This document shows positions 1 through 64,000 of a DNA stretch of 64,000 nucleotides, one piece after another; position 1 is the stretch's first letter; each line of letters starts with the position of its first letter. The stretch comes from Leuctra nigra. Lineage: Eukaryota; Arthropoda; Insecta; Plecoptera; Leuctridae. The translations under genes and the position numbers were made by a program. The notes under the pieces were generated by a model. It was not told where the DNA came from. It saw nothing but the letters and a program-made list of their open reading frames with translations, and did not search any database. The stretch covers positions 20,633,246-20,697,245 of the forward strand of contig OW203773.1 of NCBI GenBank assembly GCA_934045905.1. Reading direction: 5' to 3'.

Positions 1-808
1 TGCGAGATGGTCTGCACTTTCATCCCAAGTGCTGTGAGCTCGTCTGCGATGTCCGCCGTCACTGCGTTGATCGGAAGCCCCCGCAGAACGAAGACTTGGG
101 GCTTCGCGTGCTTGCCCGGGAAGGTGTGGTACTCAGTTCCGCGGGCGTCGAGTGCGTCAGTCAGTGCACGGTAGTCTTCGGGATGCGTCAAGCTCACCTT
201 GACGGCCGAGCCGGTCGGTTTCAGCACATATTGATGCTTTGTGCAGCTGTCGATAAGCGCCACCAGCTCTTGATGCGAGTCCAAGAGCTGGATAATCACT
301 GGCGGCACCTTGTACTGACGGGGCTCCACCACTTGTCGGTGATGTGTAGTGGACCCCCCGTCAGTTGCAAGATCTTTTAGCGCATCGAAGGTGTTGGCCA
401 CCGGGATGTCGCTAGTCGGCTTCATCGGTTGCGTCTGGTCCGAGTCGGTGCGTCGCTTGAAGTTTTTGACTGGCAGGAAGCCAGCGTCATCGTCGCTCTC
501 GTCGCTGGTATGCGGAGAGATGGCATGGGCGGCGCGGGTGTAGGAAGAGCCCGAGGGCTGCTCGTTCGGCTGTTCCTTCCGAGGCGTGGTCTTTTGGTTG
601 CGCGATCATTCGCCCCTTCCGGTGAGAGGAGCTGTTTGCGTTTCGTGCCCGTCGGCGGTACATTGGCGATGGCACCGGTGGCTTGCTGTGAAGCCTGCAT
701 GTTCATGCCCTGTTCAGGGCGCACTGTGACCTTGAACGGTCTGAGCGTCCGTGACACGGCTTTCAAGGCTGTAATTTGCCAGTAGGCGGCAAAGCGCGCA
801 CTTGTCAC
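1..808 (-). pseudogene. Jockey-type LINE ORF1 (gag-like), frameshifted, cut by window edge
   Basis: On the minus strand this reads as the nucleic-acid-binding ORF1 protein of a Jockey-clade retrotransposon, which packages the element RNA. Candidate starts lie at 808 and near 702. The N-terminal part is basic and Pro/Ser-rich with a KRK...KRPRL nuclear-signal-like stretch. Near position 500 the frame shifts by one base into an acidic TSDESDDD segment followed by LPVKNFKRR. It then runs through a segment with VPPVIIQLLD and EYHTFPGK to FVLRGLPINAVTADIADEL, which resembles the domain preceding the CCHC knuckles in gag-like ORF1 (PRE_C2HC, Pfam). The CCHC fingers would lie beyond base 1. GC content is clearly above the flanking DNA. 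The family call is fairly confident; the frameshift argues for a dead copy. Confidence 0.72.
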
Positions 809-884
809 ACACTCGCGAGAAAACGGTCACTTCACTTCACTCGCGAGTTTAATTAGCGGCACACTTGGACTTTGAAGCACTGTT

Positions 885-1013
885 CACTCCTCGTCTGATA
901 AAATTACTTGTTTGCTCCTCTCTTTTACCAATTCTGAGCTATTTTGAGTTTTATGTTTATTTTGTTAGGTTGCCATGGCCACGACCAATGAGAGTTGATA
1001 AAACTAAAGATTC
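885..1013 (+). repeat. Dispersed repeat, copy 1 (pairs with 2217-2325)
   Basis: About 110 bp starting CTGATAAAATTA and containing TTTGCTCCTCTCTTTTA and ACCAATGAG recurs in the same orientation at 2217-2325. Both copies abut Jockey-type sequence: just upstream of the broken ORF1 on the minus strand here, just upstream of the truncated ORF2 there. It may be a LINE 5' or flanking repeat. The rest of 809-1550 is AT-rich with nothing recognisable. Confidence 0.5.
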
Positions 1014-1740
1014 TTCTACGTAAAGTTTTGCCGATGTCTCTCGCTAGTGGCGCTGGGGGTATTCACGCTCGGTGCGTATTATCAAAAAAAAATCGCTATT
1101 ATCTGTTAATTTATACTTCTAATACATTTTAATGAGTAATAACATTAATGTTTTGATATATCCACCACGCATTATTAGTTTTAAGTTTTGGCGACGACTT
1201 TATCGGGTTTTCTAAGAATGTGCTTTTTGGGAATAAAATGTTTCCCTATGCTAAATGCATGGGAAAATACGCATAATTCAATGGCTACGAAAACATCCAT
1301 GCTACTTATTTATTGTATTATATTCTCCTATTATATGATCAATGTATCCATAGAGTATACAAATAAAAATATAATATGCTTAAATTAACCTATTTAAATA
1401 TATTTATTTAAATTAATAGCAAGGATCCTCTAAAATTTCGTGTTTTTCCCGTTTTTCATTAAAATCAATAAAAAAATATAAATCAAAATTAATATGGCAA
1501 TATTTGTGGTCAGGTATTAGATAAATACATCAACAATGACAATTAAAATAAATTGCCACTCAAAATACCTTCCAAATGTACATGGCAGTCAATAGTAAAT
1601 GGGGTCTGTCAGACCCCAGGTGACAACTCGCGTTACAAAATGACAGGTGACTACCGGCTGGTTAAGATGAATAACTTTACACATTTTGTCATCGGTGATG
1701 TCTGCAGATGTGACTCCTTGTTCTGTAAAACGTGCTCCTT

Positions 1741-1970
1741 GTAAAAAAGGCAGCCAAGAAGTATCTTTCATTTAAAAGAAATCAACACCGCAAAGGAAAG
1801 ATATCAAAAAAGGAGCCAAGTCAATGATATTTCCAAATATTAAATCGTATTTTTGAAATAATACTTCAAAAGGACTTAGCGCATCGTTTTTTTAAACCCA
1901 TTTTTCTATCCTAATAGTGGAAAGAAATTTAAAAGTAGGTACATTTTCCTCTTTCTTTTAGAACCTCAGC
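1741..1970 (+). repeat. Single arm of the 62-63 kb long-inverted-repeat element family
   Basis: The segment starts GTAAAAAAGGCAGCCAAG and contains ATATCAAAAAAGGAGCCAAG, CCAAATATTAAATCGTATTT and GCGCATCGTTTTTT in the same order as the left arm at 62070-62250. It continues into sequence matching the reverse complement of 62855-62890, which is internal to that element. It is therefore an end of the same family. The partner arm was not found nearby, so this is a truncated or solo copy. 1976-2216 is AT-rich with nothing clear. Confidence 0.6.
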
Positions 1971-2216
1971 CAGTATCTATTACTTAAGCTACTTTTGGTA
2001 ATCGCTATTTTGTAATTTTGTCAATGGGTGTTGACTCTCTTTTGTTTCTGAAAATGAGAGACAGCGCGATGGGTGGCATAAATTAGCAACTCTTGACATG
2101 ATCCTCATACCCTTAGTTGCAGCAGTTAGTAAACATTACTCATTGTATGCATTCTTACAATAATACGCTACAGGATATTTCGCTGTGCAAAATGTATTAA
2201 GTGTCAAAAATTCAAC

Positions 2217-2325
2217 TGAGTCTGATAAAATTATTAGTTTGCTCCTCTCTTTTATCAATTCCCAGCAATTTTGAGTTATCTGTTGATTTTTATACCAATG
2301 AGGGATAATAAAATTGAAGATTCTT
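2217..2325 (+). repeat. Dispersed repeat, copy 2
   Basis: Second copy of the repeat at 885-1013, ending directly at the 5' breakpoint of the truncated Jockey ORF2. The junction is probably where the LINE cDNA stopped. Confidence 0.5.
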
Positions 2326-2326
2326 C

Positions 2327-4705
2327 ATGATTTCATGCCACAGCCGTCTGTACAGCATGACAGGGGACCTAAACGCCAAACACAGGACCTGGAACAGCCG
2401 AGTTAACAACGCCCGAGGCAACGCCCTCTACAGCCACGCAAGAAGAAACAATTACATCGTTGCTGGCCCGCGAGAACCTACACACTACAGTGGCCATCTG
2501 CGAGCGACCCCAGATGTCCTCGACATCGCCGTCATGCACAACATCCAATGTTCATTTGATCTAGAAGCAATAACAGACCTTCCATCTGACCACAACCCAA
2601 TTTTGATCCGGGTAGGAAACCACTACATCCCCTCAATCCCCCGCATCAGCAGAAATTTCAAAAAAGCAAACTGGGAACGCTATCGAGAGGAAATCCATAA
2701 CCTCCTCCCAGCCGAGCAAGCCCCAATCACCACCACAGCCGACCTCGAACATCAGGTCACCCTACTAACCGAAGCGATCACAAAGGGAACAGACAAGGCT
2801 ATTCCCATCTCAACAGCTCCTCGTCGAACACTCTATGACCTACCTCAAGGGCTCAAGAGATCAGTAGCAATCAAGAACAAGGCGCGACGTGACTATCAAC
2901 ACTACCGCACACCAGCCCTCAAAGCACACTTCAACAAACTTGAGAGACAACTGAAAAAAGACATCCAAGATCACAGGCGAGCCACATGGGACTCCACAGT
3001 AGGCAAACTCGCTTTCTCAGACCACACAGTATGGTCAATGTGTCGCAAACTTCAACGCCGGCCCGAACCAGACCCCCCGCTGCAAGGGCCACATCACATA
3101 GCGCACAGTCCTGAAGAGAAAGCTGAAATCCTCGCAGACTCTCTTCAGCAACAGTTCACCCCGAATCCACCAAACCACAAGACACCTGCAATCGAGTCAC
3201 TCGTCCACCAGTACAAACAGCATTTCGTAGCCCCACAACCACTCCCGGACAATTCTACTTGCACCTCCGGTGAGCTTTTCGACGTAGTAAAGAAATATCC
3301 TGCCGGCAAAGCCCCAGGTAACGACAACATCATAAAATCGCAAGTTTTGGAGCTACCTGAAAGAGGGATTTCCCTTCTTCTGTCCATCGTCAACGCCACT
3401 CTCACCCTGCAGCATTTCCCCCAACAGTGGACAAAGGCAAAAATCATACTTTTCCTAAAACCAGGCAAACCTCCTAGACAACCCACCAGTTTCAGACCCA
3501 TCAGTCTCCTTCCCCTCCTCTCAAAGATAGTAGAGAAAGTAATCCTGCGCAGAATTACTGAACACACGGACTCAAACAACATCCTTCCAGACGAGCAGTT
3601 TGGCTTCCGTTCAGAACACTCTACCATCCATCAACTCCTCCGAGTCACCAACAAGATCACCGAGGGCTTCATCAAGAAATCTTACACCGCCTCCGCCTTT
3701 CTGGACATTGCCAAGGCTTTCGACCGAGTTTGGCACACTGGCCTCCTTTTCAAACTAATAAAGCACAAATTCCCACCCTACCTTGTACTTCTGATAGAAT
3801 CCTACCTAAAAAATCGCACATTCTTTGTGACCAAACTCAGCTCCCAGTCTTCTGTTCGCCCCATACTTGCTGGGGTCCCACAGGGCTCCTGTCTTGCCCC
3901 AATCCTATTCAACATATTCACCTCAGACCTCCCGACAACTTTCCCACACGTCACAATAGCGCTGTTTGCTGACGACCTCGCAATACTAGCACAATCACGG
4001 CGAGCTACTCAGGCAGTTCACAATCTACAACCGGCTCTTGACAGCATCGCAACATGGTACGATCTGTGGCGAATCGACATCAACGCCTCCAAGACGCAAG
4101 CGACCCTGTTTACCAGAGGACTGCAGGAAGCTCCCGAGCTCATCCTACGAGGAGTCAGCATTCCCTGGACGAGAGAAGCAAAATACCTGGGAGTTCTTAT
4201 GGACAAACACCTTACCTGGACAGCACACATCCGAGAGGTCCATAAAAGAGCCAACGGCAAATTAGCAGCACTCTATCCGCTTCTAAAGAACAAATCTATG
4301 TCCTGGAACACAAAATTACACCTCTATAAATCCATTATCCAACCAACCTTCACATACGCCTCGCCGATCTGGTCTGGTATTACTTCTGCCACGAACCTGC
4401 AGACTCTTCAAGTCCTTCAAAACAAAGCCCTCAGAATGGCAACTGGCGCTCCCCGAGCGACACGCATTATAGACCTCCATAATGCGCTGAACATTCCCTG
4501 CATTTCAGCCACACTCATCCACTTTGCCGAAACTTTCTTCGCATCACTTCCGCTTTCCAAAAACCGTCTCATTCTGGAGCAGTCAACAATCTCAGTCAGC
4601 TCTCATGATAGGTTCAAAAGACCGGTCGCATCACTCCAAACACCATCCTCCTTACCGCCTCCACGCACATCAGGAGCGCGAAAAAGAAAATCCTCGGACA
4701 AATAA
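2327..4705 (+). CDS. Jockey-clade LINE ORF2 (endonuclease/reverse transcriptase), 5'-truncated but open
   Basis: This is the C-terminal 792 codons of a non-LTR retrotransposon ORF2, which nicks target DNA and reverse-transcribes the element RNA. The N-terminal half of the APE-like endonuclease is missing. The remaining half keeps GDLNAKH...WNS (about residues 13-23) and SDHNPI (about 87-92). Reverse-transcriptase motifs follow in order: RPISLLPLLSKIVEK, QFGFR, FLDIAKAFDRVW (motif A Asp), VPQGSCLAPILFN, LFADDLAIL (motif C), SKTQATLF and YLGVLMDKHLTW. The C-terminus is basic. The first ATG at 2327 is simply the first in the surviving frame, not a natural start. No stop or frameshift occurs over 2.4 kb, implying a young insertion. 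Codon use is GC-richer than the flanks. Without a full endonuclease it cannot be autonomous. Confidence 0.88.
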   Translation: MISCHSRLYSMTGDLNAKHRTWNSRVNNARGNALYSHARRNNYIVAGPREPTHYSGHLRATPDVLDIAVMHNIQCSFDLEAITDLPSDHNPILIRVGNHYIPSIPRISRNFKKANWERYREEIHNLLPAEQAPITTTADLEHQVTLLTEAITKGTDKAIPISTAPRRTLYDLPQGLKRSVAIKNKARRDYQHYRTPALKAHFNKLERQLKKDIQDHRRATWDSTVGKLAFSDHTVWSMCRKLQRRPEPDPPLQGPHHIAHSPEEKAEILADSLQQQFTPNPPNHKTPAIESLVHQYKQHFVAPQPLPDNSTCTSGELFDVVKKYPAGKAPGNDNIIKSQVLELPERGISLLLSIVNATLTLQHFPQQWTKAKIILFLKPGKPPRQPTSFRPISLLPLLSKIVEKVILRRITEHTDSNNILPDEQFGFRSEHSTIHQLLRVTNKITEGFIKKSYTASAFLDIAKAFDRVWHTGLLFKLIKHKFPPYLVLLIESYLKNRTFFVTKLSSQSSVRPILAGVPQGSCLAPILFNIFTSDLPTTFPHVTIALFADDLAILAQSRRATQAVHNLQPALDSIATWYDLWRIDINASKTQATLFTRGLQEAPELILRGVSIPWTREAKYLGVLMDKHLTWTAHIREVHKRANGKLAALYPLLKNKSMSWNTKLHLYKSIIQPTFTYASPIWSGITSATNLQTLQVLQNKALRMATGAPRATRIIDLHNALNIPCISATLIHFAETFFASLPLSKNRLILEQSTISVSSHDRFKRPVASLQTPSSLPPPRTSGARKRKSSDK

Positions 4706-5010
4706 CAACACATTAATAATCTTAAGTAGCCTCGATCGAGCGCTAATTTCACCAACAAACATCCAAGTTTGTCCACAACCTGGCATTCCTAACATAATCG
4801 CCGCTAGCTCTATCCACGAGCTCCACCAACTCCACCTCTGTCTCAAATCAACTGGCAGTCATTTATAGCCATACAGGCTGGCAATGACATTTTCGAGAGT
4901 AGCCGCTGCGCGGCAACTCACAAGAGGAATGTGCTGCTGCTGCTGCTGCTGCTCCCTCCTTCTCGCTCCTTACGGAAGGAGGGACTTTACAGACGGCTGT
5001 GTTTCATGCT
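4706..5010 (+). other. 3' tail of the Jockey copy with a short (GCT)n run
   Basis: Non-coding sequence follows the ORF2 stop, with a (CTG)n-type run near 4931-4953. Near 4988-5003 a short stretch is the reverse complement of the start of the truncated copy (around 2336-2350, both contain ACAGCCGTCTGT), so short inverted repeats bracket the insertion. No poly(A) tail is evident. Confidence 0.45.
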
Positions 5011-5119
5011 ATAGTACCGGGAATTATTACTGATTGGAGGTTTCGCATTTTATAGGTACACCTAGATCCTGTTTCCCACCCATCATTGAATGGAAAGCAG
5101 AATTAGTGATGTCAACTAC

Positions 5120-5289
5120 CTCTTTGTGGTGGTGGATTGACAGCATATACTGTTCTCGCACTCGCGCAACATGTCTGGCGTTGGATTCTCACACTGCGGA
5201 TCAGACTTCTGGCAGTGGAAGCAGCTGATGTCATAAGATGAGACTCCACCAGACTCCACAAGCAGGCAGATCACGACGCATGTCAACAA
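5120..5289 (-). CDS. Exon of a Ly6/uPAR-like secreted cysteine-rich protein
   Basis: A likely internal exon on the minus strand. An acceptor (pyrimidine tract then TTTGCAG) ends at 5290 and a donor (AG|GTAGTT) follows 5120. It reads LLTCVVICLLVESGGVSS, a hydrophobic signal-peptide core, then SYDISCFHCQKSDPQC, NPTPDMLRECENS and CCQSTTTK. The cysteine layout C-x2-C, C, C, CC suits the first half of a three-finger (Ly6) domain. The exon starts in phase 0 and ends in phase 2, exactly as its paralogue at 47763-47947 does. Neither the ATG-bearing first exon nor downstream exons were identified on this strand. The domain call is inferred from cysteine spacing and the paralogy. Confidence 0.6.
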
Positions 5290-5806
5290 CTGCAAAGATA
5301 CAGAGAGCAACAACACACGTTCTACGATGTGTAGGAGGCAAACTTGATTGGCTAAACTAATATTAAATTCAATTAACAGAGTACCTGGGTAGGCTTCGGA
5401 GATATCTTTAGTACGCAGAGGAATCACTCACATTTCAAAAGTACCTACATCGATTTACCTCAATAAAGTTACAATTTAACCCGTCAACGTGCCATCGTAA
5501 TGTCCGTCCTCAGGTGAAAAATTCAATAATTTAGCTTTGCTGATATAAAACAAAAGAAGTTCGTGCAAGCTAATATACCTGGTTGAGACGAAACAGATTT
5601 CAAAGAATAAAAGGTACCACACCTAGTTTTGTATGGTAGATATTAGAAAAAAATTTAGGTATCAAATTCAATACGGAAATAACAATCAAGGAAGATATTG
5701 ATCTGAAATCATCTGTGCACCAGTGAGATTTTGGTCAGCTGTGACATCATATGCAAATAGGTATATTATAGAGGTTTAGTGAGGTGGATTAGCTCTATGT
5801 ATTGGC

Positions 5807-7033
5807 AAAACATTTCGAATAGTGAAACTCTATTGCCCTTTTGCACACTTGTAGCAAAGGTTTATCCAGAATCGAATGGCGTCAACCGCACTGTTCTAAG
5901 TCCAATACTTTTTAAGATATGATGTGAAACGTGTCCTCGACTTTAATTAGCCGCCATTTTAAACTAGGAATTTTAGATCAACCAAACTTTTTGGTATCAA
6001 CCAGTAAACTATGAATAACAAATAACCGATAGTTCGTTTTGCTCTCTAGTATCTAGTCTAGTTTTGTCCTTGTTAAAATAATCGAAAACCCGAAAAAACG
6101 ATTATTTCGTTCGACTCCATTTTTAAAATATTTCTTCCTTAAATTACTTTTTATAATAAGATAATGATTTTCTATTAATTTTCGAAAACGGAAATGCTCT
6201 AGGTACATCTTTTGGTTCCGGAGGAAATAAATATTTTGTTTGTGCTTTTTTTATATCTGTCACCATTTTAGAAATAAAGACAGCATAACAAATAAACTTA
6301 ATGGATTACACCAAGATATCAATATATAATAATCATAAAAATATTTCTTGAAGTTAGGTTTGGTATGTAAGTTTTAATCTGAACAATGAAACAATTAGTT
6401 TTTTCAATGCCGCCATTTTGCATTTAACATCGCTTAGTAAAACAATTTTTTTATGAACTAAATAAAAGGTCCTGATCGTTTGCCGTCAACCGCATCAAGC
6501 CTGATGCACAATTGAATTAAGGATTATGGTTTAGTGTTTAGTGTTTAGTGTTTAAGAGAAATGAAAGGTGCTGTTATAACGTTATCATGCACAACTGTCA
6601 TAAGCGTTATAAGGTTTAGTGTTTAGGGTTTAAGCTGAAATAGGAAATCCACAAAATCCATTTCTTATTGCAAAACACTATTTCACCTTATGACGAACCA
6701 ATCAGAAGAGAGCAGAGTAAATGTCAATGTCAAATTCGTACGGGAAAATGAAAAGTCGTCTGAATTAATGTCATTGGAAGCATTTTAATTTGATATTTGT
6801 GCCTTGTCTTGCTCATATATTTGTTTCCATATAATTTTTCGATCAATTATTTAATTTTATCACGTGGTGAAATAACCTCGTGAAATAAGCAATTGTGCAC
6901 TGGACTCTGTTATTTTGAAAACGTCATAGCAGGGCTATGAGGCATAGCTTGGGTCTGAGCGGTTTTTTTATTGTTTATATGTTAGCTACAAGTGTGCAAA
7001 AGGGCAATAGAGTTTCACTATTTGAAATGTTTT
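5807..7033. repeat. 1.2-kb segment bounded by 49-bp inverted repeats
   Basis: Bases 5807-5855 and 6985-7033 are reverse complements over about 49 bp with one visible mismatch (core CACTATTCGAAAT versus CACTATTTGAAAT). Looser similarity continues outward for another 60-100 bp on both sides. The interior is AT-rich without a credible ORF and contains repeated GTTTAGT near 6531-6562 and again near 6612. It is probably a non-autonomous DNA element or foldback. 5430-5740 and 7034-7600 hold no recognisable gene. Confidence 0.55.
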
Positions 7034-7603
7034 TATGCTAATCTTCCGCATTGTCAGCATGTGAAGTGAAGTAGGCTCAAATCTACGTGTATTGAAAAGC
7101 TGAGAAATAAATGAGATATGGAACCTCTCTATTTGGATTCGAATATTATCATATGCATTGAAGGTTTGCAACTAAGTGGATATCTATATGTAGGTAATGG
7201 TTGGTTTTGAATTTTGTCGGTTGTTACTACCTAAGAATAGTGTTTCTACTCACATTTTTTATCACCGCAATCATAATAAAGCGAATATGTCGATTCAGTA
7301 ATGTTTATACATCAAAATGTGATATAAAACTCTGCAAATTATCGAAGAAAATCACTGACCGGCGAGAAGAACGTAGATTTATTAGAAGTTTTCCACCGCA
7401 CACTGGAGCGCACAGATTTTCAAAGAACAAGGTCACAAGATTTCGCACACACCCCTCTCCCTCCACAAAAAAGCAACACGTCTTTGGTCATCGTTTACCC
7501 CAAATCGTATGTGTTGCATTAAATTTATGTAGATATCTAACTAGCAAAGGTCAATTTTATTGTTTTGACAGCTCTTATTAACCAAAAAGGTGGGAAATTA
7601 ATA

Positions 7604-7892
7604 TCTAGTGGAGCGGTCGCTCCACCCAGCCAAGTCGTACCGTACACTCACAGTCACTCTACATGCCGTAAGCGCCTATATAAACTGAGAAGCAGACCAA
7701 CTACTTTTACTGTTAGCAACAACATAGCATTTTCGGCCAACTGGATCTCAACAATGGAAAATATCACATTGTTGTGATATGTCATAATTTTGAGCTATGG
7801 TCCACCTGACAACATATACATCACGCGACAACAATCAGTCATGCCGTTCACGAACTAGAGGGCCGTGAAAATCATGAAATAACACCGATTTC

Positions 7893-7924
<32 letters not shown>

Positions 7925-8560
7925 CTTCTTCTTCTTCTTCTTCTTCTTCTTCTTCTTCTTCTTCTTCTTCTTCTTCTTCTTCTTCTTCTTCTTCTTCTTC
8001 TTCTTCTTCTTCTTCTTCTTCTTCTTCTTCTTCTTCTTCTTCTTCTTCTTCTTCTTCTTCTTCTTCTTCTTCTTCTTCTTCTTCTTCTTCTTCTTCTTCT
8101 TCTTCTTCTTCTTCTTCTTCTTCTTCTTCTTCTTCTTCTTCTTCTTCTTCTTCTTCTTCTTCTTCTTCTTCTTCTTCTTCTTCTTCTTCTTCTTCTTCTT
8201 CTTCTTCTTCTTCTTCTTCTTCTTCTCCTTCTTCTTCTTCTTCTTCTTTAGATGATTTCCGAGATAGTTGCTATCATCGCCACAGCCAAAACGGCTGAAC
8301 CGATCAACCTGAAATTTTTACCACATATGCACTTTTGGCGTCTGACGATACCTTGGCTCTTGTACATTTTTGTGCAGCCATTTTTAAACCGGAAGTGACG
8401 TCATATCTCAAAAACGTCTGGACCGATTAGAACGAAATAAGCCATTCGATTTAGATGGTCATCTATATCAAGTATCAATAAAAAAATAATTATTTTCTTA
8501 TTTTCTAAACCGGACGTGACGTCATGATGATTGGGAGATGATGGTGAAGAGTAGGTAAGG
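7604..8560 (+). repeat. TATA-bearing dispersed repeat, copy 1, with (TTC)n expansion
   Basis: First of three same-strand copies (others at 59374 and 63475). It begins with the palindrome GGAGCGGTCGCTCC, then AGCCAAGTCGTACCGTACAC, a TATA-like CCTATATAAAC near 7675, a CAACAATGGAAAAT segment and a TTC microsatellite. After that come copies of the phrase CCGGAAGTGACGTCAT with ACCGATC...GAAATTTTTACCACATATG. No protein frame survives. The head looks like a transposon promoter region. The element class is unknown to me. Confidence 0.6.
7895..8248 (+). repeat. (TTC)n microsatellite, about 118 units
   Basis: A nearly pure TTC/GAA tract of about 354 bp with one interruption (TCC) near 8226. It sits inside the dispersed repeat. 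The homologous position in the copy at 59660 carries only about 8 units, and the copy at 63690 has none, so the tract expanded after transposition. Confidence 0.95.
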
Positions 8561-8745
8561 ATGGAAGGTGGGAAGGAGACGGTCGTGGCCTATTAGTAGG
8601 CCCAGTAGGCACCTTCCCAGCATTTGCCTGTCGACTACCACGAAAACCACGAAAAACCCCAGTCAGGAAGGACGGCCGCGGGAATCGAACCCGGGCCTCC
8701 GGAATACAAGTTCAGAGCGTTAACACTCAGCCATACCTGTTCCGT
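8525..8745 (-). mobile_element. tRNA-derived SINE
   Basis: On the minus strand an A-box-like TGGCTGAGTGTTAACGC (plus 8717-8733) is followed by a perfect B box GGTTCGATTCC (plus 8681-8691), the RNA polymerase III internal promoter. A tRNA-unrelated body follows, with GGGGTTTTTCGTGGTTTTC and CCACGACCGTCTCCTTCCC, a layout I associate with insect SINEs. The 5' acceptor stem does not pair with the 3' side, so it is not a functional tRNA gene. A degenerate relative lies at about 47655-47730. 8820-9540 holds nothing further beyond a partial CGGAAGTGACGT motif near 9040. Confidence 0.75.
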
Positions 8746-9544
8746 TACAATTAAATTAAAATGCCAGGACCAATTTCACTTTTACACCAGGCATCCAAAT
8801 ATCTGTAAAGTTTAAAATCTTACATTGTTGGGAAGTACTTAAGTTTTTGGCTATTGAATTGTATTGTATTTATTGATTTTCCCGTAGATCTGTACATGAT
8901 CCAGATATGGGCACCCCATCACATCAAATAAGGGACCCTTATGAAGTTCGAGAGGTCCGACATTATCCGCACGTGCACTTTTGGTGTCTTTGAATAACCT
9001 GCCTTACCCTGAACAATTTTTGTTCCGTCATTTTAAAACGGAAGTGACGTTTTTGCGGCAACGGCTGCACCGATCGGGATGAAACCAGTGTCCAACGTTT
9101 CAGACGGCCATCTATGAATCTATAAAACCTGACTTCAGCCGCCAATTTGAATAGTGGCCAAATAGGAAATTTCGATTTTTTTTATGGAATCAGGTAGTTT
9201 TTTATTGTTTAAACATTCTTTATTAAATAAACACAAATACAATATATTCCACAACTATACCAAATAGCCATGTGAAAGCTCATACATCAAATTATAAATA
9301 AAAATATATAGAAACACATAACAATACATTATTCATCATGTATGCTTCATATTGTTATGTTTACATAATATTATAATATTGAATGACATGGACCGTAGAA
9401 ACTACGTCAAGAACCAAGGTAAGACACGAAAAAATATTCTATAGTAATGCAAATTAAGAAAATTATGAAATAAGATTTACGTATATTTCCATTTCATCAA
9501 AGCAATGTCAAAAAAGGACAAATAGTACAGGAGCAAATGTAATT

Positions 9545-11242
9545 CCGCTCGATTGGAGTGCCGAAATTGATTTTTTCATAATTATCGATTATTTACATCA
9601 TTCTTAATATTACCTGACGTGCCTGCAATTTTTTTGGTGGCCATCTTGTAAAATATGGCGGAAAACGTAAATTTTACAAATTATTTAATTGTTGGTAGAG
9701 GAAAGGTTGAAAAATTATGAAATAATTCACTAAATCTAAATCAAATGTGGAGAATTGAAAAAAAAATACGCCGTGAACGACATTTAATTTTTTCATTGTT
9801 GGAATTGACCAATCACGTTTCTGTGTTTTTTTGCTCTCAATTTATTACGAAACGCGTGGACTTTGCGAATTTTTTTTTTGCGAATTTTTTATATGTTATA
9901 AACTATTTAATTTTGGGTTAATTGGTGTCAAATAGTATATTATTTACTTTTATTAACGATGACATAATGTCAATTGTCCTTGGACGCTTAAAAATGGGAA
10001 ATTTTACCATGTTTTGGCCTCTCATGACCTTTGTACGACCTTTTTAATGGTCACATTTATTTTAATTTGTTGTACTAATCAAAAGCTTTCATTTGATATG
10101 CTACTCGACTAGGTTGATATAATTTGAAAATGACAACAATGAGTTTTATCAAAATTTTGAAATTTGGCCCAACCACCCTAATCAAAATTTGGAGAACTTT
10201 TGAAATGTTTTAGACAGCATTGTTCTGTATCGTTTCACACCAAAAAACCTTTAGTTATAAGTACCTAGTGGCTAGGAAATTGGTATAATCTTAGATTTTG
10301 CACTCAAAATAAAAATTGCCCTTATAAACTATATGACAGATTCATTAGCCCATTCCTGTTCAAAGAACAATTTTGGATAACTTTTAATATGTTATAATCA
10401 GATTCATATCGGATCGATAAATATAAAAAAGTTTGTTATGATCTTTATTAGGGACGAAGATACCGCATTTTCCTGGAATACTTAAAAAATGTGATTTTGA
10501 CTACTTTTTGACCCCTTTTGACCTCTGTATCAACTATACAATGGTGATATATATTTTTAATAATTGTTCTAAAGATAAGCTTTCATTTGATATGCTACTC
10601 GACTAGGTTGATATGATTTGATTATTTGATAATGACAACAATGACTTTTTGACAAATTTGGCATTTTGGCCCACCCACCCTAATCTAATTTCGGAGAACT
10701 TTTCATACGTTACAGAGGTGCGGGTTAGGTCCCTTTTTGCAGCTTAGACTCTGGACTATTGACCGTGTATGGGGCCATGGCATCTACTGAGGTAATGACT
10801 TAACTCGGAAGGTCGCACAATAATTGCTCTAAACTGAAAACTGTTGGTCGCAGGGAAATTTTGTAAAATGCATATTGTTCACAATGAAATTGCCTACAAT
10901 TTTGAATTCCACATATTTTAGTTCAAGTCCACGCGTTTCGTAATAAATTGAGAGCAAAAAAACACAGAAACGTGATTGGTCAATTCCAACAATAAAAAAA
11001 TAAAATGTCGTTCACGGCGTATTTGTTTTCAAGTCTCCACATTTGATTTAGATTTAGTGAATTATTTCATAATTTTTCAACCTTTCCTCTACCAACAATT
11101 AAATAATTTGTAAAATTTACGTTTTCCGCCATATTTTACAAGATGGCCACCAAAAAAATTGAAGGCACGTCAGGTAATATTAAGAATGATGTAAATAATC
11201 GATAATTATGAAAAAATCAATTTCGGCACTCCAATCGAGCGG
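9545..11242. mobile_element. 1.7-kb element with ~318-bp terminal inverted repeats
   Basis: Arms 9545-9863 and 10925-11242 are near-perfect reverse complements starting CCGCTCGATTGGAGTGCCG. They contain GGTGGCCATCTTG, CGCCGTGAACGACATTT and CCAATCACGTTTCTGTG. The 1.06-kb interior has no credible ORF. Arms this long fit a MULE-type or foldback non-autonomous element; I could not identify a target-site duplication. Confidence 0.8.
10082..10712 (+). repeat. Internal direct duplication of the long-TIR element
   Basis: About 135 bp starting AAGCTTTCATTTGATATGCT, through GACTAGGTTGATAT to CACCCTAATC and GGAGAACTTTT, occurs at about 10082-10210 and again at about 10567-10705. Weaker similarity upstream suggests a diverged tandem unit of about 490 bp. 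Confidence 0.7.
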
Positions 11243-11687
11243 AAAGCATTTTTTCTACACTTGAACCTGCACTAAAAGTAAAAAACTCCCTTTAAAAATA
11301 AAATAATAAATACTTGTCACACCGATTTTCTTGTGCATTGGGTAGATTTATAGGTAGATATTATTATTTCTTACCTAATACCTAAGGTACTTCTCTAAGT
11401 AATTTACATGATGCGCAACTATTTTTTTTTAAATTTTTAAAACGAAGTTTTGACTTATCCATCTCATTTTTAAAATCACTGTTTTTCAGTGTATTTTACG
11501 GAGTGACAGAGTACGGAGCGTTTTTATAATTTTATAATACTACCTAGTGTAAAAAAAAATATTTTTGTAATTTTCTTACGCCTGACAAAGTCATGTATTG
11601 CATGTTTTAGTTTTGAGTGGAGCAAACACGGTAATGGCGCCATCCAAACGATATTTACATAGTTTGGCTAGTAAGAGGAAGGTTCCT

Positions 11688-12272
11688 TCAAATTTTCACA
11701 AAATACCAAAGTCTCCCCAAGGCTAATGGACCACTAGTCATTATCTTGCTATGTGACATCACGAATAAAACAGATGACAGAAGGATGTGGGTCGTGACCG
11801 TCAAGAAGGCTGTGACAGCTAATTAGCTAATGCTAATGGAAAGCAAATTGATCCACCTTGAAATTCAACTGTCTTTCACTCACACGTTTAATTGGCTACC
11901 TCTCCCACACTGGACAGTTCTGCTCTAGTGTGAGTAAAGATAACTACATTGACTCCTCCCATCACCATTGGTCCATTATTAACTCCACATTTATGCAACT
12001 TTGGTTGGTTATTTTGATATCCATTTTCTGGAATAATAATGAGAAGTTTTAAGAAATTCTTGAATGAATAAAAGTTTGATTTTTCGTGTTTTTTCATGAT
12101 ATTGTTTTCATGATAAATAAATATTTTTTCTTTAAATATTTCTTAAATTTTCTGAATAACATTTCGAGAAAATGGGTATCAAAACTACCTCTTAAAGTTG
12201 CATAACAGTGGAGTAAATAAATTAGCTTTGGGGAGACTTTGGAATTTTGGGAAAATTTGACGCAGCTGTCAG
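11688..12272. repeat. Foldback/MITE-like element with ~40-bp inverted ends
   Basis: Bases 11688-11730 (CAAAGTCTCCCCAAGGCTAA) match the reverse complement of 12225-12272 over about 40 bp with a few mismatches. The interior has no reliable ORF. Probably a non-autonomous DNA element. 11243-11687 and 12273-13190 are AT-rich intergenic DNA with nothing recognised. Confidence 0.55.
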
Positions 12273-13193
12273 TTTCTACTGCAGTCCCCAGGACTTTTAA
12301 TGTATACGTTCACCCAGTCAGTCGTAAACTAAGATATTTCAATTATATAAAAATATCATAATATTATGCATCTACCTAATAGTATGTAAATACTATACAT
12401 AGAAATACTTCAGTATTTTGGCGCCAAACGTCAAACATGTTTTAAGACATTATTGAATAATTGTTCAATATTTAATTTTGTAGGTACTTCCCATCATTAC
12501 ATTCTTGTCATGACAAATAGTTTTTCAAACCATTACAAATAATTGATTGAACGAAAGCAGCCATACTACGGTATCTGAGCTATATGCTTACTAAAAAGTC
12601 AGAGAAATTGACTTCCGGCTTTCTACCTTTGAGATATAGAGATTATTATTTAATTTTTAACCACGAATCCTTTCTACAATATACTTATTATCATTATTTT
12701 AATATTACAATATCCCATCTATAGTAATCAATAGGTTTATTTTATAATACCTAAGGTAGTACCTAGGTTAGTTACACTTTCAATTAGGAATTATAATTTT
12801 ACTATAGTAAACACATAATTACATTTACATTTTTTTTAAATATTTTTAAAAATATTATTATACCTTAAATTAAAATATATATACCAAAGTAAATATTAAT
12901 AAAGTAAATAAAAATACATTTGATCTGAGTAACACTTTTCGCCTTTCGGTTCTCATTCTTGCAACAAATACATTTTTTAACATACATTTGGGTAAATATA
13001 TTAGGAATGCACATAATTCTTGAGATAATTTATCAAAGATATAGAATGTTCTGAAATTTGAAAATAGGTATTAGATTATATCCTAGAGATTAGGAGTAGG
13101 AATGCTAATTTTAATTCAATTAATACATTCAATCTCGTACCTATCTATTACTCTCACGTAAAGAATACCTTTCAATTTTGTTCATGGTGCCAG

Positions 13194-16100
13194 TTAAGAC
13201 TTCATTTTCTCCTTCTCCATGCGGATTTGGTATCGCTCAGCAGTGATACCGTCCTCGGTGTAATATTCACTAAGAGGGTCGTCGCATACTGCAGAGTCTG
13301 AAGCCACGTAACTTCCCTGGCCGATCAGCAACATGTCCACTTCTCCAATAAACTTTGCCAAGTCCTCGTTCTTACATGACCCTACATTGTCGCCACAAAC
13401 CAGCTTTACTCGCCACAAGGAATAGGGGCTAAGTATCGGGTCCTTACTCCTCAATTTTTTATAAACTTTGTTATTCTTCAAGGGTTTATTTTCAGTTATG
13501 TCCTTTTCCATTCTATAAACTAATTTTTGTGGGTTACTACTTAATTCGTAAAACTTATCGTCACATTTAAAATGTGAGTCACCTAGATGCACCAAGTGCA
13601 TGTCGTATGATTTCAGCGCCTCGTTGATACCATCTTGCACATCTTTGTCAGTGGAATTAAAGTATATCTCAGCAACGCCGAATTTGATGGCATTGTGGCC
13701 CGGCCCCTCGAGAATATCAGAATACAGCATTACTTCTTCGCCTGCTAAAATCTTTGTTATATGATCTTTGTAGTTCTCTTTTCCCCACTTGAAGAATGGT
13801 TCAGTCACGGAGAAGTCATATGCAATGACATATTCATCTTTAAACCTCTTCAGTATAGCCTTATCCCCATGGACGTTTTCCATTAACGACTTCAATATAT
13901 TTTCCCTACGCACAGCAATTCTTTCTAATTCTGTTTGATTATAGGTCTCGAGAACCTCCGTAGATATAGCAAAGTCTTCTAAGTAGGAATGAGCGAATGG
14001 AAAGATGAACTGTGTGAATGCTTGAATCGCGTCGTCAAATTCAATCTTGACGAGTTTAGCTCGAATGATTATATCCAGGTCGAACGCTTCACTCCCCAAC
14101 GTCACATTTCTTAATTCCATGGCATCGCACGTTGGGCACGTTATTCCGTGGATGTGATCATTTAGGGCTTGTCTACTTTCGTATTCTCTGACTTTCTTCC
14201 ATAGAGAACTCATTGTTTTCATCGCTGATGTCAAAAATTCAATCCGTTTGGGAATAGAGGAGGCATCTTCGATTCCTGAAGTAAATTTCTGTACTTTTAA
14301 GCTCAATTCGTCTATCTTACATCCCATCTCGAAGTCACTTAATACAAGTTGAACAGTGTTTTTCTTCTTCATCTCCCCTGAAACATTTTTCATTGATGCA
14401 TATACATTCTTCACCGATTCTTGCATACCTTTAATTAATTCTGATTCGTAAGCTTCTAAAGCATTTATATCAGTTTTGACACCTCTTATGCTTTCAGAAA
14501 CCAAATTGTATTGTTCCTCTGTCTTCGTATTATATTGTAATTTAATACCATATACGATTAAATTAAAACCCCGCTCCACTAATTTTGGTGAAAAAACATT
14601 AATAGCTGATTCTCTATGCGGTTCAAGAATATCTTTTATTTTATTCTTGGTTTCTGGAATCAGCAAATTATATTCATTACTTTCCTTTAATTTATCCCGT
14701 AATTCTTTTATTTGCGATATATAAGGGGCATCATACGTAATCGTGCTCAAGAAATAATCTATATTCTCGACAAGCTTGTCTCTTCTCTCCATCAGTTCTC
14801 CTCTCCAAGTCCTGTAATATGATTTTTGTATGGGTCTCTTTTTAATCTGCAAATCCTTATTGTTCCCTTCCATAGCGCCTTGAGCATAGTCAATAATAAA
14901 ACCATATAATGTTCCACCCAAGAAGGTCTTAAGACCAGTCATTACTTTTTGTGCTGTTACTTCTCCAGAAAGTTTAGCTTCGATCTCTTCAAACATTTTC
15001 TTGTCAGTTTCTAAAGAGCTTTTCAATTCTTTCAATGCATCCAAAGTGTTATTTATACCAGCATCAATCTGCATTTGTGCCTGCTCTAAGTCGCCCGTGA
15101 CGTTTACGGCAATAATTGCCTTAGCTTCCTCGATTCTTTCGTTTAATCCATCTCGATATTTGTTATTGGAACCAATAATACGATTATCCCTCAAAGGACT
15201 TTTAAGCTTATCAATTGTTTCAAGACATGACTGAATGTAGAGCTCGACTTTCACAATCAAACTCCCTTCTCTTCTCAGACTGTAAACTAACGACAAAGAA
15301 GCGGTGTAAATAAATTGTTGTAGGTACATCAGTTTAGTGGTATTCTCCCCGGGCTTGGGATTACGAATATAGCCCCGGATACTCCCCAACATAAATTCGT
15401 AGAGTGGTAGAAGCCTAAACACTTTCGCCAATTCCTTTGATTCGTGGTCAAGATTCTTTAAATCCTTAAATAAGCTATGGGTAGTGTGAAGCGGCATTAG
15501 TATTTCTGTAATAGCTGAATTGTTGCAAAAGTTATAAAAGAAGTCCATTTGGAATCTTGTGAGAAATTCTTTGGATATCAAAGCTCCTTTCAATGCTCCT
15601 TTATATTGACTGACGACATCGTGAAACTTTTTAACTTCGCGTGGAAGACTCTGATTGTTCTGATTTGGTTTCACAACGACCCACTTGAAGGAGAATGTAC
15701 CATTCACTGGTCCAGACACAACATAGCTGGCAAGCAACTGATCCTCGCTGTTTCCTCCTGGACCGCTCTTTCCACCGACTCCAGGACTAACATAAGTGCC
15801 ATCGAAGAAAGACATCTTGATTTCTTTCTTTTGATTGAACTGAATCATTTCAACATTGCCAGTTTCATGGTCACCACAAACTCTGCCGTCTTCCCGCTTG
15901 TCCTTGTTCTTATAAACAATATAATTGAAGGTTGTTGTATTAGTGACTCCTTCTGAATAATTCGTATGAGTTAGATTAAATGAATAATGCATTACAGAGA
16001 GAATGTCGGAACCGTTCTGGATCTCTGGATTGAAGGTGTTACTAGTTGTTGTGGTTTGCGGCAAGTTCGGGAACTTGTTTGCTTCATTGTCACCTCCATC

Positions 16101-17084
16101 TTGTCCAGGACATCCAGAAGCGAATGTCACAGAAATGTTCAGATTTTTCCCGAAGATAAATTCCTGTCCTATGCCCAAGAATCCACCAAGAGCTCTTCCA
16201 GATAAATCAGAATCTCTTTCGGCTCTTTTGTCTTTGGCAGTAATGGCAACAGCTGGTTTGGGATTCCCGGATGGATTAGAAAAAAATGTCAGGTTGAACA
16301 GTGGATAATCAACTATCTCCCAAACAGGGGAGATGATGCTAATAACGGGCTCCTCTGTGGATAACACAATAGAAGTGTTGTCCACTGACGAGTTGCCAGT
16401 AGTTAACAAGTTGATTACATTCCTATTGATGAATACTTTGTGAATAGCTCTAATATCAATTGAAGTTATAGGATCGGTACAATTAGTAAAAATGTCGCTT
16501 AATATAATGAAATTACCCATGGCTTGCACGGAGCCTTTCGTGCATTTTATTACATTTCTATCCTTCAAAGTATGTTGTAAAATTTTATTTACATCTTGAA
16601 ATTTTCTCTTATTCATTGTGATGTTTTTTATTAATGTTCCATTGTATATTAGTTCATTTAGGCCTGAAATCTTATCCACAAATTTAAAATAATTTTGTGG
16701 AGATATAGTTATGCCTTGCTCTTTTCCAGGTTTTAGCCAGTCATCAAGGTTTGCGACATTGTACAGAGTCCTTTTGCGCTGCACTTTGTAAGAGGACAAC
16801 GAAACATACATACGCATCAAAATTTCTGACCACAGTTCGACTTCGGATATATATTTACTAGTTTCGTAGGACTTGACCAAAAATGCCGATCGTTTATTTA
16901 ATCTCATCCGTTTGTCCTGAAGAAGTGATCTTAGCTGATTGCCTAAAGTTTTCTCAAAACCTGCAAGGGCGAGGCTGTCTTTGTCCGGCCTGGGGCTGTT
17001 GGTCACAGTCTCATTTCCCCAGATCCCATTCAGGCAGACGAACAGCGCCATGGAGAAGAGAAGCAATTCAGAGGATGACGCCAT
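13194..17084 (-). CDS. Large intronless gene for a secreted protein of unknown function (~1296 aa)
   Basis: I do not recognise the family. The open frame extends upstream to 17192, but the ATG at 17084-17082 is the better start: its context is CCAAGATGG and it is followed at once by a signal-peptide-like SELLLFSMALFVCLNGIWG. The mature protein has many N-glycosylation sequons, an FNLT/NTTT-rich section near residues 230-400, a Gly-rich patch (GVGGKSGPGG) and long charged helix-forming stretches around residues 650-900. It has a CxxC (CPTC) near residue 995, several C-terminal cysteines and a basic end. No transmembrane segment follows the signal, so it is probably secreted. A 3.9-kb frame without introns in intron-bearing DNA suggests a retrocopy, a transferred gene or a young lineage-specific gene. 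It could be a salivary or extracellular protein; that is a guess. Confidence 0.8.
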   Translation of the reverse strand: MASSSELLLFSMALFVCLNGIWGNETVTNSPRPDKDSLALAGFEKTLGNQLRSLLQDKRMRLNKRSAFLVKSYETSKYISEVELWSEILMRMYVSLSSYKVQRKRTLYNVANLDDWLKPGKEQGITISPQNYFKFVDKISGLNELIYNGTLIKNITMNKRKFQDVNKILQHTLKDRNVIKCTKGSVQAMGNFIILSDIFTNCTDPITSIDIRAIHKVFINRNVINLLTTGNSSVDNTSIVLSTEEPVISIISPVWEIVDYPLFNLTFFSNPSGNPKPAVAITAKDKRAERDSDLSGRALGGFLGIGQEFIFGKNLNISVTFASGCPGQDGGDNEANKFPNLPQTTTTSNTFNPEIQNGSDILSVMHYSFNLTHTNYSEGVTNTTTFNYIVYKNKDKREDGRVCGDHETGNVEMIQFNQKKEIKMSFFDGTYVSPGVGGKSGPGGNSEDQLLASYVVSGPVNGTFSFKWVVVKPNQNNQSLPREVKKFHDVVSQYKGALKGALISKEFLTRFQMDFFYNFCNNSAITEILMPLHTTHSLFKDLKNLDHESKELAKVFRLLPLYEFMLGSIRGYIRNPKPGENTTKLMYLQQFIYTASLSLVYSLRREGSLIVKVELYIQSCLETIDKLKSPLRDNRIIGSNNKYRDGLNERIEEAKAIIAVNVTGDLEQAQMQIDAGINNTLDALKELKSSLETDKKMFEEIEAKLSGEVTAQKVMTGLKTFLGGTLYGFIIDYAQGAMEGNNKDLQIKKRPIQKSYYRTWRGELMERRDKLVENIDYFLSTITYDAPYISQIKELRDKLKESNEYNLLIPETKNKIKDILEPHRESAINVFSPKLVERGFNLIVYGIKLQYNTKTEEQYNLVSESIRGVKTDINALEAYESELIKGMQESVKNVYASMKNVSGEMKKKNTVQLVLSDFEMGCKIDELSLKVQKFTSGIEDASSIPKRIEFLTSAMKTMSSLWKKVREYESRQALNDHIHGITCPTCDAMELRNVTLGSEAFDLDIIIRAKLVKIEFDDAIQAFTQFIFPFAHSYLEDFAISTEVLETYNQTELERIAVRRENILKSLMENVHGDKAILKRFKDEYVIAYDFSVTEPFFKWGKENYKDHITKILAGEEVMLYSDILEGPGHNAIKFGVAEIYFNSTDKDVQDGINEALKSYDMHLVHLGDSHFKCDDKFYELSSNPQKLVYRMEKDITENKPLKNNKVYKKLRSKDPILSPYSLWRVKLVCGDNVGSCKNEDLAKFIGEVDMLLIGQGSYVASDSAVCDDPLSEYYTEDGITAERYQIRMEKEKMKS

Positions 17085-17192
17085 CTTGGTGTTTAATGAC
17101 GTCCAATCTGAAACCAACGTTAATCTTATATCTAACAAATAAAATATTGTGAATAATATTCTATCAAACTTATGACAAAATATAATCAACAA

Positions 17193-18002
17193 ATCGATGA
17201 ATTGTGATTCATTCTACGTTACCTTTAAAATTAGAGGTGTTTACTTCTATCAGTAGTGGTTTGTAAACTGTGGTATGACCTTCCCTTCAAACTGATATCA
17301 AGTTTTGAACTTTTAATTATTCTCTGCACGTACGCTACATAAAATGTTTTATTTCATCGATAAGTCAATCCGATAACAATTGAATCTGATAATTATTACT
17401 GAGCCGATTTAATTATCATTTATTTAGAATTATATGTTGGTAGATTGCATTTTTCTTAATCATAATAAAATTATCCATTTGCTTTTATTACTTTGGATTT
17501 ATATTTTAATGCTTATAGGAAATTCTTATGAAATTTTATTCTAGTAGGTTTATTTCTAAATATCAATACAAATCATAATGATAAACACACTTATCTCCCC
17601 TGAAATATAAAATTTTCATTCATACAAATAAAAACTAAATTTCATTAAATTAAAACTTGTTAAATTTCTTATTTCTTCTATAATCCTAAGATATTACGTT
17701 TTATGTATTTACTCATTACAAGTATAGATAGTTAAACTTTCAATAATGCAATATTTAATTGCTGTTGAAGGGGTGTCAAGTTATCAACGGTGATCGATTA
17801 TTTGCAGGAATGGAATGTGAAGGTAAAACCTGCAGAATTGCGTGTTTTCAAATCTTGTACAAAATTAAATTTACTAGGTAACTTGTTTATGATATAATCG
17901 TACATTATTGATTGATGATTGATTATTAGGGTTTAACGGCGCGTCAACGACGAGGTTATATTGCGCACATTAATTTTTACTTTAAACTTTGTTGAATTAA
18001 GT
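17193..18002. other. AT-rich upstream region of the secreted-protein gene
   Basis: No ORF or known repeat is convincing. A stretch around 17510-17700 (CTAAATATCAATACAAAT) loosely resembles sequence near 27465-27600 and 51610-51740, pointing to an old dispersed repeat. Any promoter for the gene ending at 17084 should lie here, but I see no decisive TATA or initiator. Confidence 0.3.
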
Positions 18003-18360
18003 GGAGGACATGGGGAGGGGGTCGACCGAACGGGCCCGATCCGGTTGAGTCCAGCACTGGTGGGAAGGCCAGGCCGGAATGGGGACGGACTGGGGGGTGT
18101 GAGGATTCGGGCCGGCGGAACCCGATTTCAGGGGGATCACCATCTCGAGGTGGAAGGCCGGCCCGATGGGGACCGCAATTCAAGGGAGGACATGGTTAGG
18201 CCAACCCTGGCTGCTCTTGGTCTGGGCCTCACCACTGACCTGTCCGGCATGGGTAGCCCTTACACATGAGCATATGCTCGCCGGCTTAGCTGCAGTGGAT
18301 CATTGGCCAACGCAAACCCCACCACCGCGCTAAGGTGGCAGCCGTCGGGGGGCGTACATT
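18003..18360 (+). repeat. GC-rich insertion, probable LINE remnant
   Basis: A 350-bp island of high GC content in AT-rich DNA. It ends with GACCTGTCCGGCATGGGTAG, CTCGCCGGCTTAGCTGC, then ACGCAAACCCCACCACCGCG and CTAAGGTGGCAGCC. This style recurs in 3' regions of some invertebrate LINEs. No protein motif is preserved, so the assignment is tentative. Confidence 0.4.
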
Positions 18361-20280
18361 ATTTCAGCGATGTTATGTTTGATATTGTAGGACCAAAATT
18401 TCGCTATTTTGTTGACATCTTCAGACTACTCTGTGAAGTAAGGGCGCATCGTTCGAGCTAAATAATCAAACGATAAATCAATAATAATCAATAAAGTCCA
18501 AATGTCCCAATACTCTATCATCTGGGCTTGAAACAGCATTGTATATTAATGTATAATAATTATCTACCTGTGTTTCAAGAAGATGATCTCTATTGTGTAC
18601 GTGGCTCAGCAAGTGAAGTGTTCCTAATGACTGACTCAAACACAAGCGCAGATCTACACTAAACTGCTGATTATCTGATTAAATTTAATACAAACATTCT
18701 TGCGCATGTAAGCGTTTATTACGTTTTTAATTATAAATACTTTCATTGCTTACTTCAGCCAGCGTAAGGTAATTATCTCGTGGTGAAGTCAACACTTAAA
18801 CTGAATCAATTATTTCTAATAAGTTACGGGTATTGCAACGTTGACGCATAAAAAAGAAAAAAGAAATACAACATCGCTTCACATTCAAACCAGAGCTTAC
18901 TGATATAATTAATATGTTATTTATAATAATATTTTTTTTTTTTTTTTACAAAACATGTACATACTTCCGAGCTGACAATAATTTAATTAATTAAAATTTT
19001 CAGGACGATAGAAAAACTTACAGTGAATTTCACTTTTTACACAGTTTATTTTTGATTGTTATTATCTCCAAACAAAAAAATGATTTCCAAACCAACGAGA
19101 ATAGTCACATTCCGGGATGAAGCTATATTAGACCCACAATGTCTGTCAATGGCATTGATCCATGAGTTTAGTTTAAAAAGACAGTAATTTTGCCTTCTTA
19201 ATCATATTTAAAATTACTATACCGTCATTTTGTAAGAGAATACTTCAAAATTATTTTCAATATCATTGCCTCAGTCATATTGTAATTGAAAGAGCTTGAT
19301 TACATAATTCCAAAAGTGTGCAACACAAAAACGAGATAATGTAGCTATACATCGGGCGTGAATATAGATACATTTGAATACTGTATAATAACTGATACTT
19401 TCAGTTTCAGATACTTTCAGTCAGTATTATCACGTTTCTCTTTTCTCGAACTATTTTTGTTTTTTAGCACTTTTAACCCAATATAACATTCGTTCTTTAT
19501 CATCTAGTTGTGGAAGTGCACATCATAATATCATAATCCATATGAATATTATATTTACCTTCGCTTCAAGTAAGATGGTGTCGTGTCTAGCTGCTATGTA
19601 CAACGTCAAGGTCAAATGATTGGTTCTACACAGTGATACACATACAAACCGGATAAAAACTTGACTGCTGATAAAACTTGATTGTTTTCATTTAATTTTC
19701 TCCTGCGCCATATTCTTTAATTAAAATTCGTTTTTATGATTTGTTTATTACCTACTCTATGCAATGTGGTTGTAATAAAAGTAAAAGTCTACCATGACAG
19801 ATTTTATGAACGCGATTGATTCTTTTATGATAAAAGAATAAATCTCTTGCTGGGTTCTTCCGATCAATTCGAAATTTTGCAAGGTCAACATCACATACAA
19901 TTTTAAAAACTGAATCTAAATTTTGGTTTAAAATTTACGAAAATCAGGAAAATAACTCACGAAAGTAAATTAAAATGTATTATCTCATATTTTAAACATT
20001 TTCAACATAATCGGTCAAATATTTACAGAATTGTTGGCGTTCAAGGAGTTTCAAAATAATGTCACAATCACTTAATTAAATTAAATTAAATTCCTAATTC
20101 AATGCAATTTTTATTTCAGTAAAATATGATCCTTAACGATCCGTCGATTAAAAGTTATAGGTATGTAATTTTTCTTGCAGAGAAATTAATTCAACAGAAA
20201 ATTCCTAAAATGTGGTTCAAAAGTACAAACCTACATAGTAAATTATTTTGACGCACAATTTTGTATCAAATCAATGCTTA
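18361..20280. other. AT-rich intergenic stretch
   Basis: About 1.9 kb with only short or low-complexity frames and a poly-T run near 18930-18946. No gene, RNA or repeat could be supported. Confidence 0.5.
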
Positions 20281-21157
20281 TTGAGCGAGCGAAGCGAGCG
20301 TCTCCTTTTGGCTCTTTTGGCACGGACCTCTGTTTTTTTTTTTTTTTTTTTTTTTTTTTTTCCTGTTACTGACGATATACAGGTCAGAGTTTTTCTTCGA
20401 TCGAGCTGAAATTTTGCCCACAAGTACGTAACATTTCTGATTGTTGCAGACCCTAATTTTTTTGAAATCCCCTGATTGGTGCAAATTTAAAAAAATTATC
20501 TTTCGATTGGTTGGTTTGATCAATTTGAAATTTAGCAAAGACATTGCAACCAACATTGTACCCAATCATAATAAATTTCAGCCAAATCCATCAATTGGTT
20601 CAAATTTGAAACCATTTTTCCTGTGATTTTTGAAATTTAAACTAGAACCGATTGACCGATCAACTAAAAACTTTGCATGGTCATTGGTACCAACATTTAA
20701 GGTATTTTTGCCAATTTTCAGTCAAATCTGTAGTTATTTTCAAAAGGTTTTGTAATTTTAGTGACATTTTGCGTCTTGGCTGTCAAATTCACGGCGACTT
20801 CGAATCTTCAGTTCAAGGCAAGGTAGTTAGAGCAGAAAGTTTCAAACGAAATGAAACCATAATGACCGTTCAACAGATTGATCTGATATTGATGTACACA
20901 CTAATATCATATGATTTGAGTGGTCCCAGGTATATTTTTTTAAAGAGATCCTGTGATTTTTGAATATTAACAAGGAACAGTTCAATCATAAGGGTTGATA
21001 CTTACATTTTAGGAATATTTAGAGATTTTTATTCAAGTCTGACGAAATTCAAGATTTATTGGCTTTTAATGATATTTTCGATAGACATAATTTCGGTTCG
21101 AGGTGTTCCGCGTATCCGTGCTCGCTCATCAACGCGTTACTCAGAGCGTTTTCCTAG
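20281..21157 (+). mobile_element. Non-autonomous Helitron-like element, full copy 1
   Basis: It begins TTGAGCGAGCGAAGCGAGCG, has a ~25-T tract near 20333, and ends GCTCGCTCATCAACGCG then GAGCGTTTTCCTAG. The 5' TGAGCGAGC is the reverse complement of the subterminal GCTCGCTCA. A short hairpin (AACGC/GCGTT) lies about 7 bases before the terminal CTAG. The flanks are A at the left and T at the right. These are Helitron/Helentron-like features. The 5' end lacks the canonical TC. No protein is encoded. Confidence 0.7.
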
Positions 21158-21341
21158 TTATTATCATCATATTATGATATTGTAATGAATCGGTCTGCGT
21201 GCATACCGAATGACCACCAGCACATTCAACAAGACAACGAAACATATGGAGCAGCAAACGCAAGGGCAATTTACTAAATAGTAATCTTCTATTTGTACAG
21301 AATAAAATAACCAACTAGGGAGTTTATTGACCATGTGATAG

Positions 21342-21823
21342 CAGACATGGGCACAATACTCTGTTTCAATGTATTTGGAATACAAGATACTGATACTTTT
21401 AATTTTGGGTATCTAAAATACAAGATACAAGATAGTATCTTTAGATACTTCAAAAAAGATACATTTTAAAGATACTTTTTATATTCTCATACATATCATC
21501 CAACAGTAGAAAATGTAGGGACTTACTTTCTAAATTAAATTTTAATTTGTTCTATTTGTAAGGCAACATACTTAACATTTTCTTGATCGATTCAATACGA
21601 CAACGTGTATTATTTTATGCTTGTCTGCTCTCTTTGAAATTCTAGGCGCCTAAAATGTATCTGTATTTTAAATCTTCAAAAAAGATACAAAATACTTTAG
21701 AAATGGGTATTTAAAATACAAGATACAGATACATTTGGCTTATGTATTTAAAATACAAGATACACATTAAAAATGTAAGATACGTATCTTAAGATACAAG
21801 TATCTAGATATTGCCCATGTCTG
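21342..21823. mobile_element. hAT-type MITE
   Basis: Termini are CAGACATGGGCA and its reverse complement TGCCCATGTCTG. Flanking 8-mers TGTGATAG (21334-21341) and AGTGATAG (21824-21831) differ at one base, matching the 8-bp duplication of hAT transposition. The 482-bp interior is packed with direct and inverted AAGATAC/GTATCTT repeats that could bind a transposase. No transposase is encoded. Confidence 0.78.
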
Positions 21824-21884
21824 AGTGATAGAGTGTGCAACTTCTATAAATTGTGTCAATATGGGGATGTATCAAATATGGTGA

Positions 21885-22195
21885 AGCGTCATTAGTTCAT
21901 TTCAATAGAGCAGCTCAAGTATCTACGCTGAAAAGTTGACTTTACATAATTACGAAAATTTTAGAAATATTCTCTTTGCATCAAACAAATGAAGTAATAA
22001 CAAGCATATTAATTTTTTATTTGAAGAAATCGGAAGAAAAATAGATGAATTTGTGTTCAATCTGACGAATTTATTTCTTCGAAACAACAGAATAGAGACA
22101 AAACTTGAAATTGTGGCTGGTCAGGAATCTGAGGCAGGATGTAGTTTGGAATTTCGATCCCCCTGACAAGAAATGTAAAACATCACAAAGCGATC
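21885..22195 (+). repeat. Dispersed ~310-bp repeat, copy 1 (pairs with 58782-59097)
   Basis: From GTGAAGCGTCATTAGT to AACATCACAAAGC this matches 58782-59097 at roughly 90% over its length, in the same orientation. It includes GAAACAACAGAATAGAGAC and GGCTGGTCAGGAATCTGAGG. No obvious terminal repeats. It may be a retroelement tail or a duplicated 3' untranslated region. Confidence 0.65.
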
Positions 22196-22377
22196 CGCGA
22201 TTAAAGCATACTATTGAACATTGAAAATCCGAAAGTTAGTTAAGTCGGCACATGTATCTCTGATAACGCCGGTACATTGGGTATTAGTACCAGTGTTGAA
22301 TCCAGACATTTTTCTCGGGAGGGGCACTTGAATAGTTGGGGGTGGCATTTTTTTGGGGTACTTTTTTGATGTTGGCG

Positions 22378-22380
<3 letters not shown>

Positions 22381-22408
<28 letters not shown>

Positions 22409-22409
22409 G
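22381..22409 (+). repeat. Poly-G tract (~29 bases)
   Basis: An uninterrupted G run; such tracts can form quadruplexes and are prone to length error in assemblies. Confidence 0.9.
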
Positions 22410-22744
22410 AAGTTAATTTATGAATATGCTTGTAGTTGTACAAAGCACAAAGCAATTATTATACGTAATATATTTTTAAAAGCCACAGTGGAAAACAGGG
22501 GGTTCGGGGGCATAGCCCCCGAGAAAATTTTTGATCAAGGTCATTCGTTTAGGTACAATTTTGAATCACAGTGTATAGCTATTTTGGGGAAATATAAATT
22601 GCAAAATATCCAAAAAATTGTCTATAAGAGATTTAATAATAGGTAAATGTATTGAACTTATCAGGATATGCATACGCGGGGCGCGTATTTCCGAAACATA
22701 CACGATTTGGGGCCTGACTCCGCCCCCTGTGTTATACGGCACTG

Positions 22745-22754
22745 GCGCATGCGC
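22745..22754. promoter_or_regulatory. NRF1/Ewg-type palindrome GCGCATGCGC
   Basis: A perfect 10-bp palindrome matching the NRF1 (insect Ewg) core, 27 bp upstream of an ATG, inside a locally CpG-rich segment (22670-22780) in otherwise AT-rich DNA. This is what a TATA-less promoter looks like. Binding is inferred only. Confidence 0.5.
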
Positions 22755-22780
22755 TCATTGACGTGTAGTCGATCGCCAAC

Positions 22781-23075
22781 ATGGAGCAGTTGAATCGTGT
22801 TTTGAGTTTTGACAGGTGATTATAGTGAAATTAAAGTGTTTAGTGATAATAAATGGAAATGTGAGGTGAGAACGCGGATGGAAGGCAAAGATTATAGCTC
22901 TGAGTGTAATGACTGGGTGAAACGTTTTGGAGAGAACTCGAAAACCAACTGGAGTGTGCGCAGTTCGTGGCCAAATCTAACCAAGTTGGACTACAGCAAA
23001 ACCTTTGTGTGCCAACACAGCGACTTTCAAAAGGCACCTCATACTCTAAAATTCGTCGCCCTAGTACTTATTTAA
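22781..23075 (+). pseudogene. Broken 5' exon, possibly of a transposase-derived gene
   Basis: An ATG at 22781 (CGCCAACATGG context) opens MEQLNRVLSFD and stops a few codons later. Immediately downstream another frame is open to about 23070: DYSEIKVFSDNKWKCEVRTR, CNDWVKRFGENSKTNWSVR, then KLDYSKTFVCQHSDFQK. The W...C.H spacing recalls the N-terminal domain of SWIM/MULE transposase-like arthropod proteins. A one- or two-base change near 22815 would join the frames, so the exon looks frameshifted. No downstream exons were found before the gap. Low to moderate confidence. Confidence 0.4.
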
Positions 23076-23621
23076 TCCATATCCACTTTTCAATTTTTTG
23101 GAGTTAGTGCCACTGACTGTTTACTCAGTGCTTGTTCTATCTATATCCAAGAACTCTGGTTAAAAATTCTCAATTTTTAACATGATTTCAGTGTTTTTTT
23201 GTGTCATATTTTCGGCAAAAATGACTTTTTTAATACTTTTATGATGCAACATTAACCATCAGAACCATGTATGCCTTGACTAGTCATTATTGGAGGCACC
23301 ATTCAGTTATTGTCCCCAACACGGAAGTAAATAACAATTGGGCAAATGGATATGGATCAAAATTTAACACATATTCTTACTAAAAATGAAAAAGTGAGAG
23401 TTTTCTTTTTGAAAATTGTGTAAAAATATAGTGACGGGAGTAGTCACCTGGGGTCTGACAGGTCCACCAAAACTTTGAAGCCCTGCTGTTTGTCATACGA
23501 TTATTTTTTAGACGTGCAACATTGTCTGTCAGTGAGTTCAGTGTCTAACTTCAAGGTACTGAGAAGGAAAAAGTCCTAGTGCTGCTATCCTTAAAGAAAC
23601 AGGAGAAATGGCAAGGCTGGG
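23076..23621. other. AT-rich interval before the assembly gap
   Basis: Nothing codes convincingly. At 23440-23465 the string CACCTGGGGTCTGACAG is the reverse complement of part of 1600-1622, where it forms the palindrome GGGGTCTGTCAGACCCC; it is a shared repeat remnant. Confidence 0.4.
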
Positions 23622-23821
23622 NNNNNNNNNNNNNNNNNNNNNNNNNNNNNNNNNNNNNNNNNNNNNNNNNNNNNNNNNNNNNNNNNNNNNNNNNNNNNNN
23701 NNNNNNNNNNNNNNNNNNNNNNNNNNNNNNNNNNNNNNNNNNNNNNNNNNNNNNNNNNNNNNNNNNNNNNNNNNNNNNNNNNNNNNNNNNNNNNNNNNNN
23801 NNNNNNNNNNNNNNNNNNNNN
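23622..23821. other. Assembly gap (200 N)
   Basis: Exactly 200 N, a conventional scaffolding spacer, so the true distance is unknown. It truncates the C-terminal reverse-transcriptase fragment on its right. Any frames reported across it are meaningless. Confidence 0.99.
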
Positions 23822-23995
23822 ATACTGTAATTAATGTTTAATGGTTAACGTATGGTTTTAAAGTTCTAATACTATACATTCCAGACCTCAATTTTCGACA
23901 CACTTGATCGATGTGGGCATTCCATTTAAATTTACTGTCTATGATAAGTCCCAAATAAACTAACTCTTCAGTATTTACTATATTAATTTTGCATG
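23822..23995 (-). pseudogene. LINE reverse-transcriptase C-terminal fragment, split from 29225
   Basis: Read on the minus strand this gives INIVNTEELVYLGLIIDSK, then WNAHIDQVCRKLRSGMYSIR, the RT thumb region after the YLGL motif. It continues the frame that ends at 29225 ...SNRSDCT. The 5.2-kb element between them is an insertion: removing it and one TA copy restores a continuous reading SDCTCKINIVN. The gap at 23622-23821 hides the remainder. Confidence 0.75.
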
Positions 23996-24369
23996 TACCC
24001 TACAAACACTGGGCGGCCCGGGCTTCTGCCCATCTAGCGCCCAAGTGGGACGTCCCGGGCGGGAACTACTAGGGCATGCCCTGGGCCTGCCCAACGGAGC
24101 CCAACCGATCCGTTTTATCTGGCTGTAAAATTTCTAGGAATGTCCCGTCTTGGTCCCGCCCGGGAATGGCTAGGGACGGCCCGCGCGGGCGCTACGACTG
24201 TTTGAATTTGAGCTGCTCTAATGACTTATTTTTTTCATATTTATAACTTCATTTCTATAATAATTACATCTACATTTCACATGGATATATTGATTTAAGA
24301 ATAAATATGTTTACAATTCCAAAGCAAAGTATTCATACCATTTTAAACGTTATTAGTAAAGTTTCTTTT

Positions 24370-24672
24370 ATGAACTCGGCAGTCGGCCATCTTCGTGAAT
24401 CAACTTGTTTCCATTCTCCCTTCTTCATTTCAAACGCGGCGTTTGACGTTTGTTGATATTTTACAGAGTGTCATGAGTGTGTAGTTTACGTCCTTTTGAG
24501 TGATTTTGAATGTGATTTCAATTATTATCTGTGTCCGTGAATGCAGTGTTCACTGCTGAATAGTTTGTCTCAGTTCAAACCATTTAATGTGACACAAATC
24601 GTGAAATAATTACAGTTTTGTTGTGCCTCTTTTGCTTGGATTGTCATCACAGAGCCATACAACCCATTAAAG
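24370..24672 (+). other. Candidate promoter and first exon inside the 5.2-kb element
   Basis: A less AT-rich stretch containing CGGCCATCTTCGTGAATC and ACGCGGCGTTTGACGTTTG ends at a strong donor, AAAG|GTGAGT, after 24672. No long frame lies within it, so it would be largely untranslated. It reads as the 5' end of a transcript feeding the exon at 25887. Inference only. Confidence 0.35.
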
Positions 24673-25886
24673 GTGAGTCTTCATCACAACTACCTACATA
24701 AGTATCCAGGCATTAATCGTTGTTACTTTAGTTTTGTATGCTGGGGATACTAATAAACCAATAGGTAGTGTGACCAATGTTCAGTAAACATTAACCTCAC
24801 ATGTAAATTTTTGAAATGTAGCAATTTATGCAAAGTAAAATTTCCAACTAGGTAGTTTAGGTATTTATAAAATAAATAAAGTAGGTAAACAGTTTGCTTG
24901 GCGTGGTAGTCTATACATATCAGTGGTAGTAGTCAGTAGGAAACCCTACCTGTAGGTACCTAGTACGTACCTCCGCCTATTTTGGGAATATTTTCACCTC
25001 TACATTAACCAATAACCATCCCACATACCTACCAAGGTACCTACTGCAGTTTTAATACTGTTACTTGTTAAAGGTGAATCTACTCTGGAAGAAAATAGGC
25101 TATTAAGATATTGAACTCCAGAAACAAAGCGCGTATTCGTCCTGCGAGCGAACCAAGCTGTATCGTCAAACCGAGCCGAAACATTAAGAACCGAACCGAG
25201 CAGAGTGGTAAATATTTTCATTATTTTTAATTATTTAACTTTATCAAGGATTTTAGATATACATCAATTATTTTTGTTTATGTAGGTACCTTACAAGGCC
25301 AATAACAAACATTTTTGCTGTGATCCGAAAGTAAAAATTATGTTGCATGGAAATTACATTCTTGTCGGAGGTAGTAGATACATACATTGAATGGTGGTCC
25401 CGCTTCATTCAAATACGTAGTAAAATTTTTGAGATTGAATGTTGTCATCCAAAAAAATAAACCGCACCTTTTGAATTTCCTCTAACGCGCCGGTGGTAAG
25501 AGAGCAGCCATTCCATGCGAATGCAGACATATTATGCCACATAATACATGATGACTGCTGAATTATTAAATGTAAATAAATCAGCATGTTTTTATATTAA
25601 ATTCATGGTATTTTCTTGCTGATTCCAAATATGTAATCAGTTTTTTTTTAAGTTTGAATAGTTATTTTGTTATCAGTAAAATTGTGGGACCGCATTTAAA
25701 TTTAAATTTCGTGTCGAACCATGTAAATTACATAAAAAATTTAGAAGGCTGCACAATGATCCTAGAACTATTTTTATTTTGATGAATAAGATGCTGAACA
25801 TAGCATCTTACACCCGTACACCCGTAACACGGAATGGCTGAGAGGAAATTAATTTGAGTTGCTAACTTTCACCTTACTTTTTGTAG

Positions 25887-26085
25887 GTTCTACAGATTCA
25901 CCGTGAACTTGCCCTGCTCTTATTCTAGAGTCGATTTAATTGCCTACCTACTTCAATTAAAAAGTAAATTTACTTCTTGGCAAATTAGCGAGAATTCTGA
26001 AGATGCACAGGACTTGGGACTTCATCGAGTTAATGGATTAAATGTTACCTACCCTACAGATGTAATGATTCAGAACTCTCTGATG
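25887..26085 (+). other. Candidate coding exon inside the 5.2-kb element
   Basis: Flanked by an acceptor (CTTTTTGTAG) ending at 25886 and a donor (ATG|GTAAG) after 26085. The frame FYRFTVNLPC, YSRVDLIAYLLQLKSKF, then DLGLHRVNGLNVTYPTD is open across the whole segment. A following acceptor (TTTTTTTTAG) at 26342 opens GSLCAKNSIFKIFVKTV in a compatible phase, and another (TTTTTCAG) ends at 26885. I recognise no family. It may be a captured host fragment or a degenerate element gene. The rest of 26400-28030 holds nothing clear. Confidence 0.35.
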
Positions 26086-28032
26086 GTAAGCCACATTTTA
26101 GTATTTTATATGTGTAGTATTTCCTCTAACCTTACCTATAAATCACATTTATGCAATATAGAATGTTTCAAATTTTTATTGGGGTTTTAAATAAATAGTG
26201 TACCTAATGGTAATAATTGTACCTCAAGTGATTATTGTGGCAGGTCACACAACACAAAAGTGATTTTTGTATTATTCATTGCCAAGAAGTTTATCCTATC
26301 AATTTACACATTCTTCATTGAATCTATCTTTCTTTTTTTTAGGGATCACTCTGTGCCAAAAATTCAATTTTTAAAATTTTTGTAAAGACTGTTATTTGCA
26401 GCTATCTGCTATTGCAGTTATTTACATAAATAGTTCTTGTGTAGTAGGTAGAAACTATTTGCTAAGCAGCCTCATGCTCAAAAGAAGTTGCATCCACGTA
26501 GATTGCGGATGTCAGTCCTCGACACCACAAGACCGTGTGCTAATAATTTATGGATGGAATCCAGTATCTGGCCATTAAATCGGAAAATTCTTTTGAGCAT
26601 AGCATAATAATAGTGTTAAATATTGACAAAATTAACAAGATCTTACTGATAACAAGATCTTGTAAATGTTGGACTTTCATTGGTCTGACCGAATAAAAAT
26701 TTACACAAAAAATAAAAAACACTTCTAACAATACGCTGCATGATCTTGCTAAACTTTTCAAGATCTTGTATAAATCTTGTTTAGGTTAGAATCTGTACCT
26801 ACAATAATAAATAATTGCAAATATCTTGCGAACATTATTAGTACAAGGTACATTACCTAAATACTTTGCAATTTTATTTTTTCAGATGAAAGAAATACGT
26901 ATTCAATAGCATTCATTTTCTTGAAAAACTGAAGATGAAAAATTGTGCCAACATATCCGTGAGTGAAGTAAAATCCGAATTGTGTCTTGTTGATAAAGAG
27001 ACAGCGTGCCAGACTCACTGCCAGGTAGTACCTACCTCAGAATGCTTTGATACTATGTGACGTGTGAAGGTTGAAGGACATTTAAAAATTTTAAGTGATG
27101 TGGTAGTATAATCTTTTACAATAATATACGTTTATATTATATGAAACTGTTTTTTTTTTAATTTTCGTGTGTTTTCCTGCTCTTTATTATTCCTAAAATT
27201 CAATTGCAGTGAATCTCCTATGTGTAGCATTTTATTTTTTGTAATTTATCAAAACAATATAGTACCTAAGTAAGTAGGGAAGAGTACATGAAAAATTTAT
27301 TATTGAAACGATTCAATCGTCCTGTAAGAGATTATCAAAAAATAATTGCTAATTTCAAAATCCAACAACTGATTCATAAACAAAAATTATGGATCTTTTT
27401 ATCCTTCTTCATTTTTTTATGAATAAGGTAGGTAATACTTAAGTCTCTAGAAATTTTGTTCCAGTAAGTTTTTAAATATCAACGCAAATAATTACTGACA
27501 TTTGTCACCCGCGAAATGTTAAAAATTAATTCATGCAAATGAAATTCAATTATAATGGGACTTTTGGCGGGAAAAACGACGTATTACAAGAATCCACTTA
27601 CACTAATGTGTTACCATTGTGGATCATCTGTCAATTTTCTGTAAATTTTCCTGTTAAAAGTAATCAAACTTTGTAAATTCATTCCTTGAAAACTATTCAT
27701 CCCACAGCAAAAATAAAATCACATCTGTGTTCAGCAACATAATCAACTTTCATAAAATAAGGGTCTATTATTCTGAAATCTGAATTTCACGAGACTTCCC
27801 CATTATGTGACAGTCAAGTTGAGGATTTCAAATGATCCCAAAATATTTCCTCCAAATAAAAATGCGTTAAAAATAAAAACAGTAGGAGGTACCTTAGGTA
27901 ATGTGTCAGGTCAGTGGAACAGCTTTCAAACAATAGGGAAACATGGCGAGATAAAATAACTTCCAATAACCGCTGATTAACTTTATAATATAGGTACCGG
28001 CTATTTTTTTTTTATTAATATTTGACCATTTA

Positions 28033-28566
28033 AGGTGATACTAGCGCTCGGCCGTTTTAGAAAATTTAGAGAGAAATATTGTTTCATAAGCGAGTGTAAC
28101 TTTTACAGGATGTTCACATGACCACTCTGATTGCATATTAGTAGCACTTTTTCATTTTTGCATATTGCATCGTTAATTAGGCGCCGGTTATTCAACAAAA
28201 CCGCGCAAAACTATGAAATTTGCGATACGATTGGAGACCAAACCCGAAAACCAATTGATCTCAAATTTTAATCATGATTAGATGAAAGACAAACTTAGGG
28301 TTATCACTTGGCACATTTTTGAAATTTAATTTTATACGGCGGCCAGGGAGACAAGAAAACAGCTAATTTTTCACCAAAAAGCCACTAATTATTACTAATT
28401 AACGAAACAAAAAATTAAAAATGTACCAAGGGATAACCCTAAGTTTGTCTTTTATCTAATCACGATTAAAATTTCAAATAATTTGGTCTACCCGTTTCGT
28501 CTCCAATCGTATCGCAAAAAGTGTCTACAAAAAGCAGCAAAATCGCTAGCGCTTGCAGCACCTTAA
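28033..28566. repeat. Foldback element flanked by TTAA, nested in the 5.2-kb element
   Basis: The ends TTTAAGGTGATACTAGCGCT and the reverse complement of AGCGCTTGCAGCACCTTAAA pair, with TTAA at both edges. Inner arms of about 110 bp (28224-28335 and 28400-28515, core GCGATACGATTGGAGAC) also pair, so most of the element folds back. A TTAA target recalls piggyBac or Kolobok MITEs. Confidence 0.6.
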
Positions 28567-29224
28567 ATGCATTTCTAATGTGTTTGAGTAGGTACCTACT
28601 GTTCTTCTAGTTGACATAACAAATTACAACTGTTGTGAAATATTCCGTGAACTGTGAACTAATACATTGACCCTGGAAGAAAATACCTGGATTATTTTTT
28701 TCGTATGGCAACGCCCACTCTCCGAAATTGTGAAAAAATCCCGTTTCTCGTGTCACTCACGTTTGCAATTAATTATGTCTTAATGAAACGTATTTTTTCC
28801 AGGTACATTCGCATTCAAAATTAGTGCCTATATGCACGTGTCTGGATCAGAGGCACGTTTTGTAGGTACTGCATTTTGAATGAGAGTGTACCTAGCAAGC
28901 TAGCACGTGACCGTTATGGAATGTGCGTAGGGGGAGGGGGCTACAAAGCGAGCAGCTGCTCCCGCGCGGGCCGCCCGGGCGGGGGCCAGGGCCGGCCTAT
29001 GCCTCCCGCGCGGGCCGCCCGGGAGGGTCCAGGGACGGCCGATACCTCCCGCGCGGGCGTCATGGGACGGCCCAGGCCGCCGCCCGGGCTTATTCCCAGT
29101 GGCAGGCCCCGGGAGTCTCACTCCATGCTAATCACCCATAAGACGGGAGGTCCCTGGGCAGGCCCGTACGCCCATCTGGGACGGCCTAGGACGCGTCCAG
29201 GGACCTCCCAGTGTTTGTAGGGTA

Positions 29225-30475
29225 CAGTCAGATCGATTTGAGGAGGTGGATTGTGAGTTGAAATTACGGTGAATGCAAGCATAGTCATGACAAATGAGTT
29301 TAACTTCCTCTACTGATTTAAATGGAGAATGAATATGCATTACTTTAGTTTTGCTGCTATTAATAGTTAGTCCATTATCATGAGCCCTCCGCAAGACATT
29401 TGTACAATCAGCTTGTAGATACTCATTAGCTACTGAGAAGTGCTAATGGACTGCCACAATTGCAGTATCATCTGCGTACAAAAATATCGAACTTCATCGA
29501 CATATACCTTATTAAAATAGTTTTTTATTGCATCATACAAAACACATGGGTCATTAATATTTTTGAATTCATTCAGATTGATATTCTTCAAATCTTTTTT
29601 TAACTTTTGTTTCATTTAACATTTTAAGGGGCTCCTTTGCAACAGATTTATTATTTTGCGCCAGATGTACATTTTTTATGCCTTCAAGAATAATATAATG
29701 ATCTGATATTTTTGTTTCCACCAAAAATTGCTGAATTTAGTTCACACTGCCTTTCATTTACTCGCACATAAATGTGGTCAATACCGTATTTGAAAACAAA
29801 CCTAATCTTTCTTCTACCCTGGTATCACCATAAATACACCTATTCATACCATAACTTGCCATAATGTTTATGTATCTTTGTACATTTAAAGAGTTACTGT
29901 GCAGATCCAAATTAACATCCCCTAAAAAAATAATCTGTTCTCTATATGATACAACACTTAACAAAACATCAATTTCCTCTAAGAAGTTACACATAAGGTC
30001 ACTATTTGGTGGCCTGTACAAAGCAATTAACTTCGTTCTGCATCCATTTAACATAAATTTACCCATTATACATTCACAACATCTCAAATTACTTATCTCC
30101 AAATCGAAATTAATCCCGTCTTTGACGTACACTATGATTCCTCCCCCTTGTCTCCCTTCCCTTAATAATGAATACATATTAAAACCATCGAGGTGAAAAA
30201 TAAGTTTTCAGCCTCTGCAATGTTTACTTCCCCTAAAACAATAATATCTAACGAGCTAATAAATTCATGCAAGTATATAAACAATGCATCAAAATGTATC
30301 TTTATTGATCTGATATTGAGATGCAAGACATTAAATGAATCAATTGAACAACTCAGTCAACCTGCTATCAACAGAGACAGTATTTATTTGGTTGACAAAA
30401 GGAATGTCAAACAAATAGTCACCTGCCATTGTTTATTATTGACTTTACCAATCATATAACTAATGCACAGAAATG
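29225..30475 (-). pseudogene. Degenerate CR1/Jockey-like LINE ORF2 (endonuclease plus RT remnants)
   Basis: Read downward from about 30470: NVLHLNIRSIKIHFDALF and IIVLGEVNIAEAENLF (endonuclease start), a frameshift near 30190, then GFNMYSLLREGRQGGGIIVY, LIALYRPPNSD and IFLGDVNLDL, ending near 29758. The RT is mostly deleted: a spacer-like piece (29430-29615) joins abruptly to FLYADDTAIVAVH at about 29440-29480, keeping the catalytic YADD but losing motif A. GLTINSSKTKVMHIHSPF follows and the frame ends at the 5.2-kb insertion. Stops, frameshifts and the internal deletion make it dead. Confidence 0.8.
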
Positions 30476-30487
30476 AATGAATGAAAC

Positions 30488-31371
30488 TCACGCATCAACA
30501 GGCTCTGTCACACGCTGATCAACTAACTTGTCCAGATCACTTTCTTTAAATATTTTAATGACTGGAGAGGTTTCATCCTTTCTAACTAATATCTTGCCGA
30601 ACCTGAACCATGTGAACTTGTAACCCTTCCCTGATGCATTAACTTTCGTTTGCCAAAACAGCTTTTTGTAATAAGGCGACAAGTTTTCATTAACATACAC
30701 ATTATTTTGATTTCCATTTTCCCAAATATCGTTATTCGTAATCCTGACTGTGTTCTTTTTCATCAGAAACTCATCCCGTTTCTTACGAGACAGAAATTGC
30801 ACATTGATGTTGCGTGATTTCCCTGGTCTTGCTGGTAAACGATGCACCACTTCAATGTCATTTGATTCCAGAGCTATTCCCATTTTATTGGCCACCACTT
30901 GAACTTGTTGAGGTAATTTTTCACCCGGTAATTCTTGAACATTTCCTAATTTCAAGTTGCAATTTCGCCCATACTGCTCAAGGTGGTTGAGACGCGATTT
31001 TATCATCCCGTTCCTTGACCTTGTCGACAAGCGTTGTTATTGTTTTATTCAAATTATTTATTATTCCATTACTCACGTTCACTTTAGTAAGAAGTTCTTC
31101 ATATTTATCGGCGAGAAATTGCTGACTTTTCTCAAACTCGCGCTTCATCTCAGCAAAATACTTGTCGAGAATGTCTGTTGTTATTTCCGACGATACAGAA
31201 GTTTTCCTACTCTTGCAGGCGGCACACCTCCACGCCACCCTCTTGCTGTCCGTCATAGATTTAAACGATTTCTCACTCAAGGTTGTACACTCAAAATGTG
31301 CCATCACACCCTTTACACTCAAGAACCAAACCGTCTGTAGGCAGATTAACGTTACACTTTGAACAACTCAT
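30488..31371 (-). pseudogene. LINE ORF1 with PHD-like finger and Baculo_FP-like domain, frameshifted
   Basis: The ATG at 31371 opens MSCSKCNVNLPTDGLVLECK, the first half of a PHD-like zinc finger. A one-base shift near 31290 moves on to HFECTTLSEKSF and VAWRCAACKSRKT, then a coiled coil (EKSQQFLADKYEELLTKVN). A second shift near 31000 leads into LNHLEQYGRNCNLKLGNVQE, VVHRLPARPG, NVQFLSRKKRDEFL and NENLSPYYKKLFWQTK, which fits the FP25K-like domain known in ORF1 proteins of insect LINEs. It would bind element RNA. It belongs with the ORF2 remnant just downstream. Two frameshifts make it a pseudogene. Confidence 0.8.
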
Positions 31372-31489
31372 ATTCACAACTATTTGCTCACTCAACGTTG
31401 GAACTTGATGATATCTATATCTAATCAATATCTATATCTAATCTAAGATAATCTTAGATAAGATAATCTTAGATATATCAATATCTAAG

Positions 31490-31826
31490 GCGGCAGATGA
31501 TTTCCTCTAAGAGCTTAGATATTGAGTTGGTTAAGCTTATTGGCCTGTAATTTTCAGGATTGGAGTGGTCTTTGTGTGGTTTCGGGAACAGGAGGACGTG
31601 TGCATGACGCCAGGCGAGAGAGACATAGCCGCTCCTGCAGCTTGCAGTGTACATAAGGGCTAAGACTTGCACAAGTCTTCCTGGTGCCGCTTTGAGAGCT
31701 CGGTTGGTAACTGCATTGGGTCCCGGGGCTGTGTTGCGGAGCTTGGTTAATGCATGTAGAACATCGGCGGTGGATATGTCTTTCGTGAGATCCGAATTAG
31801 GGTCCGTGTTTCCATCCGGGTAGTTT
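31490..31826 (-). pseudogene. Fragment of a second LINE reverse transcriptase
   Basis: Reads DISTADVLHALTKLRNTAPG, PNAVTNRALKAAPG, then WRHAHVLLFPKPHKDHSNPE and NYRPISLTNSISKLLEEI, the linker and first RT motifs of a Jockey/RTE-like ORF2. The frame is open within the fragment. Its upstream end is cut at 31826 by the foldback insertion and its downstream end stops before the palindrome motif. Confidence 0.75.
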
Positions 31827-32568
31827 CTAGATTATGGAATAAAATGTCCCTAAAATTACAAAAACTTTTGAAAATAACGACAGAATAGACTGAAAATTGG
31901 CAAAAATACCTTTTATGTTGGTACCAATGACCATGCGAAGTTTTAAGTTGATCGGTCAATCGGTTCTAGTTTAAATTTCAAAATTAACCGGAAAAATGGT
32001 AAATGGTTTCATATATGAACCAATAGGAGGATTTGGATGAAACTTTTTATGATTGGGTACCATGTTGGTTGCAATGACTTTGCTAAATTTCAAATTGATC
32101 GGACAAACCTATGACACTTTCTCCGTTTTTTTTGTTTGTTTGTATTTTTTTGTGTGCACTGCCCAGGTCAAACCGCTCAACCAATCGATCTGAAATTTTG
32201 CACACGTACTAACATAATCTATGCAGTCTCTGGGATCGTTTCTGAACGGAATCCTCCGTTTGGTTAAAATTTTAGAAAAATTATCTTTCGATTGGTTGGT
32301 TCGATCAATTTGAAATTAAGCAAAGTCATTGCAACCAACATTGTACCCAATCATACAAAGGTTTAGCCAAATCCTCCCATTGGTTCAAATTAAAACAATT
32401 TTTCCGCTGATTTTTTTATTTTAAACTAGAACCGATTGACCAATCAACTTAAAACATCGCATGGTTATTGGTACCAACGTTTAAGGTATTTTTGCCAATT
32501 TTCAGTCTAATCTGTCGTTATTTTCAAAAGTTTTCTTATTTTAGTGACATTTGTTTCCATAATCTTGA
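31827..32568. mobile_element. Head-to-head foldback built from the Helitron-like family
   Basis: The left part (31827-32110) is the reverse complement of internal Helitron-like sequence that reappears in direct orientation at 32280-32568. The outer edges pair (CTAGATTATGGAA against TTCCATAATCTTG), as does the family phrase GATCGGTCAATCGGTTCTAG. It interrupts the LINE fragment at 31826. Together with 32570-34745 it may be one rearranged Helitron-like copy. Confidence 0.6.
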
Positions 32569-32931
32569 AATATTTATTACATTTTCATCCCTGCCTTCTT
32601 TAAGCTTCTGCTCCAAGGCCTGTAGAGCAGCCAAGCAGTCCACAATTTACAGTGAAATTAAATCATTTTTGAGCTTAGCGCATAATATCAAATCGGATGC
32701 AGTATACGAAGGCCAAATCCTCTAATTGGAGATGATATTATTTAAACTTATTAAATAATATCTGCTGGTTGGTCCACAATCAAAATGTTCCGATTAAAAT
32801 TTTGCATGGTGAACAAGACCAACAATATCTAAAATTTAAAATTGTACACATTGTAAGCCCAATCACTCAGTCAAGTATTAATTGTCATTTTACGAGTTTA
32901 GTATGGTTTGTCAAAAGCACGAGAATATTTA

Positions 32932-34634
32932 GGGTAAGGGGCTACAATACCGCCATGGATACAATACCGCCAGTTTTTACATTTCTCTAGACAGGAAACT
33001 ACGTTTACCCGAAATGGGTTACCAAGATGGCGGCTCAGTTTTAATGTTATTTTTTTATCTAAAATGTTTCTCCTTGCTTTAATTCGTAGTTTTAATGTTT
33101 ATAAACTGCTAATATATCTAAAAATATACTTATCAATTCATAGAACAGGTTAAATGTGGTCATATGTTGATAGAATGCAGACTTTGACAGCTGATGAGCC
33201 TGAGTATGAATTTACCTTGTATTATGGCGTTTTGGAGATTTACCCAGCATTGAGTTATTTTTAAATGATTACCCGAACATTGTTTTAGCCAGGGAAGTGA
33301 TAATTTCCTTCATCTGAAGCACTACGAAGTTCGTTTCTGATAGGTAACCCATTTCGGCCTAAAGTCACACTACTCTAGACAGAACCTCTAGACAGAACCT
33401 CTAGACAGTCTGCCATCTGTCAGAAGAAATTTGAAGTATGATGTCGAAAGCCCGAGAAATTCTCTTTCTTTCTTTCTTCGACTATCGAAACATTTAATCG
33501 AAGTTAATGATGAAATTGCGCCGTCGTAAAAGTGAGGTTAAAGTTTTTCACGGGGTTTGTTTTTCTGTAACTTTATTCTGTTATTTACCAGTAATAATAT
33601 AATTGAAGTAATTATATATACAAATATACTATTAGTATCATCTACAAATAGATTTTAGTATGATTTTCAGTGAATAAATGTGATTTTTAGATATTTATAA
33701 CTGACACTGTATTGGCTGCAATATCGCCATCTGTCAAAATCGAGATTTGAAATTAAAAATTTACAATTTAATTTGAATTTTTCTTGCAGAAACAATGTCT
33801 AGGTACAAAGTAAAGGCATTCGGGCACAGAAAGTATGAGATTGGTTGTTCATATGGTTTTGAACGGTGCTTCGGTGTCCGCTGCGGTGAACGCACGGACG
33901 GGTCCCCGACGGATTCATCGTTCTCCGAACTATTGCGGACACTAAAAATAGTTAGAGCTGCTCCAAATCCAAATAAATCAAAACATTCTGAGGCACTTGT
34001 GGTGAGAAAGGAATTGTTTGTACATCACAATTAGCCTGAACCTCCAACGTCTTTCGAGAAGTCACCGATTCTTCCTAAATCGGTTTCCAACGCAACGGGG
34101 AAATGTCGCAAAACTTCTAGCAAACCTGTGAATCAGAGTTGATCTGATCATTGTGACTTTTGTCAGGGATATTACTATGAAGACGATGGCCTGGATCGAG
34201 ATTGGGTTACAATTAACAGTGTCGTGCATGATGTTACGATGAATGCTCGAGTGGACTTTGTAAGCGATGTCGCTTATTAGAAAAATAATGTAAAAAATCA
34301 TTTTTCATTCAGTGTACCTTTATTAAACTTTATAAATCAGTTTATTTATGCATTGTCATTATATTTCAACAAATTTGATAATTGAAAAAAATCATATATG
34401 CACATTATAAGCATGGCGATATTATATCCAAAATGGATGCATTATCACCATATGTCAATATTGTATTATATATTTTTATTATAATAACCACAATTAATAT
34501 GCACGAATACATTCAATTATTAGTATAACAGTATAATAGGCTTTCTAAATAAAAAATTCCAAATTTTTTACCACAATATTATTAAAGATATAAAGAAAAA
34601 AACAAAATGGTGGCGATATTGTATCCCTTTACCC
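32932..34634. mobile_element. 1.7-kb TA-flanked DNA element (Tc1/pogo-like remnant)
   Basis: Imperfect inverted ends GGGTAAGGGGCTACAATACC at 32932 and GGCGATATTGTATCCCTTTA / CCC at 34634 are flanked by TA on each side. Degenerate copies of the end motif recur inside (CTGCAATATCGCCATC near 33716, GGCGATATTATATCC near 34414). It encloses a short coding remnant at 33795. It lies inside a Helitron-like copy ending at 34745, hence a nested insertion. Confidence 0.65.
33795..34290 (+). pseudogene. Coding remnant within the TA-flanked element
   Basis: An acceptor-like TTTCTTGCAG precedes an ATG at 33795 that opens 79 codons (MSRYKVKAFGHRKYEIG, then FSELLRTLKIVRAAPNP and SEALVVRKELF) to a stop at 34034. 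The following sequence reads with stops as CDFCQGYYYEDDGLDRDW, which recalls the cysteine-containing tail of pogo/Tigger-type transposases. No DDE core is present. The assignment is tentative. Confidence 0.4.
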
Positions 34635-34699
34635 TATATTGAGATTGGAAAGTTGCCGAGAAAATAGTCTTGTGCGCCGTGTCGTGAATCGTGACTGGG

Positions 34700-34745
34700 G
34701 CGTCTGTGCTCGCTCATCAACGCGTTACACTGAGCGTTTTCCTAG
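34700..34745 (+). mobile_element. Helitron-like 3' terminus, copy 2
   Basis: GTGCTCGCTCATCAACGCG, then GAGCGTTTTCCTAG followed by T, identical in layout to the 3' ends at 21157, 47450 and 52340. Its 5' part is probably the rearranged sequence at 31827-32930. Confidence 0.7.
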
Positions 34746-34995
34746 TTACTTATTGTTTTTAATGTTATGTACCTATTAATTTTCTATTCTCTCGGATGCA
34801 ATTTTGTAATTTTTGCAATTTCTTTTGTTCACCCTACTGATTAGCTCCTCTGGAGCTTGTAGGAATTCCTTATGTTCCATTTATGTATATGTTTGTATTT
34901 CTTGTGTGACAAAAAAAATGATTGGTGAGGACCCTTGAAATGTTAAAGGCATTTTAACGGTAGCCATGATTTAATCAGAATTCCCAGGATTTTGA

Positions 34996-35076
34996 GTTTG
35001 GGCATGAGCTCGTTTGTTGACGCGGCAAGTTTGATTTAACCCGTTGGTGACGTCACACGCCCAACTCGCCCCTATT
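34996..35076 (+). repeat. Short repeat shared (inverted) with 46365-46455
   Basis: GTTGACGCGGCAAGTT, GATTTAACC and CACACGCCCAACTCGCC appear here and as the reverse complement near 46370-46440. It lies just upstream of the Ly6-like terminal exon. Class unknown. Confidence 0.5.
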
Positions 35077-35160
35077 GTGGAACGCACTCTTCAACTGTAA
35101 GAAGTGTGTTTTCATGCGTGTTGTGCTATAGCTACGAATTACCTTCAACTATTATTCCAG

Positions 35161-35380
35161 GAAATGCGATTATAAAGGTAAAGAACAGGTCGGTATTGGT
35201 GACCCGCACTGCTGCCGTCCAATTATAGGCTACAGTTCGCAGGGATGTTTTGCTCCATTTCCCGAGGAACCGAAGAGCCGGGATGGACCGGGAGGGGAGA
35301 AGAGTGGAGCTGTCTTCCAACGTGCTGCTAAGATCATCCTGTTACTGCCTGTACTTGTACTGGTTGCCAGTTTGTATTAG
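35161..35380 (+). CDS. Terminal exon of a GPI-anchored Ly6-like protein
   Basis: An acceptor (CAACTATTATTCCAG) ends at 35160. The frame KCDYKGKEQVGIGDPHCCRP, GYSSQGCFAPFPEEPK, AVFQRAAK then IILLLPVLVLVASLY ends at TAG 35378-35380, with AATAAA at 35420-35425. The cysteine pairs suit the second half of a three-finger domain. The short hydrophobic C-terminus ending at the stop is what a GPI-anchor signal looks like. The exon needs one base to complete its first codon, which matches the phase-2 donors of the Ly6-like exons at 5120-5289 and 47763-47947. The upstream exon on this strand was not found, so which gene it belongs to is open. Confidence 0.6.
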
Positions 35381-35419
35381 TGGATATAAATTTATTGTTA
35401 TTTGTGTGTTGTAACATTC

Positions 35420-35425
35420 AATAAA
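35420..35425 (+). terminator. Polyadenylation signal AATAAA
   Basis: AATAAA lies 40 bases after the stop codon of the terminal exon, a normal spacing for a short 3' untranslated region. 35450-36040 holds only a short direct repeat (GGCCAGATG, GGGTCTGTCGGGAATCTGTA, about 2.5 units near 35661-35740). Confidence 0.55.
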
Positions 35426-36059
35426 GTTGCCAATTTTATAAGCAATGCCTTTTATTAAATGTTAATTATGTAAACATATGTAAAACTCTCAGATAACTAT
35501 GATCAAGCAAGTGATATCCATTTACTCCCGCTATGGTCCGTTCATATGCCAAAGCGAAGTCATAATTCAGTTGATTCCGATTAATCAAGAGTCTATTAGA
35601 TTTGGGATAGTAAATAACTGGATGTATTTTTTAGTTTACAACAGGAAAACGTCTGTGTAGGGCCAGATGTGGGTCTGTCGGGAATCTGTAGGCCAGATGT
35701 GGGTCTGTCGGGAATCTGTAGGCCAGATGGGGATCTGTGTACATATTTTAATTGATGTTTCTATTCACTTTTATACCCATTATACACGCTCACTTTAACA
35801 GACGACTTGAGTGGCACTTTAAGGGCCGGTCTTTCAATACTCTTTTAAAGTCTCAATTAGCTGTTATCAGTTAGTAAGTACAAAATTCTGTTTTTCAATT
35901 TGTTGTTGCCATGACAATACAGTCCTAATCAACCTTTGTAAAGTTAGCAGAGTATTGAAAGACATGGCACTAAGTAGACCGTTTAGATGATCAAGCTTCC
36001 CTTAAATTACACCGCAATTGAAGTTCGCGGCGGACCTCCATTAAAATGTCGACGCGAGA

Positions 36060-36069
36060 TCTCGCGAGA
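36060..36069. promoter_or_regulatory. TCTCGCGAGA palindrome
   Basis: A perfect copy of the 10-bp palindromic promoter motif TCTCGCGAGA, about 170 bp upstream of the LINE 5' end. A role is inferred from the motif only. Confidence 0.3.
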
Positions 36070-36107
36070 TTATTTTTGAAACGATTAAAAAATTCCACCA
36101 CCGCCAA

Positions 36108-36232
36108 ACCAAACCACTCCAAATTTTAAAAATTTAAAGCATAAAATATACATGTTTTCTACGCGCGCGAGCTTGATCAAAATATTAGGCACACATTCTA
36201 CGGGAACCAGCCCACATTATAGCGCAGTACTC
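36108..36232 (+). repeat. Minisatellite unit left of the full-length LINE
   Basis: A ~125-130-bp unit with AAACCACTCCAAATTTTAAA, TGTTTTCTACGCGCGCGAGC, ATTCTACGGGAACCAGCC and ATTATAGCGCAGTACTC. The array continues at 42571 on the other side of the LINE. Confidence 0.7.
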
Positions 36233-36556
36233 CGAGCGAAGAGGCCGTGACTTTGTGAAGGAGTTGACGCGATTTTAATTTCTCCAACCTAATTATAGAT
36301 TTAATGAGAATTATTGTGTTATATAATAAGTTTATGATCTTAATAGAAAGAGGGGAGAGAGAAGAGTCCAAACTTGAAAAATCGCAAGTATTGAACATTG
36401 TATTGCAGAGAAATCGACATAAGTTTGTGTAGTTTGAAAGCCATTGCCAATTTTCAAAAACAACTGCTAGTTTAACCTGTCAAATTGCCGCCACATCAAT
36501 TTAATTGATGTCAAAAACCACTGAAGTAAATGTAATACTTTGAAAGCAAATTGCAA

Positions 36557-39418
36557 ATGTTGAACATTCATGAAATGAGACTGAATGATTTGAGAATAAA
36601 GCTAGAGAAAAGAGGTATTATGGATATTAAGGGAAGAAAAGCTGTTCTGGTTGCAAAGTTGACAGAAGAATTGGAAAAGTCTAAAGATGCATCAGATGAG
36701 GTGTGTCAAGTACTGATAACGAAACAAAACATTACAGCAACCAATATGAAGAGTAAAAAGATTGAAATCGGCAAGAAGCCCATGCGTAGCGGATCATGCA
36801 GACCGAAAACTAAGCCCGTGGAACCAGGAACTTGCGGCAACCCCGTGTGCAAGATTGGCATCATAGATGGGGACGAGACAGTCACATGTGCACTATACTG
36901 TGGACTACAATGGCACGTAGCGTGTGCAGACATCACACGTAAGATCTTTAAAGAAGTGAATAAAAGTGGATTTAAGTGGTGGTGTAAGGCATGTGACGGC
37001 ATAAATAAGCAGGGAACTGCACTTGGGGCTGGCTATGTTGCCAAAGAGTTGAAGCAGCAGAGAGAAAACGCAAATGAGGTGTCTAAACAAGTGGTTGAGC
37101 TTAGAACTGTAATACAACAACTCTGCCGTGACCAATTAGTTCTTGTAGAGACAGTAAATGAAGTTAGGAAGGAAATACTTAAATTTCATGTTGGGTGCTT
37201 GAATGGAATTGAAGGGGCCACAAAGAATACCAGCTTTCCTGATATCACAGAGATGCAAGACGCGGAGAAGAAAGATATTGATGCTACTTCTGAGGAATTT
37301 AACGTCCATTCCTCAATTGAGTTAATTGATTGCCAAATCAGTGCTGAGTCTGTTGATGCGATAACGGAAAATGTAGGAAGTCGGTGTGTCAAAGAGCATA
37401 TTACAATAATTGAACAAATCAATGGTGACATGTTTGAAGCTCCGGATGGAGTTGCATTTGCTTTGTGTATTTCGAAAGATGTTATGATGACAAGAGGGAT
37501 AGCTGCAGAGTTCCAGCATAGATTCGGTGGTCGAGATGAAGTGCTCAAACAGTCAAAGCAAGTAGGGGAAGTAGCAGTTACTCATTCCCTGAGCAAAGTG
37601 GATGGCAAAGGGAGAACAATTTTATATGTTGTCTCAAAAGAAAGCTCCAAAGGCCAAACCAACATTGCCGACTTTGTTAAAAGTATCCATGCCCTCAAAA
37701 TGTATTGTCTTGATCTAGGAATTCGGAGTATTGCAGTGCCAAGGCTTGTGGCCAGGCAGGAGAAGATATCGTATGAAGTTGTACAAGATGTTCTCTCGAG
37801 CGTATTTAACAACACGGGTATATCTGTAAAACAGTATTTACTCTCAACACATTCCAGAGTGACAGAGAGAAGCCTAGGTCACTACAAACGTAGATCAAGT
37901 GGTGTTCAAGTTAAGCACGATGATACGAGAGTGCGGCAAATACAGCCTTCACTTGATCAGAAACAACAGCAACAACGACGACTTCAAAATACGAGTCAAC
38001 ATCCAATTGTGCCAAAGAAGCAACAAAATCAAACACTAAATAACTTGAAGAAGCATCACGAGCAAGTGCCGACTCATCAACATCATCATAATCAGCAACA
38101 TCAAACTCTTCAACAAAATCAGACAACTCCACATCAAGACCGTCAAGCGCCAAATCATCAACTTCATAATCCTATTCAAAATCAACATCTTCAGCAATGT
38201 CAGCAAACACCGATAGATCAGATTAACCGTCAAGCGCCAAATCATCAACTTCATAATCCTATTCAAAATCAACATCTTCAGCAATGTCAGCAAACACCGA
38301 TAGATCAGATTAACCGTCAAGCGCAAAATCATCAACTTCATATACCTCTTCAACATCAACATCTTCAGCAATATCAGCATGCTCCACTAGATCAGAGTAA
38401 CTGTCAAGCGCAAAATCATCAACTTCATAATCCTCCTCAACATCAACATCTTCAGCAATTTCAGCAAACTCCTCTAGATCAGATTAACCGTCAAGCACCA
38501 AATCAACAACTTCATAATCCTCTTCAACATCAACACCTTCAGCAATATCAGCAAACACCAATAGATCAGATTAACCGTCAAGCGCCAAATCATCAACTTC
38601 ATAATCCTATTCAAAATCAACGTCTTCAGCAATGTCAGCAAACACCGATAGATCAGATTAACCGTCAAGCGCAAAATCATCAACTTCATATACCTCTTCA
38701 ACATCAACATCTTCAGCAATATCAGCATGCTCCACTAGATCAGAGTAACTGTCAAGCGCAAAATCATCAACTTCATAATCCTCCTCAACATCAACATCTT
38801 CAGCAATTTCAGCAAACTCCTCTAGATCAGATTAACCGTCAAGCACCAAATCAACAACTTCATAATCCTCTTCAACATCAACACCTTCAGCAATATCAGC
38901 AAACACCAATAGATCAGATTAACCGTCAAGCGCAAAATCATCAACTTCATAATCCTCTTCAACATCAACATCTTCAGCAATATCAGCATAATCTACAAAA
39001 CCAGTTCAACCGTCCAGCGCCAAATCATCAACTTCATAATCCTCTTCAACATCAAGATCTTCAGCAATATCAGCAAACACTGATTGATCAGATTAACCGT
39101 CAAGCGCCAAATCATCAACTTCATAATCCTCTTCATCATCAACATCTTCAGCAATATCAGCAAACACCAATAGATCAGATTAACTGTCCAGCGCAAAATC
39201 ATCAACTTCATAATCCTCTTCAACATCAACATCTTCAGCAATATCAGCATACTCCACTAGATCAGATTAACCATCCAGCGCCAAATCAACAACTTCATCC
39301 TCTGCAACATCAACATCTTCAGCGAAATCAGCAAATCCCATTGCTGAGTAATTATCAACAACATCGATACCAACAGTCGTGCTGTGGATCGGAAAACTGG
39401 AAAGGGACTTCGTTGTAA
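36557..39418 (+). CDS. LINE ORF1: SAP-like, PHD finger, coiled coil, macro domain, Gln/His repeats
   Basis: 953 codons from the ATG at 36557. Order: a SAP-like helix-turn-helix (LNDLRIKLEKRGIMDIKGRK, about residues 9-40); a PHD-type C4HC3 finger (CGNPVCKIG, CALYCGLQWHVAC, WWCKACDG; about 91-149); a coiled coil (about 155-205); a region matching a macro domain (about 280-430: GDMF, ISKDVMMTRGIAAEF, QHRFGG, GEVAV, YVVSKE, VPRL, YEVVQDVLSSVF); then Gln/His-rich repeats (about 528-930). The macro segment most resembles the TARG1/OARD1 group, which binds or removes ADP-ribose; the catalytic Asp position appears to be Glu and the Gly-rich loop is altered. PHD fingers are known in CR1-type ORF1, but I know of no macro domain in one. 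ORF1 should package LINE RNA; chromatin or ADP-ribose reading is inferred. It ends at TAA overlapping the ORF2 ATG. Confidence 0.85.
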   Translation: MLNIHEMRLNDLRIKLEKRGIMDIKGRKAVLVAKLTEELEKSKDASDEVCQVLITKQNITATNMKSKKIEIGKKPMRSGSCRPKTKPVEPGTCGNPVCKIGIIDGDETVTCALYCGLQWHVACADITRKIFKEVNKSGFKWWCKACDGINKQGTALGAGYVAKELKQQRENANEVSKQVVELRTVIQQLCRDQLVLVETVNEVRKEILKFHVGCLNGIEGATKNTSFPDITEMQDAEKKDIDATSEEFNVHSSIELIDCQISAESVDAITENVGSRCVKEHITIIEQINGDMFEAPDGVAFALCISKDVMMTRGIAAEFQHRFGGRDEVLKQSKQVGEVAVTHSLSKVDGKGRTILYVVSKESSKGQTNIADFVKSIHALKMYCLDLGIRSIAVPRLVARQEKISYEVVQDVLSSVFNNTGISVKQYLLSTHSRVTERSLGHYKRRSSGVQVKHDDTRVRQIQPSLDQKQQQQRRLQNTSQHPIVPKKQQNQTLNNLKKHHEQVPTHQHHHNQQHQTLQQNQTTPHQDRQAPNHQLHNPIQNQHLQQCQQTPIDQINRQAPNHQLHNPIQNQHLQQCQQTPIDQINRQAQNHQLHIPLQHQHLQQYQHAPLDQSNCQAQNHQLHNPPQHQHLQQFQQTPLDQINRQAPNQQLHNPLQHQHLQQYQQTPIDQINRQAPNHQLHNPIQNQRLQQCQQTPIDQINRQAQNHQLHIPLQHQHLQQYQHAPLDQSNCQAQNHQLHNPPQHQHLQQFQQTPLDQINRQAPNQQLHNPLQHQHLQQYQQTPIDQINRQAQNHQLHNPLQHQHLQQYQHNLQNQFNRPAPNHQLHNPLQHQDLQQYQQTLIDQINRQAPNHQLHNPLHHQHLQQYQQTPIDQINCPAQNHQLHNPLQHQHLQQYQHTPLDQINHPAPNQQLHPLQHQHLQRNQQIPLLSNYQQHRYQQSCCGSENWKGTSL
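38141..39335 (+). repeat. Coding minisatellite: ~14 units of 87 bp
   Basis: In frame within ORF1, each unit encodes 29 residues with core NHQLHNP, HQHLQQYQQ and TPIDQIN. Units 2-5 and 6-9 are near copies of each other, giving a four-unit (348-bp) higher-order duplication. The last unit is shortened. Strong frame retention implies selection or youth. Reverse-strand open frames here are artefacts of the repeat. Confidence 0.9.
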
Positions 39419-39420
39419 TG
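39416..39420 (+). promoter_or_regulatory. TAATG stop/start overlap between ORF1 and ORF2
   Basis: The ORF1 stop TAA (39416-39418) shares its last A with the ORF2 ATG (39418-39420). The same UAAUG arrangement drives translational coupling in the silkworm LINE SART1. It decides the ORF2 start, although the ORF2 frame is open further upstream to 39379 without an ATG. Confidence 0.75.
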
Positions 39421-42396
39421 CAACGAAGTCCAAATAATGTATTGGATATGTTAGCTTTTAGTAATATATTTGCAAATAGTGTTATGGAAAAGTGTGAAGT
39501 AGAAATTCCAGTCATTCCAATTGAACTAAAGGAAACTATTGCTATTCATGTGAACTTGCAGACATCAGTTCGACTGTTATTAGTAAATGCCCGGAGCTTA
39601 CTAAGTAAAATGACTGAATTTACTACTTTAGTTGAAACGTATGATCCAGATGTTGCAGTCGTAACGGAAACCTGGCTCTGTGATGATATTTTTACCAGTG
39701 AAATCCGATTAAATGGATACGTAATACATAGAAGGGACCGCAACAGACATGGAGGTGGAGTACTTATAGCATCAAAAACTAAGTACAACGGAATTCTGAA
39801 GTGGACAAGTCATGTTCAGGAGATGATTTGTGTTAGGATTTCTGTTGGCCACAGCAACAATATTGATGTCATTGGTTGCTACAGAAGTGGTGACGGCGGC
39901 CTGCAGTTTCTCCAAGACTTAGAAGAAGTTGTCCAAGACCACGGCAGAGATGACATGGTGATTATCGCAGGAGTTTTGAATTTCCCTGGGGTTATTTGGA
40001 GTCAAGGTGTTGGAGGTAAGCACAACAAGCAGGAGTTGATCCATGAAATCATGAACCATGGTTTTGAAATGCCGGTGAAATGCGGTACAAGGTCCATGGA
40101 TGCAAATCGTTCTAACTTGTTGGATGTAGTTTTGATAAAGCCAGTCAACCGAATTGTAAGATGTACAGTTGCTGAAGGCATTAGTGACCATTGCATTGTT
40201 GTAACAGACATCATGCTGGGAATCACACATGATAGCAGTGGTATTGCATCGAAGGGCAAGGTTGTCTGGGATTTCAAAAGGGCAGACAAAAATGCTTTTC
40301 GAAATGAACTTGAAATTAAGTTTATTGAATGGAATATAAATAATATGAATGTAGAAGAGGCATGGATGAAATTTGGATACATCGTTGATAATGCCCTACT
40401 GAAATTTGTTCCTAAAGGCCTAGTCAAGAAGGAAGGCGATCCTCCATATTACAATAAAAAAATCCATTCCCTTAAGAGAAAGGTGAGAAGACTACATAAC
40501 AAGTCTAAATGGGACAATAGTGAAGATAGGAAGTTGTTAGAATCTAGAAGAGCTTTAAATAGGGCTAAGTTGGAGGCGAAGGAAAAGTACATGATGGCAT
40601 TGTTTAAGAAAGGCGATGAAGGAGGAGGTTGGAAAAACTTGTATAAGCATGTTCGATCTCAGAAAGGAAGTTGGGTGACTATTCCAACTTTAGTTGATTC
40701 CCAAGGCCACTCACACAATACAAATAGGGAAAAGGCTGAGCTTTTAAATGCATGCTATATGCAAGTATTTAATACCAACCTAGTGAATGCTCTACCTTTG
40801 GGAAATGAAAGAGGACTATCACCTCTCATATGTGATGAAGTAATTGTTTACAAAATTATTAGAAAGTTGAAGAATGGTAAAGCTCCAGGAAAAGATGGTT
40901 TCACACACAGATTGCTCAAATTTGGTGGTCTAGCAATAGCTATGTTTCTTAATAAAATATTTAATACAATTTTGGAAGAGAAAGTGATGCCAATTGATTG
41001 GAAAAAAGCGACAGTCATTCCAATATTCAAAGGAGGAGACAATAGTAATCCAAGCAGCTACAGACCGATAAGCTTGACTTCAGCAATATCCAAAATATTT
41101 GAAAGAGTATTAGGGGATTACCTAAGAGATACAATTGAGGACTTAGGATGGTTCCTTGAGGAACAGCATGGGTTTAGGCGTGGCCTTTCTTGCGAAACTC
41201 AGCTCACTGGTTTAGTGCAAGATCTTGTTGAGATAGTTGATAAGGGTGAAGAAGTTGACGCTGTATTCCTTGACCTCCAAAAAGCGTTTGACAAAGTCCC
41301 TCATGGAGCACTTATTCGCAAACTGAACTCCATCATATCGGACAAAGTGGTGGTGAGTGTTATCAAGGACTTTCTCACTGATCGAGTACAAAGAGTTCGA
41401 GTTGGAGACGATTGGTCAGAAGAAACCAAAGGAACATCAGGCGTTCCTCAGGGTAGCGTCTTGGGCCCTCTACTGTTCTTAGTGTACATTAATGATGTTA
41501 CGCAAAATGTGCAATCTAAAAGTCGGTTGTTCGCTGACGATTACGTTGTTTATCGGAACATTGTGGATGCTAATGACGTCCTCACTTTTCAAGAAGATTT
41601 GGATCAAATTGCGAAGTGGATGGAAGAGAATGAAATGTCTTTGAACATTAATAAATGCAAAGTTATGCATTTTTCGAGGAAAAAGAAGAAACGAGATACT
41701 CTATATAAGATTGGAAGTGAAACTGTTAATGAAACTACGGATTACAAATACCTAGGTGTTTGGTTGAATAAAAATCTAGGATGGTCCAAGCAAGAAACCA
41801 GTGCTACGACCAAGGCCATGACCAGTCTAAATTTCGTAATGAGATCATTAAAGGGAGCAAATACAGCAATAAAGAATCAGGCGTATAAGACCATTGTAAG
41901 ACCCATACTTGATTATGGGGGAACTGTTTGGGATGTACATTGTAAACAAGAAGTAGAGTTAATAGAAAAGGTTCAGAGAGTTGCAGCCAGAAGAGTAACT
42001 AATAAAGTCAGGGAATGGGAAACGAGAAGAAATGAACAGGGGCGGGTTGTCAAGGAGAGGGTTAGTGTGAAGAAATTGCTGGATGATTTAAATTGGGAAT
42101 CAATGGAAGAAAGAAGGAAAACATCAAGGCTTTGTAACATGTGGCGGATTTGGAATGGTATAGGAGGGTGGAAAGTGTTTCAGGAGAAGTTGGAGAGGAA
42201 TATAAGAGATGGGCGAGACTGTCATCGATGGGTTTTGAAATCCTGCTCATTCAAGACTGATCTGTTGAAGCATGGTTTTCTTAATAAAACTATACAAGAC
42301 TGGAACAAATTGCCAGCCAGCATTATGACCATCGAAAATATTGCTGAGTGTCAAGTGAAGAATTTTAGGAACCTTCTTAATTTTGTTGGACACTAA
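39418..42396 (+). CDS. LINE ORF2: APE-type endonuclease and reverse transcriptase
   Basis: 992 codons. The endonuclease (about residues 50-280) shows VNARSLLSK, VVTETWL, HGGGVLI, then IIAGVLNFPGVIW and ISDHCIVV. The usual GDFN reads GVLN, so the catalytic Asp is Val (codon GTT at 39973-39975, one base from GAT), and cleavage is probably impaired. RT motifs follow: YRPISLTSAISKIFERV, QHGFRRG, VFLDLQKAFDKVPH (motif A), SGVPQGSVLGPLLFLVYIND, SRLFADDYVVYR (motif C FADD), LNINKCKVMHF and YLGVWLNKNLGW. The C-terminal thumb region is complete and there is no RNase H. RT style fits the CR1/L2/Rex group. The single Asp-to-Val change is the only obvious lesion. Confidence 0.9.
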   Translation: MQRSPNNVLDMLAFSNIFANSVMEKCEVEIPVIPIELKETIAIHVNLQTSVRLLLVNARSLLSKMTEFTTLVETYDPDVAVVTETWLCDDIFTSEIRLNGYVIHRRDRNRHGGGVLIASKTKYNGILKWTSHVQEMICVRISVGHSNNIDVIGCYRSGDGGLQFLQDLEEVVQDHGRDDMVIIAGVLNFPGVIWSQGVGGKHNKQELIHEIMNHGFEMPVKCGTRSMDANRSNLLDVVLIKPVNRIVRCTVAEGISDHCIVVTDIMLGITHDSSGIASKGKVVWDFKRADKNAFRNELEIKFIEWNINNMNVEEAWMKFGYIVDNALLKFVPKGLVKKEGDPPYYNKKIHSLKRKVRRLHNKSKWDNSEDRKLLESRRALNRAKLEAKEKYMMALFKKGDEGGGWKNLYKHVRSQKGSWVTIPTLVDSQGHSHNTNREKAELLNACYMQVFNTNLVNALPLGNERGLSPLICDEVIVYKIIRKLKNGKAPGKDGFTHRLLKFGGLAIAMFLNKIFNTILEEKVMPIDWKKATVIPIFKGGDNSNPSSYRPISLTSAISKIFERVLGDYLRDTIEDLGWFLEEQHGFRRGLSCETQLTGLVQDLVEIVDKGEEVDAVFLDLQKAFDKVPHGALIRKLNSIISDKVVVSVIKDFLTDRVQRVRVGDDWSEETKGTSGVPQGSVLGPLLFLVYINDVTQNVQSKSRLFADDYVVYRNIVDANDVLTFQEDLDQIAKWMEENEMSLNINKCKVMHFSRKKKKRDTLYKIGSETVNETTDYKYLGVWLNKNLGWSKQETSATTKAMTSLNFVMRSLKGANTAIKNQAYKTIVRPILDYGGTVWDVHCKQEVELIEKVQRVAARRVTNKVREWETRRNEQGRVVKERVSVKKLLDDLNWESMEERRKTSRLCNMWRIWNGIGGWKVFQEKLERNIRDGRDCHRWVLKSCSFKTDLLKHGFLNKTIQDWNKLPASIMTIENIAECQVKNFRNLLNFVGH

Positions 42397-42570
42397 TTAC
42401 CTAATTAATTTTATTTTTCTTATATACCTATTATTTTCATTATTGTTCCCTTCTTCTTATTCTAGTAATAGTATTAATTGAAATTATATTGTATTTGTAG
42501 AAATTCCTTGCCACCTTGGTAATTCCATTACCAATTTGTAAGATGTTAATAAAATGAATGAATGAATGAA

Positions 42571-42870
42571 CCCCTCCCCCAAACAAAATCTAATTTTAAA
42601 ACTTGAAAATATAAAAATATATACACGTTTTCTACGCACGCAACCATGACCAATTTGCCAGGGAGATTCTATGAGAACAAACACACTTTATGTGGACGTA
42701 CTCACCCTAACATCCAAACCACCCCTAATTGAGGAAAACTAACGTTAAAAATGAACACGTTACCTACGCGCGTGAGCATGACCGCTTATTATGCAGACAA
42801 TCTACGGGAAGCAGCCGACATTATAGGGTAGTACTCATCCCCTTCCCCAAACCACCCCTACGTGGTAAAC
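42571..42870 (+). repeat. Minisatellite units right of the LINE
   Basis: Two or more ~130-bp units with ACACGTTTTCTACGC, ATTCTACGGGAAG or related strings and TACTC at unit ends, the same family as 36108-36232. The LINE sits at a unit junction. Confidence 0.7.
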
Positions 42871-42954
42871 ATTTTATGATCTTGACTAATTCGGGTCAAG
42901 AAACATGACCTCCGCATCAGGCTAACAGTTGGAGACAGTTGGGTTCAGTTACCC

Positions 42955-43305
42955 AATTTTTGCGCCGGGTCCCAGAATTTGTGCTGACATTGGGGGGGGG
43001 GGGGGAGGGGAGGGGGGGGGGGGGGGAGTTAACCCCCCCCCCCTATCTTTAGGGGTTGATATCTCGACAACTAGCAGAGCACAAATTCTACAAATTTGCA
43101 GGGTTGTAGCACAAATTGGACACAAATTTTTGCGCATGGTCCCAAAATTTGGGCTAAGGTGGGGGGGGGGGGGGGGCACTTTCAAGGGTTGATATCTCGG
43201 AAACTAGCAGAGCACAAATTATAAAAATTTACAGGGTTGGAGCACAAATTGGGCAGACATTTTTGCGCATGGTCCCAGAATTTGTGCTGGGTTGGGGGGG
43301 TCAAC
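42955..43305 (+). repeat. Tandem repeat with poly-G tracts
   Basis: Three ~140-170-bp units share TTTTTGCGC, GGTCCCA, AATTTG, GGGTTGATATCTCG and ACTAGCAGAGCACAAATT, each with a G-run. The first run, 42992-43026, is only briefly interrupted and is followed by a C-run near 43034, so hairpin or quadruplex folding is likely. Confidence 0.75.
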
Positions 43306-43579
43306 TTCACGCACCTTATTTACTTATTTAGAGTTGGTCTGTGAATACGACCCAAAACTGTTTCACCCACTTCAATATCTATTGTAAACAAAATAAATTG
43401 ATTACACACTAAATAAAAAGTAACCCATATAAAATATAATTATCGATGAAATTAATTTCGCATTATTTCATAACAATCTATTTTAAAATTTATTATGTGT
43501 TCAAGACTGACGAAACTCTGAAGTAGACCAAGAGATCACAGTTGTGAATATTAGTCACGCGTGGCTTATATTGCGTGAA

Positions 43580-44095
43580 GAGTAGTGCCATTCGAAAGCA
43601 CTAATTGAGCACTAATTTTTCACCTACTTTGAAAGCTTTCCGATTAGTGGGGCCTTCGGCACGCCCCAAGATAAAGTACAAATATCTCCGAAAATATGAA
43701 AGCACTAATTGTGGGAGTGGTGCCATTCGAAAGCACTAATTGAGCACTAATTTTTCACCTACTTTGAAAGCTTTCCGATTAGTGGGGCCTGCGGCACGCC
43801 CCAAGCCTAAGTACAAATATCTCCGAAAATATGAAAGCACTAATTGTGGGAGTAGTGCCATTTGAAAGCACTAATTGAGCACTAATTACTGGTATCCATC
43901 CGGAAATTAGTGCTTTCATGGGCCGTGCTACGTGAAGTTGGCAGCACCCACAGACAAATGCTCGTATCTCCCAAAATAATTGAGCACTAATTCTCGGTAT
44001 GGACTTAAGTAGAAGCACTAATTATGCACTAATTCCTGTTGTCATTCCCGCAATTAGTGCTCTCATGGGCCGTGCCAACTTCACGGACCTCAGCA
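43580..44095 (+). repeat. Tandem repeat dense in GCACTAATT
   Basis: About 2.5 units of ~145 bp with GTGCCATTCGAAAGCACTAA, CTTTGAAAGCTTTCCGATTA and GCACGCCCCAAG. GCACTAATT or its complement AATTAGTGC occurs well over ten times, often doubled, and continues after the unit structure decays. Confidence 0.8.
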
Positions 44096-46121
44096 ACTGT
44101 GCGCTCAAGTGTGCAGTGGAAAAGTTTATGTTTGAAAAATCTGATCTGATTTTTAATCTCGCGCGCCAGTGATTTTCTTCGATCATTTGCAGAGTTTTGC
44201 ATAATATTTTGCTACATCAACGTTACTAAATCGTGATCTTCGCTTTATTATGAATTCGATGATAAAAAATGTGAGTATAAACAGTAATATCAGTTAATTA
44301 TATCACGATATGGAATGACTCATTTTCAATACCAAAAGCAGATGTTTCGTCCCAACTTGCGTGATACCCACTTGATAGAATCCATACAACAAAGATGCTC
44401 CCTTTCAATTCCAATAAGGTTTACCCTATAGGCAGCGTGTTTAGACAACAGATGGCACTGCAAAAGTACAGACAGAGCCACCTAATCTGTGGGAAGGAAG
44501 CTTACCTTTTGGCAAGGTGTCCAAGTCGCTGCAGTTATATGTTATGTTGCTGCACATATTACGCATTATCAATTCTTAAAATTTACACAAGTTTATCTAA
44601 TGTTTATTCGCCTACAAAATATTAACAACAAAGTGTTCACAATTTCACTGAATCTGATCACAATATTAATTTGCGCGACTAAGTTCTGATTCCGAAATAT
44701 TTTGAGTACATTTGTTGACATCTGATCGGTTGCTAGGTCACGGCCAATGAGAAATAAAACAGTTGACGATCTTTCCACAAATCAAGATTCATGGACATCA
44801 TTTCTACATTCATACTAGTAGAGACGGTTGTCTCACTCCTATACTGATAACATTGACCGCAGTGAAGCCTTTTCAGACCCTGTGATTGGGGAAATCTGGG
44901 TGGCCCCGGTGATTTAAGCGAAGTCTATAGCGTGAAGAGTGAACTACTTGATGACCAATCTCTGACGATGGATCAACCGCTAATTCATAGAACACACTTG
45001 ATGTGCCTGCTGGCACGTAGAATAGCTGTTATTTGACGATATTTAATGGTTTTATAGTTTAATTGTAAATTGCTGATATAAAACAAAAGAAGATCGTGCA
45101 TAGCATATAAATGCAACGACGGCTCAATGGGTAAATTTAGCAGTTAGTTAATATTTTTACCACTAGTGCTGATATATGCGCTAACGATGCCGGGTACCCC
45201 AATTATTTCTCATGTCGAAAAGGCTTCACGTTCATTGGTGGAGTGAGAATACCTCTGCTATAGTGTAAGTGTATATCTATATATATCTCTCTGCCGTGCA
45301 CAAATGTTGCTAATTTCTCTCACTCGTGGCGAACACTCGGTGCCTATATATGTCAGTGGGACCTCGTTCCCTGTAGAAGTTCCTACACGCAAGTCAAATA
45401 TTATTTCAAGCAACTTCAGGCTTAGGTAGTCACTTTGGTTCATTGAAGGGACCTACGTCATACACGTAACAATAAGACCAATGTTAGGTACGTCTAGGCT
45501 GAACCACCTTTTGTCAAGGGTTAAGGGGGGCACCTGTACGACTTGTTTATTTATATATCTGATATTCACTACCCTTTTAAAATTCACTTTTATAAGGCAG
45601 GTATTTTTTAACTATATGTAGCTTTTTGTGTAGGATGACAGTTATGGCTTTTTTCACTGGCCGCAATCGAGCCTTTGAAATTTGCATTGAGTTTTGTATG
45701 GTGACGTGATTTCAGTGCAGCCATAGTGTGGCCAGTGGAAAACGCAATTACATAATTAACTAAAATTCATTTGTTTCCACTTACATTTCAATGTGCAGGC
45801 CTTGGTTTGATTAGATTTTTTCATTTATCAACCAATGAGTGAGACTTGGACGACGTACATTATGACTTGGGTCATTCTTACGTCAGGCCGTATCAATTTA
45901 CGACACAGGGATCCTTCTTACTATTGCTACTTTTGTGGGAAGGTATATTGGTCATAGCAGCTCGGAGTCCTATAGTCTTGAAATCGGCGATTTATATTAG
46001 AACCGTTTAAGTTTTCATTGTATAAAACTTGGAAAAATTGCGGGCTTATAGTTGTCAAATATGTTTTTAGTTTTAAACAAAAAATCCCGAACGTTTTTAG
46101 AACGCCGATTTCGAGACTTGC
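44096..46121. other. Intergenic stretch without a supported gene
   Basis: Short frames only. A phrase near 45072 (GCTGATATAAAACAAAAGAA) is shared with 5535, and TCTC...GTGGCG...CACTCGGTGC near 45310 recalls 1035-1075; both are minor repeat traces. Confidence 0.45.
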
Positions 46122-46271
46122 GTTGCTGGAGGGTTATTCTAAAATGTCCTTGTCGTCTCGTTTCACGTGATACGGGCTCACTGCACACTGGAGTGCTATC
46201 TATTTAACATGGCAGTGGCACCGTATCAATTGGTACGACACGACAAGGAAATTTAGAATAACCGCCCTTCA
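46122..46271. mobile_element. 150-bp MITE with ~55-bp inverted arms
   Basis: GGGTTATTCTAAAATGTCCT / TGTCGTCTCG at the left pairs with CGACACGACAAGGAAATTTA / GAATAACCGCCC at the right, and TGATACGG with CCGTATCA inside. Class not determined. 46272-46552 is unremarkable apart from the repeat shared with 34996. Confidence 0.6.
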
Positions 46272-46552
46272 TCTAGCAGTTAAATAACAACTTTTCTAAA
46301 AAAAAGGGGGGGTCAATAAGTATCATAATTGGATTTACAAAACTTTAAAAAAAGGAAAATAAGGATGTGGCGAGTTGGGCGTGTGACTTCACCATAGGAT
46401 TTACCGGTTAAATCGAACTTGCCGCGTCAACAATGATATCAAAGCTGTGCCCAAGATGCCTCAACTCAAAAGCTTTGGTTTTGTGACCCAACATGGATCA
46501 CTTTATTTTCATTCATTCGACCACGGCTATACTAACAGCTTTTTACTTTTTA

Positions 46553-47450
46553 TTGAGCGAGCGAAGCGAGCGTCCTTTTGGCTCTATTGGCACGGACCTC
46601 TGTTTTTTTTTTTTTTTGTTTTTTTTTGATTTTTTGGCTGCTACCTGGAGCAATGGAAGTTGCACCGTTTCACCGATCGATCTGAAATTTTGCACACATG
46701 TAGAGACAACCTTTTCTGTTTGCTGACCCTAATTTTTTTTGAAATCCATTGATTGGTTGAAATTTAAATAAACATCTCCTGATAGGCTAAAAAATGAAAA
46801 TGGACTTCGACAAATGTGATCGACCTTATATTTTGCATGGTCATTAACACCATCATTGTCTCTTATTTTACAAATTTTCAGCCAAATCCTCCCATTGGTT
46901 AAAATTTAAAAAAATATTTCATGTGCTTTTTGAAATTTAAACCAGAACCGTTTGACCGATCAACTTGAAAATTTGCATGGTCATCGGGTCCAACATCATC
47001 TGTATTTTTGACAATTTTCAGACTAAACTGTGTTTAAATTCAAAAGTTATTGACAGTTTACGGCTATTTTGCGTGTTGGCTATCATATTTCTCGAATTTC
47101 ATATTTCACGGCATCTTCGAATCTTCACTTCAAGGTTGTTAGAGCAGAAACTTTCAAACGAATATTATGAAACTGATATGACCGTTTAAAATTTTTTTGA
47201 ACGATATCCTGTGATTTTTGGAAGTTAACAAGGAATCGTTTAATCATAAAGATCAATCGATCAACTTAAAACTTTGCATGGTTATTGGGACCTATATTTT
47301 AGGAATTGTTGGATATTTTCATACAAGTCTGTAACGAAATTAAAGAATTATTGGCTTTTAAGGACATTTTCGATAAACAGAATTTTGGTTCGAGGTGTTG
47401 CGCGTTATCCGTGCTCGCTCATCAACGCGTTACTCAGAGCGTTTTCCTAG
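46553..47450 (+). mobile_element. Non-autonomous Helitron-like element, full copy 3
   Basis: Same layout as the copy at 20281: TTGAGCGAGCGAAGCGAGCG start, T-rich tract, internal CGATCTGAAATTTTGCACAC phrases, and GCTCGCTCATCAACGCG ... GTTTTCCTAG end. The left flank ends in A and the right flank starts with T. Confidence 0.72.
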
Positions 47451-47762
47451 TATATAAATAACTAGTGTAGAAAGATGAGATATTTTCAAAATGGCTTAAC
47501 CATATTCTCATAACGGAAATACACATGTTTTTCAATTAGCCTCATCTACTATAGGGTGAGACGAGGAGATCGCTTCGACTGACTTCTGATGGTGCGATTT
47601 GTCGGCGTATCAGATTATTTGAGCGATAATCATTTTTTTGTATGATACAATCCCAGTATTCACCCCAGCGAGGAAGGACTGCAACTGGAATCAAAGCTCA
47701 GACCTTCGGAATACAACTTCAAGGTATTATCTTTGAGTCTAACCTGCTCGGTGTATTCGCAG

Positions 47763-47947
47763 TTGCTGCCATGTCTCTTAATCTGCCTGATAGTCGTGAT
47801 TGGACACGCAACTGCAGAGTTGAACCTTGACAAGCTCTTCTGCTTCCACTGCGAGAGAAAAGACCCCAAGTGTTCGAATCCAACAAACGACACGCTCAAA
47901 GAGTGTGACAGTAGGGTTGAATGCTGTTTATCCACTCAAACAGAAAG
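47763..47947 (+). CDS. Exon of a second Ly6/uPAR-like secreted protein
   Basis: An acceptor (GTATTCGCAG) ends at 47762 and a donor (AG|GTATAT) follows 47947. It reads LLPCLLICLIVVIGHATA, a signal-peptide core, then ELNLDKLFCFHCERKDPKC, NPTNDTLKECDSRVECC and LSTQTE. It aligns with the exon at 5120-5289 in cysteine pattern (CFHC, KC or QC, EC, CC), length class and both intron phases (0 in, 2 out). The two are paralogues on opposite strands. A degenerate SINE lies immediately upstream (about 47655-47730). The first coding exon and following exons were not located, so the gene may be large or a remnant. Confidence 0.62.
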
Positions 47948-48827
47948 GTATATTTTATATTAATTAATTTGCTGACGCAGTAATAAGAAATCGGGTTCCC
48001 TACTGGCTGATTCCACCAGTATAATTTACTAATTTTAAATACAGTTGTTGCGGCACTATTGAATACAATTTTCTAACTTTTCTCACAGAAACATATATAC
48101 CTACTTTTGAATGTAAAAATTATTTGCATATTTTTTACTTTTGTCGTTTAGAAGATACGGGTCTTAAAGGTTTGTAGAACATGCAAAACAGGGTATCGGC
48201 ACGTCTTGCATTTGAACTAATAACAAAGATAATTGTGTTCAACCAGCGTTGTTAGATTCAGAAAGTTCATCTTTCAAAAAAAAATCAACATTTCATTGGG
48301 GAAACTAACTGTGCAAATTTGGGGTGCACATTTTCGGCGGGAAATCGTTTTTTTTTTTAAATTTTTGAGGCAATATTTTTCGTTAGTTAATTATAAATAT
48401 CATTAAATATTCATTAAATATCCAAATCTTTGGGAATTTAATTTTTTCCATTTTCAAGGAAAATTATAGTCATAGTACCTAGTCATAGTACGGAAAAGGG
48501 GGACCTCATATAATCTGTAAAAAATACGAATAAATTCGTGATGTTAATTTCTCAATATTTGGTTTTGTATATCAAGTTATCTTAAAACTGACAATTGATT
48601 CAAAATTATCATATTTATATAAGTATTATCTTCAGGTTGTACTACACCTTGGGCTTATATATTTTAAGCCATCTAAAGCGAGAATGAAATCTTGATTGTT
48701 GATATTTATAGTAAAAATTAAAATAATAATCATGCACCATACACATTTTAATATCATTTTTTTTATAAAATCAGAATCAGCAGTGCGATTGTGTAACTAT
48801 TTCCGAGTCAGACGAGTACATGTCTAA
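47948..48827. other. AT-rich stretch after the Ly6-like exon
   Basis: If the exon is real this is intron. No further Ly6-like exon was seen here. Confidence 0.35.
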
Positions 48828-49028
48828 CGCCCGATTTACACGGTCACATTTCTTGAACAACTTCTGTGTCACATTCTCAGTTTTCACACAATTTTGCATT
48901 TACACGAAGCAACTTTCTGTCACAGAACTTAAAACATGTTCTAATTTCCTTCAAGACTTGTGACAAAGACTGTGCCAAAGACTGTGACACAGAAGTTGTT
49001 CAATAAATGTGACCGTGTAAATCGGGCT
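48828..49028. mobile_element. 201-bp Tourist-like MITE (TAA-flanked)
   Basis: The ends GCCCGATTTACACGGTCACA and the reverse complement of TGTGACCGTGTAAATCGGGC pair for over 50 bp, including the TTCTGTGTCACA region. TAA lies on both sides (48825-48827, 49029-49031), as expected for PIF/Harbinger targets (TWA). Confidence 0.75.
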
Positions 49029-49031
49029 TAA

Positions 49032-51136
49032 CATTACCGACGTACATCTAAGTCATAGTCGAGTTTGTAAGGAAATAGATGTAAGTCGTTAGCAAACAGG
49101 GAAACACGTCACTTCCGGCAAAAGTGAATCAAATATTCTACATTATAGATTTGTTTTTTATTATAAAACTTACCGAATTACATCTCAATAATATTTAAAA
49201 CTTCCTACCGTAATAACTAGTAAATATTATAATGTTTTATTCCCTTGAATATTAAAATAAACATCGTGTGACCTCAACAACTTTGTTTCACACTTGAGTC
49301 ACATGGGACCGTGGAAGAAAATAAATTAAGGTAGTACCTTCATTATACATATATATAAGAAAAAAAATCTTGAAATTACAAGTTCAGAAAACGTTTTCCT
49401 ACATTTCAACTATATTTAAGTATAAAAGAATCATAAAATGTCATTTAACTTGCAACCCCTGTCTTATAGCGAGGTTTCAATTTATTGCCTTCCGAGAATG
49501 AACAAAACTGTAACACAGAAGGTATAGGGAAATCATTTAGTTTTTGGTTGATAACTTTTAAAATAGCACACGTTGGTATTGTTTTCAATTTTTTTTCCTA
49601 ATAGAATGTCAAACTATCTATCTAGAAATCAGTTTTTTGAAAAAACGTTGAACCTCAGTAAAATTCAAAACTCGAAAATAGCATGGAAAACGTCATAATT
49701 TTAATGGCCCCCATAAGACTACATGTTAAAAATAGGAATTTATAACTACAATATCTCAAAATCTAGACAAGAAGTTGTTCATATTTCACAGTATCTTGTA
49801 AATAGTGATTATTGATACCTCGGCCAAAAATAGGCTTATTTGGAAGATATGAGATATCAGTTGTGCTACCTTAATTCAACTTGTCGCCTGGCTATTTTAA
49901 ACACTGTGTTTGACGTAATTAATAAACACACGCTTGTCAAATGAATAAAAACTAATAAACTAAACATCGCAACACATGAAAAAGTGAGTATGTTTACAAT
50001 TATTATCTGATTATATCGCAAATATGAGTCTATTCTTATTCTTCACTTCCGGTTTTAATGGCACTCGACATCAAAGGTCATACTGGCCAACGCTAATTTA
50101 TATTCGATATGTATAGTTTTATAATGTATGAATTTATTATTAGGTATTAGGTATATTTTTCACACGTTCTACTTTGGCACATAGGCCAACTTTGGTTATT
50201 GAGAGATACTTTATAGTTATTTAAGAGGAGTCCTCAGAGCGGCCTTATGAGATTTAAAATTAGCGATATTTGAGCAGTGTTAGCGGGTAATCGGTAAGAG
50301 TCTAAGACTTGCTTTCAACGAAATTTCGAATATTAGACATTCTAGATTGTTTCTTGTTAATCAAAATATCAAAATCATTTTTGATTTGTTAGTTACGTCA
50401 CTCCACGTGATGTAACTTTTTCCGATTTTTGATGCTGATTTGTGAGTGACTGAATAATGGTAAAAGAAATTTACAAACGCATAGTTCTTCGAAATGCTTT
50501 CTTCTACAAATGGTTCGAATTTCAATTTGCTATCTCTTATCGTTTGACCTGTATTATGGTTCTATATGGTTGCTAATTTCTAAATATTTTTCTGGTCCTC
50601 CTACGCCTGCTACGTAGGCCACATTGTATTCCAAGTTTTAGTGGGGTGAGTGAGCTGTGTCAACCATCAGATTAGGTACCTGCTAATAGGCGGAAAGAAG
50701 GGTCAAAATCAGACCAACGGTGTATTCTTGTAACACCTAACGCGACCCTTCTTGTAACGCCTAATGAGGGTCATTATACCTGCACTCCCGTGCAGAGCGC
50801 TTACTACTACCCTTGCCGAAAACATCTACCTATATTTTATACCCCCTACATCGGTCAGCTTAGCCTGGATGCCAAATCTACGACCAATCACAGTCAACTC
50901 AAATATCTACGACCAATCACAGTCAACTCAAATCTGATGCCAAATCTTTGGCCATTCACAGTGAACTGCTATACGGCAACAAAATAGGCTTATTCCAGAC
51001 ATTTATTTTTCAATATTTATGTAACTTTTTATGTATAACTTTTTATGTTACACGGGGTCTGAGGAGGTTATGTTAGAGGGAAAATGTGAAAGGAAATAAG
51101 TAACTACGACTACATTATCACATTACGAACGAAATT
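49032..51136. other. Intergenic stretch with a small CCAAT-bearing tandem repeat
   Basis: Mostly AT-rich. At about 50878-50935 the phrase CTACGACCAATCACAGTCAA occurs twice in tandem, with a looser third copy (GGCCATTCACAGTGAACT) near 50950. Doubled CCAATCA boxes could be promoter-like, but no transcript start is evident. Confidence 0.4.
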
Positions 51137-51142
51137 TTTATT
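51137..51142 (-). terminator. Polyadenylation signal AATAAA for the MULE gene
   Basis: AATAAA on the minus strand (TTTATT on plus), 55 bases after the stop codon at 51197, consistent with a short 3' untranslated region. Confidence 0.5.
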
Positions 51143-51196
51143 TTTAAAGGGTATTAAAACCAACGAATAAGGAACTAAATTTAATAAAAAAAGGAA

Positions 51197-51515
51197 CTAA
51201 TTATGTTTTAATACGTGTTTCACATGGTCAAAATAATATGTAAAGTCTATAATATCTAGCATGAAGTCTTCCTGAAGGGATCTGAACCGCTGTTCATTCT
51301 TGCGGTACCGCAGAGCTGAGGGCTTGACCGCGTGACCCCGGGTCAAGTCGGCCATTCTCATGTGTGCGTCCTGCTGAAGTTCCTTCAGAATCCCGACATA
51401 TTGGTAGATGGATTGAGGTCCTCGCCCATTCAAAATTCTTCCCAACTTGCTGTGCCAGCCCTCCACATGGTTGTTTGTACGCGGACCAACTGTCTCGAAA
51501 TGATTCCAAATACTC
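51197..51515 (-). CDS. MULE gene exon 6 (catalytic Glu, stop)
   Basis: Acceptor TCTTGGCAG. SIWNHFETVGPRTNNHVEGW holds the third acidic residue (VEGWH); ends HVLKHN and stop at 51197. Confidence 0.82.
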
Positions 51516-54500
51516 CTGCCAAGATGAAAGAGAAACATTATTCCATGTAAACTAACATAATTATGATAAGAAGGTTTTTCCAATAATATGAAATAAGTTT
51601 TTAAGTGTACATTTTTAAATATCAATCAATACAAACAATAATGAGAAGCACAGTTATTACCCCAAAAAATTAAAAGTAAATGTCAATGGACATTTTGGCT
51701 GGAAAACCAGCATGTTTCAAGAAAAATAATTGTGTATGATGTAATTTCTAGTTTTTTAACAATGGGTTTCCATTGTGAGTCTTTTGTTGCTAGGCAATAG
51801 AGCAACATGTGATGCCATTGTTAATTTTTCTGTATTTAATCTATTCATTAATCTATTCATTTAATCTATTCATCTATATTATTCCATGTAACTATATTAT
51901 TGTTACCTACGTGTTCCAACAAACCCTAATCCTATGGTATTTTTTACAACGATTGTACTCTTTGTAGACTTTGTACTACTACTTTGTATGATTGCAAATC
52001 GATTCAATCTTGTAATTTATTGGAATAAAAACTGAAACTGAAACAACTTTAAATTCTGCAAGGTAATTGGGACGATAGGTGTTTTTGACAGTTTTCAGAC
52101 ACATCTGTAGAGAACTTGAAGAGTTATTGACATTCTACGAGGATATTTTGTAAAAATTAAATAAAGGATATTCAAAGACAAAATTATCACTGCGACTTGG
52201 ACGTATTTCTTCTTCTCAATTATCAACGAATACGATCTAGTATAGAAAGCAAAATTTTCTATACAATTAAAAATTCACGCACGATATCGCCGGAATACGA
52301 AGGCTCGCTCATCAACGCGTTACACAGAGCGTTTTTCTAGTTATCTTAATTTTGTACGTACCGGTCGAACAACGCATAGTTCTGGTCCACCCACGTCTCC
52401 ACCAAGTAATCGTTGAACGACTCCCGCTGGTCGACAGTAATCTCTGGAGGCATCGGAGCGTCGTTTTCCAGGATCTGGAAACCATCATCCACGCAGCCAA
52501 TGGGTAGGAGGGGAAGAGCCATTGCCCTTTGAATCCACCTGCGTGTTGTGTCTGTGTTTCGATACTGGACAACAAGTCCCAATTCCTGCACCTTTTTGCA
52601 AGAAGGAGAAAATTAATTGTTAGTGTTTATCACAACTATTCACATTTATTGTAGCAAACACTGGTTTCGATAATTAGTACCCATAATAATCCAATTCTTT
52701 CTGCCAAAAGCAAGGGCGTATCCTGCAGTCCCCGTAGCCATACCCCCCCCCCCCCCCCCACCCGCACCTAATCAGACTTGAATCCGAAAATCCGAGCATT
52801 CTGATAAATAAAACATGACCTTATAGTACCTACTTAAATTACATCAGTTAGAATTGGAAAATTGTTCTAGAATAGGCCTGGGACCATTGATTCATTATCG
52901 GGCTATAATTAATTCAATTATTATCCAAATTCCAATAGTTTTTGAAAACTAACCTTTCTCCAGAGCGCCTGGTTGAAATGAAACAAGCACCCTTTTCTTG
53001 CTGCCGTTGGAAACTCGGTGCGCACGGCACCAAACACGGCCATCTCGAAATCGCTGAAAAATTCCTTTGGGGCCAAGTCAACTCCATTCGCCACACACAG
53101 ATCTTTGGTGTGGCGGAACACCCGCTCGTAGGTGGCTTGCGTTTTATTCGGCAGTAACGCATACACAAGTGGGAAAAGCTGAAAAATAGCTGCATTATAA
53201 TATTTGCATTGTGGGTACCGGCGCAAAAGATGCCCAAGTATCCTAATATCGCTACCTATTCTAAAACTATAATATTACTGAATTTTTCTTCTCGATAATC
53301 CTAAGTTTGGAGTTTTATAAACATTACCTCGCATTCATAAAACTGCACACAAACTTTATACTTTCTATTGATTCAATTTAATAAATATAAAGTATAAAGT
53401 TTGTGTACAGTTCTATGAATGCGAGGTAATGTTTATAATATTACTGTGTATAGTTCACAGAATTTTAAAAATGATTCAGGAAACAGAGAAACAGTGGTTT
53501 TATTTGCGTAAAGTAAAGACATATACAAATATTCACCTCTCCCTTGAAGTCACCATGCAGTGTGTAGAGCTGCTTAAACTGGAGTGGCATGGAGGTAAAC
53601 GTACCATCCATATACACCGTCTTTGCATCTCCCAATTTTTGTAAATTCCCAGTTGTAGAAAAAATCTAGAACATTAATGACAAACTTGGCGTTAGTAATA
53701 TTGATTATAGGTACTTATAACTAGGAACACGCTCTACATAATGCATTCTTGAGCGAGCTTCAAATATTTATTTAGATTTGTATAATATTTCAAAATTAAT
53801 ACAAAATTCTAACAGCAGCCATTTTTGATAAAAGTTAACATTTTATACCGCAGATAGATCACACCGTTGATTGGTATTTATCAAGGTAGGTATTTATCAT
53901 GAAAAAAGATGATAAATAAATATACTTATATATTTTAAACAGAAATTCCCAACATATTTATTATGCCACCGTATTTGTTCGTATGTAAAATCTACGTTCC
54001 GTCTAGCTATCTTCAGGATAAATAATACTAAAATAACATTCAAAAGCACTAGCAGTAGATCAGATATTACAATTCTATAAACAATTACTTACCAATACTG
54101 TTTCATCCCCACCCTCATTTACTTGGAGGAATTTCTCTCCAACAAGAGTTTCTCCCCACTTCCCATCAAGGATAATTTCCGAAATGTGATTCGGAATATG
54201 TGGGAGCGAACTTTTCCGGGCGTTGTAAAGTTGGGTTTTTATACTGTTAAAATCCGGTCTTGGGGGTGGTGGAAGAGGTGCTACGGATAAGGCAGTTTTA
54301 TTTGTCTCGTCTCTGCAATGGGATAAACAAATCATTAGTCAGAGGAGTATTGTTGTTTCATTACGTAAATGTCATACATTCGATAAATAACAATCCATTT
54401 TGTCTTAAACGTATACACTTAAGATAAGAGGTCCCTCACAGTAATTTTTCACAATTTATTTGAGATAAATGCAGGTGTTACTTGGTCTTAGATATCCCTC

Positions 54501-55832
54501 GCAATAATGGAGATATTTTAATTCTTGTTGAAGGAGACGTTCCAAGAAAACTAAATGTATGGTATATAAGTATTGATATGTCGTATATTGATATTTTTCC
54601 AGAGTGGTGGAAAGTTGTTGCAATAAAAATCAAAAGTAATAGTACCTAATAGGGTTTATTTAATAAGTGAAAAATTAAAATAATTTGTAGACCTCTTATT
54701 TTGATTTAAATCATAATTATAAAATTTGCATAATTAGTACTAATTTTGACCTCTCGTGACCTCGGTTTTGGCGGAAACCTACAACGATAATTTTGTACTG
54801 CATCTAGATGCTCCGAGCTTTCATTACGTTTAGATAACGTTTAGATTTTAATCGGACGATTGATAAAATATCGATTAAATGCTCATTGACACATTGTTCC
54901 GGAATGTGGATTTCGGCGGATTTTAAATATGTGTAGAGGGAATTTTTCTGAAGAGAATGACACCAAAATAACAAATATTACAATTTGTTTTGGGTTTGAA
55001 CGTTTTTAGGTTATATTTGACTGGACTATACTAATTCAAGTCGGTGACCCGTGTAAGATTCACAAATCAATTAAACAAATATTATTGTATTTCAAGAAAT
55101 TGCTATTATTTTAAATTATTTCATGCAGTACGAAATAAGTACCTACTTTATTTGATTTGTATCAGTTTTTAATGAAAACTGGCGAAATTTGGCTATTATA
55201 CTGATTATCTCTTTATTTCATACCGTGACACAACTTTGAAAACGGTTACAACTACCTATCAGAAAAATACGACTTTGAAATAAAAGAAAAAATAAAAATT
55301 TCAATAATTATGATTACTATTTCTGCACAAAATTATGGACAATTTCTATATACCTCTTCAAGATATCTCTTAAATTAATCCCGTGCCACATGTTTTTGTA
55401 TTTGCATGTGTTATTGTTGAGGAAAATAATTGTAAGAATTTCTCTACAACATCGACTTTCCGTGCGGAAGTAACCACTTCCAATTATTATTATTAAATCT
55501 ATTATCACAATAATAATAAATTTAACTCACCTGTAGACACTTGTCACTGTTGGAAACATGTCTGCGGCCACCCTCTCCTTTACAGCTTCGATTAGTTGAA
55601 GTTGGGGGATATCTTCCTCTCGTGACTGATGCAAATGATAATTTGCATCAGTTTTTGTGAGGCCAATAATAATATCTCCCTGAACTTTTATTGTTGGCCC
55701 CACACACTTCGCGTTGTCGCACCGGTAATAAGCAATTCCTTTATGAACACGATTTATTTTATACAAAAAATTACCAAAAATCAATTTCTGACCTCCTCTC
55801 TTAGTTTTAACAAACTCGGCACGTGTATTCAT
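51197..55832 (-). CDS. FLYWCH zinc-finger MULE (Phantom-like) transposase gene, six exons, intact frame
   Basis: Exons (minus): 55832-55531, 54312-54093, 53665-53537, 53178-52954, 52591-52362, 51515-51197. All five introns are GT-AG with phases 2,0,0,0,2, giving 1425 nt and 474 residues without a stop. Domains: FLYWCH finger (about 10-72; RGGQK, FGNFLYKINR, YYRC..AKC, YHLH); linker with a Pro-rich patch; MULE DDE core with VYMDGTF (Asp194), FSDFEMAVFG (Asp260), KGCLFHFNQALWRKVQELGL, and TNNHVEGWH (Glu387). The FLYWCH plus MULE combination is typical of Phantom elements of animals. Terminal inverted repeats were not found, so it may be an active transposase source or a domesticated gene. A Helitron-like tail and a hairpin MITE sit in its introns. 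Confidence 0.82.
52070..52340 (+). mobile_element. 5'-truncated Helitron-like copy in intron 5 of the MULE gene
   Basis: Ends GCTCGCTCATCAACGCG then GAGCGTTTTTCTAG before T, only 21 bases from the exon 5 donor. Upstream sequence resembles the family interior from about 52070. It lies antisense to the gene. Confidence 0.62.
52362..52591 (-). CDS. MULE gene exon 5
   Basis: Acceptor TTGCAAAAAG chosen over a second AG six bases on, because it keeps WRK-VQELGL continuous as in the family. Ends CG|GTACGT. Includes ALPLLPIGCVDDGFQIL. Confidence 0.75.
52742..52760 (+). repeat. Poly-C tract in intron 4 of the MULE gene
   Basis: About 18 C with one late interruption. Confidence 0.8.
52954..53178 (-). 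CDS. MULE gene exon 4 (second catalytic Asp)
   Basis: Acceptor TTTTTCAG, donor AAG|GTTAGT. LFPLVYALLPNKTQATYERV, then FFSDFEMAVFGAV with the second Asp, and GCLFHFNQALWRK. Confidence 0.82.
53315..53438. mobile_element. 124-bp hairpin MITE in intron 3 of the MULE gene
   Basis: TTATAAACATTACCTCGCAT / TCATAAAACTG at the left pairs with its reverse complement at the right for about 48 bp with two or so mismatches, leaving a ~28-base loop. The transcript would fold into a long hairpin inside the intron. Confidence 0.65.
53537..53665 (-). CDS. MULE gene exon 3 (first catalytic Asp)
   Basis: Acceptor TGTTCTAG, donor GAG|GTGAAT. 43 codons: LGDAKTVYMDGTF holds the first Asp of the DDE triad; SMPLQFKQLYTLHG follows. 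Confidence 0.8.
54093..54312 (-). CDS. MULE gene exon 2 (linker)
   Basis: Acceptor CCATTGCAG, donor TTG|GTAAGT. Reads DETNKTALSVAPLPPPPRPD then SLPHIPNHISEIILDGKWGE, the spacer between finger and catalytic core. Confidence 0.78.
55531..55832 (-). CDS. MULE gene exon 1 (FLYWCH finger)
   Basis: ATG at 55832, donor CTACAG|GTGAG at the end. Carries the whole FLYWCH finger: Cys pair in YRCDNAKC and His pair in YHLH; the usual Trp of the name motif is Tyr here (YYRC). Confidence 0.8.
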
Positions 55833-56243
55833 CTTGGATACTAGTTCACAAGTGAATAATGTTGATTTACGGAAATGAATATTTGGGAATTTTGCTCCTT
55901 GTTTGGACTTAGGTCAACCCCTACAAGCGTGTTTTGGGAAATTCCCATACTTATTAGTAGTCTCGGTTTGGGGAAGATTCAAGATCTTATACCGAATTTC
56001 CTTCATGACAAGGATGACACGCGATACCCGGTTTATTGGGTATTTTAGTAAAATGTCAAATATCCCACCTTGATTGTGATAGCTTACTACGGATGGAAAT
56101 AATATCAAAACTTGAAGCCAATAAAATTTGAACCAAATCTGAAATAGCTTATTTATTTACATAGAAATTAGTCACTATTGCTCTAATATGTATTACAAGT
56201 TTTATAAATAAACTAAAAAATGAAGTGATTACCCCCCTAAGAA
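55833..56243. other. Region upstream of the MULE gene
   Basis: Presumed promoter of the minus-strand gene. No TATA box or terminal inverted repeat could be assigned. AT-rich. Confidence 0.3.
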
Positions 56244-56405
56244 ACACTCGGGTAAAAGACGCAGCCAAGTCTAAAATAAAAAAATCAATGAAATCCAAAA
56301 ATTCAGCACTGAAAAGTGGTGATATCAAAAAAAGGGGCCAAGTCATCATGTTCATTGAAAACTTTTTTTTGTCAAAATCACAAAATTCTTGGCGCATCGT
56401 TTTTG
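56244..56405 (+). repeat. Diverged solo arm of the 62-63 kb element family
   Basis: ACACTCGGGTAAAAGACGCA, GCCAAGTC, TGATATCAAAAAAAGG and GCGCATCGTTTTT occur in family order but diverged. It faces away from the MULE gene, so it is not that gene's terminal repeat. 56406-58780 is AT-rich with no supported gene. Confidence 0.5.
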
Positions 56406-58781
56406 TAGTGCAATTAACTTTTTTATTTTTGAGTTCAGGGGGGCTCTTATTCCCGTGTCGTCTCGTATCATTTAATTTTTTTAAGTTTCAGTTTGGTCAT
56501 TTATTTTATTTTCGGAATTCAGATTGGAATTGGGATTTTAAAAAAAAGGAAAAAAGTTTTTGAAAATCGGTTATAAATTGAAAAAGTGTTTAAATTTTAA
56601 AGCAATTTATGGCTTATATGGGGTTATACCCTTAAAAAAGGCGTTTAGTTTTTATACTTAAAAAACATGTGCAAAAGACATATAAAATTGAACCAATACC
56701 TATTTTTATTCTCTTTTAAATGAAAAAAGCGCATGTTCTTCGTAATAGAACTTGTGCAAATCTCACAAATTCCGTCGAATTAGATCGCAAATGGCAAATT
56801 TAGAATTCTTTTGTCACACAAACGCCTTCATCTACCTATATCATGAGTTGTGTGTTAAAATAAATATTTGAAATGGTTTTTATCGATTTTCAATCTGTTG
56901 TCAACATATTTTCGAACAAATATACACTCACTTTTGTCAAGGCCAGTGTAAATGTTTGCTAAAATATGTGAAAAAATAAGTTCATAGATGGAAAAAATCA
57001 TTTGGAAGGTGTATTTTCTATAGCACATTGACTTTATTCCGATCTGTCCACCACTTTTAAGCCTTTGAGGTGACTTAGAAGACATAATTTTGGTATTGTT
57101 GTATATAGTAAAATAATCCGATTTGTAGTGCAAATAAAGATGTATCTTTAAACTGAACAAACTGAACACCCATTCAAATAAAGATACTAATAAAGATAAT
57201 GCTCATAAATTTGATTTTTTATCCAATACATGCCTTAATGTGCAAGTTTCATAAAAAAAAGTTTTGAGTATGAAAAAATGCATTAATTATTAAGTTGCAG
57301 TGCAAAAACAGAATAAACCAGACGAAGTTGACGTGTTTGAAGAAGTTATTTGGAATTATTTTGTAGGAAATAGACGAATTTATGTTTATTTATTAATAAT
57401 TTATCATTGAGGTTTAATAAAACCATGCTTAGGTATTGTTCTTCAGTTTATTGAAAGTGTGTGAATTCATGTTTCTTCCGCATTATAACAGTGAGTAACA
57501 TCATCCAATTCTTCGTTGGAAATTCAGACACAATACTTTTCTTTTCTTTCAATTTCTTTCCTTAAAACACCGTCTCAAAAGATCCTCTTTAAAAAATGAA
57601 GTAATTTTTATGTCAAATTATAACATCAGACAAACTATTTTTGTGCAAATTAGCTGGACATAAACTGTTTCTTAGTCCTGTATTAAATCTTCATATGTGT
57701 TCTCAAGGCCTCTCAAACAGTTTTATTTTGCGCTATACACATTACAAATAGTATTGTATTATATTTTAAATAAGCGCGCTGAAAAATATCCAATACTACA
57801 GTAGGGGAGGGGCATAGGGCAGGGTTTCATTTGTTTTTCGAGGTGGTTGGAGGGGGAGGGAGGGTGGTTCTTTAAGGTTGATGTTTTCAGGCAAGAATAG
57901 TACACAGTAGCGCGACTCTGTTAGGTGATACGAGAATAGTTTTGATGGTTTTTCAGGTAGATTTTGGGATCGTTAGGCGTTACGAGCACTAACCCAGACC
58001 AACCATCGCGAGACTTCCTGACTCTCCGCACACTCTCATCACACAATGAAGAAGGTTCTTTCAATACTACCTGACTCTATTGTTATTACTTCAGTCATAT
58101 TGCTCAAAAAATAAATCATTGAATTATCAAGATAGAACGATATTAGGTATTTTTTTAGCTTCAGAATGCACAAAGTAACATGTAAGCTATTTTTATTTTA
58201 AATTTTTTGGTGTATTTTAAACTATTGAACATATATAAATACAGTATACGGCAATTGAAAAACTAAAAGTAAATATAGGTTAACAAAAGTGAAACAACAC
58301 ATATTTTTTCTTGCATGCATTATCAAAATACTACTTTTTAATGCAATTTATCTACACGCAAACTCCGACTAGGTACATGAGATTTTTTTAATGCAATTCT
58401 GGACTTTTATTGACAACTTTTTGCACAATCGGACATGAACGGGTTGTGCGAAGTAAAAAATATTTTAGAATGTTAGAATGTTTTCACATTTTCAATAGCC
58501 ATATAAGTTCAAACAATAAAAATGTGTAATATTGTCTGATTTTTTTCAAAACAAAATATATTTTGTTTATTTTTTTACTGTCAATAATTGTCATCATCTA
58601 AAAATTCAATGTTATTGCATCTTCCATTTTCGCGTCCAGTACTTCATTATAACATTTCCAGTTTTTATCCTTTTCTCCTCATTGACCGCTGCCTGTGAAT
58701 GGACAGGTTTGAGTTCAGGAAATGATCAAGACCCAGGTAGACGGGGACGGATGTACCCTCGCAGGCAGGGGATCAATTAGT

Positions 58782-59097
58782 GAAGCGTCATTAGTCAATA
58801 TCAATAGATAACAGCTCAAGTATCTACGCTCATAAGTTGACTTTACAATATTACGAAAATTTGAGAAATATTCTTGTTTCATCAAACAGATGAAGTAACA
58901 ACAAGCATATTCATTTTTTATTTGAAGAAATCGGAAGAAAAATAGATGAATTTGAGTTCAATTTGACGAATTTATTTCTTCGAAACAACAGAATAGAGAC
59001 ACAACTTGAAATTGTGGCTGGTCAGGAATCTGAGGCAGGATGTAGTTTGGAATTTAGATCCCCCTGATAAGGAAGTGCAAAACATCACAAAGCCCAG
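58782..59097 (+). repeat. Dispersed ~310-bp repeat, copy 2
   Basis: Matches 21885-22195 in the same orientation. Just upstream (58680-58778) a short frame CEWTGLSSGNDQDPGRRGR ends at the TAG at the repeat edge; without an acceptor in phase I do not call it an exon. Confidence 0.62.
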
Positions 59098-59373
59098 CAT
59101 ACGTCAATGACAAAGCGTTCACAAGTTTGTCACAAAACAAAAGTACCTGAGCTCACCACCTGAGCGCTGAAGTCGACGAGAAATTGTTGGCTCTCTGATG
59201 ACTCCTCTCAGAAATACTGAGGATATCAGTTATCACCACGTGTCGTGTCGAAGTTGAATGGCACAAGACTTTAAATTTCACTTTTTCACTCGGCGTAATT
59301 ATTGGCTATTGACCATTTTGGTCATTGGCCAGCTTTAGTTATAGTTAATCTTTATAATTGTGGTGGTGATCTT

Positions 59374-59740
59374 GTGGAGCGGTCGCTCCACACAGCCAAG
59401 TCGTACCGTACACTCACAGTCACTTAACATACCGTAAATGCCTATATAAACCGAGGAGCGGACCAACTACTTTTACTGTAAAGCAACCACATGGCATTTT
59501 CGGCCTACTGGATCTCAACAATGGAAAATCTCACATTGTTGTGAAATGTCTTAATTTTGAGCTATGGCCCACCTGACAACATAATTATACATCACGCGAC
59601 TACAACCAGTCATGCCGTTTACGACCTAGAGGGCAGTGAAAACGTGAAATTACACCGCTTTCTTCTTCTTCTTCTTCTTCTTCTGATGAATCTCTATGTT
59701 CTGATGATGATGATGATATCAGAACAGGTTGCTATCACCG
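59374..59740 (+). repeat. TATA-bearing dispersed repeat, copy 2
   Basis: GGAGCGGTCGCTCCAC, CAAGTCGTACCGTACAC, CCTATATAAACCGAGG, then CAACAATGGAAAAT and about 8 TTC units, collinear with 7604-8250. It runs into a 118-bp array. Confidence 0.65.
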
Positions 59741-60670
59741 TCACAGCCTAAACGGCTGAACCGATCGACCTGAAATTTTTACCACATATGCACTTTTGGC
59801 GTCTGATGATACCTTGCCTCTTGTGATTTTTTGTGCCGCCATTTTTAAACCGGAAGTGACGTCATATCTTAAAAATCTCTGGACCGATTGGAACGAAAAT
59901 AGCGCCATTCGATTTAGATGGTGATCTATATGAAGTATCAATAATAAAATAATTATTTTCTTATTTTCTAAACCGGAAGTGACGTCATAAATACGCAATA
60001 TTTAACTTATTTCAACGAATTATACTTAAAATACATACATAATTAACTTACATTGTAACATAGACAATACAAATTATAAATTCAAGGTTGCAGTGTACTC
60101 GGCCGCCATTCCTGAAACCGGAAGTGACGTCATATATCTAAAACGGCTGTACCGATTGCAACCAAATTTTGGATATATGTAGGACTAATAATTATGAATT
60201 AAAAACGACATTATTTTCGGCCGCCATTGTTAGAACCGGAAGTGACGTCATATATCGAAAACGGCTGTACCGATTGCAACCAAATTTTGGAAATATGTAG
60301 GACTCATAATTATGAATTAAAGAAGACATTATTTTCGGTCGCCATTGTTAAAACCGGAAGTGACGTCATATATCGAAAACGGCTGTACCGATTGTAACCA
60401 AATTTTGGAAATATGTAGGACTAATAATTATGAATTAAAAACGACATTATTTTCGGCCGCCATTGTTAAAACCGGAAGTGACGTCATATATCGAAAACGG
60501 CTGTACCGATTGCAACCAAATTTTGGAAATATGTAGTACTTATAATTTTGAATTAAAGACGACATTATTTTCGGCCGCCATTGTTAAAACCGGAAGTGAC
60601 GTCATTTATCGAAAACAGCTGTACCGATTGCAACTAAATTTTGGAAATATGTAGGACTAATAATTATGAA
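59740..60670 (+). repeat. 118-bp minisatellite with composite ETS/CRE motif (left part)
   Basis: Five units with exact 118-bp spacing of GAAGTGACGTCAT (60121, 60239, 60357, 60475, 60593), preceded by two related phrases at 59850 and 59973. Each unit has TTCGGCCGCCATTGTTAAAA, CCGGAAGTGACGTCATATAT, GAAAACGGCTGTACCGATTG and AATTTTGG.ATATGTAG. CCGGAAGT is an ETS core and TGACGTCA a CRE, fused without a gap. Confidence 0.85.
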
Positions 60671-61597
60671 CTAGGAAAACGCTCTGTGTAACGCTTTGAT
60701 GAGCGAGCACGGATACACGCAACACCTCGAACCGAAATTATGTCTATCGAATGTCATTAAAAGCCAACAATTCTTTAGTTTCGTCACAGACTTGTTTTAA
60801 AATCTCCAAAATCTCCAAAAATATTGGTGCCAATCCTTGCTTAGTTTTAAGTTGATTCGATTAAACCTTTATGATTGAACGGTTCCTTGTTAATTTTCAA
60901 AAATCACAGGATCTCGAGTGGACGTTTTCGGAACCATCTTGTAATGACATGGCAGTGGTGACGGTTTGTTCGGAACGGAACAAACCGTCACCACTGCCAT
61001 GTCATCACAGGATCTCGTTCAAAAAATATACCTGGGACCACCCATATGATATGATATGTAGTGTGTGTACACAATATCAGATCAATCTTTTGAACGGTCA
61101 TTATTATTAGTTTCATTTCGTTTAAAACTTTCTGCTCTAACTACCTTGCCTTGAACTGTAGATTCGAGTCGCCGTGAATTTGACAGCCAACACGCAAAAT
61201 GTCCCTAAAATGACAAAAACTTTTGAAATTAACGACAGATTAGAGTGAAAATTGGCAAAAATACCTTAAATGTTGGTACCAATGACCATGCGAAGTTTTT
61301 AGTTGGTCGGTCAATCGGTTCCAGTTTAAATTTCAAAAATCACAGGAAAAATGGTTTCAAATTTGAACCAATTGGAGGATTTGGCTGAAATTTTTTTTGA
61401 TTGGGTACAATGTTGGTTGCAATGACTTTGCTAAATTTCAAATTGATCGAACCAACCAATCGAAAGATAATTTTTATAAAATTTGAACCAATCACAGGAT
61501 CTCGTTCAGAAAAGATCCCAGGGATCGCATAGATTACGTTAGTATGTGTACAAAATTTCAGATCGATTGGTTGTGCGGTTTGACCTGGGCAGTGCAG

Positions 61598-61636
<39 letters not shown>

Positions 61637-61690
61637 ACACAGAGAAAGTGCCATAAGAGTACCGTGGTGACGCTCGCTACGCTCGCTCAA
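60671..61690 (-). mobile_element. Helitron-like element, inverted full copy, inside the 118-bp array
   Basis: On the minus strand it runs from TTGAGCGAGCG (61690) to CCTAG (60671). The array reads ...AATTATGAA before it and TTAAAGACG... after, exactly joining into the unit phrase AATTATGAATTAAAGACG. Insertion therefore occurred without duplication or loss, between A and T. It contains an A-run of about 35 near 61601. Confidence 0.78.
60944..61005. repeat. Perfect 28-bp-arm hairpin
   Basis: Arms 60944-60971 and 60978-61005 are exact reverse complements around the loop GGAACG. The ~100-bp insert carrying them is bounded by direct repeats of TCACAGGATCTCG (60904 and 61004), absent from other family copies. 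Confidence 0.85.
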
Positions 61691-61900
61691 TTAAAGACGA
61701 CATTATTTTCGGCCGCCATTGTTAAAACCTAAAGTGACGTCATATATCGAAAACGTCTGTACCGATTGCAACCAAATTATGCAATTTTGTAGGACTTATA
61801 ATTATGAATTCAAGACGACATTATTTTCGGCCGCTATTTCAAAACCGGAAGTGACGTCATATATCGAAAACGGCTGGATTGATTGTAACGAAACTTAAGC
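61691..61900 (+). repeat. 118-bp minisatellite (right part)
   Basis: Continues the array after the insertion, with motif starts at 61731 and 61848 (117 apart). The first has AAAGTGACGTCAT, breaking the ETS half while keeping the CRE half. Confidence 0.8.
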
Positions 61901-62050
61901 TATTCTTCTTGGATAATCATTTTCATCATATACCAAACGCAAATTTTCTTAGTAACCAAATCGGCTGAGGCGTATTTTTTTAAAGAAATTAGTCCCTGCC
62001 CGGACATGTGCTACAAGCAATATGAATAAACTAACAAAAGAAGTGAAATA

Positions 62051-63110
62051 CCAGAAAAAAACACTTCGTGTAAAAAAGGCAGCCAAGTCTGTTTACTTTA
62101 AAAAAATTCAACACCGAAAAGGAGTGATATCAAAAAAGGAGCCAAGTCAATGACATTTCCAAATATTAAATCGTATTTTTGAAATAAAAGAATAAACACC
62201 GAGAAATACTTTACAATAGGACTTGGCGCATCGTTTTTTAAAGACATTTTCTATTCATAAGCATATGCCATTTATATACAACCGTCATTAAGAATTTTTA
62301 GAATAATAGGGAAACATCTTACAATTACTTATTACACATACCTACTGTAAAATATTTTCTTTTTGAATATATACGCGATAAAACTTGTTGCCTATGTTTT
62401 CTATAAATACACAATAGTTATCTTTGTAATATTGTTTCGTGATCAACATAATTAAGTCTCATGCGTTATACCTTCTCATCATGAAATACATTTCAATTAA
62501 TCCACATTTTATAACAATACATTTCACAAAGTACACAGTCACATTGTATTTCTATTAAAAAATTTAACTTTATACACTTGACACTTCAAAAATATATAAT
62601 AGTGTTCCATACATAATTATTTGACAACGATTCATGATTTCCTTCAGTCAAGATCAAATTATGAAATGATACCCTTCTAATATCACCATAATAACAGTGC
62701 TATAAGAATATGTATGAGCCAACTTCCTTGTTATTTAATTCTTCGCCCTTATATTACTTATCTATTACAGCATGAAATCTTTCTACTATCGCCATTGACA
62801 AAACTATAATATAGCCATTACTAAAAGTAGCTTGATTCATAGATTCTGGCTCTAATAGAAAGAGGAAAATGTACCTACTTTAAATTTCTTTCCACTTTTA
62901 GTATTGAATGAGGTCTTTAAAAAAACGATGCGCCAAGTCCTTTTGTAAAGTATTTCTCGGTGTTTATTCTTTTATTTCAAAAATACGATTAAATATTTGG
63001 AAATGTCATTGACTTGGCTCCTTTTTTGATATCACTCCTTTTCGGTGTTGAATTTTTTTAAAGTAAAGAGACTTGGGTGCCTTTTTTACACGGAGTGTTT
63101 TTTTTCTGGG
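62051..63110. mobile_element. 1.06-kb DNA element with ~200-bp terminal inverted repeats
   Basis: Arms 62051-62255 and about 62905-63110 are about 95% reverse complements: CCAGAAAAAAACACTTCGTG, AAAAAAGGCAGCCAAG, GGAGTGATATCAAAAAAGG and GCGCATCGTTTTTT. The 650-bp interior is AT-rich and non-coding. Related single arms at 1741 and 56244 show a family. Target duplication unclear. Long arms suggest a MULE-type non-autonomous element. Confidence 0.8.
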
Positions 63111-63474
63111 ATAACTATTATAGCACACGAATTATGTTATTTTAATGGCGCCTGACATAGTCAGATAGGCCAGCGGTATTTTGTGGACTCTCCCCAACGG
63201 AGGTTGAGGAAGAAGTCCCAAATATGAGTCTCAAATAGTTAGATGCTGCTTGTCTAACGCTAGAAGCTGGTAGATGTAGTCCGTCTAACTTTGGCTAGAG
63301 ATGTAGTAAGTACTCCATCTCTAAAGTGAGTTACACACTCAGAATTTAGGAATAGACGACTACAAGTTTGAGATGTTCTCGTCTAACTCGGAAGTGAAGC
63401 TTACACAGAATTAAATTTAAGCCGTGAATACCTCTTCAATGATACCATGCATTCTTACAATAATACGCCACAAT
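63111..63474. other. Unassigned stretch with TCTAACT-type repeats
   Basis: Repeated GTCTAAC/GTTAGA and TAGATG(C/T) strings (63236-63390) suggest a decayed inverted-repeat element. No gene. TGCATTCTTACAATAATACG near 63449 also occurs near 2147. Confidence 0.35.
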
Positions 63475-64000
63475 CTAGTGGAGCGGTCGCTCCACCCAGC
63501 CAAGTCGTACTATACACTCACAGTCACTAGTAAACTAAGGAGCAGACCAAACACTTTTACTGTAAGCAACAACATGGCATTTTCGGACTACTGGATCTTA
63601 AAATTCGAAAATCTCGCATTGTTGCGAAATATCTTAAATTTGCGATCAAGAGGGCCGTGAAAACAGTGAAATTACACCCCTTTTAAAAGCTATCTGATGA
63701 TGATGATTCAGATTCAGATATCAGGAAACACTGTTGACAGGGCCACAGCCTAAACGGGTTAACCAATCGATCTGAAATTTTTACCACATGTGCACTTTTG
63801 GCGTCTGAGGTGCCTTTTGCTATAACTGGTTTTATGCCGCCATTTTTAAACCGGAAGTGACGTCATATCTCGAAAACGGATGGCCCGATCAGGACGAAAT
63901 TAGCGCCAATCGATTCAGACGGTCATCTTTATGAATATCAATAGTCACAATAGAAATGCACTATTATCAAAACCGGAAATGACGTCATAAAAATGCCAAA
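63475..64000 (+). repeat. TATA-repeat family, copy 3 (TATA deleted), cut by window edge
   Basis: GGAGCGGTCGCTCCACCC and CAAGTCGTACTATACACTCA are present, but the TATATAA segment is missing through a short deletion after CAGTCACTAGTAAA. Later parts keep CCGGAAGTGACGTCAT (63851) and CCGGAAATGACGTCAT (63973). Confidence 0.62.

Follow-up and report, generated by a model that had tools for sequence, protein, structure and literature searches.

Transposition of LINEs requires both ORF1 and ORF2, although what ORF1 encodes is the more poorly understood, as stated in a survey of CR1/L2-type elements (Metcalfe and Casane 2014, PMC4120745). This survey, which covers 448 elements, names PHD, RRM, CCHC, CC, esterase and zf/lz modules, describes a Pygo-like PHD finger in ORF1 and an EN-RT ORF2, and places esterase-type ORF1s in two vertebrate groups only; its main text contains the words 'macro' and 'sap' 0 times each. 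Enzyme modules common to LTR elements and other retroelements have been described in bdelloid rotifers, whose LTR elements share GDSL esterase or DEDDy ORFs with other retroelement types, in a text that mentions no macro domain ('macro', 0 occurrences; PMC5408684). Fish epsilon-like endogenous retroviruses bear ORFs for a macro-domain protein or a CNPase (PMC4977317, reporting Basta 2009) and are thus retroelements with a macro-domain protein; however, these are LTR retroviruses in which the macro domain lies in an extra ORF rather than in a LINE ORF1. The macro fold is also found in selfish elements of another kind, the RNA viruses of animals (alphaviruses and coronaviruses). Among cellular proteins, the closest system is human TARG1 (OARD1, C6orf130), a stand-alone ALC1-like macrodomain hydrolase; according to a review, no other ALC1-like macrodomain of animals is hydrolytically active (PMC7050489).

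The window, that is, the whole stretch of 64,000 nucleotides of Leuctra nigra that was analysed, contains a LINE that shares the Pygo-like PHD finger and the EN-RT ORF2 of the surveyed elements. Inside its ORF1, however, lies a macro domain for which TARG1 is the best match in both sequence and fold, with an altered pocket in the window copy. We found no macro domain in a LINE ORF1 in the open-licence literature searched, which does report macro-bearing fish endogenous retroviruses (PMC4977317). The features of the element are as follows.

36233..42570, forward strand: whole LINE, ~6.3 kb, 5' end inferred
36557..39418, forward strand: ORF1 (SAP-like, PHD, macro, Q-rich tail), open frame with its first ATG at 36557
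36569..36673, forward strand: SAP-like motif (Pfam SAP 18.9 bits, E 0.0011)
36833..36994, forward strand: PHD finger, C4HC3 (alignment; AF2 and Foldseek)
37400..37843, forward strand: macro domain of the TARG1/OARD1 (ALC1-like) class (phmmer, AF2, Foldseek)
37637..37639, forward strand: Lys codon aligned with the catalytic K84 of TARG1 (alignments, codon checked)
37754..37756, forward strand: Arg codon at the position of TARG1 pocket residue G123 (alignments, codon checked)
37760..37762, forward strand: Glu codon at the position of TARG1 D125 (alignments, codon checked)
38139..39335, forward strand: tandem repeat within the coding sequence, 13.8 copies of 87 bp, the Gln/His-rich ORF1 tail (TRF score 1830)
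39416..39420, forward strand: TAATG, the ORF1 stop overlapping the ORF2 ATG (sequence)
39418..42396, forward strand: ORF2, with AP-type endonuclease (about 39598-40200) and reverse transcriptase (about 41050-41763) (Pfam)
42554..42570, forward strand: 3' tail (ATGA)4 A (sequence; common to copy L009)

The anatomy of the macro-bearing ORF1s and LINEs is close to certain. In the window, a single open frame (36536-39418) forms an ORF1 of 955 amino acids, the last 491 of which comprise 30% Q and 13% H; an EN-RT ORF2 then follows (Exo_endo_phos_2, 1.4e-7; RVT_1, E 4.9e-33), and the TAATG overlap between the two frames recurs in L009-L011. The AP endonuclease and reverse transcriptase in ORF2, together with dispersed copies that have a common 3' end and a short repeat tail, identify the element as a LINE. 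One further copy, L009, is ~97% identical over 36535 to 42570 and terminates at the same (ATGA)n tail in a different flank; because the similarity begins only at 36535, this copy backs the 3' end of the window element only. The 5' end was placed where the similarity of the 5' flank to a neighbouring repeat (42787-42836) ends, at 36232, and no target-site duplication was recognised by eye. Judging from the PHD-bearing ORF1 and the tail, the element is putatively CR1/L2-like.

The first-pass annotation had placed a macro domain of the TARG1/OARD1 group at 37397-37855 in this ORF1, and the profile and structure comparisons that it proposed gave positive results. Human TARG1 was matched at E 4.9e-21 (phmmer, PDB sequences) by query residues 37-180, corresponding to 37409-37840, with the previously noted landmarks in alignment; apart from TARG1, the PDB sequences at E 1 or better comprised only a DarG (0.11), also ALC1-like. 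The real domain scored 78.4 bits, compared to at most 5.4 bits for composition-shuffled versions (1000 made, 834 scored). For the AlphaFold2 model (pLDDT 92.6), the top Foldseek fold was TARG1 (E 1.4e-15; 4j5s_C, TM 0.81/0.91), which occupied all of ranks 1-8, whereas alphavirus macro domains were more distant, appearing from rank 29 onward with 12-16% identity against 35% for TARG1. Chance similarity and a different fold are ruled out by the phmmer, shuffling and Foldseek results. The Pfam Macro model scored weakly on the window copy (13.4-15.4 bits versus a cut-off of 22) and gave no match at E 1 in the full 955-residue ORF1; its cut-off was passed by 10 of the 21 macro-bearing frames scanned. 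Closer in sequence to TARG1 than to other macro classes, and possessing both the macro fold and Lys84, this part of ORF1 belongs to the TARG1-class (ALC1-like) macro domains.

The same genome contains many such domains. All 150 scored matches (348 candidates) were TARG1-like at E <= 1.6e-15, with 148 in frames of at least 300 amino acids and 141 without an internal stop, and the Pfam Macro model gave 76 matches, all above the cut-off, with 150 of 222 candidates scored. In a set of 28 clusters, hand-picked from the match lists and not a random sample, the domain lay upstream of a LINE endonuclease or EN-RT in 20 and within Ty3-like frames in 5, the other 3 being assigned to neither class. Three candidate host macro exons (L049-L051) showed no TARG1-like match. 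A domesticated host gene or a one-off fusion is ruled out by the multi-copy families, and the TARG1-class macro domain is a resident ORF1 module across diverse EN-RT LINEs of this genome.

The neighbouring modules support the earlier description in part. The PHD finger stands: the 8 metal-binding residues of the C4HC3 pattern are invariant in all 9 aligned ORF1s, and Pygo PHD fingers are the best folds for the model (AF2 and Foldseek), with a modest E of 3.9e-3, although the Pfam PHD score in the window (15.6 bits) is under the cut-off of 24. In this fold search, 3zpv and 2vpb, top matches of the published LINE survey, recur (PMC4120745). The SAP-like motif falls below the Pfam cut-off in the window (18.9 versus 23.9 bits) and exceeds it in the relatives L023 and L037. 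Further LINE ORF1s with PHD and macro domains, for which a search of insect genomes had been suggested, were found in the genome of the window itself. The ORF1s of this genome's LINEs mix SAP, PHD, macro, SGNH-esterase and Q-rich modules, the esterase being present in several families here as well as in elements described in PMC4120745.

The pocket of the window copy departs from that of TARG1: K84 is kept, and G121, C122, G123 and D125 are replaced by V, A, R and E. The Asp to Glu change and the altered Gly loop of the first-pass annotation are therefore real for this copy (alignment, codons checked), which lacks both Asp125, the second dyad residue, and the pocket Gly123. Because DarG, a member of the ALC1-like class, is also without the second dyad residue (PMC7050489), the change at position 125 bears on activity and not on class. 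In human TARG1, G123E abolishes both ADP-ribose binding and catalysis (PMC5928194), so that, given the G123R of the window copy, binding is not a safe default either; for this divergent copy, the residues make neither hydrolysis nor binding assured. As a general rule, the earlier expectation that binding is more likely than hydrolysis is not supported. Across the 28 clusters, G43 is retained in 27, K84 in 25, G123 in 24 and D125 in 21, and all four are retained in 20; judging from these residues, the typical retroelement macro module looks like a competent hydrolase. Conversely, K84 or D125 is missing in 8 of the 28 (window/L009, L010, L013, L018, L029, L033, L043 and L045), suggesting that catalysis is dispensable in some families.

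The LINE ORF1 macro domain shows the conservation pattern of a constrained protein. Between the window copy and L010, dN/dS in the macro domain is 0.20, and dN is 0.176 in the macro domain compared to 0.403 in the 137 upstream codons compared. The L026/L031 pair is reversed, the macro domain being less conserved (dN 0.332 versus 0.142 upstream). Of the 14 pairs compared, 6 were informative, some with dS of 1.4 to 2.8; in 4 others dS was saturated in the macro domain, and the remaining 4 showed no synonymous change. The RT and macro trees have in common the split of L023, L025 and L026 from the other seven families (support 91/90 and 84/89), L020 and L026 being only partial in the RT tree. In one tree, all 28 retroelement macro domains fall on one side of a branch with support 92/95, whereas once 24 further proteins are included, host genes are interspersed among them and support for most deep branches is weak; a single clade for the five LTR macro domains was not rejected (p 0.44).

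Protein sequences and IMG/VR were searched as well. With residues 275-440 of the window ORF1 as the query, none of 259 protein database candidates matched at E 0.001. Twelve ORF1 pieces gave 14 matches among the 7996 candidates sharing most words; these read as TARG1-like proteins, of which P0012 also carries a CCHC knuckle and P0013 a bZIP domain, and no LINE ORF1 was seen among the 14. The L026 macro domain, compared with proteins of roughly 312-994 amino acids, gave 24 matches from 278 candidates, most of which look like host TARG1-type genes; P0030, P0036, P0037 and P0038 stand out as retroelement-like or fused, with RT-type Pfam models only in P0037. One scan of IMG/VR yielded 0 confirmed cases among 38 pattern matches.

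The module may serve in target choice, in protection or in countering host ADP-ribosylation, as the first-pass annotation proposed; most likely, it would edit or read the ADP-ribosylation made by the host, either at the RNP or at the integration nick. We give roughly an even chance to the explanation that, as a whole, accounts best for the data, namely a resident TARG1-class module that strips ADP-ribose. Under this model, ORF1 protein coating the element RNA would carry the macro domain to the site of reverse transcription and integration; there, and on the RNP, host PARPs would put ADP-ribose on proteins and on nucleic-acid ends at the nick, and in most sampled families the domain would act as a hydrolase removing it, such that both the RNP and the nicked target remain fit for use. 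In the window branch, with the fold kept and the pocket altered, the product would probably be a weakened or altered enzyme, or a binder of ADP-ribose or RNA. At L1 integration sites, PARP1 and PARP2 are active, and L1 retrotransposition falls when they are lost (Miyoshi 2019, as reported in PMC8535693); for TARG1, cleavage is reported both of ADP-ribose esters and phosphoesters at nucleic-acid ends (PMC7050489) and, on DNA, of ADP-ribose linked to thymidine (PMC8501950). Because, by the former account, PARP activity aids human L1 retrotransposition (PMC8535693), erasure of ADP-ribose could also harm the element. More tentatively, a TARG1-type hydrolase might be a standard RNP or pol part in two unrelated classes of one genome, LINEs and Ty3-like elements, erasing the host's ADP-ribose marks from element RNA or in the course of target-primed reverse transcription, and representing a transposon counterpart of viral macrodomains that was exchanged or captured more than once.

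It is rather unlikely that the module is a reader instead of an eraser, binding poly- or mono-ADP-ribose and, alongside the PHD as histone reader and the SAP as DNA binder, guiding the RNP to open chromatin or PARP-activated nicks. Such a role would agree with the loss of the usual catalytic loop in the window branch, where the fold is still under constraint, with the chromatin targeting suggested by the PHD and SAP-like neighbours, and with reports that some ALC1-like macrodomains are readers (PMC7050489) and that TARG1 itself changes its location in response to PAR (PMC5928194). However, a pure reader would not need the full catalytic set found in 20 of the 28 clusters, and G123R in the window copy argues against tight ADP-ribose binding.

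We likewise see only a minor probability that the domain is a tool of counter-defence that, like RNA-virus macrodomains, strips ADP-ribose placed by antiviral or anti-transposon PARPs on element RNA, the RNP or restriction factors. Macro domains occur in retroelements of two unrelated classes within one genome, as expected of an arms-race tool. The PARP family includes ZAP (PARP13). Human retrotransposition is reported to be restricted by ZAP (PMC4441479), a coronavirus macrodomain reverses PARP-made marks (PMC8332738), and recognition of RNA derived from transposons is speculated, in a review, to be aided by RNA ADP-ribosylation (PMC7050489). However, a limited literature search turned up nothing that directly shows a defence against LINEs based on ADP-ribosylation, and the proposal overlaps ADP-ribose stripping at integration, from which it differs in target alone. 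That the macro fold is now only an RNA- or protein-binding part of the ORF1 protein, with no ADP-ribose role, is improbable: RNA binding by TARG1 is reported to be independent of the ADP-ribose pocket (PMC5928194) and the 8 clusters missing K84 or D125 fit this view, but the 20 divergent clusters retaining all four pocket and catalytic residues do not.

If many families have a conserved ADP-ribose domain that is apparently catalytic, retrotransposition would be tied directly to PARP signalling, and these elements may hold many more active ALC1-like hydrolases than TARG1 alone. Annotators should be aware that gene models labelled 'OARD1-like' may in some cases be ORF1s of transposons. The ADP-ribose signal that cellular TARG1 removes is used in DNA repair and antiviral defence, and the elements may meddle with this signal while copying themselves.

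The macro domain in ORF1 of the window LINE is, on both sequence comparison and predicted fold, a real one. In a phmmer search of 37301-37960 against PDB sequences, five distinct human TARG1/C6orf130 sequences matched at about 5e-21 and bacterial DarG at 0.11, with no other PDB sequence at E 1 or better. The domain scored 78.4 bits, against at most 5.4 for the shuffled segment (1000 made, 834 scored). The AlphaFold2 model, built on an alignment of 35 sequences, has a mean pLDDT of 92.6, and Foldseek placed TARG1 entries at ranks 1-8, followed by DarG. Sequence match and predicted structure thus bear out the first-pass annotation, which had proposed a TARG1-group macro domain in this ORF1. The window copy falls under the cut-off of the generic Pfam Macro model, so that a plain Pfam scan would overlook it.

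The window, positions 20633246-20697245 of a contig in a 536-Mb genome, contains the element with the following parts:

36536-39418 (+), ORF1 open frame, first ATG at 36557
38139-39335 (+), Gln/His-rich tail of ORF1, a coding tandem repeat (87-bp unit, 13.8 copies)
39416-39420 (+), TAATG, the ATG of ORF2 overlapping the ORF1 stop
42554-42570 (+), (ATGA)4 tail, the 3' end

By Pfam, the ORF2 product comprises an endonuclease and a reverse transcriptase (RT). A second copy on the same contig (L009; L numbers denote other stretches of this genome), with about 97% DNA identity, ends at the same tail in a different flank; it resembles the window element from 36535 onwards only, and has an ORF1 frame broken upstream of the macro domain. 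We infer a 5' end of the window element at about 36233 because the likeness of the flank to a neighbouring repeat ends at 36232; by eye, no target-site duplication was recognised. Repeat-rich tails judged by eye to be unrelated to that of the window occupy the equivalent place in L018/L019 and L022. Elsewhere, the window holds:

2318-4705 (+), a further LINE-type frame with endonuclease and RT (RVT_1, 6.4e-41)
7890-8248, (TTC)n, about 120 copies, 98% matches, several frames open on both strands
13194-17213 (-), a 1339-aa open frame with no Pfam match above cut-off
30488-31367 (-), 29758-30207 and 31478-31831 (-), ORF1 remnants, Baculo_FP domain (1.9e-17), with weak adjoining endonuclease and RT matches, both below cut-off; no Pfam Macro match in the Baculo_FP-associated frames at 29758-31831 (-)
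51197-55913 (-), fragmentary MULE transposase (52921-53274) and FLYWCH zinc-finger (55527-55913) sequences
60099-60670 and 43053-43887, arrays of tandem units, 118 bp and 133 to 135 bp long

The PHD finger annotated beside the macro domain also appears sound: its eight ligands are invariant across nine ORF1s, and its model is nearest to Pygo PHD fingers, at a modest E of 3.9e-3 (Foldseek). These structures, 3zpv and 2vpb, also ranked among the top matches when Metcalfe and Casane (PMC4120745) surveyed PHDs of LINEs. Outside the PHD finger, model confidence for the N-terminal part of the window ORF1 is low. The proposed SAP-like module stands as a likeness, its score being below threshold in the window and above it in L023 and L037. 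An SGNH (GDSL) esterase-like match lies 3' of the macro domain in L013, L016, L020, L026, L036, L040, L042 and L048, passing the Pfam cut-off in three of these (L020, L040, L048).

The domain is widespread in this genome. With the window macro as query, 150 of 348 candidates were scored and all 150 passed, at E 1.6e-15 or better; as read from the table, 148 of these matches are embedded in open frames 300 aa long or longer, while nine contain a stop. Human TARG1 yielded 384 candidates, the best of the 150 scored showing 53% identity (5.2e-43) in a 474-aa frame, and the Pfam Macro model 222, with 76 matches among the 150 scored, every one marked over cut-off. We took 44 stretches by place to span different groups, a non-random choice, and 41 of them carry a TARG1-like macro; none was found in L049-L051, taken as candidate host exons. 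Excluding the stop-broken L024, 40 rows formed 28 clusters at 80% identity, named here by their representatives. A LINE endonuclease or endonuclease-RT follows the macro domain in 20 of the 28 (window/L009, L010, L013, L016, L018, L020, L022, L023, L025, L026, L031, L032, L033, L035, L036, L037, L038, L040, L041, L042), support being faintest in L033 and L036 (Pfam below cut-off, E 1.1e-5 to 3.1e-5; tblastn 2.7e-7 and 4.3e-4). Five clusters are Ty3-like: by Pfam, L030 has a retroviral protease 5' of the macro and RNase H 3' of it, and L046 a protease-like match 5' of it, whereas L028, L043 and L045 were so called by eye from protease motifs, plus RT/integrase in L028. In the Ty3-like elements L028, L030 and L043-L047, the TARG1-like macro lies behind the aspartic protease in pol. 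The remaining three clusters (L029, L048, L052) have PHD or GDSL modules and no assigned element type. Among 21 macro-bearing frames scanned, ten passed the Pfam Macro cut-off; L010 and L020 had no Macro match whatever.

Among 24 outside protein matches to the macro (P numbers), four suggest that macro-bearing retroelements are probably not limited to one species, these cases being known from proteins alone. P0038, from the thrips Frankliniella fusca, combines the macro with an SGNH/OSK domain (the latter by Pfam). Two metagenomic proteins look like ORF1: P0030 has a GDSL-like domain, below cut-off, and P0036 has, by eye, a Cys-rich N-terminus and a coiled coil, with no PHD model above the Pfam cut-off. 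The pol-like metagenomic P0037 matches RT, RNase H and integrase models, but its macro lies close to the C-terminus, unlike the post-protease macro of the Ty3-like elements here. In the wider tree, these four proteins do not group with the window's LINEs. A further protein of this set, P0031 (594 aa), has precomputed XPG-type nuclease models (PF00867, PF00752) and a C-terminal TARG1-like macro. A separate protein search gave a bZIP domain fused to a partial TARG1-like macro (P0013, a Callosobruchus maculatus gene model) and a tandem pair of TARG1-like macros, of which the second has Asn at 125 (P0001, Biomphalaria pfeifferi).

The macro domain evolves under constraint. Between the window and L010, dN is 0.176 and dS 0.889 (ratio 0.20), compared with 0.403 and 1.10 (0.37) in the 137 codons just upstream; in the remaining five informative pairs, the macro ratio is 0.09 to 0.19. 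Of 14 pairs compared, macro dS was saturated in four and synonymous change was zero in four. The trend is opposite in L026/L031, where the macro is faster (dN 0.332 vs 0.142 upstream), and L043/L045 show similar values (macro 0.126, upstream 0.134). For ten LINE families, trees were built from RT (with L024 added, and L020 and L026 partial) and from the macro domain; L023, L025 and L026 stand apart in both, with modest support (91/90, 84/89), a common split that fits inheritance of the module along with the element. The two trees disagree over L013, whose partner is L016 in the RT tree and L019 in the macro tree. The module may have been captured once or several times: in one macro tree all 28 clusters fall to the same side of a branch (92/95), but in a tree with more proteins they do not.

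The first-pass annotation had favoured binding over hydrolysis, with the catalytic Asp apparently replaced by Glu and the Gly loop altered. The substitutions are present: in human TARG1 numbering (chain 4j5r plus 6), the window branch retains G43, I44 and K84 but reads VARQE at 121-125, against GCGLD in TARG1. K84 and residue 125, printed as Glu125 in PMC7050489 and Asp in the PDB sequence, form the TARG1 catalytic dyad, of which DarG retains only the lysine (PMC7050489). The functional reading is too simple, because all four key residues are intact in 20 of the 28 clusters (K84 in 25, D125 in 21, G123 in 24, G43 in 27, counting L041 with a one-residue loop shift) and, in human TARG1, G43E, I44E and G123E each abolish both ADP-ribose binding and activity (PMC5928194). 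RNA binding persists in G43E and G123E (PMC5928194). Most sampled families thus look, from their residues, like competent hydrolases; the window branch is one of the exceptions, where even ADP-ribose binding is only putative.

Beyond the observed class, fold, ORF1 position, breadth, residue conservation and constraint, we infer that ORF1p would bring its macro domain onto the RNP and to the site of integration. The most economical reading is that the domain may erase ADP-ribose marks, whether these sit on the RNP, at the nick or on the RNA of the element. This reading is preferred because human L1 integration sites engage PARP1 and PARP2, retrotransposition falling when these are lost (PMC8535693), and because TARG1 strips ADP-ribose from proteins and nucleic-acid phosphate ends (PMC7050489) and from thymidine (PMC8501950). 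Its rivals are that the domain reads marks for targeting, that it serves counter-defence proper, or that it is purely a scaffold.

For the ORF1 of a LINE, a macro domain appears unprecedented: no report was recognised in the open-licence literature searched, and the word macro is absent from the main text of a survey of 448 Jockey-superfamily elements (PMC4120745). One candidate prior report co-mentioning the topic terms has MACROD2 as its only macro mention. Among retroelements at large there is a precedent, since fish epsilon-like endogenous retroviruses are reported to carry macro proteins (PMC4977317). Taken together, the ORF1 module is confirmed and well supported, and undescribed within the reach of our literature searches. 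Its parts, an ordinary LINE and a TARG1-type macro domain, are known; what is new is that they are combined, and that this reaches across two classes of retroelement.
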